A stretch of 49,335 nucleotides of DNA from Flavobacteriales bacterium (GTDB taxonomy: Bacteria > Bacteroidota > Bacteroidia > Flavobacteriales_D > Crocinitomicaceae): NCBI GenBank assembly GCA_013373595.1, contig JABXHO010000163.1, forward strand, positions 1-49,335. The letters run 5' to 3'. The notes beneath the pieces are model-generated. The model was given only the letters and a program-made list of their open reading frames with translations. It searched no databases and was not told where the DNA came from. The position numbers and the translations under genes are program-made. Shown piece by piece: positions 1-49,335 of this stretch; position 1 is the stretch's first letter; the number at the start of each line of letters is the position of its first letter.

Positions 1-744
1 GAAAGCGCATCCAATTTCATTGGAGGCCAAGCCAAGGTGAAAAAGAATGGTAAAGTGATCTACATCGATGAAAAAGGTCAGGCAAAATTACCAGCTACGT
101 ATGAAGGTGTCGGATATTACAAAGAAGGTTTGGCTTGGGCACGAAAGGGAGATAAATGGGGCTTTATCGATACGGCAGGAAAAGTCGTGATTCCATTTAC
201 ATACAAGAAAGTGGGCGACTTCCATCAAGGACGCGCATGGGTATGGAAAGGCGATAAGTGGGGACACATAGATCGAACCGGAAAAGTAACGACTCCGATT
301 ATTTACGATAAAGCAACCAGATTTAGTTCTCAGTACACGGGAGATTCCCTATTTGCAAGCGTTACGCTCAACGGAAAATATGGCAAAGTGGGCATCAATG
401 GTAATTTGGTTATTCCCTGCGAATACATTGGAATTGATCATTTCAGTGAAGGAATGGCAAAAGTGCGAAAACAAGGAGATGGAGCCAGACCGTTTGGTTT
501 TGTAAATTACTCTGGAGAATTGGTGATTCCATGTATTTACGAAAAAGCAGAAAGATTTAAGAAAGGGAAATCGGTAACAACCGTGTTTAAGGATGGTCGT
601 TGGGGACTGGTGAATAAAGAAGGAAAAATGCTTCTTCCGTGTAAATACTATAGTATTTCCGAAAAAGATGCGGATACTTACCTCGTGTGGGATGGTACCG
701 AACGTTTTGTGGTAGATGAGAAAGGAAACCGTGTTGAAGAATAG
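1..744 (+). CDS. WG-repeat protein, 5'-truncated by window edge
   Basis: The reading frame is open from base 1. Twelve codons precede the GTG at 37 and continue the repeat pattern, so the true start lies outside the window. The visible ~247 residues consist of tandem WG repeats of about 35 residues, each carrying a variant of K-x-G-K/D-x-G-x-I/V-D/N-x-x-G-x-x-V/L-x-P-x-x-Y-D/E (e.g. KWGFIDTAGKVVIPFTY, KWGHIDRTGKVTTPIIY, FGFVNYSGELVIPCIY, RWGLVNKEGKMLLPCKY). WG repeats form solenoid or propeller-like folds, usually in secreted or surface proteins of Bacteroidota, and often mediate binding. No enzyme motif is visible. It converges on the lipoprotein gene that ends at 760. The family is clear; the function is unknown. 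Confidence 0.9.
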   Translation, partial: ESASNFIGGQAKVKKNGKVIYIDEKGQAKLPATYEGVGYYKEGLAWARKGDKWGFIDTAGKVVIPFTYKKVGDFHQGRAWVWKGDKWGHIDRTGKVTTPIIYDKATRFSSQYTGDSLFASVTLNGKYGKVGINGNLVIPCEYIGIDHFSEGMAKVRKQGDGARPFGFVNYSGELVIPCIYEKAERFKKGKSVTTVFKDGRWGLVNKEGKMLLPCKYYSISEKDADTYLVWDGTERFVVDEKGNRVEE

Positions 745-759
745 GAATAGGAGAAAATT

Positions 760-1407
760 TTACTTTCCGGCCAATAATTCCTTCAACTCTTTCTCCGCGT
801 GTTCAATCGTGTTCAAGATTTCTTCCTTTTGACCTTCCTTTTGTACTTCAACAGACGCAGAAACTTCTTTTCCATCACAATCGTTTCTCGCTTCAAGCAT
901 GCGAATGATTTCACCATCGGTGTTGTAGTATATGCGGTATTCGTAGCCGCAACCCTCAGCTCCTCCACTTGTGTAGACAAAAAAGCGTTTGCCTTCATGA
1001 TAATAAAAAGAGGTCGTTTCGCCCCACTCATAACCGTTCAGCTCGATTTGCTCGTATTTCAAGTCATCTTCTAATTGACACGATTTTGCCTTGTTGGTCA
1101 TGGGAAACCCTTCCTCCATGATGTCATAGTTAATGACCGTTTTGGACTTATTGATGCAGTTTTTATTCTGATTCGGCGAGGCTTGAATCTGGGCATACAA
1201 CTGTTTGATTTCATCAATGCGTTCACCAACTGTTTGTGAACCTTCGCGAACATTTTCTGGAGAAAGGTCGAGATCTTCTATCTCATCCGAAAGCTCTTCT
1301 TTTATATCTTCCTTTACTTCTTCAATTGTATCATCAACAGCGTCCTGACAACCAGCAATTAAGGTAATGGCAAATAAAAATGGAGCAATTCGTTTAAGGT
1401 GTTTCAT
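760..1407 (-). CDS. Hypothetical lipoprotein with acidic N-terminus
   Basis: 215 residues. The N-terminus is a lipoprotein signal peptide with lipobox LIAGC and the lipidated cysteine at residue 20, so the mature protein should be anchored to an outer or inner membrane facing the periplasm or surface. Residues 24-50 are strongly acidic and probably helical (repeated E/D-rich heptad-like run). The central part holds an aromatic/glycine-rich segment (around YEWGETTSFYYHEGKRFFVY) with several cysteines, and the C-terminus is a Lys/Glu-rich helix. I do not recognise a named family. It stands alone between the WG-repeat gene and the M24 peptidase gene. Confidence 0.8.
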   Translation of the reverse strand: MKHLKRIAPFLFAITLIAGCQDAVDDTIEEVKEDIKEELSDEIEDLDLSPENVREGSQTVGERIDEIKQLYAQIQASPNQNKNCINKSKTVINYDIMEEGFPMTNKAKSCQLEDDLKYEQIELNGYEWGETTSFYYHEGKRFFVYTSGGAEGCGYEYRIYYNTDGEIIRMLEARNDCDGKEVSASVEVQKEGQKEEILNTIEHAEKELKELLAGK

Positions 1408-1481
1408 GAGGTGTCATTTTATTTTCAGTCTCTAATCTAGTGTTTTTAGAGCTGAGATAGGTGCGAAGTTCAAGGCTAAAT

Positions 1482-2162
1482 TCAACTTTCAAATAGCAAC
1501 TGCTCGAAAAAGCCGCCAATTTCCAATTCTGTATTCACAAAGTGAATTTCGTATATCCATTCCCGAGGGTTTCCATGTTGATCGGGAGCATTCATCAATT
1601 GATCATTTTCAGGATGGATGTAGTGGATGGTCTCCTCTCCAACAATTCGCTCGTGTGGAAAATTCCCGATGAGGTGTCCGCAGTGCTCGTTGCCGTATTC
1701 CCAACCATATTTTTGCGCGAGTTTCCGTGTGTAAGCATAAAATTCGGCGCCTGTAATCGACTCACGATTCGCAAGGAAATAGTCTTTTCCTTCGTGCCAA
1801 GCAGTTTCAACATCTTGCTGTAGTTTCAATTTGAGGTCATTATTCCCAATAACGTAGGTTCGACCAAAATCAGCTTCCCACTCATCGAAAACAGGACCAA
1901 AATCGAAGAAGAGAATATCGTCTTTCTGAAGGATTAAATTTTCGGGATTCGCTCGGTAAGGAAGAAGCGTGTTTTTCCCGGATCGAACGATGCGTTTGTG
2001 CCAGTATTTGCGAATACCAAACAGTTCGAAAGCGAGTTCCATTACCTCTTTGTTGAGTTCCTTCTCGGTTTTACCCGCAGCAACAATTCCGCGCAATTCA
2101 ATTTCTTCGAAAAGCTGAGCCGCTTTCTTCTCCGCCTTGATGAGTTCTTGGAGTTGATTCAT
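1482..2162 (-). CDS. M24-family metallopeptidase (Xaa-Pro aminopeptidase-like)
   Basis: 226 residues, a compact pita-bread fold without the N-terminal creatinase domain. The five metal ligands of family M24 are visible in order: D87 in FFDFGP, D98 in EADFGRT, H163 in HCGHLIGNFPHE, E205 in YEIHFV and E220 in FFEQLL. Proteins of this kind remove N-terminal residues from peptides (methionine or Xaa-Pro) or hydrolyse related amide bonds with two divalent metals in the cytoplasm. There is no signal peptide. It is the last gene of the minus-strand run that begins with dabB and starts 39 nt after the DUF6671-like gene, so it may be co-transcribed. The exact substrate cannot be read from sequence. 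Confidence 0.88.
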   Translation of the reverse strand: MNQLQELIKAEKKAAQLFEEIELRGIVAAGKTEKELNKEVMELAFELFGIRKYWHKRIVRSGKNTLLPYRANPENLILQKDDILFFDFGPVFDEWEADFGRTYVIGNNDLKLKLQQDVETAWHEGKDYFLANRESITGAEFYAYTRKLAQKYGWEYGNEHCGHLIGNFPHERIVGEETIHYIHPENDQLMNAPDQHGNPREWIYEIHFVNTELEIGGFFEQLLFES

Positions 2163-2201
2163 AGGGTGAAGATAGTCAATTTCAGCAGGGATGGAGATCG
2201 C

Positions 2202-3047
2202 TTACGGGTTGCAAACATCACAATACATTGGATCTTCCTCATATTTCTGATGTGGAAACGTACGTTCTTCTGTGTAACCACAAGCCGAGCATGTCCAAAT
2301 ACTGGCTAAGGTTGATTGGGTCGGGGAATGGCAAAGTGAGCAGGGTAAACCCGAGCGATAATCGGTGGCCCAAAACCCAGGCATGGAACATTTGGGACAG
2401 GCACTCTTCAATTTTTCGATGAGATGAAGGGTCGCTTTCTCAATTGCCTTCATGCGGGTAGGATTAAACAGGGCTCGCATGTCAGTTTCTATCCAAACGG
2501 TTTTTTGATGCTCGAAATGAGATGAAAGTAGACCGAGTAAGGTGTGAGAATCGGTGATTCCTTTGGCAATAATATGCGACGTGGATTCACTTTCTCGTAT
2601 GATGACTGCGTGAGAAGGAAACCCGACGTTCTGGGTGAACTCCATCGCTTCTTCTATGGATTCAACGAGTTTCCCGTTGAAGTTCGTTTCGTGTGTGAGG
2701 TGTTTTCCAATCACTTCGAGCCCATACTTGCGATCCAAAAGCAGGACAATTTCTTCGTTTGCATTGGCGAAGGGAATGGTTGGATGTGGACCGAACGATC
2801 CTTCACTTGAAATCGCCAAATCAACACTGGATTGGCTCATGGCGAGCGCGCATTTTTTTCGAGCAGTTTTGAGTGCTGAATCTCGGCGTTTTACTTCTCC
2901 CGAAAAGGTGCCGAGCAAATCGGTATTCAATTCAGGAACGGAACAGAACACTTGAAAAGCGTCTTGAATTATGGGGGCAATCACGCGTTCCTTTTTGTGC
3001 ATGGTGGCAATGACAAGATGCCGTTTATTGAGTAGTTTTTGTACCAT
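2202..3047 (-). CDS. DUF6671-like protein with two C-terminal zinc ribbons
   Basis: 281 residues, cytoplasmic, no signal peptide. The N-terminus (VIATMHKKERVIAP, residues 12-25) and the general layout match a family I recall as DUF6671; that assignment is from memory. The C-terminal 70 residues hold four cysteine pairs, C217/C220, C236/C239, C253/C256 and C276/C279, consistent with two structural zinc ribbons. Residues 70-100 include SSEGSFGPHP, a conserved-looking polar segment. The gene lies 66 nt downstream of orf98 and is codirectional with dabA/dabB. Its function is not known, and its link to carbon uptake rests only on gene order. Confidence 0.7.
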   Translation of the reverse strand: MVQKLLNKRHLVIATMHKKERVIAPIIQDAFQVFCSVPELNTDLLGTFSGEVKRRDSALKTARKKCALAMSQSSVDLAISSEGSFGPHPTIPFANANEEIVLLLDRKYGLEVIGKHLTHETNFNGKLVESIEEAMEFTQNVGFPSHAVIIRESESTSHIIAKGITDSHTLLGLLSSHFEHQKTVWIETDMRALFNPTRMKAIEKATLHLIEKLKSACPKCSMPGFWATDYRSGLPCSLCHSPTQSTLASIWTCSACGYTEERTFPHQKYEEDPMYCDVCNP

Positions 3048-3113
3048 GCATGTGTGATCTAAAATGTTCCGCTCCCGAACTGATCCAATTGGAATAAGAT
3101 TTAAACGATGATG

Positions 3114-3410
3114 TTACGCATAAGCACGTTCTAATGCTGGCTGCTTTACTTTCACCTCGAATGAGATCGCCAGATCCATTTCACACGATGGGCAGTCATT
3201 GAAAAAGGCTTCAATTTCATTTTTCTTTTCCTGCAATGCCGCAATTCTTTCTTTCATCTCCTCGTCAGAAAGCGAGTGGTTTTTCTCCCAAGCGATGAGG
3301 TTTTGCTTTTTATAGTGAGCAATTTGCTGACTCAACAGGTTTAAGATGAGCTCCTTTGATTCTGTTTTTTTCAATCCGAATTCTTCGATGTTAAATGTAT
3401 TTGCGTTCAT
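3114..3410 (-). CDS. Small hypothetical protein downstream of dabA (orf98)
   Basis: 98 residues, mostly helical, no signal peptide or membrane segment. Residues 20-70 are Lys/Glu-rich with heptad-like spacing, probably a short coiled coil. One CPSC pair (C73, C76) could bind metal if paired with another chain, or form a disulfide. The start lies only 10 nt after the dabA stop codon, which argues for co-translation with DabA and makes it a candidate accessory subunit, assembly factor or regulator of the DabAB transporter. I do not recognise the family. Confidence 0.75.
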   Translation of the reverse strand: MNANTFNIEEFGLKKTESKELILNLLSQQIAHYKKQNLIAWEKNHSLSDEEMKERIAALQEKKNEIEAFFNDCPSCEMDLAISFEVKVKQPALERAYA

Positions 3411-3420
3411 ATCAGATGTA

Positions 3421-5880
3421 TTAGATTGTTTTTATTTCTTTTTCTTGATTTTCTTCGACTGTATCGAGTTGTTGCCATTTGCAATCACGTAAGTATCGGT
3501 GGCTAATGCGTCCTGTTTCGTCTAGCCTGAGAAGTGTGATCCAAGAATTATCGCACAAGTCGCGGATGTTTTGGTGCTTCGCAAGAATACCGTTGATGGC
3601 TTCACAAGATGATTCGATTACCACGTTCAAACGCTCTGGAAGATGTTGGAACGATGTTCCGTTGTGCACCGATTGTAGTGGAAGCCCGATGCGCAGATCG
3701 CCAGAGGCTCCCTCAAGTACGCCAATTCCTCCGGTTACATTGTGAAGCGTTTTGTTTCCTGCCCCAAGTCGTTTGTTATCGACTGTGCTTGCGAAGTACT
3801 GAAGATTGATCCAGCTTGTCACAACCATTGGAGCGGTCATGATGCTTTCCAGGATGGAGTGATCTGGATCGTGTTTTGCATCGTACGATTGTAAGAAGGA
3901 TTTTCCGTGGAGGTTCATCCCAAGTGTTCGCTCACGCGGAGCGACTACAAATGTGTTGCACCCAGCAAGTCCCCACTCAGGTCGAACTTGTGACCAATCG
4001 TTTGCGCGGGCAATAATATCCTGACTCATTTTCACCGTGCTTGATGCTTCATTGAGGAGTTTCTTTGATCGCTCAACACGTGTGCGCTCGCTCGCTAATC
4101 GAATTGATCGTAAGAGGGAAGCAATGGCAGGTTTGCGATCTTCAGGTACGTATTCCTTATTGATAATCGTGATTTCATCCGTTGTAGTGTTGTGCAAACA
4201 TGCAAGGAAAAGTGTTTCCTCTGGAACGTGAATGCCTTGATGTGCTAATGCGTTTCTTACATCGGAATCGTTGAGAATTTGCGCGGCAGTCATGGCGTTA
4301 ATTTCACCAGAGTGTCCTCCACAAGCGCCACAATCAAGTCCTGAGGCATGTGGATTGTTTACTGAAGATGAGCCGTGTCCTGTAATCAAAACGAATGGTG
4401 CTAGTTTATCCTTGATTCCCATTCCTGTGAGCGCTCCCGCAGCCATTTCTACTTTTTGTACTAACGAGATCGCTGATAAATCAAGAATGCGCTCATGCTT
4501 GTGCTCCTCCGCCAATCCGTCAATTGAAGGGTTCGGAACAGGTCGGGTAATTCCCAGTGAGTTGAGCAACAACTTCGGCAAGAAAGTGATCCCCAGTGGA
4601 CTCACATATCCGAAGGATGTCACAGCACCTGATTTAAACTTTTTCCATGCGCGATCAACCTGATGCGTAACGCGTCGTTTTTCTGCTGATTGTTGTGGGT
4701 GTGCTGAGCTTTCCTTCACTTCGGCACCAGACGGGATCAAAACAGGGCATTGATTCTTGCCCTCGGAGTGACCAAGTGGCACATAGTTGATGGGAAATCC
4801 AAAGAACCCTGCGAAGCCAATCGTTTCGATTGAGGGCGTCACAGATTCTAGGTTTCTACGGTAAACTTCCGATCGAACATCAATGCAAAAGACCATTTGA
4901 GCTTCAACTGACCTGTCTTTCTGGGGTGTTGAAACGTGATTCGCAAACGAGTCGATTAAACTACGTTGACAAGCAAAATCGTAGGCGTCTTGAAGCACAA
5001 TTTCCATTTCCAGCGGTTCGTTGTGCTCCTTGCTTTGTGCATCTTCGGAATAGAGATTTTTGTACCATTGCTGCTTGATTTTTTCTCCATCGAAAGCTTC
5101 GTAGAAGTAGAAATCCCACACCAGAAGAATGGCAAGGAATGCTTCCAATCTATTCGAAGATTCCCCTTGATACAGTTGTGTATTGTAATCCAATCCAGAA
5201 ATGTAAGACGACCAACCGACTGTTTTCAAGAGAAGGGCATGTAAGTACGCTTCTACGGCTTCTTCTGGAAGCTTGAGTGTTGCGATGATCTGTTCAATTG
5301 CTTCTTTATGATCACTCGGAAGTTGTTTCAGTTTTGATCGAAACTGACGAAGTCCCATGAACTCCACAGAGCGATCTACCTCGGCTTCATTCTTCCAAGA
5401 TGTGTAGATACTTTCTGAGGTGCGCGTGGTATTCCAAAGTGCGATGTACTCATCGAAATAAGACGAAGCCCACAAAGAGATTCTGTCTACCGAAAAGGCG
5501 TTCCAATCTTTTCCTGTGATGTCGGAAGCAATGCCCGACAATGTAAGTTGTTTCTGAGAAGAGTGGGTTTTTGCAGTAACCATTCGCTTTGCATTCTCGG
5601 TAAACGTTTCACCATCCAAGTGATACAGCGCATTTTTTTCAAGAGCGCTATCGATATCGGCACGAAGAATGGACCCTTTTTCGATTAAATCAAGATAGAA
5701 TTCCAAAGGCATTGTCAAGCGGATATCGCTTCTTTCAGCCATTTTTTTCGCTGTCTTCGCGAAGGAAGTATCCGAAAACCCGGTAAATGGATTTACGGCA
5801 ACAAAGTTTTTGATGGGCCAAGCTGGAGCAATGCGCTTGCAGCTCGTTTCTATTAAATAATGCAGCGTTGATTGTTTCAT
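3421..5880 (-). CDS. dabA: DabA, inorganic-carbon transporter subunit (DUF2309)
   Basis: 819 residues. DabA is the soluble, peripheral subunit of the DAB system, a distant beta-carbonic-anhydrase-like zinc protein thought to hydrate CO2 to bicarbonate in one direction when coupled to ion flow through DabB. The predicted zinc and catalytic residues are present: C332 and D334 in VFCIDVRSE, H502 in TGHGSSS and C517 in GLDCGACGGH. The spacings (2 residues and 15 residues) equal those I recall for the characterised Halothiobacillus protein. No signal peptide or convincing membrane helix. It begins 20 nt after dabB ends. The pair probably supplies bicarbonate for anabolic carboxylases, since no carbon-fixation genes are in the window. 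Confidence 0.95.
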   Translation of the reverse strand: MKQSTLHYLIETSCKRIAPAWPIKNFVAVNPFTGFSDTSFAKTAKKMAERSDIRLTMPLEFYLDLIEKGSILRADIDSALEKNALYHLDGETFTENAKRMVTAKTHSSQKQLTLSGIASDITGKDWNAFSVDRISLWASSYFDEYIALWNTTRTSESIYTSWKNEAEVDRSVEFMGLRQFRSKLKQLPSDHKEAIEQIIATLKLPEEAVEAYLHALLLKTVGWSSYISGLDYNTQLYQGESSNRLEAFLAILLVWDFYFYEAFDGEKIKQQWYKNLYSEDAQSKEHNEPLEMEIVLQDAYDFACQRSLIDSFANHVSTPQKDRSVEAQMVFCIDVRSEVYRRNLESVTPSIETIGFAGFFGFPINYVPLGHSEGKNQCPVLIPSGAEVKESSAHPQQSAEKRRVTHQVDRAWKKFKSGAVTSFGYVSPLGITFLPKLLLNSLGITRPVPNPSIDGLAEEHKHERILDLSAISLVQKVEMAAGALTGMGIKDKLAPFVLITGHGSSSVNNPHASGLDCGACGGHSGEINAMTAAQILNDSDVRNALAHQGIHVPEETLFLACLHNTTTDEITIINKEYVPEDRKPAIASLLRSIRLASERTRVERSKKLLNEASSTVKMSQDIIARANDWSQVRPEWGLAGCNTFVVAPRERTLGMNLHGKSFLQSYDAKHDPDHSILESIMTAPMVVTSWINLQYFASTVDNKRLGAGNKTLHNVTGGIGVLEGASGDLRIGLPLQSVHNGTSFQHLPERLNVVIESSCEAINGILAKHQNIRDLCDNSWITLLRLDETGRISHRYLRDCKWQQLDTVEENQEKEIKTI

Positions 5881-5900
5881 GTCGTCTTATTTTAGTGAGT

Positions 5901-7478
5901 TTAGCGTTCTGTTTTGATTACAAGGGCGTGTACCATTCGGTCAAACAAAACATTGAAATAGAGCCCATTTTTAAAGTGAATTCCAATATTTTTTGCGAAT
6001 CGGTTGTTTCTGAACCGAACAGCGTAGAGCTGCAGACCAACCGTCAAGAGGAAGAGTGAAAGCACGATGAAAATCATGGCTAAAAGGGAACCGCTTGCTT
6101 CGCGAATAACTGGAATCTGAGAATCGATTGCGGTGTGCGTTAGTTGTTCCAACAGGAAGAAGGCGTTAATTACCAGTCCGGAACCAAGCAGGAGCAGCAG
6201 AACTGATTTGAGGTTGATGTTCGCGTCGAGAGCGTTCACTTGAACGGTTACAATGCCTAAGAAAATCACTCCTGCGATCGCGAGCAGTTGTATTTCCGTT
6301 TCGGGATTGATTCCCCAGAAGTAAGCAAATAAACCAAAGAGGGCAATGGCACTGAGACTGCCCAATATCATTCGAATTGGACTTCCGCTTCGTACGAAGT
6401 TGGCTGCAAACTTTGTTTGTACTCTATCAATAATACTTCCAGAAGATAGGAAGGCATGTGCTTTATAGAATGAGTGCGCAACCAAGTGAAGCAAGGAAGC
6501 AGAGTAAACTCCGAGTCCGCTCACCATCAGTGTGAAGCCCATGTGACCAATACTCGAATAAGCCAAGGCTGTTTTGATCGATGGTTGAGTTGTTGCAGCA
6601 ATGGCGCCGAAAAGTGCACTAATTGCCCCGATAGCAATCAACGTAGTGGATGCAACAACGGAGAGGTCCATGAGAAAAGCGAATCGAATGATGAGGAAAG
6701 GTCCTGCATTCAAGAGTCCAGCATGGAGCAACGCAGAAACGGGTGTTGGTGCTTCCATCACGTCAAGAAGCCATCCGTGGAAAGGGAGTTGGACAGATTT
6801 TAATGCTGCGCTGAATACGAGTAAGAGCGTGGCAATTTCTAAGGTAACGGGTATATTTTCCGAGGAGATCAATTGCAGTTGCTCAAACAAGTAACTCAAA
6901 CTTCCACTCCCAAATTCGAAGTAGATGAAGGAAAAAGCTCCAAGAAGAGTAAGGTCCGCTAGACGGGCAACAATGAATTTTTTCCGTGCGGCCAACACTG
7001 CTTTTTTACGATTTGGGTAGAATCGGAGTAGCTGGTGCAGTCCAATGCTTGTTCCAACCCAAGCAACAAATAGTGTCGCGAGGTTTCCAGAGATAACCAA
7101 CAGTTGCACAAAAGCAAGTGTGAAGGCCAATCGACTAAAGAATTGACGAATTCTATTCTCGCCATCCAAGTAATTTTTACTGAATCGAACCACTACAAAG
7201 CCAATAATCGAAATCATCGTGTACATGATCGTGCTGAGTGAATCAATCCGAATAGAAAGACCGAGGTTGCGAACAGAGAAAAACGAAATTTCTGCTGCTT
7301 GCTGCGTTGAAACCCAAAAGAGGGCAACTCCTGATCCTATGAGGGAAAGATAGATCGCTGACTGAACTACTCCGAATGTATTTCTAAAAGTGCTAAACCA
7401 TTTTGTGGGAAGGTTAACAATAAGGAGTAAGACAATCGGAAGGAGAAAAAAGATACTTAACAGGTTAAGAGTCATCAT
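5901..7478 (-). CDS. dabB: DabB, NuoL/MrpA-like ion-translocating membrane subunit
   Basis: About 525 residues from the ATG at 7478 (another ATG follows at 7475). A longer reading from TTG at 7502 is unlikely because that TTG is part of a TAGATTTG promoter element. The protein is almost entirely hydrophobic with about 14 predicted helices and the proton-translocating-subunit signature of NuoL/NuoM/MrpA proteins: the LPFHGWLLDVMEAPTPVSAL segment, and the charged residues inside helices expected for an ion path. In DAB systems this subunit couples cation movement across the inner membrane to CO2/bicarbonate capture by DabA. First gene of the operon. Confidence 0.93.
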   Translation of the reverse strand: MMTLNLLSIFFLLPIVLLLIVNLPTKWFSTFRNTFGVVQSAIYLSLIGSGVALFWVSTQQAAEISFFSVRNLGLSIRIDSLSTIMYTMISIIGFVVVRFSKNYLDGENRIRQFFSRLAFTLAFVQLLVISGNLATLFVAWVGTSIGLHQLLRFYPNRKKAVLAARKKFIVARLADLTLLGAFSFIYFEFGSGSLSYLFEQLQLISSENIPVTLEIATLLLVFSAALKSVQLPFHGWLLDVMEAPTPVSALLHAGLLNAGPFLIIRFAFLMDLSVVASTTLIAIGAISALFGAIAATTQPSIKTALAYSSIGHMGFTLMVSGLGVYSASLLHLVAHSFYKAHAFLSSGSIIDRVQTKFAANFVRSGSPIRMILGSLSAIALFGLFAYFWGINPETEIQLLAIAGVIFLGIVTVQVNALDANINLKSVLLLLLGSGLVINAFFLLEQLTHTAIDSQIPVIREASGSLLAMIFIVLSLFLLTVGLQLYAVRFRNNRFAKNIGIHFKNGLYFNVLFDRMVHALVIKTER

Positions 7479-7499
7479 GTTTGTCTGTTTTGTTTGGGA

Positions 7500-7541
7500 C
7501 AAATCTATGATGAATAAGTCATAAATTTTTATTTATATTTG
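7500..7541. promoter_or_regulatory. Divergent dabB / lysR promoter region with LysR-type palindrome
   Basis: Two Bacteroidota -7 elements (TAnnTTTG) face away from each other: TAGATTTG on the minus strand at 7507-7500 for dabB, and TATATTTG on the plus strand at 7534-7541 for the regulator. Between them lies an interrupted inverted repeat, ATAAAT (7521-7526), four Ts, ATTTAT (7531-7536), a plausible LysR-family binding site overlapping the regulator's own promoter. I do not see clean -33 TTG elements. Function inferred. Confidence 0.6.
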
Positions 7542-7565
7542 AAATTTAAAGCATAAAAGATTTTT

Positions 7566-8465
7566 ATGAATTACACAATCAACCAACTTCGAATTTTCCT
7601 CAAAGTAGTAGAGAAACAAAGCGTTACGAAGGCATCGGAAGAGCTTTTCATGACGCAACCAGCGGTGTCAATTCAGCTTAAAAATTTCCAAGATCAATTC
7701 GATATTCCACTCACAGAAGTAATCGGAAGACAGCTTTACGTTACTGATTTTGGACAGGAGATTGCTGAAATTTCACGTCGAGTTTTGTCGGAAATGGATG
7801 AGCTGCAGTTCAAAACAAAAGAATATTTGGGTGTGTTAGCAGGGAAATTGAAAATCTCGTGTGCTTCAACTGGAAAATATGTGATTCCCTTTTTCCTTTC
7901 TGATTTTTTGGAAGAGCATTCCGGAATCGATTTGGCGTTGGATGTCACGAATAAAACGATGGTTGTTGAGAGCCTCAAGAAAAACGAAATTGACTTTGCC
8001 GTTGTATCGAAGCTGCCCGAAGATTTAGCCATTGAAGAGGAGTTGATCCTCGAAAATCGACTGTATTTCATGGGTACACAGGATAATTTTGACAAGAAGA
8101 AGCCACTTATTTTTCGAGAACCAGGATCGGCAACGAGACAGGAAATGGAACATTATTTTGAGGAAAAAAAGGCGAATAGAAAACGCTTGGAACTGACATC
8201 AAATGAAGCCGTGAAGCAAGCAGTAATCGCTGGACTCGGCCATTCGATTTTACCCTTAATCGGAACGCGAGGTCAACTGGAAAGGGGTGCGCTGAAAATT
8301 ATTCCAAGAAAGAGATTACCCTTAACGACTGATTGGCGAATCATCTGGTTAAAAAACAAGAAGCTGTCACCAGTGGCGAAGGCCTTTTTAGAGTTTGTTC
8401 GCTTGAATAAAGAGAGCATTTTGGAAAAACACTTTGAGTGGTATTTGAAGTTTGACAAAGTGTGA
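7566..8465 (+). CDS. LysR-family transcriptional regulator of the dab operon
   Basis: 299 residues. The N-terminal ~60 residues form the winged helix-turn-helix typical of LysR regulators (INQLRIFLKVVEKQSVTKAS, then LFMTQPAVSIQLKNFQ), followed by a linker helix and a periplasmic-binding-protein-like effector domain (about 88-295). The helix-turn-helix resembles CbbR/CmpR-type regulators that control carbon-uptake and fixation genes. It is divergent from dabB and shares an 87-bp intergenic region holding a LysR-type palindrome, so it very likely controls dabBA and probably itself. The effector is unknown; by analogy it could be a carbon-metabolism intermediate. Confidence 0.92.
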   Translation: MNYTINQLRIFLKVVEKQSVTKASEELFMTQPAVSIQLKNFQDQFDIPLTEVIGRQLYVTDFGQEIAEISRRVLSEMDELQFKTKEYLGVLAGKLKISCASTGKYVIPFFLSDFLEEHSGIDLALDVTNKTMVVESLKKNEIDFAVVSKLPEDLAIEEELILENRLYFMGTQDNFDKKKPLIFREPGSATRQEMEHYFEEKKANRKRLELTSNEAVKQAVIAGLGHSILPLIGTRGQLERGALKIIPRKRLPLTTDWRIIWLKNKKLSPVAKAFLEFVRLNKESILEKHFEWYLKFDKV

Positions 8466-8527
8466 GTGAATCGCGTAGGCAAAAAGAAGCTGACACGTTC
8501 ACTCTTCAAAGTACGCGCTTAAGTGCC

Positions 8528-11500
8528 TTACTTTTTCAATAATGTCGAAATCACTTCTCCTGCATCCGTATCCAATCGAATGAAATAAACTCCAGAAGCG
8601 GCATCCAGTGAAGTTTCAATCACCTTCACATCGTAGAAGTGTTTCACGGAAATTATCTGCCCCAGGCTGTTTGTTACTTCTAACCACACTTCCTTCTGGG
8701 TTTCACCAAACTCAATAAAATACGCATTCGTAATTGGATTTGGGTAAATCGAAACACGACCATCATTGAAAATATCGTTAACGCCAATCGTGTTGATTGC
8801 AACACAACTCGATGTGTCTGAACAGTTATCATTATCTGTAATGACAACGGCATACGCTCCGATGGCAGTCGCCGTGAAAGACTGGTTGGTAGCTCCAGAA
8901 ATTGGAGAATTATCCGAACAATCGATCCATTGATAGCTCACTCCAGATTGATCTGCCGTGATGGTTGCTCCAGACAAAGAGGTGGTCGCATTCGCAGAAT
9001 TGATCGTTAAATTCAGCGTTACAATAGAATCGCAACCTGTTGCATTTGTTAAAGTATGGGTTGCCGACGAGTTGGATGAGGTATAGGTATTTCCATCAAT
9101 CCATGTATACGAATCACAGGCTGAGACCACATCCGTTCCCGATGATGGAACACATCCGATCCAAACAGGATAATCTTCTACTTCTCCCAAAGCGGGTCCG
9201 CAAGGGTCAATTTCGGTTGAGAACCAATAACCCAGACGTGTTCTCAAGACAAGCGTGTCTTGCACAACAGCATTCGAGGGAACCGTAAAGTTCGCTGTTA
9301 CGTTGTTCGTTCCAGCATCAATTTGGTAGATGATTTCTTCGCTCGTATCAAAGGTGGCATCTTTATTAAAGTCAATCCAAGCTGCATAATCGTTTTGAGA
9401 CCAACTCGTTGAACCTGTCATGCTGATTGAATACGTGTTCCCGGGTAACAAGAACACAGGCTGATTTCCGTAATACGTGTAAGAATCGTTTCCAGTACTA
9501 TTATTCACGTTTGCAATGGTAACATTTGTTATGCGCAAGTTCGAACCATCATTTGTTCCGTTTGCCGAACAATATTCAAATGGTTTGACGGTGTACATAA
9601 ACTTGTAGGTTTCGGTCGTATCACCAGCAGATCCAACAGCGAAAACTTTGAAGAACATTTTGGTTCCCGCAGGATAATCAGGCAATGCCGTACTGGAAAT
9701 CCAATCATTACCCGACACATTGTTCATCGGAATAAGGTTTCCAAAAGTTGGCGCATTAATCGACCATTCCACATACACACTCGAAAGGGTATTCGTGTAC
9801 TCAATTGTAGCCGAAACAAATTGATCGACGTTTTCTTTCGGTGCTTCTAACGTTGGTGGATTGCTAATACTCGTGTGGGTGATAGCCGGATAGTTTAGTC
9901 TTCCGTCGAGTGCATACTCCCATAATCCGCGACCCCATGTTGTAGCGCGAAGCGTGTTAGATCCCCACATTACTTCCATTTCTCGAATAGATGTGTTTGG
10001 CAAATCGGTATTGTATAAGGTCCATGTAACATCCGACATGGCTTTTTTGTAAATACCAATCTCAGTTCCAAGATAGATGGTAGAGGCATTTGTGTGGTCA
10101 ATCACGGCTGAACGCACGGGCATATTCCCCAAATTGTACGTAATGTTTTGCCAGTTGGCTCCGAGGTCGTGTGTGATAAACACTTTGGAGTTATCGTTTT
10201 GGTAGCGTCCGTAGGTAACAACAATTGTGTTATCGTCATTTGGATCGAACACGACATCCGTAATCGAGTAGTTCGGTAAATTATTTTTGATGCTGGACCA
10301 AGTTACACCACCATCATCGGAAAGCTCGATACTTGAATTTCTAACAGCGATAATGAGATCAGAGTTGTTTTCTGCAATCGTGGCAAACTGTATCGTACTT
10401 GAAAATGAGGGAGAACCCACATTCGTATAAGTTGATCCGAAATCATCGCTTCTGTGTACATTTTCTCCGAGAGAATAAACGCGCATGTGGTCGTTCGGAT
10501 CGTAAAAAATCGGTGCGATCCAGTAGCCTGTTTGTCCCGAAGGAGTAACTCCACCATTCGATTGACCAGCATTAAAGGTTCGTCTTCGCCCTCCATTTTG
10601 AAGACTTCCAATCATCCAATCATCGTTCAGCGGATGAATGAAACCCTCCATTCCGTCAGCGCCGTACATTTCGACCCATCCGTTTTCCGTATTGATACTC
10701 GTTCCATTATCCTGCGAACCACAAATTGTTCTGTAGTGGTTGGACTGACTCACTCCCAGGTTATAGTTCATTCGAATCCCAATGTCTTCACTGAGGATAT
10801 TCCAATTTGTTCCGTTGTCGGCACTACTCACAAGGAAACCATCTGTTACGGCGTAAAAAACACCGTTGATGCATTCAGCGGCTTGTAAATCCGCATGGAT
10901 GTAATCTGTACTGGTCGTATAGCTTATTTGATTTCCATTACCTGCACCGTTTGTATTTCCCAACGACCAATAAGTAACTTGATTGAAGTTTAGCCCGCCA
11001 TCGCCGCTGGCAAAAGCATCTAGATAACCAGCGATCATTTTAGTGTCGTCAACATCACTTACCGCAAAGCCAGCATCGGAAAGCCCAGGATTACTCACTA
11101 GCGAGAAAGAACCACCACTGTTTGTAGATTTCCAGAGTCCATTATCCGACATGTAATAAACGCAATTGGGGCAAAAAGGACTTACAGCCACCGTTCCAAC
11201 ACCACCAGAACTTCCGGGGAGTGATACGGGAGAGAAGGACAATCCTGCATTAGTAGAAACGAAAACCGTATTCGGATCATTTTTGGCGTACGCATAAATG
11301 ATGTTCGGGTTTGTCGGATGAAAATCAATGTCCACAAAGTCGTCGCCTGTTACTGGAACGGTCCAAGATGTCAGGTTGTTGTCTGATCGGTACAAACCTT
11401 CATTAGTTCCAACAAAAACGAGGTCAGGAATGGTTGGATGGTATTTAATTTTGTAAACCTGTCGGTTGCTTCCCAAGCCGCCCCAACCAAGATTCGTCGG

Positions 11501-12148
11501 GTTGAAATTGGTAAGAGACCACGTATTTCCACCGTCTACAGAACGGTAAATTCCGTGAGAAGTATGGTTTTGACTGTTGTTTGAATTAATCAATACAGAG
11601 TCTGGATATGTGGGAGAAACAGCAATGGTATTCACACCAGCAGCAGCTAAAAAGTCGGTAGATCCTCCTGCCCATGTTGCGCCTCCATCCAGCGATTTCC
11701 AGAAACCTCCTGTTCGCGTACCGATGTATAAGCGTTGAGCATTGTTCGGGTCAACATAAAACGAAACAATTCTTCCCATTCCGAAAGCGTAGTGTCCTGT
11801 GATTTGTCCAGGAGATGTGGGACCAAGTTCCTCCCATCCTGTCGAGAATAGCGACTTTGGACTAGCAGTGTTTGCCTGAAATTGTTCGAATTGGTTTTTT
11901 ACAAAGTAAGGATCAACATTGCTTCTGTCGCCTGAAGGATAGTATTTGTATTCATTTTCGTGTTTCCAACGCTGGTAACCTTTCCACCCTGAGCCTTTTC
12001 CTTTCTCGTGTGTTTCGAAATAGAGATCTGCCGCCGCGCAGACATCATAAAAATTGATGGACATATCCTTCATCATTTCCTTGTAGTTGGATTGTGAAAA
12101 CGAGAAGAGAGAAAGAGAAACGAAAAGGACGAAAACAGTGAGCTTCAT
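8528..12148 (-). CDS. Large secreted BNR/sortilin-type propeller protein with GEVED and T9SS sorting domains
   Basis: 1206 residues with an N-terminal signal peptide (hydrophobic run ending FSFSQ). Residues ~100-760 contain repeated BNR/sortilin-like motifs, e.g. SLDGGATW, SVDGGNTW, SDDFGSTY, SDDGGVTW and THDLGANW, indicating one or two large beta-propellers. Residues ~860-995 form a GEVED domain ending with the family signature GEVEDYPV. Two short Ig-like segments follow, and the last ~75 residues are a type A T9SS sorting domain beginning VSIYPNP and ending with a basic ISTLLKK tail. It should be exported across the outer membrane and attached to the cell surface or released. Surface adhesion or polymer binding is plausible; no catalytic motif is visible. 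Confidence 0.9.
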   Translation of the reverse strand: MKLTVFVLFVSLSLFSFSQSNYKEMMKDMSINFYDVCAAADLYFETHEKGKGSGWKGYQRWKHENEYKYYPSGDRSNVDPYFVKNQFEQFQANTASPKSLFSTGWEELGPTSPGQITGHYAFGMGRIVSFYVDPNNAQRLYIGTRTGGFWKSLDGGATWAGGSTDFLAAAGVNTIAVSPTYPDSVLINSNNSQNHTSHGIYRSVDGGNTWSLTNFNPTNLGWGGLGSNRQVYKIKYHPTIPDLVFVGTNEGLYRSDNNLTSWTVPVTGDDFVDIDFHPTNPNIIYAYAKNDPNTVFVSTNAGLSFSPVSLPGSSGGVGTVAVSPFCPNCVYYMSDNGLWKSTNSGGSFSLVSNPGLSDAGFAVSDVDDTKMIAGYLDAFASGDGGLNFNQVTYWSLGNTNGAGNGNQISYTTSTDYIHADLQAAECINGVFYAVTDGFLVSSADNGTNWNILSEDIGIRMNYNLGVSQSNHYRTICGSQDNGTSINTENGWVEMYGADGMEGFIHPLNDDWMIGSLQNGGRRRTFNAGQSNGGVTPSGQTGYWIAPIFYDPNDHMRVYSLGENVHRSDDFGSTYTNVGSPSFSSTIQFATIAENNSDLIIAVRNSSIELSDDGGVTWSSIKNNLPNYSITDVVFDPNDDNTIVVTYGRYQNDNSKVFITHDLGANWQNITYNLGNMPVRSAVIDHTNASTIYLGTEIGIYKKAMSDVTWTLYNTDLPNTSIREMEVMWGSNTLRATTWGRGLWEYALDGRLNYPAITHTSISNPPTLEAPKENVDQFVSATIEYTNTLSSVYVEWSINAPTFGNLIPMNNVSGNDWISSTALPDYPAGTKMFFKVFAVGSAGDTTETYKFMYTVKPFEYCSANGTNDGSNLRITNVTIANVNNSTGNDSYTYYGNQPVFLLPGNTYSISMTGSTSWSQNDYAAWIDFNKDATFDTSEEIIYQIDAGTNNVTANFTVPSNAVVQDTLVLRTRLGYWFSTEIDPCGPALGEVEDYPVWIGCVPSSGTDVVSACDSYTWIDGNTYTSSNSSATHTLTNATGCDSIVTLNLTINSANATTSLSGATITADQSGVSYQWIDCSDNSPISGATNQSFTATAIGAYAVVITDNDNCSDTSSCVAINTIGVNDIFNDGRVSIYPNPITNAYFIEFGETQKEVWLEVTNSLGQIISVKHFYDVKVIETSLDAASGVYFIRLDTDAGEVISTLLKK

Positions 12149-12355
12149 AAGTTGTGTATTGAATGTGCCTAAAATACTCCTTTTGCTTCTAAGTTGAACC
12201 TTTAGCGTTGCAAGATGCGGATCATTCTTTTATTCTTATTCTGCTCACCATTGACAGTTTAATGCCTGTTTCAGTGCTTGTTCAAATTCAAACTTGCCAA
12301 AAAGAAGAGAACCTACCTCAATAATTCAGTGAGCTGCCTTTTCCGATTAACTCAT

Positions 12356-12363
12356 TACCTTTA
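12356..12363 (+). promoter_or_regulatory. -7 promoter element of the M1 peptidase gene
   Basis: TACCTTTA matches the Bacteroidota TAnnTTTG consensus at seven of eight positions and lies 16 nt before the ATG at 12380. No clear -33 TTG is visible upstream. Confidence 0.4.
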
Positions 12364-12379
12364 GCCTTCATTCAATACC

Positions 12380-13975
12380 ATGAAACACCTTACATTTTTA
12401 CTGGCACTAAGTGTGTCTTTCGCTTCGTTTTCCCAAGATCAACAGGAAATAATTGACGTGCTCGATTACAATGTTTTTCTCAGTGTATACGATGAACACG
12501 ATACCATTTTAGTGAGTGAACGAGTAACACTAAAGCTTCTCCAACGAGTGGATTCATTCTATTTAGACCTTCATTCGGTTCAAGGAGGAAAGGGTATGAA
12601 GGTGCTAAGCGCGAGCTCAGGAATTGTTGCTGATGAAGAAGTGACGGTGCCATACACGCATCGAGATGATCAATTGTGGATTTCGTGCAGCACCATTCCT
12701 GTTGGAGAAAAATTTCACGTAGAGTTGTTGTTTTCTGGGATTCCAGAAACAGGATTAATTATCGGTGAAAACAAGTTTGGGAAGCGCACCTTCTTTGGAG
12801 ATAATTGGCCAAATCGCGCGCACCATTGGTTTGCATGTGTTGATCACCCAGCGGACAAAGCAACAGTTAGCTTTTTTGTGACGCACCCTAAAAAGTATGA
12901 TGTGATTGCTACCGGAACATATTTAAGTGAAGGAGAGTTGCCAGGTCAGCGTATGTCGAGTTATCGATCGGAGATTAATCTACCTACGAAAGTTATGGTG
13001 GTCGGTATAGCTGAGTTTGATACAGAAGTCATCAATCACGATCATTCTGAGTTGTTTGAGATGCATGCTTGGGTATACGAGGATGGTGCAGAAAATGGAT
13101 TCAAAGACATGGCCGTAGCGGCAGATGTGGTGAATTACTTCGTAAAAGAAATTGGAGCCTACCCTTTCGAAAAGCTGGATCACGTTCAATCGACAACGCA
13201 GTTTGGTGGTATGGAAAACGCAGGAAATATTTTCTACGATGAAAATGCCGTAACAGGACAAGAAAAAATGGAAGCGCTGATTGCACATGAAGTAGCCCAT
13301 CAATGGTTTGGAAACTCTGCGAGCGAGGCCGATTGGCAACATTTGTGGCTCAGTGAGGGGTTTGCCACTTATTTCACTGACCTCTACTGGGAAAACAAAT
13401 ACGGAACAGAAGCAATGAACGAACGATTGTTAAATGAGCGCAATCGCGTAATTCTGTTTTCAAAACGATATGATCATCCCGTGTTGGATACGACCTATGC
13501 ATCGTTAATGGATTTGCTCAACCCAAACTCATATCAAAAAGGAGCGTGGTTCTTGCACATGTTGAGAAATGAAGTTGGCGACGCGGCGTTTTGGTCCGGC
13601 ATTCGGACATACTACGAGAAGTTCAAATACGGAAATGCGACAACGAAGGATTTTGAACAAGTGATGAAGGAGGTTTCCAAGCAAGATTTGTCCGTATTCT
13701 TTCACCAATGGTTGAGGGAATCATTGCATCCAATACTCTTAATCAACAATGACCGTAAATGCGGAAAAGATTTTCTTGAAATTGAACAACAACAATCGCA
13801 TGTGTTTGAATTCGATCTAGAAGTAGAAGTGTTATTTAAAGATGGTTCATCAGAACTAAGAACGCTTCACGTAAGTAAACAGAAGGAGCGATTCAAACTG
13901 AAAACAAAGAAGAAGATTTCAGGTTTCAAATATGATCCAAATGTGAAGTTGTTGTTTGAAATGGTGGAGTACTAA
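12380..13975 (+). CDS. Secreted M1-family metallopeptidase
   Basis: 531 residues with a signal peptide ending near FASFSQ. The gluzincin zinc site is intact: HEVAHQWFGN at about residue 302 followed by the third ligand in WLSEGFATYF about 19 residues later, and the exopeptidase substrate motif GGMENAG lies at about 275. This is a shortened M1 aminopeptidase (the family often reaches 600-900 residues), ending with a small beta domain and lacking the large C-terminal helical domain. It probably acts in the periplasm or at the surface to release N-terminal amino acids from peptides. No T9SS sorting domain is seen. Divergent from the BNR protein gene. Confidence 0.92.
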   Translation: MKHLTFLLALSVSFASFSQDQQEIIDVLDYNVFLSVYDEHDTILVSERVTLKLLQRVDSFYLDLHSVQGGKGMKVLSASSGIVADEEVTVPYTHRDDQLWISCSTIPVGEKFHVELLFSGIPETGLIIGENKFGKRTFFGDNWPNRAHHWFACVDHPADKATVSFFVTHPKKYDVIATGTYLSEGELPGQRMSSYRSEINLPTKVMVVGIAEFDTEVINHDHSELFEMHAWVYEDGAENGFKDMAVAADVVNYFVKEIGAYPFEKLDHVQSTTQFGGMENAGNIFYDENAVTGQEKMEALIAHEVAHQWFGNSASEADWQHLWLSEGFATYFTDLYWENKYGTEAMNERLLNERNRVILFSKRYDHPVLDTTYASLMDLLNPNSYQKGAWFLHMLRNEVGDAAFWSGIRTYYEKFKYGNATTKDFEQVMKEVSKQDLSVFFHQWLRESLHPILLINNDRKCGKDFLEIEQQQSHVFEFDLEVEVLFKDGSSELRTLHVSKQKERFKLKTKKKISGFKYDPNVKLLFEMVEY

Positions 13976-14008
13976 TGTTAAAATGCAGTACGGATTAATT
14001 TAATTTAC

Positions 14009-14016
14009 TAATTTTG
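14009..14016 (+). promoter_or_regulatory. TAATTTTG -7 element, near-leaderless
   Basis: Exact match to TAnnTTTG ending 5 nt before the ATG at 14022, so transcription should begin at or very near the start codon. It suggests that the small His/Cys-rich gene and the TonB receptor behind it form a transcription unit separate from the M1 peptidase gene. Confidence 0.5.
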
Positions 14017-14021
14017 ACGTA

Positions 14022-14312
14022 ATGAAAAAATGGTTTGCATATCTCACGCTCTTCGCTATTGTGCTTTTGTCGGTGCCGCGGAGTTGGGTACATGAGTGTG
14101 ACCATGACCATATTGAAGCAGGAGATTCAGACAACGATCACGAAGATTGTTTCGTGTGTGACCTCAGTCTCGAGAAAGCACCGATTCCTGTTATTCACAA
14201 CTTCAATTTCGCGAATTTAGGACCTATTAAGCCCGTCTTCTTTAATGTTGACGTTCCAAGTGTACCTGAATTCAACCTAGCGAAGCATCGGGGTCCCCCC
14301 ACATCGTGTTAA
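14022..14312 (+). CDS. Small exported His/Asp/Cys-rich protein preceding the TonB receptor
   Basis: 96 residues. An N-terminal hydrophobic segment (residues 5-20) is a signal peptide or anchor. It is followed by a dense metal-ligand cluster, HECDHDHIEAGDSDNDHED then CFVCD, and a C-terminus ending RGPPTSC. Short proteins with this layout and a C-terminal RGPP/RAPP-type tail often precede TonB-dependent receptors in Bacteroidota. The ligand-rich stretch suggests binding of a transition metal such as zinc or copper in the periplasm, perhaps passing it on or sensing it. The stop is 93 nt before the receptor ATG. Function inferred. Confidence 0.75.
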   Translation: MKKWFAYLTLFAIVLLSVPRSWVHECDHDHIEAGDSDNDHEDCFVCDLSLEKAPIPVIHNFNFANLGPIKPVFFNVDVPSVPEFNLAKHRGPPTSC

Positions 14313-14324
14313 TCAGATTGTAGC

Positions 14325-14368
14325 AGAACCTTTTGGGTTCTAATGTCATGGAATGCCTTTATTCCATG
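14325..14368 (+). promoter_or_regulatory. Two tandem hairpins between the metal-binding gene and the TonB receptor
   Basis: Hairpin 1: AGAACC (14325-14330) and GGTTCT (14336-14341) with a 5-nt loop. Hairpin 2: CATGGAAT (14347-14354) and ATTCCATG (14361-14368), a perfect 8-bp stem with a 6-nt loop. No T-tract follows, so this is not a standard terminator. It could set the relative expression of the two genes by RNA processing or attenuation. Confidence 0.5.
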
Positions 14369-14405
14369 TGATTCGATTTGTTATCATACACGAAATCAAC
14401 ATTTT

Positions 14406-16646
14406 ATGAAATTTAAAGTTTTGTTTTTCCTTTTATTAGGGAAGACAGTAGCCTTTTCCCAAGATTTTTCGGGAAGGGTAATTGATCAAGATACGAAAGA
14501 AGCAATTTCGTACGCTTCTGTTTACTTCGTAGAGTTAGAAGTTGGAGCTCGCACAAGCGAAGACGGAAGTTTTACATTACAAGGAAATTTTTCCGACTCG
14601 GCATTGATTCGGGTTAGAGCCTTGGGATACAAAGATTTATATGCAAGAAAGAAAGGAGGGAATATGACCTTCGAACTTTCTGAAACACATATGAAACTGC
14701 CCGAGGTAACTGTCTCGAGCCCATTAAGTACCATCCAGAATGATAATGTGGTATTCATTGATACGCGCAAAATGAGCGACCTCAATGTGATTCCAGGTAC
14801 CATAACTGAGGGGTTAACAAACATACCTGGAGTGTACCAGTCGAGTACAGGAATTGGTATTTCGAAGCCGGTTATTCGAGGGATGCAAGGTATTCGTGTG
14901 GTTACGCTGTTGAATGGTCTTCGTATTGAAAACCAACAATGGGGCGGAGACCACGGGAATGTCTTTACGTCGCTGGGAATTGGTTCAGTGGAAATTATCA
15001 AAGGTCCAGCTTCCCTGATGTTCGGTGCAGACGCACTGGGAGGAACAGCTTATTTTGTGGACGAACCCTATGCCTCTCAAAACCATCAGGAAATCTCTCT
15101 CGAAACACGTTACGAGTCGGTGACAAATGGAGTAACGTCAAGTGGAAGCTACAAGGTTTCGAAGAAAAATTGGCGTTTGAGTGCAGCGGGACTTTATTCA
15201 AATAATGCTGACTATCAACTGCCATCTGGGAAGTATGCGCTCAACTCTCGTTTCAACGAAATGGGTGGAAAGCTGGCATTTGGATATAGCAAGAATAAGT
15301 GGCTACTCAATGTGCGTTATGCTTTTGCGCGAAACCGCGTTGGTATTCCAGGACATACCCACGACTCGATTATTAACCCGCAGGAGTTTCAGGTGGTGAA
15401 TCAATCGAGAGAAGAGGTGATTCCCGTACAGGTTACCAACAATCATTTTTTATCCGTCGAGAATAAGTGGTTAACAAAAAAGGGACAGGTTTCATTGCTT
15501 GTTGGACACACCTTCAACCAATTGCAAGAGTTTGAAGAAAAAGTGACCTCGCCTGCATTAAATGTGATGCTAAACAACAGTTTGTATCATTTGAAGTGGA
15601 TTCGAAACCAATCACTTAGAGCATCATCGATTCGTTTTGTTGGTGGCGTTCAAGGTGGACTTCAAATTAATCAAAATGGCAAAGCATGGGAAGAAGAATT
15701 AATTCCAGATTTCAATCAGTTGGACAATGGTGTTTATGGCCTGTTCTCCTGGAAGAAGGCTCGCTGGAAAACACTTTTGGGAGCGCGTTATGATCTCAGA
15801 AATCTTTCCGTTTTTAATTCTGAACTCGCAGGAAATTTTGATAGAACATATCAAAGCTTAAATGGTTCTGCAGGTGTTGTTTACGCTGATTCCATGAATA
15901 CATTCCGTGTGAATCTTTCATCTGGTTTCAGAAGTCCACACGTGTCAGAACTAGCAGCTTCGGGCGAGCATCACGGTGCGTTGCGTTATGAAATTGGAAA
16001 TGTCAACCTCAAATCGGAACGTGGATCGCAAATCGATATCACCTACGAATTGAGTGGTGAGCACTTAGAGTTGGTGATCAATCCATTCTTCAATTACATT
16101 CAAAATTACATTACGATTTCACCATTGGATACAATTATTGGTGGGGTTCCTGCTTTTGAATACCTGCAGCTTTCGGAAGCACAGTTGTACGGTGGAGATG
16201 TGGGCATTCACTATCACCCGCACTTTGCGCACTGGCTGCATATCGAATCGTCGTATTCTCATCTTGTTTCGGATGATGGAAATGGTGGACATCTACCCTT
16301 AATTCCACAGAACCGCATTTCAACCTCACTTCAGTTCTTGCTAGATCAAGTTGAGTGGAAAAAGTTCAAGTTGAAAAACATCACGATTCAGCACCGCTTC
16401 TTCGATACGCAAAATCAAGTAGCGGATCTAGAAACGCGCTCCGACGCCTATCAATTGATGAATATTGGCGTTAATATGCTCGTGGATTGGGAAGCACCTC
16501 TAGAAATTGGTTTGGGTGTGAAGAACCTGTTCAATGAAGCGTACATCGATCACCTATCACGATTAAAAAACATAGGATTACAACACCCGGGAAGATCTGT
16601 TTATGTCAGACTTCGCTGGAATTTGAATATAGCAACAAACAAATAA
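14406..16646 (+). CDS. TonB-dependent outer-membrane receptor, probable metal type
   Basis: 746 residues from the ATG at 14406. The upstream ATG at 14343 would add 21 polar residues encoded by a hairpin region and hide the signal peptide (MKFKVLFFLLLGKTVAFSQ). Order: signal peptide, CarboxypepD_reg-like domain (about 20-105: GRVIDQDTKEAISYASVYF), plug domain (about 125-235, with VIRGMQGIRVVTLLNG and IEIIKGPASLMFG-like text), then a 22-strand barrel ending in an aromatic residue pattern. The segment FRSPHVSELAASGEHHGALR resembles ZnuD-like zinc or heavy-metal receptors. Neighbouring His/Cys-rich small proteins support a metal substrate. Imports ligand across the outer membrane using TonB energy. 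Confidence 0.93.
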   Translation: MKFKVLFFLLLGKTVAFSQDFSGRVIDQDTKEAISYASVYFVELEVGARTSEDGSFTLQGNFSDSALIRVRALGYKDLYARKKGGNMTFELSETHMKLPEVTVSSPLSTIQNDNVVFIDTRKMSDLNVIPGTITEGLTNIPGVYQSSTGIGISKPVIRGMQGIRVVTLLNGLRIENQQWGGDHGNVFTSLGIGSVEIIKGPASLMFGADALGGTAYFVDEPYASQNHQEISLETRYESVTNGVTSSGSYKVSKKNWRLSAAGLYSNNADYQLPSGKYALNSRFNEMGGKLAFGYSKNKWLLNVRYAFARNRVGIPGHTHDSIINPQEFQVVNQSREEVIPVQVTNNHFLSVENKWLTKKGQVSLLVGHTFNQLQEFEEKVTSPALNVMLNNSLYHLKWIRNQSLRASSIRFVGGVQGGLQINQNGKAWEEELIPDFNQLDNGVYGLFSWKKARWKTLLGARYDLRNLSVFNSELAGNFDRTYQSLNGSAGVVYADSMNTFRVNLSSGFRSPHVSELAASGEHHGALRYEIGNVNLKSERGSQIDITYELSGEHLELVINPFFNYIQNYITISPLDTIIGGVPAFEYLQLSEAQLYGGDVGIHYHPHFAHWLHIESSYSHLVSDDGNGGHLPLIPQNRISTSLQFLLDQVEWKKFKLKNITIQHRFFDTQNQVADLETRSDAYQLMNIGVNMLVDWEAPLEIGLGVKNLFNEAYIDHLSRLKNIGLQHPGRSVYVRLRWNLNIATNK

Positions 16647-16656
16647 ATCAATCAAT

Positions 16657-16881
16657 ATGAAAACAAGAAACGTAGCAAAATTCGGTATGGCAGCTGTGGC
16701 ATTTACAGCATTCGCATTTGTAGGATGTAAAAAGAATAAGTGTGCAGAATGTCATTACGATGATGCCAATGGAGGAGAAGTGGAAATCGGAGAGTACTGT
16801 GGAGATGATCTAGAGGAAATCGAAGGAAGTGGTTACTCTGATGGTACTACAACGTACGAGGTTCACTGCGGTGAGCACTAA
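16657..16881 (+). CDS. Small Cys-rich lipoprotein
   Basis: 74 residues. Lipoprotein signal peptide with cysteine after AFAFVG at about residue 24, followed by KKNKCAECHYDD, a C-x-x-C-H pair, and further cysteines in EYCGDD and EVHCGEH. The mature part is acidic (about ten Asp/Glu). It starts 10 nt after the TonB receptor gene, so it is almost certainly in the same operon and may act as a periplasmic metal-binding or surface-anchored accessory. A strong terminator follows. I do not recognise a named family. Confidence 0.8.
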   Translation: MKTRNVAKFGMAAVAFTAFAFVGCKKNKCAECHYDDANGGEVEIGEYCGDDLEEIEGSGYSDGTTTYEVHCGEH

Positions 16882-16889
16882 ATTTTAGT

Positions 16890-16928
16890 TGTTGGCGTGG
16901 GTTTTAAATCCGCGCCAACTGTCTTTTT
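16890..16928 (+). terminator. Intrinsic terminator of the TonB-receptor operon
   Basis: A 10-bp stem GTTGGCGTGG (16891-16900) pairs with CCGCGCCAAC (16910-16919), with one G-U pair and a 9-nt loop, followed by TGTCTTTTT. Ends the transcription unit that starts at about 14016. Confidence 0.85.
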
Positions 16929-16981
16929 GCATAGACAGAAAGATAAAACTTTTAAGCGAAGACTAGCCAAATGGACTGCTG

Positions 16982-17869
16982 TTATCCGATCCGAACGCTC
17001 GTCATGGTTAAAGACCCAGCGACAGGTTCGTCGTTAAAGAGAACCAATTCTTCATTATCATCTTTCAAAGCCAGCGAATAAAGTAGGGGCAAATAGTGTT
17101 CTGCTGTCGGAATGGCGAGATCAAATGCGGTTCCTTGCTTTCTGAAGTCGATCAACGATTGGTGATTGTCTGCAAGAATCCACTCCTTCATCTTTTCATT
17201 CGCTTCAATGGCCCAATCGTAGCCAAAATGTTCGTTGATTTTACTGAAATCTACACGTCTCAAGTTGTGTACCATGTTTCCACTTCCTACGATTAATACG
17301 CCTTTTTTTCGCAGACTTTTCAGTTGTTCTGCGAGTGCGTAGTGTTCAGCAGGACTTAAATTGTAATCCAAACTGAGTTGAAGAACGGGAATATTTGCAT
17401 CCGGAAAAAGATGCTTGACAACAGACCATGAACCATGATCAAGTCCCCACTTGTCGTCGAGAAGAACTGTTCCCTTTGGCTCAATTAATTCAGAGAGTTC
17501 TTTTGCGAATTCAGGATGACCGGGTGCAGGATATTGCACATCGAACAATTCTTTGGGAAATCCTCCAAAATCGTGAATGGTACGTGGATTTTCCATGGCT
17601 GTGACGAAGGTCCCTTTGGTTTCCCAGTGCGCAGATACCACCAAAATCGCATTTGGCTTCTCCAAACTTTCCCCTTGTTTCTTAAATCCTTGCACAAACT
17701 CATTGTCTTCGATTGCATTCATCGGAGAACCGTGCCCAAGAAAGAGTACGGGCATTTTTTTCGTTTCTTCAAACGATTCTGCCAATCGGCCAAGTTTAGA
17801 AAGTGATGACATCATAGGAATGGATAATACGCCTAAGCCGGCAATTTTGAAAAAATCGTTGCGTTTCAT
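16982..17869 (-). CDS. ygiD: 4,5-DOPA dioxygenase extradiol-like protein (LigB superfamily)
   Basis: 295 residues. The LigB-type metal site is visible: H46 in GHGSPMN, H81 in SAHWET, a histidine in GSGNMVHNLR at about 206 and one in AEHYLPLL at about 257. Family members cleave catechol rings of L-DOPA-like substrates using a zinc or iron ion. The N-terminus (MKRNDFFKIAGLGVLSIPMM) is a signal-like extension of about 25-35 residues resembling a weak twin-arginine signal (KR-x-x-FFK), absent from the cytoplasmic E. coli protein, so export is possible. Single gene between the TonB operon terminator and the TPR gene. True substrate unknown. Confidence 0.88.
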   Translation of the reverse strand: MKRNDFFKIAGLGVLSIPMMSSLSKLGRLAESFEETKKMPVLFLGHGSPMNAIEDNEFVQGFKKQGESLEKPNAILVVSAHWETKGTFVTAMENPRTIHDFGGFPKELFDVQYPAPGHPEFAKELSELIEPKGTVLLDDKWGLDHGSWSVVKHLFPDANIPVLQLSLDYNLSPAEHYALAEQLKSLRKKGVLIVGSGNMVHNLRRVDFSKINEHFGYDWAIEANEKMKEWILADNHQSLIDFRKQGTAFDLAIPTAEHYLPLLYSLALKDDNEELVLFNDEPVAGSLTMTSVRIG

Positions 17870-18050
17870 TGCGTTCGAATTGAGAAGATAGGGACAAGAT
17901 AATAATTACCACGGTAAATAAAGTGAAAATGTTTGCTTTTCATTTCGATATATGGACATATGTCAATATTGCAATTTCGCCATATTACGAAATAGATCAC
18001 AAAAACGTAAAATTTATGCGCAGAAAACCAATCTCTCCACCAATCAACCC

Positions 18051-19385
18051 TTACCCAAAATAAGCTCCAGGAACAGGACTCTCGATCATGAAATTAAAGC
18101 GCGTATCGTTTGCCTTATTCCCTATACTTTTTAGCAGCTCCTTATGCTTGATATAGAAATCGAGTCGTGCATCGTCGTAGTCTGCACTTTTTGGAAGCGC
18201 GTGTATCTCTTCTGCAATTTTGGCAGGCTCTCTTTCATCGGGAACCGTTCTTTCCGTTTCATTGGTTTCTGGATTTATTTTGATGCCTCCACCGTCCCAA
18301 GGGAAAGAGTAGGTTTGACTCATGAAACCGACAATGTCAGGAGAAAAGGAAGCTGGATAGAGCCAGTTGTGGTTTAGAGCAAAGGTGAGTTGCCCGCTTC
18401 CAATTTTGCTCAACTCCGAATACGGATTGAAATCACTTGTGTTTGCAGCAACAATCATCACGTTGCTAGCATCCACACCAGCGGAATAGGTTTCACATGA
18501 CTTTCCAAGATGTTTGGCAATGGCCATTCCCACAATTTGGGAGCTTCGATCTTCTAATGCATAGATACGGTCGATCGAAATAGAGCAATTACTAAGGTGC
18601 TTGTCCAGCTTGAAAATCACATCCTTGAGGGTTTCATTTCCGCCCCAAAGTGCCACGTATCTGCCCCCGGCCACAAAATCATCTGTTTCATCAAAATAAT
18701 CCAAGATTACACCACCATATTGAATGAAATGCCAATCCTGTATATCGGTGCGCGGATTTTCAATGGCTTCAAAGCGTTTTAAAGACTCTTTTACTTCTTC
18801 AAGTTTTTCTCTCGGCGTTCGAATGGCTTCCTGATTCGGTTCTTGATCAAGTATTGCAGTGAGTTGATTCAATCCACTTTCAACTCCATCTGTTTCTCCA
18901 GCGAGTATTTTAAGTTTGCACCAGAACCAATAATTCCAGAAATCTGTAGTTGGATCGAAGGACTCAAGCACCGTTATCGCTTCTTTAATCTGAAACCTTC
19001 TGGCTAAAACAATTGCCAAATCGTGAACCGTGTCCGAATCATTTGGGTTGAGTTGTACCGCTTTTCGGAAAAAAGGCAAAGCAAGATTATAATGACCTTC
19101 TTGAAAGAAATGAACTCCCAGATTTTTGAAGGATTCGGCAGAATTGAAATCGTTCAGAGCATTTTTGAAAAGCTGAGCCTCCTCTTCACCACCCAAAGCA
19201 TTCAAGGCTTTTATAGCGAGTTCGTAGAAAGGTTGGTAATCAACATTGGTGTCAAAGCCTCCAACGAGAGCGCCTAAACATTCCTGATAATTACCTTCAT
19301 TGTACTTTTCTAAAGCACGCGTGTATTCCGCTGGACGCTCCTCATTGGGTGTCTCTTTTCGTTTGAAGATGTCAAAAATTCCCAT
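18051..19385 (-). CDS. TPR-repeat protein with uncharacterised C-terminal domain
   Basis: 444 residues, no signal peptide. Residues ~20-165 hold about four tetratricopeptide repeats (e.g. FKNLGVHFFQEGHYNLALPF, then FRKAVQLNPNDSDTVHDLAI), which usually bind partner proteins. Residues ~210-444 form an alpha/beta domain I do not recognise, containing VALWGGNETLKDVIFKLDKH and a C-terminal segment SFPWDGGGIKINPETNETER. The protein is cytoplasmic by prediction. It is transcribed alone, upstream of the dioxygenase gene with a 181-bp gap, which holds one 10-bp palindrome GACATATGTC at 17955-17964. Confidence 0.82.
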   Translation of the reverse strand: MGIFDIFKRKETPNEERPAEYTRALEKYNEGNYQECLGALVGGFDTNVDYQPFYELAIKALNALGGEEEAQLFKNALNDFNSAESFKNLGVHFFQEGHYNLALPFFRKAVQLNPNDSDTVHDLAIVLARRFQIKEAITVLESFDPTTDFWNYWFWCKLKILAGETDGVESGLNQLTAILDQEPNQEAIRTPREKLEEVKESLKRFEAIENPRTDIQDWHFIQYGGVILDYFDETDDFVAGGRYVALWGGNETLKDVIFKLDKHLSNCSISIDRIYALEDRSSQIVGMAIAKHLGKSCETYSAGVDASNVMIVAANTSDFNPYSELSKIGSGQLTFALNHNWLYPASFSPDIVGFMSQTYSFPWDGGGIKINPETNETERTVPDEREPAKIAEEIHALPKSADYDDARLDFYIKHKELLKSIGNKANDTRFNFMIESPVPGAYFG

Positions 19386-19493
19386 TTAGTTTCAGTTTAT
19401 TGGTTGAATAAAGGAAGGGTGGAAGCAATTTAAGAATAATGTTCTAACTTTTCGACCAACTTACTCACTTCTGGGTACCGACATGAATGGAGT

Positions 19494-20069
19494 TTATTCT
19501 TGTTTTTGAATTCCGCTTGCGTTGATTTGAAACTTCTTGATCTTAATTTCCGTTTTTGTCGTATCGATCGTTTCAAAGGTTTCTGGATCAATCTCTAAGG
19601 TGAAGATAGAATCTATTTCTAATAGCTCTCGAGAAGTATTGATGTAAAAATACTGTCTACTCATAAAGCCAAAATCACTTCCACAGTATCCACCGAGAAA
19701 GATTTCTTCATCTATTTTTTCTCCTTCTGAATTGTAAACAACAACGGCTGGAATAATCCAATCGGCGGGATAGGTGGTTAAAACGGAAATGAAATCATCG
19801 TTTTGTTCGATGATTCCCATGAAAGAAGATCCTTCGGGCAAGTAGTGTTGAATTTTTCGTTGAATTGAAGTGTCAGGATGCGCACAGCAATCTTCGCAGT
19901 ACATTGAAAAGGGGAGTTCAACGATTGGAAGAGAGGTACACAATTGTTGGAAAGCTGTCTCTGCTTGGTCGGAAACAGGCTGGGTGTTTTTACTGATAGA
20001 TGAACTTTCAACGGCACTGTTTTCGCATGAAAAAGCCAAAAACAATACCAGTAAGTAGAAAAGGCGCAT
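19494..20069 (-). CDS. Hypothetical lipoprotein co-transcribed with the exported methyltransferase
   Basis: 191 residues from the ATG at 20069; a GTG one codon upstream overlaps the previous stop codon. Lipoprotein signal peptide with lipobox LAFSC (cysteine at about residue 15). A CEDCC cluster near residue 58 and a CGSDFGFMSRQYF segment are visible. The remainder is beta-rich and acidic. It begins 2 nt after the methyltransferase-like gene ends, so the two are translationally coupled and probably act in the same compartment. No known family recognised. Confidence 0.8.
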   Translation of the reverse strand: MRLFYLLVLFLAFSCENSAVESSSISKNTQPVSDQAETAFQQLCTSLPIVELPFSMYCEDCCAHPDTSIQRKIQHYLPEGSSFMGIIEQNDDFISVLTTYPADWIIPAVVVYNSEGEKIDEEIFLGGYCGSDFGFMSRQYFYINTSRELLEIDSIFTLEIDPETFETIDTTKTEIKIKKFQINASGIQKQE

Positions 20070-20071
20070 CA

Positions 20072-20803
20072 CTACTTCGCTTTGATAATGTACTGATACT
20101 TCAATAAATCTACGTTGACATCAAACTCGGTGTATCCTGCTTTTTTCAACTCTGAAATGACCAGGTCTTTTGAAATTTTGTGATCAACGGGCGGTCCAAC
20201 AGGTGTTTCTTTTTTGAAAAAATCGATAATAACCAACTCTCCATTGTCTTTTGTCCCTTTTTTCACTTTGGAAAAGTAATCGGGTCTGTTTTCGATGTGA
20301 TGATAAGTGTTTACGATAAGCACCATGTCGACTTCTTGATCTGATAATTTCGGTCCGTCAAAGGGAATTTTGCGCAACTCGATATTGTCAATGTTGTTTT
20401 CCTCGATACGTTTTTTCAAGGCTTTTTGAAATTCATCACTTACGTCTGCTGCGATTACATTGGCTCCTGCCGCAGCAAGTTTGACAGAAAAATAACCTGA
20501 CCCTGCACCAATATCCATAATGTGCTTGCCGTTTAGATCACCCAAATAATCGACTACTTTTTCCGGCTGTTGGTATTCGTCTCGCTCTGGTGACTCGAAT
20601 CGCTCAATCAATTCTTCGGTGGAAGACTGGTGCATGTATTCGTTTGCAGAGTGGGTTTCATGTCCGTGTCCATCATGATGTCCTCCGTGGTGTTCGTGCT
20701 TTTTCGCGTGATGACCGTCCATTTCGTCCTGTTTGGTTTCTTCTGAGCATGCTGAGATCAGTACTGCTGCACTCAATAATGGCAATAGGTGTTTTGGTTT
20801 CAT
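20072..20803 (-). CDS. Exported class I SAM-methyltransferase-like lipoprotein with His-rich segment
   Basis: 243 residues. The N-terminus is a clear lipoprotein signal (lipobox LISAC, cysteine at 19). Residues 30-55 are packed with histidines (HHAKKHEHHGGHHDGHGHE), a likely metal-binding tether. From about residue 75 a Rossmann-fold methyltransferase follows with intact motif I (IMDIGAGSGYFSVKLAAAGA), an acidic motif II end (VIAADV) and a catalytic-loop-like VNTYHHIENRPDY. Class I methyltransferases use cytoplasmic SAM, so a lipid-anchored exported copy is odd. The metal-binding tether hints at a role in metal stress. Followed 2 nt later by a lipoprotein gene. Confidence 0.88.
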   Translation of the reverse strand: MKPKHLLPLLSAAVLISACSEETKQDEMDGHHAKKHEHHGGHHDGHGHETHSANEYMHQSSTEELIERFESPERDEYQQPEKVVDYLGDLNGKHIMDIGAGSGYFSVKLAAAGANVIAADVSDEFQKALKKRIEENNIDNIELRKIPFDGPKLSDQEVDMVLIVNTYHHIENRPDYFSKVKKGTKDNGELVIIDFFKKETPVGPPVDHKISKDLVISELKKAGYTEFDVNVDLLKYQYIIKAK

Positions 20804-20956
20804 AGAATGAAAATTGAATCTTTTTTTAAAAGTATAAAATAGATTGAGAAGGTCGAGTGATGTGGGTTACACTCAAAGTTAAACGCCTGAAGAAAAAAAT
20901 GACCAGAGAGCGCAAGTTTTTCTAAAAGAGGGCTACTAACATACAAAAGTTACACT

Positions 20957-22507
20957 ATGAAGATGATAAAAACCGCCCTTTTACTCGCGACTACTTCCTT
21001 TTGTTTTGCCTCGTTTGCGCAGATTGAAGGAGATAGCCTTTTTGCTACCGATCAAGTAATGACAATCGAATTGAATTTTAGCCAAACGGGCTACTGGGAC
21101 AGCCTCGTCGATAATTATGCTACGGGAACGTACATGGCGTCCGATATGACCATCACAACCATAGATGGTACGCGTTCGTTTCCCAACATTGCTGTCCGAT
21201 TCAAAGGGAATTCAACATACAATCATCCGAACGACAAGAAACCATTCAAGATTGATTTCAACAAGTACGTTTCAGGACAGAATTTTGATGGCATTAAAAA
21301 ACTCAATTTGAGCAATGGATTTAAAGATCCATCGTGCATGCGTGAGAAGGTGTTTTTCGATTTCTGTCACGATGCAGGTGTCAAGGCGCCACGAACGAAT
21401 TTTGCCAATTTATACATCAACGGAACTCTACTTGGTTTTTACACGGTGGTCGAGCAAATTGATGATCAGTTTTTGGATTGGGCGATTCTCGACGATGATG
21501 GAAACCTGTTCAAAGCTGGCGATAATTTTGGTGGTGGACCTGGAGGAGCATCTACACCAGCAGATTTAGTGTATTATGGCGATACAGCGGCTGACTACGC
21601 CGATCGCTACGAGTTAAAAACCAATGAAACGGCGAACGACTGGACGGATCTCATTCAACTCCTTGATTTCATCAATAACTCAACTGATGCGGAGTTTGGA
21701 AGTTTGTTTTCATCTTATTTCGAGGAACAGGAGCTATTGCGCTCGTTTGCCATCGACAATTTATTTGGGAATTTGGATAGCTACACGGGATCTGCACGGA
21801 ACTATTATCTCTATCACAACAGTACGACCAACAAATGGGAATGGGTCAAGTGGGATGCCAATGAAGCCTTCGGTTCGTACGAAAATGGACAAACGACAAC
21901 TACGTTGGACGTGGAGTACCACGATTCAGATCGGCCACTTTTGGAGCGCATTTTTGCTGATCCTGTTTTCAATACGGAATACAAAAATGAATTGTGTGAT
22001 TTGATCAATACCTACTTCAATAATGCGTACCTCGACGAGAAAATCGATGCGCTCTACAATTTGATTCAAGCGGATGTGTATGCGGATAACAACAAAATGT
22101 TCAGCAATACGGATTTCGATAACAATATTTCAAGCGACGTAGTATTTGGTGGAGGACCTGGAGGGGGAACCATCTACGGATTGAAGTCATTCATCACCAC
22201 GCGCGTCAACAACGTGACGCAACAAATTGATTGTAACTACTACAACGCGCTGGACGAAATGGATGAGGCGTCGTTCGCAATCTATCCGAATCCAGCTCGG
22301 GATTTCACAACGATTGAACTTGAAACGGAAGCGGATCGCATCGAATTGCGGAATATGATGGGGCAATTGGTGTACTCGTCAGAAGTATCAACAAGCGATG
22401 TAGCGATCAAGATTTTACTAGCGGATTTTTCAGAAGGTGTTTACTTTGTTGGTGTTTATCGGGATGGTTCCATGCTGGCTCAACAAAAGTTAGTAGTCGC
22501 GAAGTAG
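20957..22507 (+). CDS. Secreted CotH-family protein with T9SS sorting domain
   Basis: 516 residues with a signal peptide (ends FASFAQ). Residues ~30-400 match the CotH kinase fold: the substrate-side motif VRFKGNST, the KKPFKIDFNKY segment, SCMREKVFFDF, LYINGTLLGFYTVVEQID and the later KWDANEAFG with an acidic residue in the position of the metal-binding DxN/E motif. CotH proteins phosphorylate other secreted proteins in spore coats; in Bacteroidota they are common surface proteins of unknown target. The C-terminal ~75 residues begin FAIYPNPARDFTTIEL and end AQQKLVVAK, a T9SS type A sorting domain. Transcribed alone. Confidence 0.9.
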   Translation: MKMIKTALLLATTSFCFASFAQIEGDSLFATDQVMTIELNFSQTGYWDSLVDNYATGTYMASDMTITTIDGTRSFPNIAVRFKGNSTYNHPNDKKPFKIDFNKYVSGQNFDGIKKLNLSNGFKDPSCMREKVFFDFCHDAGVKAPRTNFANLYINGTLLGFYTVVEQIDDQFLDWAILDDDGNLFKAGDNFGGGPGGASTPADLVYYGDTAADYADRYELKTNETANDWTDLIQLLDFINNSTDAEFGSLFSSYFEEQELLRSFAIDNLFGNLDSYTGSARNYYLYHNSTTNKWEWVKWDANEAFGSYENGQTTTTLDVEYHDSDRPLLERIFADPVFNTEYKNELCDLINTYFNNAYLDEKIDALYNLIQADVYADNNKMFSNTDFDNNISSDVVFGGGPGGGTIYGLKSFITTRVNNVTQQIDCNYYNALDEMDEASFAIYPNPARDFTTIELETEADRIELRNMMGQLVYSSEVSTSDVAIKILLADFSEGVYFVGVYRDGSMLAQQKLVVAK

Positions 22508-22510
22508 AAA

Positions 22511-23404
22511 TCAATCGGTTCTTTCGGGGAAGTTTTTCTCTTTCGGTTCGATATGGATAAGTACTTGTCCCAAATTCGGAAGGTTATTTTTGAGATGGTC
22601 TTGCAGCAGGTGCGAGATGTAATGTCCTTCGGTAACGGTCATTTCTCCATCCACAACAGCGTGTAAATCAACGTGAAATTTCATTCCCGCTTTGCGGATG
22701 AAGCACTTTTCGGTGTCGAGAATTCCAGGTACTTTCATGGATTCTTCTCGAATTTCTTCCAACAGATCATCGTATAAATGCTCGTCCATGATTTCTCCGA
22801 GTGCAGGGCGGAAAATCAGGTAGCTGTTGTAGAGAATAAAGCCGGAAGCGAGCAGTGCGGCCCAGTCGTCGGCTGTTTCGAAGCCTTTTCCAAAGAAGAG
22901 CGCAACCGAAATTCCCAGAAAGGCCATGATCGACGTAATCGCATCACTTCGATGGTGCCATGCGTCGGCCTTAAGCGAAGAGCTGTTGGTTTCCTTGCTT
23001 TTTTTGATGACAATTCGATAGGAGATTTCTTTCCAAAGAATGATACTGCCCAAAACAATCAGTGTCCACGGTTTCGGAGTTTCTTGTGGCGATTGAATGT
23101 TGAGAATACTCTCGTATGCAATCACCGTAGCTGAAGTAACAAGGAATGCAACGACCAAAAAAGTGATCAGTGGTTCGATTTTCCCGTGCCCGTAAGGATG
23201 ATTTTCATCGGCGGGACGTTTCGCGTACTTCAGGCCAAAGAGTACGAGCAGTGACGCAAAGATGTCAGCGGTAGACTCGATTGCATCAGCAATTAACGCG
23301 TAGGAATTTCCAAAAAAGCCGGCCAAACCCTTGATCAACGCCAAGCTAGTATTCCCAATAATACTGAAGTAAGTGGTGCGTATGGCTTTCTCTTCGTTAT
23401 TCAT
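22511..23404 (-). CDS. Cation diffusion facilitator (CDF) metal exporter
   Basis: 297 residues with six membrane helices in the first ~205 and a cytoplasmic ferredoxin-like C-terminal domain (about 210-290). The intramembrane metal site is visible as DAIESTAD in helix 2 and HHRSD in helix 5 (DAWHHRSDAITS), with the HPYGHGK motif between helices 2 and 3. These proteins exchange Zn2+, Fe2+ or Mn2+ for protons at the inner membrane. The HxxxD arrangement in helix 5 suggests zinc or a related ion. It converges with the CotH gene with 3 nt between stop codons and is not in an operon. Confidence 0.94.
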   Translation of the reverse strand: MNNEEKAIRTTYFSIIGNTSLALIKGLAGFFGNSYALIADAIESTADIFASLLVLFGLKYAKRPADENHPYGHGKIEPLITFLVVAFLVTSATVIAYESILNIQSPQETPKPWTLIVLGSIILWKEISYRIVIKKSKETNSSSLKADAWHHRSDAITSIMAFLGISVALFFGKGFETADDWAALLASGFILYNSYLIFRPALGEIMDEHLYDDLLEEIREESMKVPGILDTEKCFIRKAGMKFHVDLHAVVDGEMTVTEGHYISHLLQDHLKNNLPNLGQVLIHIEPKEKNFPERTD

Positions 23405-23603
23405 TCCTTTTGCGGAGGGGGCATCCCTTCGAATATTTTGCGAGTTCTTTTCGGTACGAAGATACGCTTTATGGATGGTTCATCTCAGGAATTGGTAGAG
23501 ACTGTTTGATCATTTATTGGATGTCACAGTATCGTTGGCACAGGGCTTTTGCACGAACTAATTTTTTCAGGTCAGAGGGAAATTTAAGCGTTTTCAGGAT
23601 TGA

Positions 23604-23816
23604 CTAAAAATATTCTTTTGAGTCGTCAATCGCGAAAGAACCTTTGTGGTGGATTACGGTTAAATCCGATTCCGAGTATGTTTCGAAACCAGTATCGTAC
23701 AAGATCACGTTAAAAATATATTTTCCTTCGTTGGATGAAACCAATTCGCACTTGTTGATTACTTTATTTTTGACAACTTCGAGGTACTTTTCATCGGAGG
23801 TTGTGTTAGGTGTATT
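23604..23816 (-). pseudogene. Start-less coding-like frame after the 265-residue gene
   Basis: Directly after the TAA of the 265-residue gene (23819-23817) the same frame stays open for 70 codons up to a TAG at 23606-23604. It has no ATG. The translation looks like real protein (TTSDEKYLEVVKNKVINKCE, then SSNEGKYIFNVILYDTGFET and HHKGSFAIDDSKEYF), with a hydrophilic-aliphatic balance unlike random AT-rich DNA. It is either the C-terminal end of the upstream gene cut off by a nonsense mutation, the tail of another deleted gene, or a readthrough extension. Confidence 0.6.
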
Positions 23817-24614
23817 TTATTCATAGCACCCGCTGTCATCGGGGATACAAATTTTTCTTGGCAAATATTCACTGAAATCATCAAAGAACAGTTCCCCAAG
23901 CTTTAACTTGTTGTTTTCAATTTCTGTCGGAAACTGGTCACTTGAACTTAACGAGCAAACTCTTTTGGTCTTGCCATTTTCATCAAGAAAAATAATTTGG
24001 TTGTGGTTGTGACGGCCTACATAGGCTTTAACGGAATAGTGTTGAGTTAATACCAATATTTTACTTTCTCCTATTCTAAGCGTTCCGAGAAAAGTTGTTT
24101 CAGATATAGTAGAATCTTGATCTATTTCCTTTTGTACAATTCCCAGCAATTTGCCATCTACGAACCTTTTGAACTTGTAAGGATCCTCTTTGGGTTCTTT
24201 TTTGACAAGAAGGTTATCCACATATCTTGGGTTTTCGATTTCAACGATTTGATATAGTGCCCTTTCCGTTTCAAAGTAGAAGTCTTCATAATTCACTTCA
24301 AAGTAGAAATCTTCGGTTTTGTCGTATACTTCGATCATTTTCATTTCAATGAGGCTAAATTTAGAGTCAGCCGTATCCGAAACTAGAACTATCGTATCAT
24401 TTTTTTTTGTCACAAATCCTTTGTCCCATTGACTAAAGCCTCCGTCATACCACTGGTGCGAAACATCTAACGAATAGCGATTTTGTGTGTCAATTTGTAA
24501 AATCAGCCACCAGTCTTTGGTCCCTAAATCATAAACACCATCCTGGCTGTACCCTAACAATGATAGTATCAGAAAGCTCAGGAATAAGATAGTATTTTGA
24601 ATTTGATATGTCAT
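23817..24614 (-). CDS. Hypothetical secreted protein
   Basis: 265 residues. Signal peptide MTYQIQNTILFLSFLILSLL followed by GYSQ. The mature part alternates beta-strand-like and acidic segments (FYFEVNYEDFYFETERALYQ, LVKKEPKEDPYKFKR) and ends with a cysteine pair in KICIPDDSGCYE. Its ATG overlaps the stop of the upstream lipoprotein gene (ATGA), so it is translationally coupled. Downstream, the same frame continues for 70 coding-like codons after the stop, so this protein may be shortened relative to its ancestor. Family not recognised. Confidence 0.75.
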   Translation of the reverse strand: MTYQIQNTILFLSFLILSLLGYSQDGVYDLGTKDWWLILQIDTQNRYSLDVSHQWYDGGFSQWDKGFVTKKNDTIVLVSDTADSKFSLIEMKMIEVYDKTEDFYFEVNYEDFYFETERALYQIVEIENPRYVDNLLVKKEPKEDPYKFKRFVDGKLLGIVQKEIDQDSTISETTFLGTLRIGESKILVLTQHYSVKAYVGRHNHNQIIFLDENGKTKRVCSLSSSDQFPTEIENNKLKLGELFFDDFSEYLPRKICIPDDSGCYE

Positions 24615-24898
24615 CTTCTATTGCACCTAACACCTTTGTACTCGTCAAAATCACTCGTCGTGATCGTAGATCGGTCGCTTAATTCTTGTGCGAAATAATA
24701 GGTTAAAGCGTTTCTCAACCATTGCTCAGCTGCGTTTGCATTAACATCTGACTGCTTACTGTTTTGACCATTTGTGTTTTCATCGGGTGATGAGCTTTCC
24801 TCTAACTGATGACTTTGTTGTACTTTGATTTCTGGTTCTTCGACATTTTCGGAACACGCAGTTATGATCAAAATGGAAAAGAGAAAGATTTTATTCAT
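24611..24898 (-). CDS. Small hypothetical lipoprotein
   Basis: 95 residues from the ATG at 24898. The longer frame from 24952 would hide the signal, whereas MNKIFLFSILIITACSEN is a perfect lipoprotein signal with cysteine at 15. The mature part is Ser/Glu/Asn-rich and flexible up to residue ~50, then helical (NAAEQWLRNALTYYFAQEL) and ends DEYKGVRCNRR. The helical part probably makes a small contact surface. It lies between the 132-residue gene and the 265-residue gene, overlapping the latter by 4 nt. Family not recognised. Confidence 0.75.
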   Translation of the reverse strand: MNKIFLFSILIITACSENVEEPEIKVQQSHQLEESSSPDENTNGQNSKQSDVNANAAEQWLRNALTYYFAQELSDRSTITTSDFDEYKGVRCNRR

Positions 24899-24992
24899 TC
24901 GAGTCGAATTAGTGAACATCGACATGAAAGTACAGAATTTGGAACGAATCAACCCTCCTCGGTTGTTTCACCCATAGCAGTATCTGGATCTT

Positions 24993-25391
24993 TTACGCCT
25001 CTGGGGATTTTACTACTAACGTACAAAATGCATCGTTGTTACAATCTAAAATCAAGGTTTCACGATTAGACAGTTCAATGGACAATCTGATCTCGGGTAA
25101 ATCATTCGACTTAACTTCTGCTTTTAGGATGGTTACGTCATCCTCCCATGTTTTATGCTCGATGAGCAGACCTTCAAATGCATCACAATCATTACCTGAC
25201 GCATCATGGTCGTATTCGTCAATGCTGCAATAACTGCCATCGATAAACATTCTGAGCCAGGAATTATCCGTTTCTATCCAAATCAAAAACACGTTCTGAC
25301 TTTCTTTATCACGGAGACTTTTCATCCTTCGTATCTTACTGCCACGGAGTGCTTTGACCTCACCTTCATAATGTTGGAATAATCGGCTCAT
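24993..25391 (-). CDS. Hypothetical protein, probably the mature part of a gene split by a stop codon
   Basis: 132 residues from ATG 25391. The fold looks alpha/beta with acidic middle (SIDEYDHDASGNDCDAFEG) and cysteines at the end (LDCNNDAFCTLV). In the same frame, 28 codons upstream, an ATG at 25475 opens a complete signal peptide that ends at TAA one codon before this ATG region. The protein as annotated therefore lacks its export signal and would remain in the cytoplasm unless the stop is read through. First visible intact gene of the small minus-strand operon 25.5-23.6 kb. Family not recognised. Confidence 0.65.
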   Translation of the reverse strand: MSRLFQHYEGEVKALRGSKIRRMKSLRDKESQNVFLIWIETDNSWLRMFIDGSYCSIDEYDHDASGNDCDAFEGLLIEHKTWEDDVTILKAEVKSNDLPEIRLSIELSNRETLILDCNNDAFCTLVVKSPEA

Positions 25392-25394
25392 TTT

Positions 25395-25475
25395 TTATTG
25401 TGCTAGGCCAAAGCTTATTGTCATAAGCAGTACAGAAAGATGCTTGTGGAGTCTGAGAATGTTCTTATCCTTCAT
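25395..25475 (-). pseudogene. Signal-peptide-only stub, in frame with the 132-residue gene
   Basis: 26 codons plus TAA. The translation is a textbook signal peptide: basic start (MKDKNILRLHKH), hydrophobic core (LSVLLMTISF) and cleavage site GLA-Q, with the stop immediately after Q. The next in-frame codons are AAA ATG AGC, so the stub and the following gene form one 160-codon frame interrupted by a single TAA. A TAGATTTA -7 element (25487-25480) ends 4 nt before its ATG, showing that this was the real gene start. Confidence 0.7.
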
Positions 25476-25479
25476 TTGA

Positions 25480-25487
25480 TAAATCTA
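25480..25487 (-). promoter_or_regulatory. -7 promoter element of the 25.5-23.6 kb operon
   Basis: TAGATTTA on the minus strand, one mismatch to TAnnTTTG, 4 nt before the ATG at 25475. It supports the stub as the original translation start. Confidence 0.45.
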
Positions 25488-25598
25488 ATCTAACCACTTT
25501 TGGTTACCCGTGTTGGTTGTTTATAGGCCGTTCGAATGTACAAATTGAATTGATAACAACGAAGCCACGTAGTAGTTAAAGCACTTATTCGCCCTGCT

Positions 25599-25622
25599 GC
25601 GCAGGATTTGCAAATCCTGCGC
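25599..25622. repeat. 24-bp perfect palindrome, REP/MITE-like
   Basis: The 12-nt arm GCGCAGGATTTG is followed directly by its exact reverse complement with no spacer. It is GC-richer than the DNA around it, which suggests an inserted repetitive element. Only one copy was noticed in the window. Confidence 0.6.
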
Positions 25623-25650
25623 AATTCACAAGCAAAGCTTCTCAACGCCA

Positions 25651-25686
25651 AATAAAAAATCCCAGTCCAAAGGAACAGGATTTTAC
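25651..25686 (-). terminator. Terminator-like stem beside the tRNA remnant
   Basis: On the minus strand AAAATCC (25684-25678) pairs with GGATTTT (25662-25656), with inner pairing TCC/GGA, followed by a T-rich tract. It lies just after the tRNA-like 3' end at 25690, the position expected for the terminator of a former tRNA gene. Confidence 0.5.
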
Positions 25687-25689
25687 GTT

Positions 25690-25704
25690 GTGAACCCGAC
25701 AGGA
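25690..25704 (-). repeat. Candidate att site: near-copy of the tRNA-Arg 3' end
   Basis: The plus-strand sequence GTGAACCCGACAGGA matches GTGACCCCGACAGGA at 34359-34373, the 3' end of the tRNA-Arg gene, at 14 of 15 positions and in the same orientation. Beyond 15 bp similarity fades. No 5' acceptor half is present, so this is not a tRNA gene. It is the far-end repeat expected for an element integrated into the tRNA 3' end. Confidence 0.5.
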
Positions 25705-25992
25705 CAAAAATCGAACCAGAATTCTGAATGTGAAATTGGTGTTAATCTCTATGAATAGGTAGGTGTAGAGGTTTTAGAAAATGTTAACGAATGTTAAGGA
25801 AGGTCCTTTTTTGGTGATTTTATCTTTATCCGACAGTTCTCAAAACAGCGGTATTACTCCATATAAAGTTGAGTTAGGCGGTGAATTTCAGCTCAGTTCT
25901 ACCTAACCCGTAAGGTTCTAATAGATATATATTAATCCAATAGTGCATTCCCAAAGTTAGAACGAGCATACTTTGTAGTTGATTTATCAGTT

Positions 25993-27351
25993 TCATTCTT
26001 GTTTGATTTTATCTTCCCAATCTTCCAAAATTGAGGTAGTAATATTCTCATACTTATTTACTACACTTTGAAGTGTTTGTTTATGCAGATTTAATTCTGC
26101 AATTTTCCTTTGTTCTTCCTTTTCCGTAGCTATTTCTATATCACTATCGGTCTCAATATCGACTATTTTTTTATCCTTTTCACTAATTTTTTCAAACTCC
26201 ACTACTCGTTTTTCTCTAATTTTATTCAGTTTTATATCATATTCTGTGGGCTTACCCATAAGTTTCATCCACGTGGGCAATATTTCTAGTAGCAAAAAAA
26301 CGAGAAAGATGAACCAGCGAAGGAACTGGACACCGAAGTTTGGATGTGTAAGTAAAGTCATGAACTTTGTATCAAAGCCTTGAAGATTGGCTAAAAATTC
26401 CTGTCTTTCATCCGTTTTGTTTTCAATAGTAGCGTTATCCATTTCGATTTTGGTAGCTAAACTATCGATTACATTATCGCTTTGCCGTATTTTGTCGTTA
26501 AGACTTTGTTCGTAAATCAAACGTTCACTTTTAATAATTGAATCAAGCTGAGCTATCAAAATTTCCTTTTCTCTGTAATTGTTCTTCGCTTTCCGGTATT
26601 CATCATTTTTATCTAAGTAATTACGGTATTCCCTCGATTCTTTGATTAGTACTTCTTTTTGCGTTAATTCATCAAATTCTCTAGGTATGTTTCTCCACGC
26701 CCGATTTCGTGATAAATTTGCATCTTGTACTCTTTTTTTTAAACTTGGTAGATTTTGAATTTCGTTTTCATAATCTAGTTGAGCATCTCTGAAAGTTGTC
26801 GTCTCGGGATCTTGATTCTTTGCATCATTTAGACGATCCCTGTTTTCCTTAAAGTTTAGTTGCCTACTTTGTGTTCCCTCAATGTCAATAGCCTTTTTAA
26901 GGCTTTCTTGATAAGACATCCAAGTCTTATCTGAATTTTTTTGCATCTGGTCTTCGATTTGTTCTCGAAATAAATAGTGATCTAGAGGGCTTGACATGAA
27001 TAGGGCTAGAAGACTACCTAAAAATATTCGAGGAAAAAAGTACCTCCAGAATTTTGCTCTTGTGCTAATCCCGTTAATGTATACTTTGTCAATAGTTTGG
27101 ATCATCATTTGATCGATAGCATATACCAATAGCCCCCAAATAAGACCAAATAGGACCACTATTGCAATGTTTCCGCCAAAATCAAAGCCGGCAAATGCTC
27201 CACAGAATGCGGCAAAAAGGAAGGTCATTAGAAATAGCAACCCTTGTCGGGAGTAATATTTATATGATGTCGGGCAATCCTCAACAATCCATACTTCAAC
27301 TCCCGAAATTGACCACAATAACTTTTGAATTATATTGAAATTTTTATTCAT
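25993..27351 (-). CDS. DUF4407 membrane protein with long coiled coil
   Basis: 452 residues. Three membrane helices near the N-terminus (about 36-55, 61-80, 104-121), then a soluble coiled-coil region (about 130-315) rich in Glu/Lys/Asp/Asn, then a fourth helix (about 338-360) and a charged C-terminal helix (about 370-450). This layout and the N-terminal text (LLWSISGVEVWIVEDCPT) match DUF4407, a family I recognise but whose biochemistry is unknown. The membrane helices plus a long stalk suggest a sensor or effector at the inner membrane. The start overlaps the zinc-ribbon/Ig-like gene by 8 nt, so both are translated together. Last gene of the island operon. Confidence 0.85.
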   Translation of the reverse strand: MNKNFNIIQKLLWSISGVEVWIVEDCPTSYKYYSRQGLLFLMTFLFAAFCGAFAGFDFGGNIAIVVLFGLIWGLLVYAIDQMMIQTIDKVYINGISTRAKFWRYFFPRIFLGSLLALFMSSPLDHYLFREQIEDQMQKNSDKTWMSYQESLKKAIDIEGTQSRQLNFKENRDRLNDAKNQDPETTTFRDAQLDYENEIQNLPSLKKRVQDANLSRNRAWRNIPREFDELTQKEVLIKESREYRNYLDKNDEYRKAKNNYREKEILIAQLDSIIKSERLIYEQSLNDKIRQSDNVIDSLATKIEMDNATIENKTDERQEFLANLQGFDTKFMTLLTHPNFGVQFLRWFIFLVFLLLEILPTWMKLMGKPTEYDIKLNKIREKRVVEFEKISEKDKKIVDIETDSDIEIATEKEEQRKIAELNLHKQTLQSVVNKYENITTSILEDWEDKIKQE

Positions 27352-28795
27352 TTTTTGATCGATTGAAAATTTGAGAAGTTTTTTTGTTAATACCCTTCAA
27401 TTCTACCCTCAATACAGAAATAAGGCTCCCATAGCTCAATGAAAACAACTTGTTATACCATCGAGCATTTTTCAGCTGCCTCACAATAGAGTTGTTTTTA
27501 TGAGTAGTATTCAAATTTATTTCTGGTAAGGCAATTACTAATGATGGCATTGTGGGAAATGAAATATTATCCAATTTGGGCAAAGAGTGTATAATTACTG
27601 GACAGTCCTGTCGTTCTCTAGATACTTCATTTGAAACTTCTAAAGTATAGGTGGTCGTCTTGGTTGGCGATAATTCTATTTGGCTTAATCCTGATACATC
27701 TTCCTGTAATGGCAATAACACTATTTTAGTTGCATTTGCTGCACTCCAAGACAATAAAATTTTATCAGATTCAAGAATTCTATTTTTGTTCGACCGAAAA
27801 TGAATTATTCTAACTCGATCGACAATAAAGATATTGCACGTTTTACTTACAGGAGGTTGTAGGTCATTTAATGCGTAAACCGTTAATTCGCATATTACAG
27901 AACTTCTTGGAATAAATCGATGTTCATTTTTTTGTTGCGTATTTATTTCTTTATTATTGATAAATAAAGTTGAGCGTTTGCTATCTTTAGTCTTCCACGT
28001 CAGCAATACTTCCTCGTCTTTTCTTATGTGTGTTTCAGACGCATTGAACTCCAATATTTGTGGAGTTCTAACTGGTTGAATTTCTAGCGGCTTAGAAATG
28101 GCCTTATAATGTTCATTTTCAACGATTAACTGGAATTTTTGATAGCCTGAAATTTTTGTCTCGTATTCATTATTACTTATTGGGACTTCTTCACCATTTA
28201 TATATGCACGTGAATAATTAATAGCTTCCCATTGAATAAGGAACGGTTGATTCTCTTCTACAAATGGTACATTTATTGAAAAATCAATAATTTTCGCGGG
28301 TTTAACTTTTTGATAGATTGAAAAATTATCTTGGGTCGAATTGTCAATGAACCAATCGTTTATTTCAGTTAAATCTGAATTTTCAATTGAATCTATGTGT
28401 CCAAGTGAATAGGAAAAAGAATCAATGATATAATCGGCAACTTCTTTGAAAAGAAAGTTTTCAGTAGCAAAAAAATATTTGAGTGTTTCTATTTTTACCT
28501 TGCTATTACTCTTCGCTACATTGTTTAGCTTGTGATGTACGTTTTCCTTAGTTGCTAATAGGATCATCTTTCTGATTAGTTTGTTGCGTATGAGATCCAT
28601 TAGAATACCTTCTAATCTTGGAGTTTCTGAAAAAATAGTAGAGTCGAATGCCTCGACTATATCTTTTAGTGTCTCATGCGGTAATTTGTCGCTAGAAGGC
28701 GGAAACACAACAATTCCATTGCATCCTGAACACCTGGTAATTGCCTGATTATTTGAATGCAGACTAATAGAACAATATGAACATTCCACAGTCAT
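27344..28795 (-). CDS. Zinc-ribbon protein with three Ig-like modules
   Basis: 483 residues, no signal peptide. The N-terminus is a zinc ribbon (CSYC at 5-8 and CSGC at about 22-25). A helical region follows (about 35-155). Residues ~165-420 hold three tandem beta modules of about 80 residues, each starting I-x-x-F and containing the same W core: FLIQWEAINYSRAYINGEEV, VLLTWKTKDSKRSTLFINNK and ILLSWSAANATKIVLLPLQE. I recognise the modules as Ig-like but not the whole architecture. The C-terminal 70 residues are basic. The start overlaps the phosphatase gene by 32 nt. Probably a cytoplasmic scaffold or phosphorylation target in the TerY-type pathway (inference). Confidence 0.75.
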   Translation of the reverse strand: MTVECSYCSISLHSNNQAITRCSGCNGIVVFPPSSDKLPHETLKDIVEAFDSTIFSETPRLEGILMDLIRNKLIRKMILLATKENVHHKLNNVAKSNSKVKIETLKYFFATENFLFKEVADYIIDSFSYSLGHIDSIENSDLTEINDWFIDNSTQDNFSIYQKVKPAKIIDFSINVPFVEENQPFLIQWEAINYSRAYINGEEVPISNNEYETKISGYQKFQLIVENEHYKAISKPLEIQPVRTPQILEFNASETHIRKDEEVLLTWKTKDSKRSTLFINNKEINTQQKNEHRFIPRSSVICELTVYALNDLQPPVSKTCNIFIVDRVRIIHFRSNKNRILESDKILLSWSAANATKIVLLPLQEDVSGLSQIELSPTKTTTYTLEVSNEVSRERQDCPVIIHSLPKLDNISFPTMPSLVIALPEINLNTTHKNNSIVRQLKNARWYNKLFSLSYGSLISVLRVELKGINKKTSQIFNRSKNE

Positions 28796-30200
28796 TTATT
28801 CTGCTGTTAATTCCCCCACTGTTGTCCTCTGCCGGGCTGTTTTGGTCTGTCAACTCTTTCTGACATTCCTTATTCAATAAGTAATTAGCCCCCATTGTAA
28901 AAGCAACTCCCAGAAAAATACCAATGATGAGAAAGAAAAACTTATTGCTAAATAGAGTTCTCGTAGTGTTTTTGTTATTGTGCGATTCTGGTATTAAGTT
29001 AATTCCATCCACATTTAGCGCCCCTAAACTTTCTGTTTTTTCACTTACATTCGATGACGATTCAGACTGGTTTAATTTTTCTTCAACTGAAGAAAATATT
29101 CCCTTCTCGTTGGATAATTCAGCTTTCTCATTACGTTCTTTTTTTTTTTCAAGGTGAGAATTTGTTTTGGAAGCAAATTCTTCTTTATCTAGTTTTCGCT
29201 CTTCCACTGGGCCTTTCAAGTGAATTTCCGGTTGCTTATTTTGAATCGTTAAATTCTCATTTTCGGTTTTATTATTACTAGATTTCAAAATAGGCAGAAC
29301 CGTTGCTATTTTTTCGGTATCAATTATCCAGGAAATTGAAACATCATCTCCACTGCCATTTTTGCTCAAATCGGGCAATGACTCGCTTAGACTTGTTTTC
29401 GCTTTTTCTATCCCTAAATTTTCTATATCCTCTAATATTGAGGTATAATACTCTGCAAGTCTATTACCCCACGAATCATCAATTCCGTCTGTTCCAAGCA
29501 TAATTGCTAAGGGAAAGTCCCCTTTCCCAGAAAAAGAATATCGAAAACTTTTATATGCGTCGGAACCGCAAAGCGAAGTGGTAATATTTAAAAAGCACTC
29601 GGAATCCCATAGAATTGGTTCGTACCACCCATCATTTTTATTACAAGCCAAACATTTACCGTCACCGATTTGAAAACCAAACCAATAATCATTAGATTGC
29701 ACAAAAGCCAGCAACGTGGCTCCATAAGCCTTTACAATTTCATTATTCCCCAAGAGATCCGCTTCCTCCTTTGTTGGTGGGTGCTCAGTCCAATGAGTCT
29801 CTACTTTCAGCACCCATTCATTATATATGTACTGAAATAAATGTTCAAAAACGGGATCAATATCCTTTATTGAAGGAAGTATGATTTCGAAGTTCTCTAT
29901 GTCATTGTCCGAGCTTAATTGATTTGTTTTTTTTCTTACCGGCACTTTTGCCGACCTATCCTTCAATAACTCTGAAAGCCCAGATAAACCTTTAATTGCT
30001 TCTAAAGCTGTTTCACAAGCAAAGCGGGAACCAATATTACTTCGGCAATAGGTTTTGCCACCATGACCATCGCTAACTATACCGACGAATAATGAACCAT
30101 CTGGTGCGGAATGGCTCAACGAATAATCTTGACAGACTATTTCTTTGTTAATATGACTATACCCTATTTCGGTTTTGTTATAAGTTGATATATTCATCAT
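28764..30200 (-). CDS. PP2C-type Ser/Thr phosphatase with C-terminal membrane anchor
   Basis: About 478 residues from the ATG at 30200 (a second ATG at 30197; the frame from 30236 adds 12 unlikely residues). PP2C metal-site motifs are intact: VSDGHGG (42-48), IGDG (178-181), GTDGIDDSW (236-244) and SGDDVSISW (283-291), with CQDY at 23-26. A Ser/Lys/Glu-rich linker follows (about 300-420), then one membrane helix (about 420-442) and a short tail ending GMFILFY. It removes phosphate from Ser/Thr, presumably opposing the kinase two genes upstream. It lies 93 nt downstream of the VWA gene and overlaps the next gene by 32 nt. Confidence 0.9.
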   Translation of the reverse strand: MMNISTYNKTEIGYSHINKEIVCQDYSLSHSAPDGSLFVGIVSDGHGGKTYCRSNIGSRFACETALEAIKGLSGLSELLKDRSAKVPVRKKTNQLSSDNDIENFEIILPSIKDIDPVFEHLFQYIYNEWVLKVETHWTEHPPTKEEADLLGNNEIVKAYGATLLAFVQSNDYWFGFQIGDGKCLACNKNDGWYEPILWDSECFLNITTSLCGSDAYKSFRYSFSGKGDFPLAIMLGTDGIDDSWGNRLAEYYTSILEDIENLGIEKAKTSLSESLPDLSKNGSGDDVSISWIIDTEKIATVLPILKSSNNKTENENLTIQNKQPEIHLKGPVEERKLDKEEFASKTNSHLEKKKERNEKAELSNEKGIFSSVEEKLNQSESSSNVSEKTESLGALNVDGINLIPESHNNKNTTRTLFSNKFFFLIIGIFLGVAFTMGANYLLNKECQKELTDQNSPAEDNSGGINSRINDCGMFILFY

Positions 30201-30293
30201 GATTGTTTTTACGGTAACTCTTATAGCAAGCCACAAGCCATGGTTGTTTTACTCGATATTCGAATAGATGATTTATTGAAATGCGGAAGCCCA

Positions 30294-31037
30294 TTATTCC
30301 CAATCATCATCAAGCGCTTCTCCACCAGTTGCTGGAGTGATTTCTCCATCTTTAATTTCTTCTTGCATCTCATTACTTATCTCCTTTTCAATTTGTTCTT
30401 GCTTTGTTTCATTTGCAGTGTCAGTAGTTTTAGAAGCAACCGATGAGGACGTAACAGAAACACATCGAATAATTTTCTTCAATGCTTCGATATTATGAAC
30501 AGTGAAAACAGATTCTTTACTTCCTGTAAATTCTTCTAGAACGCTAAGATTAGCATCGTCACCTATTGCGATGGCAATCCTTACACCTGCTTTAAACCAA
30601 TTCTTTTCTCTTAAGTTCTTCAACGGTGTCTTATAGTTGTCAGTTGGCCCACCGTCAGAAAGTAGAATGAAAACAGGTGCAAATGCTCCGCTCGGACTTG
30701 ACATAAATCCATCCCCTTTTGTCGTTAGCTTACTTAATAATTCTGTACATGCCGCTCCAAAATCTGTCGCCCCATCTACTGATAACGTTCTCCATGAAAA
30801 ATTTTCTGCTGGTATAGGACTTGAATATGACCATTTGACGCCTGAAGAGAATTGCAAAACTGCAATTTCGACTATTGCGTCATTATTGTCTTTTGAAATT
30901 TCCCCGAGCATTGGAATTACTTCTTCTACGGCGTTATTTAACGCTCCGATTTTTGCACCTTCCATGCTGTAAGATGTGTCGACAACAAAAAATAGTACTA
31001 ACTTTTTTGCTGGCAATGGGTCGTTTTTTATTGGCAT
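30294..31037 (-). CDS. TerY-like VWA-domain protein
   Basis: 247 residues. A von Willebrand factor A domain fills residues 10-195 with a complete metal-ion-dependent adhesion site: D20-T-S22-Y-S24, T91 in GATDFG and D128 in LLSDGGPTD. It matches TerY-type proteins, which bind a divalent metal and partner proteins in tellurite/stress-response systems. The last 50 residues are Thr/Glu-rich, ending with an acidic tail EALDDDWE. No signal peptide, so cytoplasmic. It lies between the kinase (35-nt gap) and the phosphatase, the usual order of a TerY-phosphorylation triad. Confidence 0.9.
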   Translation of the reverse strand: MPIKNDPLPAKKLVLFFVVDTSYSMEGAKIGALNNAVEEVIPMLGEISKDNNDAIVEIAVLQFSSGVKWSYSSPIPAENFSWRTLSVDGATDFGAACTELLSKLTTKGDGFMSSPSGAFAPVFILLSDGGPTDNYKTPLKNLREKNWFKAGVRIAIAIGDDANLSVLEEFTGSKESVFTVHNIEALKKIIRCVSVTSSSVASKTTDTANETKQEQIEKEISNEMQEEIKDGEITPATGGEALDDDWE

Positions 31038-31072
31038 AAATAATTGTTTTAAATTGTTAACCTTATTTGAAT

Positions 31073-32344
31073 TTATATGACGATTGCTGTTGTTTCATTT
31101 GATAGAGAGATCTTTTTCCCTTTCTCTAAAATGCATACATCGCTATTTTTTATGATATCTATTTTTCCAATACTTTCAATTGACCAATCTGCATTTGAAA
31201 TATTTTTCAACCCTATTTGACCAGATTTTTTATTCACCACTACTTTACCTATTTGTTTTAGAAAATTCCCAGCACTTGATATATTTGATGCGTAGAGAAA
31301 TTTACCTGCTTTAATTGGGATTTTCTTACCTTTTATTTCTAAGCCAAATTGAATATTCAAAGAACTCTTGCAGAAATAACAACCTTCTTTTCTCGCAAAA
31401 GTTTCCTCTCCACAACTGCAACGCACCAATAAATCGCGAGCGCGAGATAAAATGTTAACCCATTCTGTTTCTCGGATCCTATTTTCAGGGTTTTGAATAG
31501 ATTCCTTACTAAATGCGTCTATAAAAGCATTGTTTACATTTTTCGGATAAAGGTTCCACCAATTTAGTACGTTGGTATGAATGTTCTTTACTGGACGATT
31601 CGTGCTGTTTTCGGGGTCACAAATAAACACGGCATTTCGTCCGTAAACTTCCTTTTCTACTTTTGGAGTAAAACATGGATAACTTACTGCATTAGCACCT
31701 TCAAGAGGGTGATTACCATACAGTAACAAAAATAAAACGATGGACAGGGAAAAATAATCTGTTCGCTTATTGGCAGGACTATTCCCTTCAACGATTTCCG
31801 GAGCTTTAAATCGCATCATTCCCCCCATATTTGAAGATCCCAATGGACTTACATTGTCACAATCACAAATTAGAACTTCTCCATTTTTAGGGTTTATAAA
31901 AAAACCACCATCATTTAAATCATAAAAAACTAACCCGCTGGCGTGTAATTTTTTTAGAGCAATACATATTTTTATCGCAACCGTAATTTTGGTGAGAATT
32001 GGATTGTCAAATTTATTAAAATCGACAATTTGTTTCCCTTTCATAATGTCTTCATATTCTGGTGGACGCAGCTTCATTAAGTACCCAAAATACCCCTCTT
32101 TTTTTTGAGTCAGCATTTGAGGCCAAATGTAGTCGTGAGAAGGGCTGCCAATTTCAATGAGCTGTTTAATGTTATTATACATCCATTTGTCGGGAGACTT
32201 GTACCATTTCAGAGCATATTTATGACCAGATGCGTCCTTTACTTCATATACGCATCCTTGACCACCCTCTCCCAGTTGTTTTAATACGGTCATATTTACG
32301 CCAGATTGTAATTTGATATTTTCACCATTTTTTAATTTTGCCAT
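31073..32344 (-). CDS. Protein kinase with zinc ribbon, TerY-associated
   Basis: 423 residues. Kinase domain (about 10-310): glycine loop GEGGQG (25-30), ATP-binding K46 in YALKWYK, catalytic-loop D142 with N144 in FYDLNDGGFFIN (the usual HRD is FYD), metal-binding DCD (161-163) in place of DFG, and APE (181-183). All key acidic residues are present, so it should be active on Ser/Thr. A zinc ribbon follows (C309, C311, C322, C325). The final 90 residues form a beta domain with an FHA-like feel that could bind phosphothreonine; that is only a guess. This kinase-plus-zinc-ribbon form is the one described for TerY-P triads. Confidence 0.9.
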   Translation of the reverse strand: MAKLKNGENIKLQSGVNMTVLKQLGEGGQGCVYEVKDASGHKYALKWYKSPDKWMYNNIKQLIEIGSPSHDYIWPQMLTQKKEGYFGYLMKLRPPEYEDIMKGKQIVDFNKFDNPILTKITVAIKICIALKKLHASGLVFYDLNDGGFFINPKNGEVLICDCDNVSPLGSSNMGGMMRFKAPEIVEGNSPANKRTDYFSLSIVLFLLLYGNHPLEGANAVSYPCFTPKVEKEVYGRNAVFICDPENSTNRPVKNIHTNVLNWWNLYPKNVNNAFIDAFSKESIQNPENRIRETEWVNILSRARDLLVRCSCGEETFARKEGCYFCKSSLNIQFGLEIKGKKIPIKAGKFLYASNISSAGNFLKQIGKVVVNKKSGQIGLKNISNADWSIESIGKIDIIKNSDVCILEKGKKISLSNETTAIVI

Positions 32345-32385
32345 TTTATTTCAGTTTAGAACTAGTCGAGTATGTCTTTTTGCTT

Positions 32386-32922
32386 TCAAATCGATTCTAT
32401 TCGCGCAGCCCAATCATAAACGTCATTAATTATTTTCCGCTTGTGTTTTTCAGTTCCATTTTCGAGAAAAATAAGATAGAAATTGGGCTTTTTTAAACTT
32501 GTTGTTTCGATTCTCAATTTCAATGTTTTTATTTTGTTAATCTGCCTCTCTTTTGCAATGTGTACTGAAGCTTCAGCAGATGATTCACTCTTAAGTGATT
32601 TTAGTAATAAAAATTTACCCCAAGTTTTAACAAAGTCCTTTTTATGATAGGTATCTTGGTCAACTAGTATTTCTGTTTTTCGTACTCTGGATTTTACCAG
32701 ATAAAAAGGCTTGTTTTCTTTTTCAATAACACAAATAATTCTTTGATTAAAATCAATTGCTATTGCACCACTATTATTTGCCAAAATTTGGTACAATTCT
32801 GGTTGAAAATTATTTTTGCTTCTCATCAAGCTAAGTACTTTTTTGACGTACTTTTCCGATTGGCTTTTTTTGTAAATGAAATATCCAGTGGTAATGACTA
32901 TTATGATTATAATACCTATCAT
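32386..32922 (-). CDS. Hypothetical membrane-anchored protein, first gene of the TerY-P operon
   Basis: 178 residues. One N-terminal membrane helix (IGIIIIIVITTGYFIYKK, residues 2-19) leaves the rest in the cytoplasm by the positive-inside rule (KKSQSEK). The soluble part is an alpha/beta domain with GAIAIDFNQRIICVIEKEN and two Lys-rich strands; I do not recognise the family. It precedes the kinase gene by 41 nt in the same direction, and a 14-bp palindrome lies 19 nt upstream of its ATG. It may be the membrane sensor or anchor of the system (inference). Confidence 0.75.
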   Translation of the reverse strand: MIGIIIIIVITTGYFIYKKSQSEKYVKKVLSLMRSKNNFQPELYQILANNSGAIAIDFNQRIICVIEKENKPFYLVKSRVRKTEILVDQDTYHKKDFVKTWGKFLLLKSLKSESSAEASVHIAKERQINKIKTLKLRIETTSLKKPNFYLIFLENGTEKHKRKIINDVYDWAARIESI

Positions 32923-33548
32923 TTATTACAGACTTCGAAAAATAACATGTTATTTAATTCAATTTCTAAAAGCGTTTTCTATTTATTCTTTTTTGTAAAT
33001 CGTTCACTTCTATGATCGATCGGGATTCATAAAAGCACTTTTTGTAGCTAAATTATGTGGGAGTGGTGGTGTATGTTTTGAATATGTTTATTATTGGTTG
33101 CCTCACGTCATACTCTATTCAAATAGACAGCGCATAAACCAATATTCGTCAATCCAAAATTATAACTCTAAATAAGTTATCGGAAATATTTTCTACTATT
33201 TCCAATAATAGGGTTATTGGAAGAAAGGTGTATGCCAAATAATTTGATGAGTTTTCTCATATTGAATAGTTTAGAAACGAAATTTACGAATTTCAAAAAA
33301 TTAAACGACTGCGGAAACTACGAATAGTTGGTTCGGGATCCCGAAGTTTCTGTTGGGTGTACAGCTGTACCTAAATTACTTTGTACGATCCGATGAGACT
33401 CGAAAGAATTAAATTATTGTCAATAATAACCTGCTTTAAGGATTAGAAATTGTATCTAAATGAGATTCATTCACATTCGGAGGAGCTGTTCATAGTTATT
33501 ATTATTCAATATGTAAGATTGGCTTTGAGAAAAACAAAGCGAACAAAA
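32923..33548. other. 626-bp non-coding, palindrome-rich stretch upstream of the TerY-P operon
   Basis: I find no convincing gene in either direction. The DNA is very AT-rich and contains a series of perfect inverted repeats: 32941-32954, 33182-33203, 33200-33222, 33247-33260, 33279-33294, 33332-33345 and 33359-33370. It should hold the operon promoter and may encode a structured RNA. Confidence 0.6.
32941..32954. promoter_or_regulatory. 14-bp operator-like palindrome upstream of the TerY-P operon
   Basis: AATAACATGTTATT is a perfect palindrome centred about 25 bp before the ATG at 32922. On the minus strand it is followed by TATTTTTC, a weak -7-like element. A repressor or activator site here could control the whole operon. 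Inferred. Confidence 0.5.
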
Positions 33549-33914
33549 TTAATTTAGTAGTCTAGGTCTGTCTCCCCTTACTAAAAAAACTCCCCAATCT
33601 CCTAGGCCAAGAATTCGGACGATGGTAAAAATTGCGCTAGAGATTTTGCGCAAAACAACTTTCCAAAACGAATTCTTTTTTCGCTCGATAGTATCTTGGA
33701 TCTCAGTGAAGTGATCTTGAACCTTATCTATTCTAGGCAGGAATGGTGAGATTGAATTTTTCTGCATTAGCGCATGGGTATAAATTTGCTCAAGAAGTGC
33801 ATAGCATTTATCCAATTCTTTTTTGGAATTTTTAGGGCTTTCGATTCTAGAATCATATCGTAACTTACTTACTTTAGTTTCCAATCGAATTATCCAAGAG
33901 TTTAATCCACTCAT
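33549..33914 (-). CDS. Hypothetical helical protein with a C-terminal membrane segment
   Basis: 121 residues. Mostly amphipathic helix (IRLETKVSKLRYDSRI, KELDKCYALLEQIYTHALMQ) followed by a hydrophobic segment near residues 90-108 (ISSAIFTIVRILGLGDWGVF) and a basic tail. It may be a peripheral or tail-anchored membrane protein. It lies just inside the tRNA-side edge of the island, downstream of a short frame at 34154. AT-rich like the other island genes. Family not recognised; a decayed gene cannot be excluded. Confidence 0.55.
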   Translation of the reverse strand: MSGLNSWIIRLETKVSKLRYDSRIESPKNSKKELDKCYALLEQIYTHALMQKNSISPFLPRIDKVQDHFTEIQDTIERKKNSFWKVVLRKISSAIFTIVRILGLGDWGVFLVRGDRPRLLN

Positions 33915-33938
33915 TATTTCTGGTCTTGAAATTATTGT

Positions 33939-34154
33939 TTAAGTATGCAGTAATTTACGATATTTCTCTTGGTTTTTTGACTCAAAAGTGTTAGTAATTT
34001 TAGTCTATGAGTTGTTTTCACTATCTTTTGCCTCAATTGACCACAGAAATTTGAGATGCTCCTCATTGAAAAGACTATTTTCCAATAGATTGTACTTAGT
34101 TTGTATTGTAAGATTTTTTTTTCGAGCATTTCCACTTAGTTTCGGACTCCCCAT
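33939..34154 (-). pseudogene. Small ORF (49 codons) with an in-frame stop and coding-like extension
   Basis: From ATG 34154, preceded by the Shine-Dalgarno-like AGGAG about 11 nt upstream, 49 codons read MGSPKLSGNARKKNLTIQTK and so on to a TAG at 34007-34005. The same frame then continues for 21 hydrophilic codons (TKITNTFESKNQEKYRKLLH) to TAA at 33941-33939. Either a genuine 49-residue protein or a 71-codon gene broken by a nonsense change. It is too short for firm judgement. Confidence 0.45.
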
Positions 34155-34309
34155 CTTTTCTAGCTCCTAGCCAAATTGAGCATTTCAAACATACCAAAAT
34201 GCTCAAATTCGGATTTGACAAAGGCATAAACCCTTCGTATCTTGAATAAGGTTAAAGCAGGACGTTAAATAAAACAATCTAGAATGTAAAATACAGGATC
34301 ACATATTTC

Positions 34310-34346
34310 ACATTAAAAAACAAAACCCTCGATTTCTCGAAGGTTT
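34310..34346 (-). terminator. Terminator of the tRNA-Arg gene
   Basis: On the minus strand AACCTTCGA (34345-34337) pairs with TCGAGGGTT (34332-34324) around a 4-nt loop, followed by a T-rich tract (A run at 34313-34320 on the plus strand). Confidence 0.75.
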
Positions 34347-34359
34347 CATTCCTTTTTAG

Positions 34360-34433
34360 TGACCCCGACAGGATTCAAACCTGTAACCCTCAGAGCCGAA
34401 ATCTGATGCGCTATTCAGTTGCGCCACGGGGCC
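34360..34433 (-). tRNA. tRNA-Arg (anticodon TCG)
   Basis: 74 nt on the minus strand. Acceptor stem GGCCCCG (34433-34427) pairs with CGGGGTC (34367-34361) with one G-U pair and discriminator A at 34360. The anticodon stem TCAGA/TCTGA encloses the loop TTTCGGC with anticodon TCG. The T arm reads ACAGGTTTGAATCCTGT. CCA is not encoded. Its 3' end faces the accessory island and is a typical integration target. Confidence 0.95.
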
Positions 34434-34537
34434 GATCGAGCAAGATTTATTGCTGATGGAAACCCAAAATTAACAGTTACCGTGAAATTACCATCAAAAA
34501 CTATCACTTTGTTCAACCAAAAACCCCGAAAATCAAA

Positions 34538-34545
34538 TATTTTTG
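34538..34545 (+). promoter_or_regulatory. -7 element of the porZ-like gene
   Basis: TATTTTTG matches TAnnTTTG exactly and ends 35 nt before the ATG at 34581. A TTTG lies further upstream at 34508-34511, but the 26-nt spacing is longer than usual, so only the -7 element is proposed. Confidence 0.45.
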
Positions 34546-34580
34546 TTTCAATGCCGTTTAAAACGCAAATATTCATAAGA

Positions 34581-36902
34581 ATGCGATTACTACTTTCATG
34601 TATTGTACTGACTTCCTTTGCTGCTTTTAGCCAAATTGGAACAGGAGAATGGAGACTTCATATACCCGCCAAGCAAGCCTTTGATGTGGTGAAAACCAAC
34701 GGTAAAGTGTTCACCGCTTTCGGAAATGGAGTATCAGAATACGACGAAAGCTCAAAAGAAGTTTCTACGTGGGATGCCGTTACAGGATTATCCGATATCA
34801 CCGTTTCTTGTTTGGGACATTCAACGGTGAATGATGCTGTATTTATTGGGTATGAAAATGGAAACATTGATCGCATTCTCAATAATAAGGTGACGAATAT
34901 TCCTGCCATTAAATTGGCTGAAGTACAAGGTTCTAAGCAGATATTCAAAATTGTAGAATACAATGGATACCTCTATTTCGCAACGGGATTCGGAATCGTG
35001 AAAATTGACCCTGTAAAAAGCGAAGTGCGCGATACGTATTATCCAACAAATGGAAATGCAGCAGTAATGGACGTAGCATTTAGAAATGATACGATCTTTG
35101 CCCTTACTGAAGACATGATGTATATCGGAGACATCAATAATGTTGCGTTGCCGGACCCTGCTCAATGGACGATAGATACGCGCATCCCAACGATCACTTC
35201 ATCCGCTGTGCGTTATCAGGAAATGGATGTGGCACATGGTGAGTTATTTATCCTTTATGCGGCTGACACCTACGGTGAAGATTCGGTGTACCGCGTAACG
35301 CAAACAAGTATGGAGTCGGTGATCAACGAGAGTTTCACGATGCAAATCAATGGAATGGATGTGCTGGATGGAAAACTGACGATACACTACGCCGGAGGTT
35401 CTTTTATTTACAATGAATCATATGGACACGAATACGTGTTGTCGGGATATCCTTTTGGAACGACAAATGTGAACCGTATGGTGGAAGATGATGGAGAATA
35501 TTGGATCGCTGATGATGGATTTGGTTCGGTACATGTATACGGCGGTTTGATTGATAACTTGGTGTTCTCGGGTCCGCCACGAGGAGAATTTTACGGGATG
35601 GATTGGTCCAGAGGAAAACTCATTGTGACCTGTGGAGCAGCAGCAGGAAATGGACCGACATTCAAAAGTAGTGGCGTTTATTCCTTCGAAGATGAAGAAT
35701 GGAAGTTGTTTAACGAAGCAAATACTGAGGAATGGGCACCTGGCCGAATTTGGGATTACCTTTCGGTAGCAATTAACCCTAGAGATAAAGAGAAATTTGC
35801 CATAGGTTCATGGTCGTATACACCTTTAACGATCTTTGATGAGGCAAACGGTACGGCTGATACCTTAACACCATACAATTCGGCATTGGAGCCAACCAAC
35901 GTCGGAATAGGATCTTCGTTGATTACAGGTCTCGAATATGATCTGCAAGGAAATTTATGGATTCTCAATGGTGGAACAAACGAACCCCTAAAAGTATACA
36001 CAGCTGATGGCGATTGGCAAGTATTCGACCTTGGTTCTGCAGCGAAAGGACAGTTCTCGCAGCGACTCGTAATTGATAATGAAGATAATAAGTGGGTTTC
36101 CTTCAGAGACGTCGGCTTGTATGGATATAAGGATAATGGTACACCGACCGACTTAGGCGATGATGAAATGATTCGCTTAACAACAGGTGAAAATACAGGA
36201 GCACTGCCATCGAATCGCGTAACAGCACTTGCGGTAGATTTAGATAATGAATTGTGGATTGGAACCGATGCTGGGTTTGCAGTATTGTACAATGCAGAAA
36301 GTGCTTTTGGTGCTTCTGCGGGAGATTACAATGCGCAGCGAATCAAAGTAGAGTTTGAAGGAAATGTCGAATACGTTCTTGGAGCAACCGCGATTACGGA
36401 CATCGAAGTGGATGGAGCCAACCGAAAATGGATGGCTACGGAAAATTCAGGTCTTGTATTGTTGTCTGCCGATGGACTCGAAATAGTGGAGCAGTTTACC
36501 GTCGAAAATTCACCATTGATTTCGAATAGCATTATCGAATTGGAACTCGATCAGAATACGGGTGAGTTGTTTATCGTAACCGATAAAGGTTTGGTTTCGT
36601 ACCGAACGGATGCAACGGAAGGTAAAAGCCGCGATTATGAGGATGTCACAGTATTCCCAAATCCAGTTCGACCTGATTTCACAGGTGTGGTAACTATGCA
36701 AGGAATTCAGTATGATTCAGATGTGAAAATTACGGATGCCGCTGGAAATTTGGTGTACAAAACAACGTCAAACGGTGGAACAGCCACTTGGGATGTGAAA
36801 ACACTTAACGGTGATCCTGTTTCAACGGGAGTTTACCTCATTTGGACAGCTCCGAACGAAGGGAAGGGCAGAAAGGTCGGTAAAGTACTGGTTGTACGCT
36901 AA
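34581..36902 (+). CDS. porZ: PorZ-like T9SS protein (two propellers plus sorting domain)
   Basis: 773 residues from the ATG at 34581. A longer frame to 34419 would run through the tRNA gene and lacks a signal peptide, whereas MRLLLSCIVLTSFAAFSQ is a clean one. Residues ~25-680 contain repeated propeller blades (e.g. VFTAFGNGVSEYD, ELWIGTDAGFAVLYN, KWMATENSGLVLLS). The C-terminal ~80 residues are a T9SS sorting domain (VTVFPNPVRPDF to RKVGKVLVVR). In Bacteroidota a protein of this architecture beside recO is PorZ, which takes part in attaching A-LPS to exported T9SS cargo. The recO neighbour supports the name. Confidence 0.85.
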   Translation: MRLLLSCIVLTSFAAFSQIGTGEWRLHIPAKQAFDVVKTNGKVFTAFGNGVSEYDESSKEVSTWDAVTGLSDITVSCLGHSTVNDAVFIGYENGNIDRILNNKVTNIPAIKLAEVQGSKQIFKIVEYNGYLYFATGFGIVKIDPVKSEVRDTYYPTNGNAAVMDVAFRNDTIFALTEDMMYIGDINNVALPDPAQWTIDTRIPTITSSAVRYQEMDVAHGELFILYAADTYGEDSVYRVTQTSMESVINESFTMQINGMDVLDGKLTIHYAGGSFIYNESYGHEYVLSGYPFGTTNVNRMVEDDGEYWIADDGFGSVHVYGGLIDNLVFSGPPRGEFYGMDWSRGKLIVTCGAAAGNGPTFKSSGVYSFEDEEWKLFNEANTEEWAPGRIWDYLSVAINPRDKEKFAIGSWSYTPLTIFDEANGTADTLTPYNSALEPTNVGIGSSLITGLEYDLQGNLWILNGGTNEPLKVYTADGDWQVFDLGSAAKGQFSQRLVIDNEDNKWVSFRDVGLYGYKDNGTPTDLGDDEMIRLTTGENTGALPSNRVTALAVDLDNELWIGTDAGFAVLYNAESAFGASAGDYNAQRIKVEFEGNVEYVLGATAITDIEVDGANRKWMATENSGLVLLSADGLEIVEQFTVENSPLISNSIIELELDQNTGELFIVTDKGLVSYRTDATEGKSRDYEDVTVFPNPVRPDFTGVVTMQGIQYDSDVKITDAAGNLVYKTTSNGGTATWDVKTLNGDPVSTGVYLIWTAPNEGKGRKVGKVLVVR

Positions 36903-36918
36903 ACCGAACAAGTCTCGT

Positions 36919-37611
36919 ATGAAATCAACCGATCTTGGTATTTTTCTTCACCGTATTTCATACTCCAATACGAGTTTGATCATCTCTTTTTACACACAAG
37001 AAAATGGCTTGAAAAAGTTCATTTTTAAAGGCGGAAAGAAGAAAGCACACAACTTATTCCCAATGGGCGTGAGTGAGTTGACGTACTACGATCGAAAGGA
37101 AAGTGACTTGCTCCAACTAACTGCAGCAGAACCTGCATTTCCCACTGATTTTCAATTTGATCCCGTGAAAGGAACCATCGCATTTTTTATGGCGGAGGTG
37201 ATTCGAAAAGTGGTACACCTCAATGAAAAGGACGCTGCCTTGTTTCGGTTTTTGGAAGATTCCGTGCGCAAGTTAAATGCTTCGAAGGAATCACAATTGA
37301 TTCCCGTGTTCTTTATGATTGATTTGGCTGAATGGATGGGCGTTCAACCTTTCATTGAAAATGACGATCATCCGCACTTCAATTTAGATGAAGGACGCTA
37401 CGAAGGAATACTGCGATCACAATATGCCGTTGTTTCTGGCGAAGTCGCTGAGTTGATTAAAGCACATATTTTGGGCTGGGAACAAAAAAACTACACGAAA
37501 CAAGTACGCATTGCAGCATTGGAAACAATGATCAGCTACTTTCGAATTCACGTGCCAGGCGTAGAGAAAATTGAAGCCTACGAAATAGTCAAAGAAGTAT
37601 TGAACGCTTAA
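36919..37611 (+). CDS. recO: DNA repair protein RecO
   Basis: 230 residues from the ATG at 36919; the frame open from 36811 overlaps porZ and is rejected. The N-terminal OB-fold (about 1-75) begins MKSTDLGIFLHRISYSNTS with the family's TQENGLKKFIFKGGKKK strand, and the helical C-terminal domain follows. RecO anneals ssDNA and helps RecR load RecA at gaps. The usual zinc-finger cysteines are absent, as in many Bacteroidota homologues. It starts 16 nt after porZ and is probably co-transcribed. Confidence 0.9.
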   Translation: MKSTDLGIFLHRISYSNTSLIISFYTQENGLKKFIFKGGKKKAHNLFPMGVSELTYYDRKESDLLQLTAAEPAFPTDFQFDPVKGTIAFFMAEVIRKVVHLNEKDAALFRFLEDSVRKLNASKESQLIPVFFMIDLAEWMGVQPFIENDDHPHFNLDEGRYEGILRSQYAVVSGEVAELIKAHILGWEQKNYTKQVRIAALETMISYFRIHVPGVEKIEAYEIVKEVLNA

Positions 37612-37618
37612 AGTCGAA

Positions 37619-39343
37619 CTAATCGTTCTTCAATGGCTCTTTGATGTAAACAGACGTCAAATCCAAAGATTCCAACGGACTCGCCTTAAAATTACGCACA
37701 CGTGCATTGATCATCACTACGTGATCATCCGTTAAAATTGGAATAACCGCCGCCTGATCAATCAACAACTGATCACATCGTTGGTAAAGCATTTCGCGCT
37801 TTTCTGGATTTTGCTCTCGGCTTGCCTCCACGAACAACTTATCGAATTCATCGCTCTCAAAGTTGTACGGATTCATGTTTTCGCCTTCGTTTTTCCCGTA
37901 GAACAATCCTAAGAAATTCTCTGGGTCTGGAAAATCAGCAACCCATCCAGCTCTCCAGATTTTGGCTTCACCACTTTCAATGGCCGCAGCTCGCTCATTC
38001 AACGAACATAGTTTAATGTTCAGGTTGACATTGAGGTTTTCCTTCAGTTGATTCTTGATGGCGATACACATCTTGTGTACACCTGAACCTTCCTTCGTGT
38101 TGACGTAGAAATCGAGCGTTGGGAAATTGGCGCCGTTTGGATATCCTGCCGAACGCATCAATGCTCGTGCCGCATCAACGTTGTATGTGTGTCCATCTAC
38201 CGCTGTATTGTCGTAGTTTGCCATTTTCGGCACAAATCCGTTTTCGGCTGGCCAACCTTCTCCTTCCAAGGCATTGTCGATAATCGCATCGCGATCAATA
38301 GCCATGTTGAAGGCCTTACGAACGCGAACATCACTAAATTCATCACTTTGACAAGCCATAGCAATGTAGGACATGCTCATACTGGCTTCGCCGTCTACCT
38401 TATGCTTAATGTTTTTCCCGTCCTGTGCATCTTTCAAGGAACCAAGGATGTTTTCAATGTTTTCAACTGGAATTTCCAAAACCAAATCTGTTTCAGCCTT
38501 CCCAAATGCAATCAGTTCGCTTTTCTTATTCTTCGCATACTTCACTACCACACTGGATAAAAACGGAAGCTGATTTCCGAATTCATCCTTCTTCCAATAA
38601 TGTGGATTTCTGATCAACCGTACTTTGTCACCCGAATTTGATTCGAACATGAATGGACCAGAACCTACAGCATGATCAACGATCTTATCGCCATAATGTT
38701 CGAAGGCCTTTTTAGACACGATTCCCAAGTTAGGGTTGGTCAAAATAACGTCAAATCCTGGAGACGGGTTCAGTAGCGTAATTTGCAATGTGTAGTCGTC
38801 CAACACTTTGATTCCCGATACTCCTTCTGAAGGAATTTCTTCTACGTCTTTTGTTTGCTCGTAGAATTCAGCGGCACCAACAATACGCAACTTAAAAATG
38901 TGTCCAATTTGGTTCTTCTTTGATCCTGAACAAGCTAGATCGAGCGTGTATTTAACATCTTCAGCAGTTAACTTTTCTGTTTTTCCGTCGAAACAATCGT
39001 CTTTATGAAATGTAATTCCTTTACGAATTTTGAAGGTGTAAACTTTAGCATCGCTGCTTTTCGTGAAGCTTTCGGCAACCCCAGGAACAACACTTTCCGT
39101 AACGGGATCGTATGCCATGATTGGATCATAAATTTGAGAAACAACGCGTGAGTTGTAGATGTCTCCAACGTACATTGGAACGAGATCACCAATTTTTTCT
39201 GGTGTCATAAATGTAAATTCACCACCGTATCGTTTACCTCCCTTTGCGTCAAGGTCTTCTGTTGCATTTTCGGATGAGCCTCCACAAGAGGAAGCAATAG
39301 CGAGCAGGGTTAGCACGCCTAGTAGTTGTCGGAAATACCGCAT
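37619..39343 (-). CDS. Oligopeptide-type ABC transporter substrate-binding lipoprotein
   Basis: 574 residues from the ATG at 39343; the longer frame to 39403 overlaps trpS. Lipobox LAIASSC (cysteine at about 20), then an SBP family 5 (DppA/OppA/NikA-like) domain with the signature region ADVKYTLDLA, the FNMAIDRDAIIDNALEGEGW loop and GWVADFPDPENFLGLFYG near the C-terminus. It binds di- or oligopeptides, or a similar solute, at the periplasmic face for an ABC importer. No permease or ATPase genes lie next to it, so its partners are elsewhere. It follows trpS on the same strand after a 40-nt gap. Confidence 0.9.
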   Translation of the reverse strand: MRYFRQLLGVLTLLAIASSCGGSSENATEDLDAKGGKRYGGEFTFMTPEKIGDLVPMYVGDIYNSRVVSQIYDPIMAYDPVTESVVPGVAESFTKSSDAKVYTFKIRKGITFHKDDCFDGKTEKLTAEDVKYTLDLACSGSKKNQIGHIFKLRIVGAAEFYEQTKDVEEIPSEGVSGIKVLDDYTLQITLLNPSPGFDVILTNPNLGIVSKKAFEHYGDKIVDHAVGSGPFMFESNSGDKVRLIRNPHYWKKDEFGNQLPFLSSVVVKYAKNKKSELIAFGKAETDLVLEIPVENIENILGSLKDAQDGKNIKHKVDGEASMSMSYIAMACQSDEFSDVRVRKAFNMAIDRDAIIDNALEGEGWPAENGFVPKMANYDNTAVDGHTYNVDAARALMRSAGYPNGANFPTLDFYVNTKEGSGVHKMCIAIKNQLKENLNVNLNIKLCSLNERAAAIESGEAKIWRAGWVADFPDPENFLGLFYGKNEGENMNPYNFESDEFDKLFVEASREQNPEKREMLYQRCDQLLIDQAAVIPILTDDHVVMINARVRNFKASPLESLDLTSVYIKEPLKND

Positions 39344-39383
39344 TAGCTTATGTTTAGAGGATAAAGATAGAAAAAAATGGACA

Positions 39384-40352
39384 TTAGTAACCAACTTTTT
39401 CACGCGCTCTTGCGAGTACTTTTGAGGCTACTTTTCGTGCTTTATCTTCTCCAATTTTCAAAGCTGCCTCAATTTCTTCTGGATGATCCATCAAATAGTT
39501 GTAACGCTCGCGCTCTTGCGCAAATTTATCAATGATCAATTCGAAAAGTGCTTGCTTCGCATGTCCGTAGCCATAACCACCTGAAAGATAGTTTTTTCGC
39601 ATTTCTTCTTGTTGCTCCGAAGTGGCCAAAATTCGATACAAAGCGAAGATGTTACATGTATCAGGATCTTTTACGTCTTCCAGTCCTTTTGAGTCTGTTT
39701 CGATGCGCATCACTTGCTTGCGTAGCTTTTTATCAGGCAAGAAAATATTGATGTAGTTGTCGCGACTTTTACTCATTTTTTCACCATCTGTTCCAGGAAT
39801 CAACATGGTGTTTTCCTGAAGCTTTTCTTCTGGAAGTACAAAGGTTTCACCCATTTTCGCGTGAAAACGAGAAGCAACATCTCTCGTAAATTCAATGTGC
39901 TGCAACTGATCTTTCCCTACGGGAATAATCTCCGCGTCGTAAAGTAAAATATCTGCAGCCATCAACATTGGATACATGAACAATCCTGAGTTCACATCTT
40001 CCAAACGGTCTGCTTTATCCTTAAAACCGTGAGCCAACTGAAGTCTCTTGAACGGAAAGAAGCAATTCAAATACCAGGCAAGCTCTGTCACTTCAGGAAT
40101 ATCACTTTGTCTGTAAAACACGGTCTTTTCAATATCAAGTCCGAATGCTAACCATGTTGCTGCCACAGAGTAGGTGTTGGTTCTCAGTTCCTCAGCATTT
40201 TTAATCTGAGTAAGTGTGTGCAAATTTGCAATGAACAAAAACGATTCATTTTCAGGATCATTCGCCAATTCGATAGCGGGAATGATTGCTCCAAGCAAAT
40301 TTCCCAAGTGTGGTGTTCCTGTACTTTGAATCCCTGTCAGTATGCGCGCCAT
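39384..40352 (-). CDS. trpS: Tryptophanyl-tRNA synthetase
   Basis: 322 residues, the typical size of bacterial TrpRS. The class I signatures are intact: TGTPHLGN (11-18, the HIGH region) and KMSKS (192-196). Charges tRNA-Trp with tryptophan in the cytoplasm. Divergent from the acyltransferase gene with an 84-bp intergenic region, where TAATTTCG on the minus strand is a possible -7 element. Essential housekeeping gene, no oddities. Confidence 0.97.
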   Translation of the reverse strand: MARILTGIQSTGTPHLGNLLGAIIPAIELANDPENESFLFIANLHTLTQIKNAEELRTNTYSVAATWLAFGLDIEKTVFYRQSDIPEVTELAWYLNCFFPFKRLQLAHGFKDKADRLEDVNSGLFMYPMLMAADILLYDAEIIPVGKDQLQHIEFTRDVASRFHAKMGETFVLPEEKLQENTMLIPGTDGEKMSKSRDNYINIFLPDKKLRKQVMRIETDSKGLEDVKDPDTCNIFALYRILATSEQQEEMRKNYLSGGYGYGHAKQALFELIIDKFAQERERYNYLMDHPEEIEAALKIGEDKARKVASKVLARAREKVGY

Positions 40353-40424
40353 AACGTTTATTAATTTTCAAACGAAATTAGTTAATTCAATGATATTTCA
40401 CTCAACCTAACTGGGGGGAATTTC

Positions 40425-40432
40425 TATATTTG
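40425..40432 (+). promoter_or_regulatory. TATATTTG -7 element, near-leaderless
   Basis: Exact TAnnTTTG match ending 4 nt before the ATG at 40437 of the acyltransferase gene. Transcription is expected to start at about the start codon. Confidence 0.5.
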
Positions 40433-40436
40433 ATTT

Positions 40437-41195
40437 ATGCAAAAAGTGTTGGGTGTTTTTTCATTAATCTGGAAGCTCTATGTGGGCATTCTGTTCGCAG
40501 TGATGGCGATTCTGTTTTTTCCCTTCATTTATCCTTTGCTTTTCAGCGATCGAAATAAGAAACGAGCATTTAAAGTATTCGTTGTTTGGAGCTGGACCTT
40601 TCGCATACTGTGCTTCTATCATGTGAAGCGTGTTCGAAAGGCAGATTTGCCGAAAGGACCGTACATTATCTTGGCAAATCACCTGTCGTATTTGGACATC
40701 TTCCTAATGTATTCCATTTTACCGCAGAATGAATTTTTGTTTTTAGGAAAAGGTGAATTGCTGCGCTACCCAATTATTGGCGTGTACTTCAAGCGCCTCA
40801 ATATTCCTGTACACCGAGGAGATCGTGTGAAAGCTGCGCGATCGTTGGTGCACGCTTCGCGAGAAGTTCGAAAGGGATGGTCGATTGTGATTTTCCCAGA
40901 AGGAGGAATACCGAATGTTAACCCAAAAATGAAGGCGTTTAAGTCGGGTGCTTTTCAGTTAGCAAAGAACCTAAACCTGCCCATCGTTCCGCTTACGCTC
41001 TTGAACAATCATTTGTTGTTTTCGGACCCAACGTTCATTTTGGGGCCAGCGCGACCCGGGTTGAGTCAGGTCTACATGCACGATTACATTTCTGCCGAGA
41101 AAGTCGCAAGCATGGATCAAAATGAGTTGAGAAGATACTGCTACGACTTGTTGAACGCTCCCCTTTTGGAGAAATATCCTGAGTTGAAGAAATAG
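40437..41195 (+). CDS. plsC: 1-acyl-glycerol-3-phosphate acyltransferase (PlsC family)
   Basis: 252 residues with one N-terminal membrane helix pair (about 7-35). Acyltransferase motif I NHLSYLD (H82, D87), motif II region GKGELLRYPIIGVYFKRLNI and motif III FPEGG at about 153 are intact. It transfers an acyl group to position 2 of lyso-phosphatidate, or to a related acceptor, in membrane phospholipid synthesis at the inner membrane. Several paralogues usually occur in Bacteroidota, so the exact acceptor is not certain. The carbonic anhydrase gene follows 67 nt later. Confidence 0.9.
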   Translation: MQKVLGVFSLIWKLYVGILFAVMAILFFPFIYPLLFSDRNKKRAFKVFVVWSWTFRILCFYHVKRVRKADLPKGPYIILANHLSYLDIFLMYSILPQNEFLFLGKGELLRYPIIGVYFKRLNIPVHRGDRVKAARSLVHASREVRKGWSIVIFPEGGIPNVNPKMKAFKSGAFQLAKNLNLPIVPLTLLNNHLLFSDPTFILGPARPGLSQVYMHDYISAEKVASMDQNELRRYCYDLLNAPLLEKYPELKK

Positions 41196-41262
41196 TTGTT
41201 TTTCTTCTTTTCGATTCTCGAAAGGAGTGACTATTTTAGTCCAAATTATATTAATCAGACAG

Positions 41263-41889
41263 ATGAACATAGATAAGATTTTTGAGAACAATAAGGAATG
41301 GGTGAATAGTAAGCTTGAATTAGACAAGGACTATTTTAAAAACCTTTCCGAGGGACAATCTCCCGAAGTTCTATACATAGGATGCTCCGATAGTCGTGTT
41401 ACTGCGGAAGAGTTAATTGGTGCACAACCGGGAGATATCTTTGTTCATCGAAACATTGCAAACATGGTTCCCAACACGGACTTGAATGTAATGTCGGTTA
41501 TTGATTATGCAGTAGTTCACCTGGGAGTGAAACACGTTGTGGTATGTGGACATTATTACTGTGGAGGCGTGAAAGCGGCAATGGCGTCGCAAGATTTGGG
41601 TATTTTGAACCCATGGCTACGAAACATTCGCGATGTATACCGTACGCACCAGGAAGAATTGGATGCAATCACAGATGAAGAGCAACGTTACCGTCGATTG
41701 GTGGAATTGAACGTTCAACAACAATGCATCAACGTTGCTAAAACAGCGGAGGTTCAGCGAGCATACAAGAAGAGAGGCTTGAAAATTCACGGTTGGGTAT
41801 TCGATATTCACTCGGGGCATTTAATTGACTTAAACGTTGATTTTGAGACCATCTTGGAAGGAATCATGGATATTTACCGTATTGATTAG
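41263..41889 (+). CDS. can: Beta-class carbonic anhydrase
   Basis: 208 residues from the ATG at 41263; the extra 12 codons upstream are rejected. Zinc and catalytic residues of the beta class are visible: C41, D43 and R45 in CSDSRV, then H97 and C100 in HYYCGG, with HRNIANMV between. It interconverts CO2 and bicarbonate in the cytoplasm. With DabAB about 34 kb away it could supply or recover bicarbonate for carboxylases; the direction of linkage is inferred. TATTTTAG upstream (41232-41239) is a weak -7 element. Confidence 0.95.
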   Translation: MNIDKIFENNKEWVNSKLELDKDYFKNLSEGQSPEVLYIGCSDSRVTAEELIGAQPGDIFVHRNIANMVPNTDLNVMSVIDYAVVHLGVKHVVVCGHYYCGGVKAAMASQDLGILNPWLRNIRDVYRTHQEELDAITDEEQRYRRLVELNVQQQCINVAKTAEVQRAYKKRGLKIHGWVFDIHSGHLIDLNVDFETILEGIMDIYRID

Positions 41890-41957
41890 TCATTTGACGT
41901 CATTCGGGCACTTCAGGAGTTTATAATCGAGTCATTTTTAAGGATTCCGTCTCAAAA

Positions 41958-41989
41958 TTGGACTTCCTGAAATTAATCCCGTACCTTTA
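41958..41989 (+). promoter_or_regulatory. Promoter of the cold-shock-domain gene
   Basis: TTG (41958-41960) and TACCTTTA (41982-41989) with a 21-nt spacer fit the Bacteroidota -33/-7 layout. The ATG at 42029 lies 39 nt downstream. Confidence 0.4.
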
Positions 41990-42028
41990 CAAAAAGTGCC
42001 AGACGGTACTAATAACGAAAAATATAGA

Positions 42029-42481
42029 ATGGCAAAATCCCAACAGACGTTTAACAAGAAAGAAAAAGAAAAAAAACGACTAAAGAAGAGACAAGAAAAG
42101 CAACTCAAAAAAGAAGAGCGCAAAGCAAATTCTTCTGGAGGAGGACTCGAAAACATGATTGCTTACGTGGATGAATTCGGAAACATTACGGATACTCCGC
42201 CAGATGAAACTGCGAAAAAGAAAGAAGTGAAAGCTGAGAACATCGAATTAGGTGTTCCGAAGCGTGAGAAAGAAGAAATTTCACCATTTCATCAAGGAAG
42301 AGTTGATTTCTTTAATCATGACAAGGGATTTGGATTTATCAAAGAAAAAGGAACAGGAGAAAGCTACTTTGTTCACATCAACGGGGTATTGGAAGACAGT
42401 ATCAACGAGGGTGATAACGTAGAGTTCGAGTTGGAACGTGGAATGAAGGGAATGAATGCTGTTCGTGTGAAACGAATTTAA
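42029..42481 (+). CDS. Cold-shock-domain protein with basic N-terminal extension
   Basis: 150 residues from the ATG at 42029 (a GTG frame at 41996 runs into the promoter and is rejected). Residues 1-45 are extremely Lys/Glu-rich (KKEKEKKRLKKRQEKQLKKE) and probably disordered or helical RNA-binding. A linker follows, and the last ~65 residues are a cold-shock domain with RNP1 KGFGFI and RNP2 YFVHI. These proteins bind single-stranded RNA and act as chaperones or regulators under stress. Followed by a strong terminator. Typical Bacteroidota variant of CspA-like proteins. Confidence 0.92.
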   Translation: MAKSQQTFNKKEKEKKRLKKRQEKQLKKEERKANSSGGGLENMIAYVDEFGNITDTPPDETAKKKEVKAENIELGVPKREKEEISPFHQGRVDFFNHDKGFGFIKEKGTGESYFVHINGVLEDSINEGDNVEFELERGMKGMNAVRVKRI

Positions 42482-42506
42482 GTCAACAAGAAATAAAATA
42501 ACAAGT

Positions 42507-42540
42507 AACGCGCTTTCGATTAATGGAAGCGCGTTTTTTT
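42507..42540 (+). terminator. Intrinsic terminator of the cold-shock gene
   Basis: AACGCGCTT (42507-42515) pairs with AAGCGCGTT (42527-42535), extended by two more pairs, followed by a seven-T run. It also invalidates an ATG at 42523 that falls inside it. Confidence 0.9.
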
Positions 42541-42567
42541 GTGCATCAGTTTTCGTATTTTCAATCA

Positions 42568-43026
42568 ATGTCGCTTCGTACTATTTTCTTAAAAATGGGT
42601 TTGCTCGATCTCAACGTAAAGCAAATGGAACAACTGATGCATGAATCGGATTGGGAGATGATTGTTTGGGCGTTTCGAAATGGACGGTATGATGTGCGAA
42701 ACCTCGCCGTGAGTTATTTCGCAGAATGTGGCTCCCACGATGCGATTCTCCTATTGCAAGAAGCACTTGAAGACGAGGTAGAAGCGATTTCGTTGAATGC
42801 AATATCCCAACTGGAGAGCGTAAGCGATGATCCTGCTGTTCTCGATCGAACCAAACGAAAAAGAGAGTACTGGAGCGAAGAAAACGCATATCGCAAAAAG
42901 CGTCGGAATCGTTCACATAAAAAACAATCGGTTCTTACTGAACCGAAAGAACGTGGAAGCAAGAAAACTCTCGACAAGGTACGTAGCATGTTAAAAAAGC
43001 CAATGAATGGTGGAAAGTGGTTCTAA
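42568..43026 (+). CDS. Hypothetical HEAT-like protein
   Basis: 152 residues from ATG 42568 (alternative ATG 42595). The first ATG at 42523 lies in the preceding terminator. A TATTTTCA element ends about 4-5 nt before 42568, which favours that start. Residues ~15-85 form two or three antiparallel helix pairs resembling HEAT repeats (WEMIVWAFRNGRYDVRNLAV, AILLLQEALEDEVEAISLNA), and the C-terminal third is highly basic (KRKREYWSEENAYRKKRRNR). Possibly a nucleic-acid- or ribosome-associated protein; no known family is assigned. gatC follows 39 nt later. Confidence 0.7.
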   Translation: MSLRTIFLKMGLLDLNVKQMEQLMHESDWEMIVWAFRNGRYDVRNLAVSYFAECGSHDAILLLQEALEDEVEAISLNAISQLESVSDDPAVLDRTKRKREYWSEENAYRKKRRNRSHKKQSVLTEPKERGSKKTLDKVRSMLKKPMNGGKWF

Positions 43027-43053
43027 TAATCGATTTTCGATACCAAAATTTCC

Positions 43054-43061
43054 TATCTTCG
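43054..43061 (+). promoter_or_regulatory. TATCTTCG -7-like element of gatC
   Basis: One mismatch to TAnnTTTG; ends 4 nt before the gatC ATG at 43066, consistent with a near-leaderless transcript. Confidence 0.4.
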
Positions 43062-43065
43062 CAGC

Positions 43066-43362
43066 ATGAAAATCACCGAAGAAACTGTGGATCATATTGC
43101 TCACCTCGCTCGTTTAGAGTTTGAGGGAGAAGCAAAGGGAGCTATTCAAGGAGACTTGGAACGCATTATCACGTTTATGGATAAGCTGCAAGAAGTGGAC
43201 ACGGAAAGCGTGGAACCTCTGATTTTCATGTCAACAGAAATTAACCGTCTACGTGAAGATATTCCTGCGCGTACGGTAACGCAAGAGCAAGCATTGAAAA
43301 ATGCACCGCAACGCGATTCTGATTACTTCCGTATTCCAAAGGTCTTGGACAAGGACGTTTAA
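43066..43362 (+). CDS. gatC: Asp/Glu-tRNA amidotransferase subunit C
   Basis: 98 residues, the usual length. The N-terminus (ITEETVDHIAHLARLEF) and C-terminal half (NRLREDIPARTVTQEQALKN, then APQRDSDYFRIPKV) match GatC throughout. GatC stabilises GatA and GatB in the complex that converts mischarged Glu-tRNA-Gln or Asp-tRNA-Asn to the amide form. gatA and gatB are not adjacent, so the subunits are scattered, as is common in Bacteroidota. It converges with the MlaD gene: stop codons overlap by 4 nt. Confidence 0.93.
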   Translation: MKITEETVDHIAHLARLEFEGEAKGAIQGDLERIITFMDKLQEVDTESVEPLIFMSTEINRLREDIPARTVTQEQALKNAPQRDSDYFRIPKVLDKDV

Positions 43363-43781
43363 TTATTCTTCAGCATTTCTTTGATTTCATCAAAAACCGC
43401 TGGACGTGGCGACGAACAGGGTGTGAGATCTCGTACATCTATCGTTGTAATCCCTTGAATGGTATCTCCTGATTGAATTAAATGGGAAGAATTTCCAGGT
43501 GAAACATAAATGGCTTTATTGAACAAATCTTGTCGCTGAATTTCGAACTGAGAATCCTTTGGCAAGTCAACAGACTCGTTTAATTCGACGTACGCAATGA
43601 CTTTATATTCGCTGGTAAGCTCGATGTTCAACACTTTTCCAATCTGCACGCCCTTCAACATAATGGGGCTATGCTGACCAATTCCTTCGGACTCCTCAAA
43701 CAATAGAAACACCTCTTTGTCTTCTTTCTGACAGGATGAAAGGAAGAGTAAAAGAAGTGCTATGAACAAGTGTCGAATCAT
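43359..43781 (-). CDS. MlaD-domain (MCE) lipoprotein
   Basis: 140 residues. Lipobox FLSSC (cysteine at 17). The remaining residues form a single MCE/MlaD domain (about 25-110: GIGQHSPIMLKGVQIGKVLN), which typically forms hexameric rings that shuttle lipids between membranes. This copy lacks the membrane helix and long helical tail of full-length MlaD proteins and instead is lipid-anchored. No Mla permease or ATPase genes are adjacent. The PPK2 gene lies upstream with a 9-nt gap, so they may be co-transcribed. Confidence 0.88.
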   Translation of the reverse strand: MIRHLFIALLLLFLSSCQKEDKEVFLLFEESEGIGQHSPIMLKGVQIGKVLNIELTSEYKVIAYVELNESVDLPKDSQFEIQRQDLFNKAIYVSPGNSSHLIQSGDTIQGITTIDVRDLTPCSSPRPAVFDEIKEMLKNN

Positions 43782-43790
43782 GGAGGAAGA

Positions 43791-44570
43791 TTAATAACGA
43801 TATTTCGATTTCGAATAATCGGGTGTAAAATGCTCCGTATCCAATTCAGGGAATTGTGGATTCATCTCTTTCAGCGTTTTGATGAGAATGTCCGCAGCCG
43901 AATACAATTTCGTCCAGTTGTGATCACACGGAATAATGTGCCAAGGAACTTCATTACAGCGCTCAAAAAGGGTGTCGTAGACCTTCATGAATTCGTGCCA
44001 TTTTTCGCGCGTTTCCCAATCGCCATCGCTGTGTTTCCAATGCTTTTCCTTCGTGTTGATGCGTTCTAGGAGTTTTTCCTCTTGTTTTTCGTAGCTGACG
44101 TTGAGGTAAAACTTCAAAATCGTTGTTCCGTTCGCTTCAAGATATTGTTCAAACTGATTGATTTGCTCGTAGCGCTTGTCGATTGTTTCCTGATCGATAT
44201 AGCCGTAAACAGAGGGCACTAAAATGTCTTCATAATGCGAGCGGTTGAACACCGTAATTGTCCCTTTTTCGGGAGTGCATTGATGAATTCTCCACAGAAA
44301 ATCGTGCGCCATTTCTTTATCCGAAGGCTTTTTAAAAGAGTGGACATTCACCCATGAAGGACTCACTTTGCGAAATAGCGTACGGGTTAAACCATCTTTC
44401 CCAGAGGCATCCATTCCTTGAAGAACAATTAGAACACTTCGTTTTCCTTCGGCGTACAATCGCTTCGAGTACTCGTATACTTCGTCCAATAAATCGTCTG
44501 TTTTCTTCTTGATTTCCTTTTTGTCCCAACCTTGTGGGCCGCCCGCGCGGTGATTGTCAAGTAATGCCAT
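43791..44570 (-). CDS. Polyphosphate kinase 2 family protein
   Basis: 259 residues. Walker A-like GMDASGKDG (52-60), the family's lid region (FFKKPSDKEMAHDFLWRIHQ-like text at about 85-105) and Walker B-like FNRSHYEDILV (about 120) are intact, with D54 and K58 as expected catalytic residues. PPK2 enzymes transfer phosphate between polyphosphate and nucleotides (ADP/AMP to ATP, or the reverse), and class cannot be read with certainty from sequence. Cytoplasmic. It lies between the MlaD gene and the endonuclease/phosphatase-family lipoprotein gene (4-nt gap). Confidence 0.92.
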   Translation of the reverse strand: MALLDNHRAGGPQGWDKKEIKKKTDDLLDEVYEYSKRLYAEGKRSVLIVLQGMDASGKDGLTRTLFRKVSPSWVNVHSFKKPSDKEMAHDFLWRIHQCTPEKGTITVFNRSHYEDILVPSVYGYIDQETIDKRYEQINQFEQYLEANGTTILKFYLNVSYEKQEEKLLERINTKEKHWKHSDGDWETREKWHEFMKVYDTLFERCNEVPWHIIPCDHNWTKLYSAADILIKTLKEMNPQFPELDTEHFTPDYSKSKYRY

Positions 44571-44574
44571 GGTC

Positions 44575-45651
44575 TTATTTTAGTATGATATAAACAGGAA
44601 GGTGATCGGAATAGCCGCCGTAGTATTTTCTTCCACCGTAGGTGGCGTTCGGCTTTTCTTGGCCAGTACTTCGATTTTTAAAGATGAGGTCATCTTCCCA
44701 ATGGATTTCAGCGTCGTTTCCACGAATGCCAAGTCCAGAGCGGTTGTCGTAAATTGCCTGTGATATAATAATTTGATCGAGAACTGCCCAATCTCCCTGA
44801 TGTACGGCGGTTCCTTCTCCGTTTACGTGTTCATCAAATAGCAAGTTGATGAGGTCTCCTTCTCCTGCGAAACCCGATTCTTTGGCGCGCAGAATGGTTT
44901 GAAGACTTTTGTCAGTTGGATGATCGTTGAAATCGCCCAAAATGATAATGTTCGCATCTTCGTCCAGACGTAGAATTTCGTCGACTTTTTCGCGCAATGT
45001 TTCAGCAGCCTCTATGCGTTTGTGCTCCGTTTCACGCTGTCCTTCACGACGCGATGACCAATGATTAACAAAGACATGCGTTTTGACACCTCCTGTTAAT
45101 TCTCCTTCCACGTATAAAATGTCTCGGGTGGCAAAATTCGGGTTGTTGGCCAAGCGAACACGTAATTTGGTGCTGTTAATCAGCTCGAAGGCATCTTGAT
45201 CATAGAGCAGCGCAACGTCAATTCCTCGACGATCAGGAGAATCAAAATGAGCAATTCCATAGTTGGTGTCATCGAAATCTCCTTCTTCCACTAAATCCTT
45301 AAGCACCGCACGATTTTCTACTTCCGCTAAGCCAATCAAAATGGGTGATTGTTGGAATTCAGAAAGAGCATCTTCGATCCGCTCCAATTTCGTTTCGTAG
45401 CGTTCTTCGTCCCATTGCTTATAACCATGTGGCGTGAAATCTTCGTCGTTCGTTCGAGGATCATTTTTGATATCGAACAAATTTTCTACGTTATAAAAAA
45501 CGACAGGTCGCCCGGAGAATGTGTTCATCTTTTTGTTATTTGTTAGAGGTTCGTGCTCCTTGATTTCTTTCAGTAATTCTTCACCAAAATGGCTGTCTCC
45601 ACACGAAACAAAAAGAGTTGCGAGTGCACAAAACAAGATGCGTTTTTTCAT
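44575..45651 (-). CDS. Endonuclease/exonuclease/phosphatase-family lipoprotein
   Basis: 358 residues from the ATG at 45651; the frame open from 45705 overlaps the HerA-like gene. Lipobox LFVSC (cysteine at about 17). The EEP fold motifs are present: FYNVENLFD (about 52), GLAEVENR (about 102), NHWSSRREGQ (about 195), LGDFNDHP (about 225) and GYSDHLPVY near the end, including the catalytic His/Asp pair. It cleaves phosphodiesters or phosphate monoesters in the periplasm or at the surface, probably nutrient DNA or nucleotides. It starts 2 nt after the HerA-like gene ends. Confidence 0.9.
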   Translation of the reverse strand: MKKRILFCALATLFVSCGDSHFGEELLKEIKEHEPLTNNKKMNTFSGRPVVFYNVENLFDIKNDPRTNDEDFTPHGYKQWDEERYETKLERIEDALSEFQQSPILIGLAEVENRAVLKDLVEEGDFDDTNYGIAHFDSPDRRGIDVALLYDQDAFELINSTKLRVRLANNPNFATRDILYVEGELTGGVKTHVFVNHWSSRREGQRETEHKRIEAAETLREKVDEILRLDEDANIIILGDFNDHPTDKSLQTILRAKESGFAGEGDLINLLFDEHVNGEGTAVHQGDWAVLDQIIISQAIYDNRSGLGIRGNDAEIHWEDDLIFKNRSTGQEKPNATYGGRKYYGGYSDHLPVYIILK

Positions 45652-45653
45652 AA

Positions 45654-47330
45654 TTATTTTCCTTTCAAAATGCCAAGGAGCCCGCGAGTAAGTTCGCCAA
45701 TCCAACCACCACCACGACTACTTGTTGCACCTTTGGTAATGTTGCGCGTAACGTCTTTCCACATACGTTCGCGTTCACGCTCCTCTTGTTTTCTGGCGCG
45801 TTCTTGTTCCTTGCGAAGGCGTTCCAGCTCTTTGATTTCTTCACGTTCTCTTTTCGCTTCTTCGCGCTCGAGTCGCTTGAGTTCGGCTTCGCGCAGTTTC
45901 GCCTCCTTTTCGCGGAGCAATTCTTCGGCTTTTTCTTGCTCTTCCCTTGCTTCGGCTTGTTTTTCCTCGGAGGCAGCGCGCTCAATTTTGCCCGTTAGAA
46001 TTTCGTACGCACTTTCACGATCAATTTCTTCGTTGTATTTCGGTGCAATTTTCGACTTTGAAACGAGTGCATCCACTTCAGCTGGCTCTAAAACATCCAT
46101 TCGAGATAGTGGCGCACGACAAATCGTTGCCGCGAGTGGAGTGGGAATTCCTTTTTCGTTGAGTGCTGTGATGAGTGCCTCTCCGATTCCGAGCTGGGTG
46201 ATTAAATCTTCCGTTTCATAAAATTCCGAAATAGGGTAGTTTTCTGCAGCTTTTTTAATCGCTTCGCGGTCTTTTTTCGTGAAGGCACGAAGTGCATGTT
46301 GTACTTTCAGACCAAGCTGGGCGAGAATATCATCGGGAACGTCTACCGGATTTTGAGTACAGAAGAAAATGCCCACACCTTTCGATCGGATGAGTTTCAC
46401 AATCACCTCAAGCTGATCGAGTAGGGCTGAGGAGGCTTCGTCGAAAACCAAGTGCGCTTCGTCAATGAAAATGCAGAGTTTTGGCTTGTCTAGATCGCCT
46501 TCTTCAGGAAAACTTCCGTAAATTTCTGCGAGCAAACTCAACATGAACGTAGAGAATAATTTCGGTTTGCTTTGAATATCCATCAAGCGCAATACGGAGA
46601 TCATTCCGTGTCCATTTTCATCTGTTCGTAAAAGATCAACTGGATCAAATGATCGCTCACCAAAGAAGGTTTCGGCGCCTTGTTGTTCCAGCTCGATTAC
46701 TTTTCGCATAATCGTGTTTACTGTGGAAGAAGCAACGGCTCCGTATTCTGCAGCGATTTCCTCTTTTCCTTCGTTCACAACGTACTGCAAGGTTTTGCGC
46801 AAATCTTTTAAATCGATGAGGGGCAATTTCTTTTTGTCGGCAAAAACGAAAATCAAGGAAATCACACTCGATTGAGTATCGTTTAAACCGAGAATTTTGG
46901 AAAGAAGCACGGGACCAAATTCGGTGATGGTGGCTTTCAACCGTGTTCCATCGCCGTTAGAAATTGTCATCAACTCTACAGGAAGTGGCATTGGATCATA
47001 CGGTAAACCAATTCCCGCATGCCGTTTTTCAATGAAATCATTTGTGGTTCCAGGAGCGGCCAATCCACTCAAATCTCCCTTGATATCCATCAAAAGGGAA
47101 GGAACTCCCTTCAACGAAAGTTGCTCTGCAATTACTTGAAGTGATTTCGTTTTTCCCGTTCCTGTTGCTCCCGCAATTAGTCCGTGGCGGTTCAAGGTTT
47201 TAAGTGGAACTTTGATGTGTGTATTCGGTACGGCTTCCTCGCCGAGTTTTCCTCCTCCAAGCGTAATTGAATCTCCTTTGAAGGTATATCCTTTTTCAAT
47301 TGCTTCTTGAAACGTGGCCGTTGTTGACAT
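45654..47330 (-). CDS. HerA-like ATPase (DUF853)
   Basis: 558 residues. P-loop GATGTGKT (54-61), Walker B LCIFIDEAHLVF (about 285-296) and the HerA/FtsK-like sensor text GIFFCTQNPVDVPDDILAQL (about 322-341) are intact. The last ~110 residues are a Glu/Arg/Lys coiled coil followed by a Gly-rich tail. DUF853/YjgR proteins are HerA-like hexameric ATPases of unknown target, perhaps acting on DNA or protein. Upstream lies an intrinsic terminator, and the EEP lipoprotein follows 2 nt after its stop. Confidence 0.9.
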   Translation of the reverse strand: MSTTATFQEAIEKGYTFKGDSITLGGGKLGEEAVPNTHIKVPLKTLNRHGLIAGATGTGKTKSLQVIAEQLSLKGVPSLLMDIKGDLSGLAAPGTTNDFIEKRHAGIGLPYDPMPLPVELMTISNGDGTRLKATITEFGPVLLSKILGLNDTQSSVISLIFVFADKKKLPLIDLKDLRKTLQYVVNEGKEEIAAEYGAVASSTVNTIMRKVIELEQQGAETFFGERSFDPVDLLRTDENGHGMISVLRLMDIQSKPKLFSTFMLSLLAEIYGSFPEEGDLDKPKLCIFIDEAHLVFDEASSALLDQLEVIVKLIRSKGVGIFFCTQNPVDVPDDILAQLGLKVQHALRAFTKKDREAIKKAAENYPISEFYETEDLITQLGIGEALITALNEKGIPTPLAATICRAPLSRMDVLEPAEVDALVSKSKIAPKYNEEIDRESAYEILTGKIERAASEEKQAEAREEQEKAEELLREKEAKLREAELKRLEREEAKREREEIKELERLRKEQERARKQEERERERMWKDVTRNITKGATSSRGGGWIGELTRGLLGILKGK

Positions 47331-47349
47331 ATTTCTGTGTTTTTTAAAC

Positions 47350-47384
47350 TAAAAAAGAGGAGACCTAGAACGGAACCCTCTTTG
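47350..47384 (-). terminator. Intrinsic terminator of the DUF937-like gene
   Basis: On the minus strand AAAGAGG (47383-47377) pairs with CCTCTTT (47360-47354), followed by a T-run. It separates the DUF937-like gene from the HerA-like gene. Confidence 0.75.
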
Positions 47385-47461
47385 TAAAAATATAAAATCC
47401 TCGCAAGTTCGCTAGAAATGAGCTTGCTTAGCGTGTACTTTTATTCGTACTAAAATCGATG

Positions 47462-47941
47462 TTAGCTTCCGAAGAACTTCTTAAACAAATTTGAAAGACC
47501 TCCAGAAGGTTTCTTTTTAGTGGTTCCACCTTTTGATGGCTCATCGTTGTCACCATCAAACATGTCGGTAATGTTTTCCAACATGCCAGCAATTCCGCTT
47601 TCACTGTTGCCGCCTTTTTCCGTCAATTTAGTCGTTACTTGACTTAAAATTCCAGGAATAGCACCTTTTGCTTGATTCGCAAGGCTTTCTGGAATACCTA
47701 CTTTTTTCACGAGTCGATCAATAAAGTCGTTTTCGACCTCTTTTGCCATTATTTCGTCTTCATCCGTGTTCGGATTGTCAGACAATAAGCTAGACATCTG
47801 CTTCGGATTGTTCTTGAATTTCGTTTTGATGGCATTCAGTGCTTGATTCGCAACAGATTCAGCCATTTCGGGAGATACTCCAAACTTTTTCAAGAGCCCC
47901 TTGATCGTTTCGTTCTCGAGAAGGTCTTTTACGTCAATCAT
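47462..47941 (-). CDS. DUF937-like small helical protein
   Basis: 159 residues, no signal peptide. Two related helical segments (KGLLKKFGVSPEMAESVANQ at about 14-33 and RLVKKVGIPESLANQAKGAI at about 75-94) give an internal duplication like DUF937/YidB proteins. The last 30 residues are Gly/Lys/Phe-rich (GGLSNLFKKFFGS), a flexible tail. Function unknown; some members influence stress responses. Transcribed alone, with a terminator downstream and a 123-bp gap from the M42 peptidase gene, which ends at 48065. Confidence 0.78.
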   Translation of the reverse strand: MIDVKDLLENETIKGLLKKFGVSPEMAESVANQALNAIKTKFKNNPKQMSSLLSDNPNTDEDEIMAKEVENDFIDRLVKKVGIPESLANQAKGAIPGILSQVTTKLTEKGGNSESGIAGMLENITDMFDGDNDEPSKGGTTKKKPSGGLSNLFKKFFGS

Positions 47942-48064
47942 TTCTTTAGTAATAGTTTTTGGATTTTCTAAGATAAGAATTGACGCACTATTCCGTTTGC
48001 GGTGCGAGTTCGATTGAAGCGTTATTCTTTGAATCGCATCAAATATCCGATAAACGGTAATTTG

Positions 48065-49117
48065 CTATTTAAAGTTCCAATCGAAGGTGTCGATGTCCAT
48101 CATGCAAGCGGTAAGTAAGTCGATGCTTCCCTTGATATCATCCTTATGAGCCATTTCGATGACCTGGTGAAGGTGTCTCGTTGGAATGGAAACCGCTCCA
48201 GCAATTGATCCTCCTTCGGTCATTCGTTGGATTCCTGCCGTGTCTGTTCCTCCAGCGGTTAGAATTTCAGGTTGCCATTGAATACTGTGCTTGTCAGCAG
48301 TTTCTTTCATAAACTTCACCATGCGATAGTCGCAAATAGTGGAAGCATCCATGATTTTAATCGCTGTTCCTTTTCCTAACTCCGTGATTTTTTCGTGTGC
48401 GGATGCTCCAGGCAGATCAAATGCAATTGTCGTGTCTAATCCGAATCCAAAGTCGGGCTGTACACGCATAGCAGAAACATTCGCTCCGCGTATTCCTACT
48501 TCCTCTTGAACGGTGAATACTCCGTATACATCGTAAGGAACGTCTTTGTCCTGAAGGTTTTTGAGCGTTTCAATCAAAATGAAGACGGCCAAACGGTTAT
48601 CTAGGGATTTTCCATTGACACAATTTCCCATTTCAATGAATTCGCGCTCGCGAGTAATAGGATCTCCAATCGACACAAATTCTTTGACTTCTTCTGCGGT
48701 GAGTCCCGTATCAATAAAATAGTCTTTTGTTTTCGATACTTTGTTGCGCTCTTCAGCAGTCATTACGTGGATAGGTTTGGAGGCCATCACGCCAATAATA
48801 TCTTTCTTTCCATGAATAAGAACGCGTTGTGCGGTAAGTGTTTTTGGGTCGAAACCACCCAATGTATGAAAGCGGATGAATCCGTTATCGTCAATGTGCG
48901 TTACAATGAATCCAATTTCGTCCATGTGTGCACCAATCATTACTTTTTTATCACCTTTTCCACGCTTAATCGCGTAAACATTTCCCATGTTGTCAACCTG
49001 AACTTCATCAACAAGTGGAGTTACTTCTTTGATTACCAGTTCGCGTATGCGCTGTTCAAATCCAGGAGCTCCCGGTGTGGTGCAAATTGTATTTAATAGT
49101 GCTGTATTGATTGCCAT
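48065..49117 (-). CDS. M42-family metallopeptidase
   Basis: 350 residues from the ATG at 49117; a frame open to 49243 adds 42 unlikely residues and runs across the SCO promoter. Two-metal site residues of M42 peptidases are visible in order: GAHMDEIGF (H and D, about residue 66), SLDNRLA (about 183), VQEEVGIRGA (about 213), and TRHLHQV near the C-terminus. These cytoplasmic enzymes form large tetrahedral complexes that trim N-terminal residues from peptides. There is no signal peptide. Divergent from the SCO gene. Confidence 0.93.
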   Translation of the reverse strand: MAINTALLNTICTTPGAPGFEQRIRELVIKEVTPLVDEVQVDNMGNVYAIKRGKGDKKVMIGAHMDEIGFIVTHIDDNGFIRFHTLGGFDPKTLTAQRVLIHGKKDIIGVMASKPIHVMTAEERNKVSKTKDYFIDTGLTAEEVKEFVSIGDPITREREFIEMGNCVNGKSLDNRLAVFILIETLKNLQDKDVPYDVYGVFTVQEEVGIRGANVSAMRVQPDFGFGLDTTIAFDLPGASAHEKITELGKGTAIKIMDASTICDYRMVKFMKETADKHSIQWQPEILTAGGTDTAGIQRMTEGGSIAGAVSIPTRHLHQVIEMAHKDDIKGSIDLLTACMMDIDTFDWNFK

Positions 49118-49182
49118 TTTGTTTGTTTTGACATAAATGTAAGAAAGTTCGCAGAATCGATAGCGACAGGAACAGGAAAGCT

Positions 49183-49190
49183 TAAATTTG
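49183..49190 (+). promoter_or_regulatory. TAAATTTG -7 element of the SCO gene, near-leaderless
   Basis: Exact match to TAnnTTTG ending 4 nt before the ATG at 49195. Confidence 0.5.
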
Positions 49191-49194
49191 TAGT

Positions 49195-49335
49195 ATGAAA
49201 CGAGTTTTAGCACTATTGATTTTGTTCGTTGCAGGGGTAACAATTGCTTATTTCATGTTGTTGCCGAAGGAAAAGCCATTACCGGTCATCAATCCCGTTG
49301 ATTTAGAAGAAGAAATGGTCGATCCCGAGAGATCG
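49195..49335 (+). CDS. SCO1/SenC-family protein, 3'-truncated by window edge
   Basis: 47 codons are visible. A membrane anchor (LALLILFVAGVTIAYFMLLP, residues 5-24) is followed by PLPVINPVDLEEEMVDPE, the segment found in Bacteroidota SCO proteins just after the anchor. SCO proteins deliver copper to the CuA centre of cytochrome c oxidase or act as thiol-disulfide reductases; the CxxxC motif would lie past the window edge. The gene is preceded by a TAAATTTG promoter element and diverges from the M42 peptidase gene. Confidence 0.75.
   Translation, partial: MKRVLALLILFVAGVTIAYFMLLPKEKPLPVINPVDLEEEMVDPERS

Follow-up and report, generated by a model that had tools for sequence, protein, structure and literature searches.

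A dabBA operon with orf98 and DUF6671 genes as a likely version of an inorganic-carbon supply regulon in presumably heterotrophic Bacteroidota

Gene content of the dab locus

The window, a stretch of 49,335 nucleotides from a Flavobacteriales genome, carries a minus-strand operon in the order dabB-dabA-orf98-DUF6671, from which a gene for a LysR-type regulator diverges on the plus strand. The window ORFs and a Pfam scan place these genes at the positions and in the order of the initial annotation, with gaps of 20 nt between dabB and dabA, 10 nt between dabA and orf98 and 66 nt between orf98 and the DUF6671 gene. The features are:

2202..3047, minus strand: DUF6671 gene (PF20376, 282 bits, cut-off 23.8, full length 1-217)
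3114..3410, minus strand: orf98, in no Pfam or NCBIfam family; its family is defined here by a profile
3421..5880, minus strand: dabA, cytoplasmic vectorial carbonic anhydrase subunit (PF10070, 823 bits, cut-off 25)
5901..7478, minus strand: dabB, membrane NuoL/Mrp-like subunit (Proton_antipo_M 156 bits, Proton_antipo_N 34 bits)
7500..7507, minus strand: candidate -7 promoter element TAGATTTG, whose TTTG recurs 15 nt downstream of the operator in 73 of 78 loci
7519..7568, minus strand: putative double palindromic operator of 48 bp, comprising CATAAAAATCTTTTATG (7568-7552) and ATAAATAAAAATTTAT (7536-7521)
7566..8465, plus strand: LysR-type regulator with HTH_1 and LysR_substrate domains, divergent from the operon

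DabA lies above the PF10070 cut-off and has an antiporter-like DabB beside it, two of the features by which a DAB system is recognised. It reaches 546 bits to the solved DabA2 structure 9rd0, and its C332, D334, R336, H502 and C517 align with C351, D353, R355, H524 and C539 of DabA2. The zinc ligands (Cys, His, Cys) and the Asp-Arg dyad of DAB2 are thus all kept and, judged from this alignment, the active site is intact. The earlier statement that no Rubisco or carboxysome gene lies nearby holds for those 37 ORFs of the window that went through the Pfam scan, to which ORFs 37-744 and 8528-12148 and several short frames did not belong, and we presume that the host bacterium is heterotrophic.

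The same genome also encodes a beta-carbonic anhydrase, 34 kb away, and with this enzyme present a need for DAB cannot be taken as given. A beta-carbonic anhydrase occurs in 131 of 150 family genomes, including all 14 with DabA of the window's clade, the window's own among them, which rules out DAB as a substitute for an absent carbonic anhydrase.

One regulator family and one operator precede two importers

The regulator encoded in the window scores above the cut-offs for both HTH_1 (58.6 bits) and LysR_substrate (117 bits), and it is not an equivalog of CbbR by NCBIfam NF045990 (146 bits vs a cut-off of 450). Its near relatives, at 440-523 bits with the family profile, lie next to dab, sbtA, idh and orf98 loci. 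The operator is the sole match in the window, with 0 matches in 100 shuffles, and also the sole match at up to 3 mismatches in the 4.69 Mb genome. Across 150 family genomes we find 39 sites in 33 genomes and none for the reversed pattern used as a control; 36 of the 39 stand upstream of operons for dab, sbtA, idh, orf98 or DUF6671, and 2 lie at unrelated genes. The consensus was drawn from the same loci; of 98 intergenic regions at lysR, 11 fall short of a score of 26 out of 36, and shuffles reach 27. Two DUF6671 operons and two idh genes have the operator without an adjacent lysR, and in two loci (L075, L077) lysR is at the far end of the dab operon, with an operator-like site before dabB that keeps 27 and 28 of 32 fixed positions. 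In three orf98-dabBA loci (L288, L351, L352) the LysR is less closely related, at 302-310 bits, and no operator match rises above chance.

TAnnTTTG is the -7 promoter consensus of Bacteroidota. A control stretch gives TTTG in 0 of 76, and the full TAnnTTTG is present in only 11 of the 78 loci; TAGATTTG is probably the -7 element of the operon. This bears on the start of dabB: the gene is present as annotated, but its start is probably ATG 7478 rather than TTG 7502 as proposed, because TTTG at 7503-7500 sits at the operator distance that is kept in 73 of 78 loci.

Comparison of the loci shows that operons with either DabAB or the unrelated SbtA (Sbt_1, 382 bits) are headed by a single LysR family and a single double operator, and that orf98 and DUF6671 accompany either importer. 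Frequent further members are isocitrate dehydrogenase (IDH) and Sua5/TsaC, a bicarbonate user. Since the LysR and operator are common to dab, sbtA, idh, orf98 and DUF6671 operons, orf98 and DUF6671 are very probably members of a Bacteroidota inorganic-carbon supply regulon in which the transporter is exchangeable. This points to a shared carbon-supply control kit in bacteria not thought to live on CO2.

Distribution and possible roles of orf98 and DUF6671

Outside the window, 13 more genomes in the family sample have dabB and dabA together with orf98, DUF6671 or both, an arrangement far beyond chance. Among its 14 window-clade DabA loci, the dab operon includes orf98 in 11 (placed behind DUF6671 in two) and DUF6671 in 12, which bears out the suggestion that both are conserved partners of dabAB. 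The initial annotation had further proposed orf98 as an accessory of DabA. By count, the comparison gives the outcome named beforehand as refuting this, homologues mainly away from dabA: orf98 homologues are found at dabAB in 11 of 34 genomes of the family sample and 10 of 31 of the phylum sample, and elsewhere in 23 and 21, respectively. Those elsewhere have SbtA, DUF6671, isocitrate dehydrogenase or a CutA-like gene as neighbour and in most cases the same LysR too, which makes the carbon-supply link stronger and the DabA-specific link weaker. Every orf98 match retained in either sample has a module partner; matches in long unrelated frames (G019, 2166 aa; G222, 597 aa; G537, 390 aa) were left out as chance.

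The association follows the importers themselves, because orf98 is present in SbtA loci without DUF6671 (L291-L294) and behind dabAB without DUF6671 (L079, L084). In one DabA clade orf98 lies mostly upstream of dabB (7 of 10 rows), while in the window's clade it lies downstream of dabA, and the link has therefore been made or kept in two arrangements. Of the 17 DabA loci in the window's clade, 6 have no orf98 next to them, and DabAB therefore does not strictly depend on it. In a different family (f36), seven genomes encode a DabA of 33-35% identity but give no orf98 match; the DabA surroundings were viewed in one of these, the other six being known from search rows. The phylum sample holds 30 genomes with DabA, with wide surroundings viewed in 14 plus the window (in G290 DabA is only partial). 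An orf98 form of about 80 residues tends to come after IDH, and the longer form tends to come before DUF6671.

A search for related loci with the single orf98 sequence gave no relative; profile and whole-genome searches did. It has no significant Pfam match (two families come up at E 0.07 and 0.17, neither of them DUF2294), and its profile finds nothing below E 0.07 among PDB sequences. Homology to the staphylococcal MpsC, a DUF2294 protein, is set aside for want of Pfam support. The predicted structure is beta-alpha-alpha-beta (pLDDT 85.5), and we propose no fold family because the hits of structure searches are all generic and helical (Z up to 8.8), with no clear relative. The CPSC pair noted earlier is present, but its suggested importance does not hold up: the first column has Cys in 2 of 32 aligned homologues and the second in 1, in an alignment with 31 of 37 orf98 found in DUF6671 loci. 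A zinc or redox protein acting through CPSC is thereby ruled out.

The DUF6671 model (pLDDT 94) predicts an ITPase-like domain, which contains conserved motifs, and a cysteine-rich, zinc-ribbon-like C-terminal tail. Residues 8-225 match YjjX (Z 12.7, rmsd 3.2, 140 aligned) and RdgB (HAM1; Z 12.3), and Foldseek gives E 1.1e-3 for this fold; at the sequence level ITPase families have no match in Pfam, nor by profile among PDB sequences (nothing below E 0.07). Subdomain 122-192 resembles an ATP-grasp lid (Z about 9). Eight tail cysteines (217/220/236/239/253/256/276/279) are invariant in 63 sequences; the alignment took 62 of 80 loci, leaving out L160 (stop), L213 (split), L170 (odd start) and 15 for redundancy. 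A DUF6671 gene is found, too, after a dihydroorotase-like gene, with neither LysR nor importer there.

How could these parts work together? We consider it likely that an inorganic-carbon supply regulon of presumably heterotrophic Bacteroidota is represented here in its DabAB version, with the following mechanism. A shortage of CO2 or bicarbonate, or a change in a metabolic proxy, would let LysR turn the operon on. DabAB would convert cytoplasmic CO2 to bicarbonate, paid for by the proton gradient, for carboxylases, carbamoyl-phosphate synthesis and threonylcarbamoyl-AMP synthesis. SbtB is a small soluble partner of SbtA, and orf98, produced together with the importer, would most likely act in a comparable way, as a small soluble modulator of the importer or its regulation and not a fixed DabA subunit. 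DUF6671 would most likely bind or cleave a nucleotide in its ITPase-like pocket and so supply or remove a signal. We thus infer an SbtB-like modulator with a nucleotide-binding partner; by analogy, a modulator of importer or regulon is a tentative assignment for orf98, and from its model DUF6671 has an even chance of being a nucleotide binder or hydrolase. A transporter modulator leaves unexplained the phylum genomes with orf98 beside isocitrate dehydrogenase only (6 of 31), and the DabA loci and f36 genomes described above manage without orf98.

The IDH-only loci would instead fit a small protein that gives feedback within the LysR regulon, its target being the regulator or isocitrate dehydrogenase and not the importer. 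Of 101 non-redundant orf98, 66 have a LysR of this family no more than 3.5 kb away (and 65 a DUF6671 gene, most loci having been located via DUF6671), and the cyanobacterial LysR protein CcmR uses 2-oxoglutarate and NADP+ as co-repressors (PMC3401165). Nonetheless, orf98 shares a locus with dabAB or SbtA in 10 + 14 of the 31 phylum genomes, several of them without IDH, and we regard such feedback as rather unlikely. That orf98 serves DabA alone, as an accessory subunit or a regulator, appears quite improbable. The 10-nt spacing and the frequency of orf98 in window-clade dab operons speak for it, as does a W[ED]xxH motif in 14 of 21 dab-linked orf98 vs 2 of 80 others, which suggests that dab-linked orf98 may be specialised. 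The motif was picked after inspection, in rows related by descent; most homologues are not at dabAB, and the same clade has DabA loci without orf98. It is very doubtful that orf98 and DUF6671 are passengers, irrelevant to carbon uptake and kept by operon inheritance or joint transfer: mpsC offers a precedent (PMC6689103), and orf98 is absent from some loci and broken by a stop in the dab-linked frame of G346, but linkage with two unrelated importers in differing gene orders, and operators before DUF6671 at loci without an adjoining lysR, are hard to acquire passively. Finally, Mrp-like ion or pH homeostasis by DabAB in a pH regulon, instead of bicarbonate supply, would suit the antiporter-like DabB and the beta-carbonic anhydrase of the same genome but is highly improbable given the intact DabA active site and the exchange of the importer with SbtA, a bicarbonate importer, in the company of Sua5.

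Going beyond the modulator reading, orf98 could found a transporter-independent, post-translational control of inorganic carbon uptake in heterotrophs, in which a small hairpin protein with an importer-tuned turn motif docks on DabAB or SbtA, depending on the importer at hand, and senses a nucleotide signal that the ITPase-like DUF6671 sets, and a CO2-responsive LysR is the heterotrophic counterpart of CcmR; we consider this full scheme speculative and unlikely.

Relation to known systems

DabAB and SbtA have mainly been studied in autotrophs. Searches of the open-licence literature, with subscription journals and preprints outside their scope, turned up no mention of DUF6671, and nothing on SbtA, LysR and Bacteroid- together or on this module. 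Regulation against futile cycling is a key open question according to the DAB2 structure paper (PMC13144422). One operator with an exchangeable importer provides handles, namely a DNA site, a regulator and two uncharacterised proteins that can be tested with two importers, and the operator alone is a means of finding further regulon members.

The predicted DUF6671 fold resembles the YjjX and RdgB (HAM1) ITPases and differs from them by the missing sequence-family match, the extra subdomain 122-192 and the cysteine-rich C-terminus. The dabB-dabA pair, with its Cys2His zinc site and Asp-Arg dyad, is like DAB2 (DabA2/DabB2) of Halothiobacillus neapolitanus, whereas its Bacteroidota context, its orf98, DUF6671 and divergent LysR genes, and the lack of Rubisco and carboxysome genes among the scanned ORFs are not. 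MpsABC of S. aureus, an organism that is not autotrophic, likewise pairs a homologue of DabAB with a small gene downstream, mpsC, which is reported to be dispensable and collocated only in staphylococci (PMC6689103), in contrast to orf98, which recurs in many Bacteroidota. Similar in design is the cyanobacterial CcmR/NdhR regulon, where a LysR-type regulator governs SbtA and a CO2-uptake system of NuoL-like type (PMC3401165), together with SbtA/SbtB, where a small soluble partner accompanies the importer; the Bacteroidota loci depart from this arrangement in that orf98 has no PII match in Pfam and is not readily recognisable as a PII protein, in that a CutA-like protein appears in only 11 of 66 clustered family loci, and in that DUF6671 and isocitrate dehydrogenase are added.

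The dab operon of the window

Contig C104, which makes up the window, belongs to a source genome of 4.69 Mb (99.92% complete). Re-measurement bears out the gene spacings reported in the initial annotation, in which orf98, encoding a 98-residue protein, starts 10 nt after dabA and the DUF6671 (PF20376) gene follows 66 nt further.

start probably ATG 7478, minus strand: dabB, first operon gene, followed by dabA
5880-3421, minus strand: dabA, 823 bits to PF10070
3410-3114, minus strand: orf98, no family above cut-off in Pfam or NCBIfam
3047-2202, minus strand: DUF6671 gene, last of the four operon genes
7566-8465, divergent from the dab operon: LysR gene

The window's DabA matches the solved DabA2 of Halothiobacillus neapolitanus at 546 bits. 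As in DAB2, the zinc-coordinating residues and the Asp-Arg dyad are kept: C332, H502, C517, D334 and R336 are the counterparts of C351, H524, C539, D353 and R355, as given in PMC13144422. By analogy with the DAB2 work in that paper, DabAB would make bicarbonate out of CO2. Pfam detected no Rubisco in 37 window ORFs, a set from which 37-744, 8528-12148 and a number of short ORFs are excluded. At 41227-41889 on the plus strand, 34 kb away from the dab genes, a full beta-carbonic anhydrase is encoded (Pro_CA, 186 bits), and the genome has no other PF00484 match. CO2/bicarbonate exchange is not dependent on DAB alone. Elsewhere in the window (25993-32922, minus strand), protein kinase, VWA, PP2C phosphatase and DUF4407 genes are clustered on one strand, possibly as a phospho-signalling cluster.

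Genomic partners of orf98

Is orf98 tied to DabA? The initial annotation had proposed it as a DabA accessory or regulator. Because the loci described below had been found through DUF6671 or DabA, the orf98 profile was run on its own against two genome samples. It matched 35 of 150 genomes of the window's family, of which 34 were retained (the G019 match lies inside a 2166-residue frame), and 33 of 395 genomes of the phylum, of which 31 were retained (the G222 and G537 matches lie within long unrelated frames). In the 34 family genomes, orf98 lies at dabAB in 11, including one dabB fragment at a contig end (G068), and at SbtA, DUF6671 or a CutA-like gene in 23, the CutA-like gene accounting for a single genome (G149); a twelfth dab-linked case, G130, was detected by single-sequence search only. 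Across the 31 phylum genomes the partners are dabAB (10), SbtA (14, with SbtA at just half the usual score in G448 and G469), DUF6671 plus Sua5 (1) and isocitrate dehydrogenase only (6). Homologues of orf98 thus occur mostly away from dabA, an outcome that the initial annotation had named as refuting its proposal, but none of those retained lies away from the module. In G346, one of the ten dab-linked phylum genomes, the orf98 copy upstream of dabB (L282, 3611-3832) is broken by an in-frame stop.

DabA, DUF6671, SbtA (PF05982) and beta-carbonic anhydrase are present in 65, 62, 50 (49 above cut-off) and 131 of the 150 family genomes, respectively. Genes in the fetched loci are simple longest-frame calls labelled by profiles from family loci, so that weak labels may err. 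The window's DabA clade in this sample, defined by at least 780 bits, comprises 14 genomes, with orf98 in the operon in 11, DUF6671 in 12 and at least one of both in all 14; LysR is present in 12/12 loci for which enough flanking sequence exists; ten of these have it divergent from dabB, and the other two have it next to DUF6671 at the operon's end. Two of the three clade loci that lack orf98, L075 (5274-5816) and L077 (5106-5612), encode a weak beta-carbonic anhydrase-like protein between dabA and DUF6671, the usual orf98 slot; the L075 protein, the only one of the two scored, reaches 32.5 bits for Pro_CA (cut-off 25.7). In L135, a member of this protein cluster (836-1324) separates SbtA from DUF6671.

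SbtA, a sodium-dependent bicarbonate transporter (382 bits), is encoded in many of the DUF6671 loci that lack dabA, together with LysR and an 80-110-residue protein that is joined to orf98 by profile. Frequent further genes are those for the bicarbonate-using Sua5/TsaC (187 bits), a dihydroorotase-type amidohydrolase and a large isocitrate dehydrogenase (idh); occasionally a CutA-like protein (20.7 bits, just below the cut-off of 22.4) or a bestrophin is found. Bestrophins are able to carry bicarbonate, which makes this one a possible third type of exchangeable carbon transporter; its gene shares a locus with DUF6671 or dabAB in L092, L106 and L109, and also in L079 and L080 (the L080 member was tested with Pfam). 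Among the best 80 loci from named Bacteroidota, which include Flavobacterium, Psychroflexus and Lacihabitans, many show the SbtA-type arrangement. sbtA has been described as biased to proteorhodopsin-bearing marine Flavobacteriia, in a report whose available part is silent on the partner genes described here (PMC5932025). In other stretches of the set of 80 loci (L182, L197, L198, L208, L210, L217 and others), DUF6671 lies right behind a dihydroorotase-like amidohydrolase gene with no LysR, SbtA or dabAB, so DUF6671 may also act outside the LysR regulon. In L160 (6041-6886) and L213 (9986-10843), a stop or a frame change breaks the DUF6671 open frame.

Two ARRANGEMENTS of orf98 with DabA occur, upstream of dabB and downstream of dabA. 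A tree of 46 DabA rows, two pairs of which each stand for a single locus, divides into three well-supported groups. In one, none of 19 rows has LysR, orf98 or DUF6671 nearby (flank limited to 1.5 kb in 16 of them); in the second, orf98 lies within 4 kb in 9 of 10 rows, directly upstream of dabB and in the same direction in 7; in the window's group it is downstream of dabA in 11 of 17 rows and absent from 6. These six rows lack orf98, and seven genomes of another family (f36) with DabA at 33-35% identity have no match to it, so DabAB does not strictly require orf98. A W[ED]xxH motif is present in 14 of 21 dab-linked orf98 sequences of both arrangements versus 2 of 80 others, a lead only, as the motif was noticed before counting and the sequences are related.

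A shared operator

Intergenic regions between lysR and the operon share a double palindrome (window 7519-7568), be it with dabB, sbtA, idh, orf98, DUF6671 or cutA as the first gene. In 87/98 regions it matches 26 or more of the 36 fixed positions, a partly circular count because the consensus was drawn from the same loci; mononucleotide shuffles (best of three) gave a median of 23 and a maximum of 27. Searching for the pattern alone is the stronger test: it has one match in the window's genome (7521-7568) and none in 100 window shuffles. With up to three mismatches, it has 39 matches in 33 of the 150 family genomes, and its reverse none. Assigned by flanking genes, or by known positions where no locus was fetched, these sites precede dabB (10, one through orf98), sbtA (12), idh (9, three with another gene first), orf98 (3) and DUF6671 (2, both between idh and DUF6671); the G126 site is about 1.7 kb upstream of sbtA. 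An adjacent lysR is lacking at idh sites L370 and L372 and at both DUF6671 sites. Of the 39, only the sites in L362 and L366 are clearly unconnected with the module; in both loci, which come from related genomes, the site is flanked by a 162-aa gene on one side and one for an acyltransferase-like protein on the other.

In the dab operons L075 and L077, where lysR is at the far end, dabB is preceded by an operator-like site matching 27 and 28 of 32 positions. Counter-evidence comes from the orf98-dabBA loci L288, L351 and L352, which have no above-chance match (22-24 of 32) and a more distant LysR (302-310 bits). TTTG follows the operator by exactly 15 nt in 73/78 loci (control stretch 0/76). 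Its window counterpart is TAGATTTG at 7507-7500, making a dabB start at TTG 7502 unlikely and ATG 7478 likely.

Predicted folds and parallels with known systems

The DUF6671 model (pLDDT 94, pTM 0.89) has YjjX as top Foldseek match (E 1.1e-3), and its residues 8-225 resemble YjjX (Z 12.7, rmsd 3.2, 140 aligned), RdgB (Z 12.3) and HcgB (Z 12.1), while residues 122-192 alone resemble an ATP-grasp lid (Z about 9). As sequence searches do not support the link to ITPases, the predicted protein is ITPase-like by fold only. Its conserved motifs are GTFSGE, SEGSFGxHP and ETDMRAxxNPxR, and eight C-terminal cysteines are invariant across 63 sequences. The orf98 model (pLDDT 85.5) consists of a strand, a long helix, a helix and a strand; structure searches gave it generic helical hits with Z of 8.8 at most, below the level required for helical proteins.

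Conserved neighbourhoods and operator sites show the module as a putative LysR regulon for the supply of inorganic carbon in which the importer can be exchanged; what gene adjacency and a common operator demonstrate is co-regulation rather than mechanism. orf98 accompanies two importers of different families, and also isocitrate dehydrogenase; we infer that it is better explained as a general modulator, or as a feedback protein acting in the regulon, than as a subunit of DabA. Staphylococcus aureus mpsC (PMC6689103) cautions that a small gene lying downstream may have no relevance. A parallel to the regulon is cyanobacterial CcmR, a LysR protein that has SbtA and a NuoL-like CO2-uptake complex under its control and for which 2-oxoglutarate and NADP+ are co-repressors (PMC3401165); isocitrate dehydrogenase, if of the NADP type, would turn over both of these.
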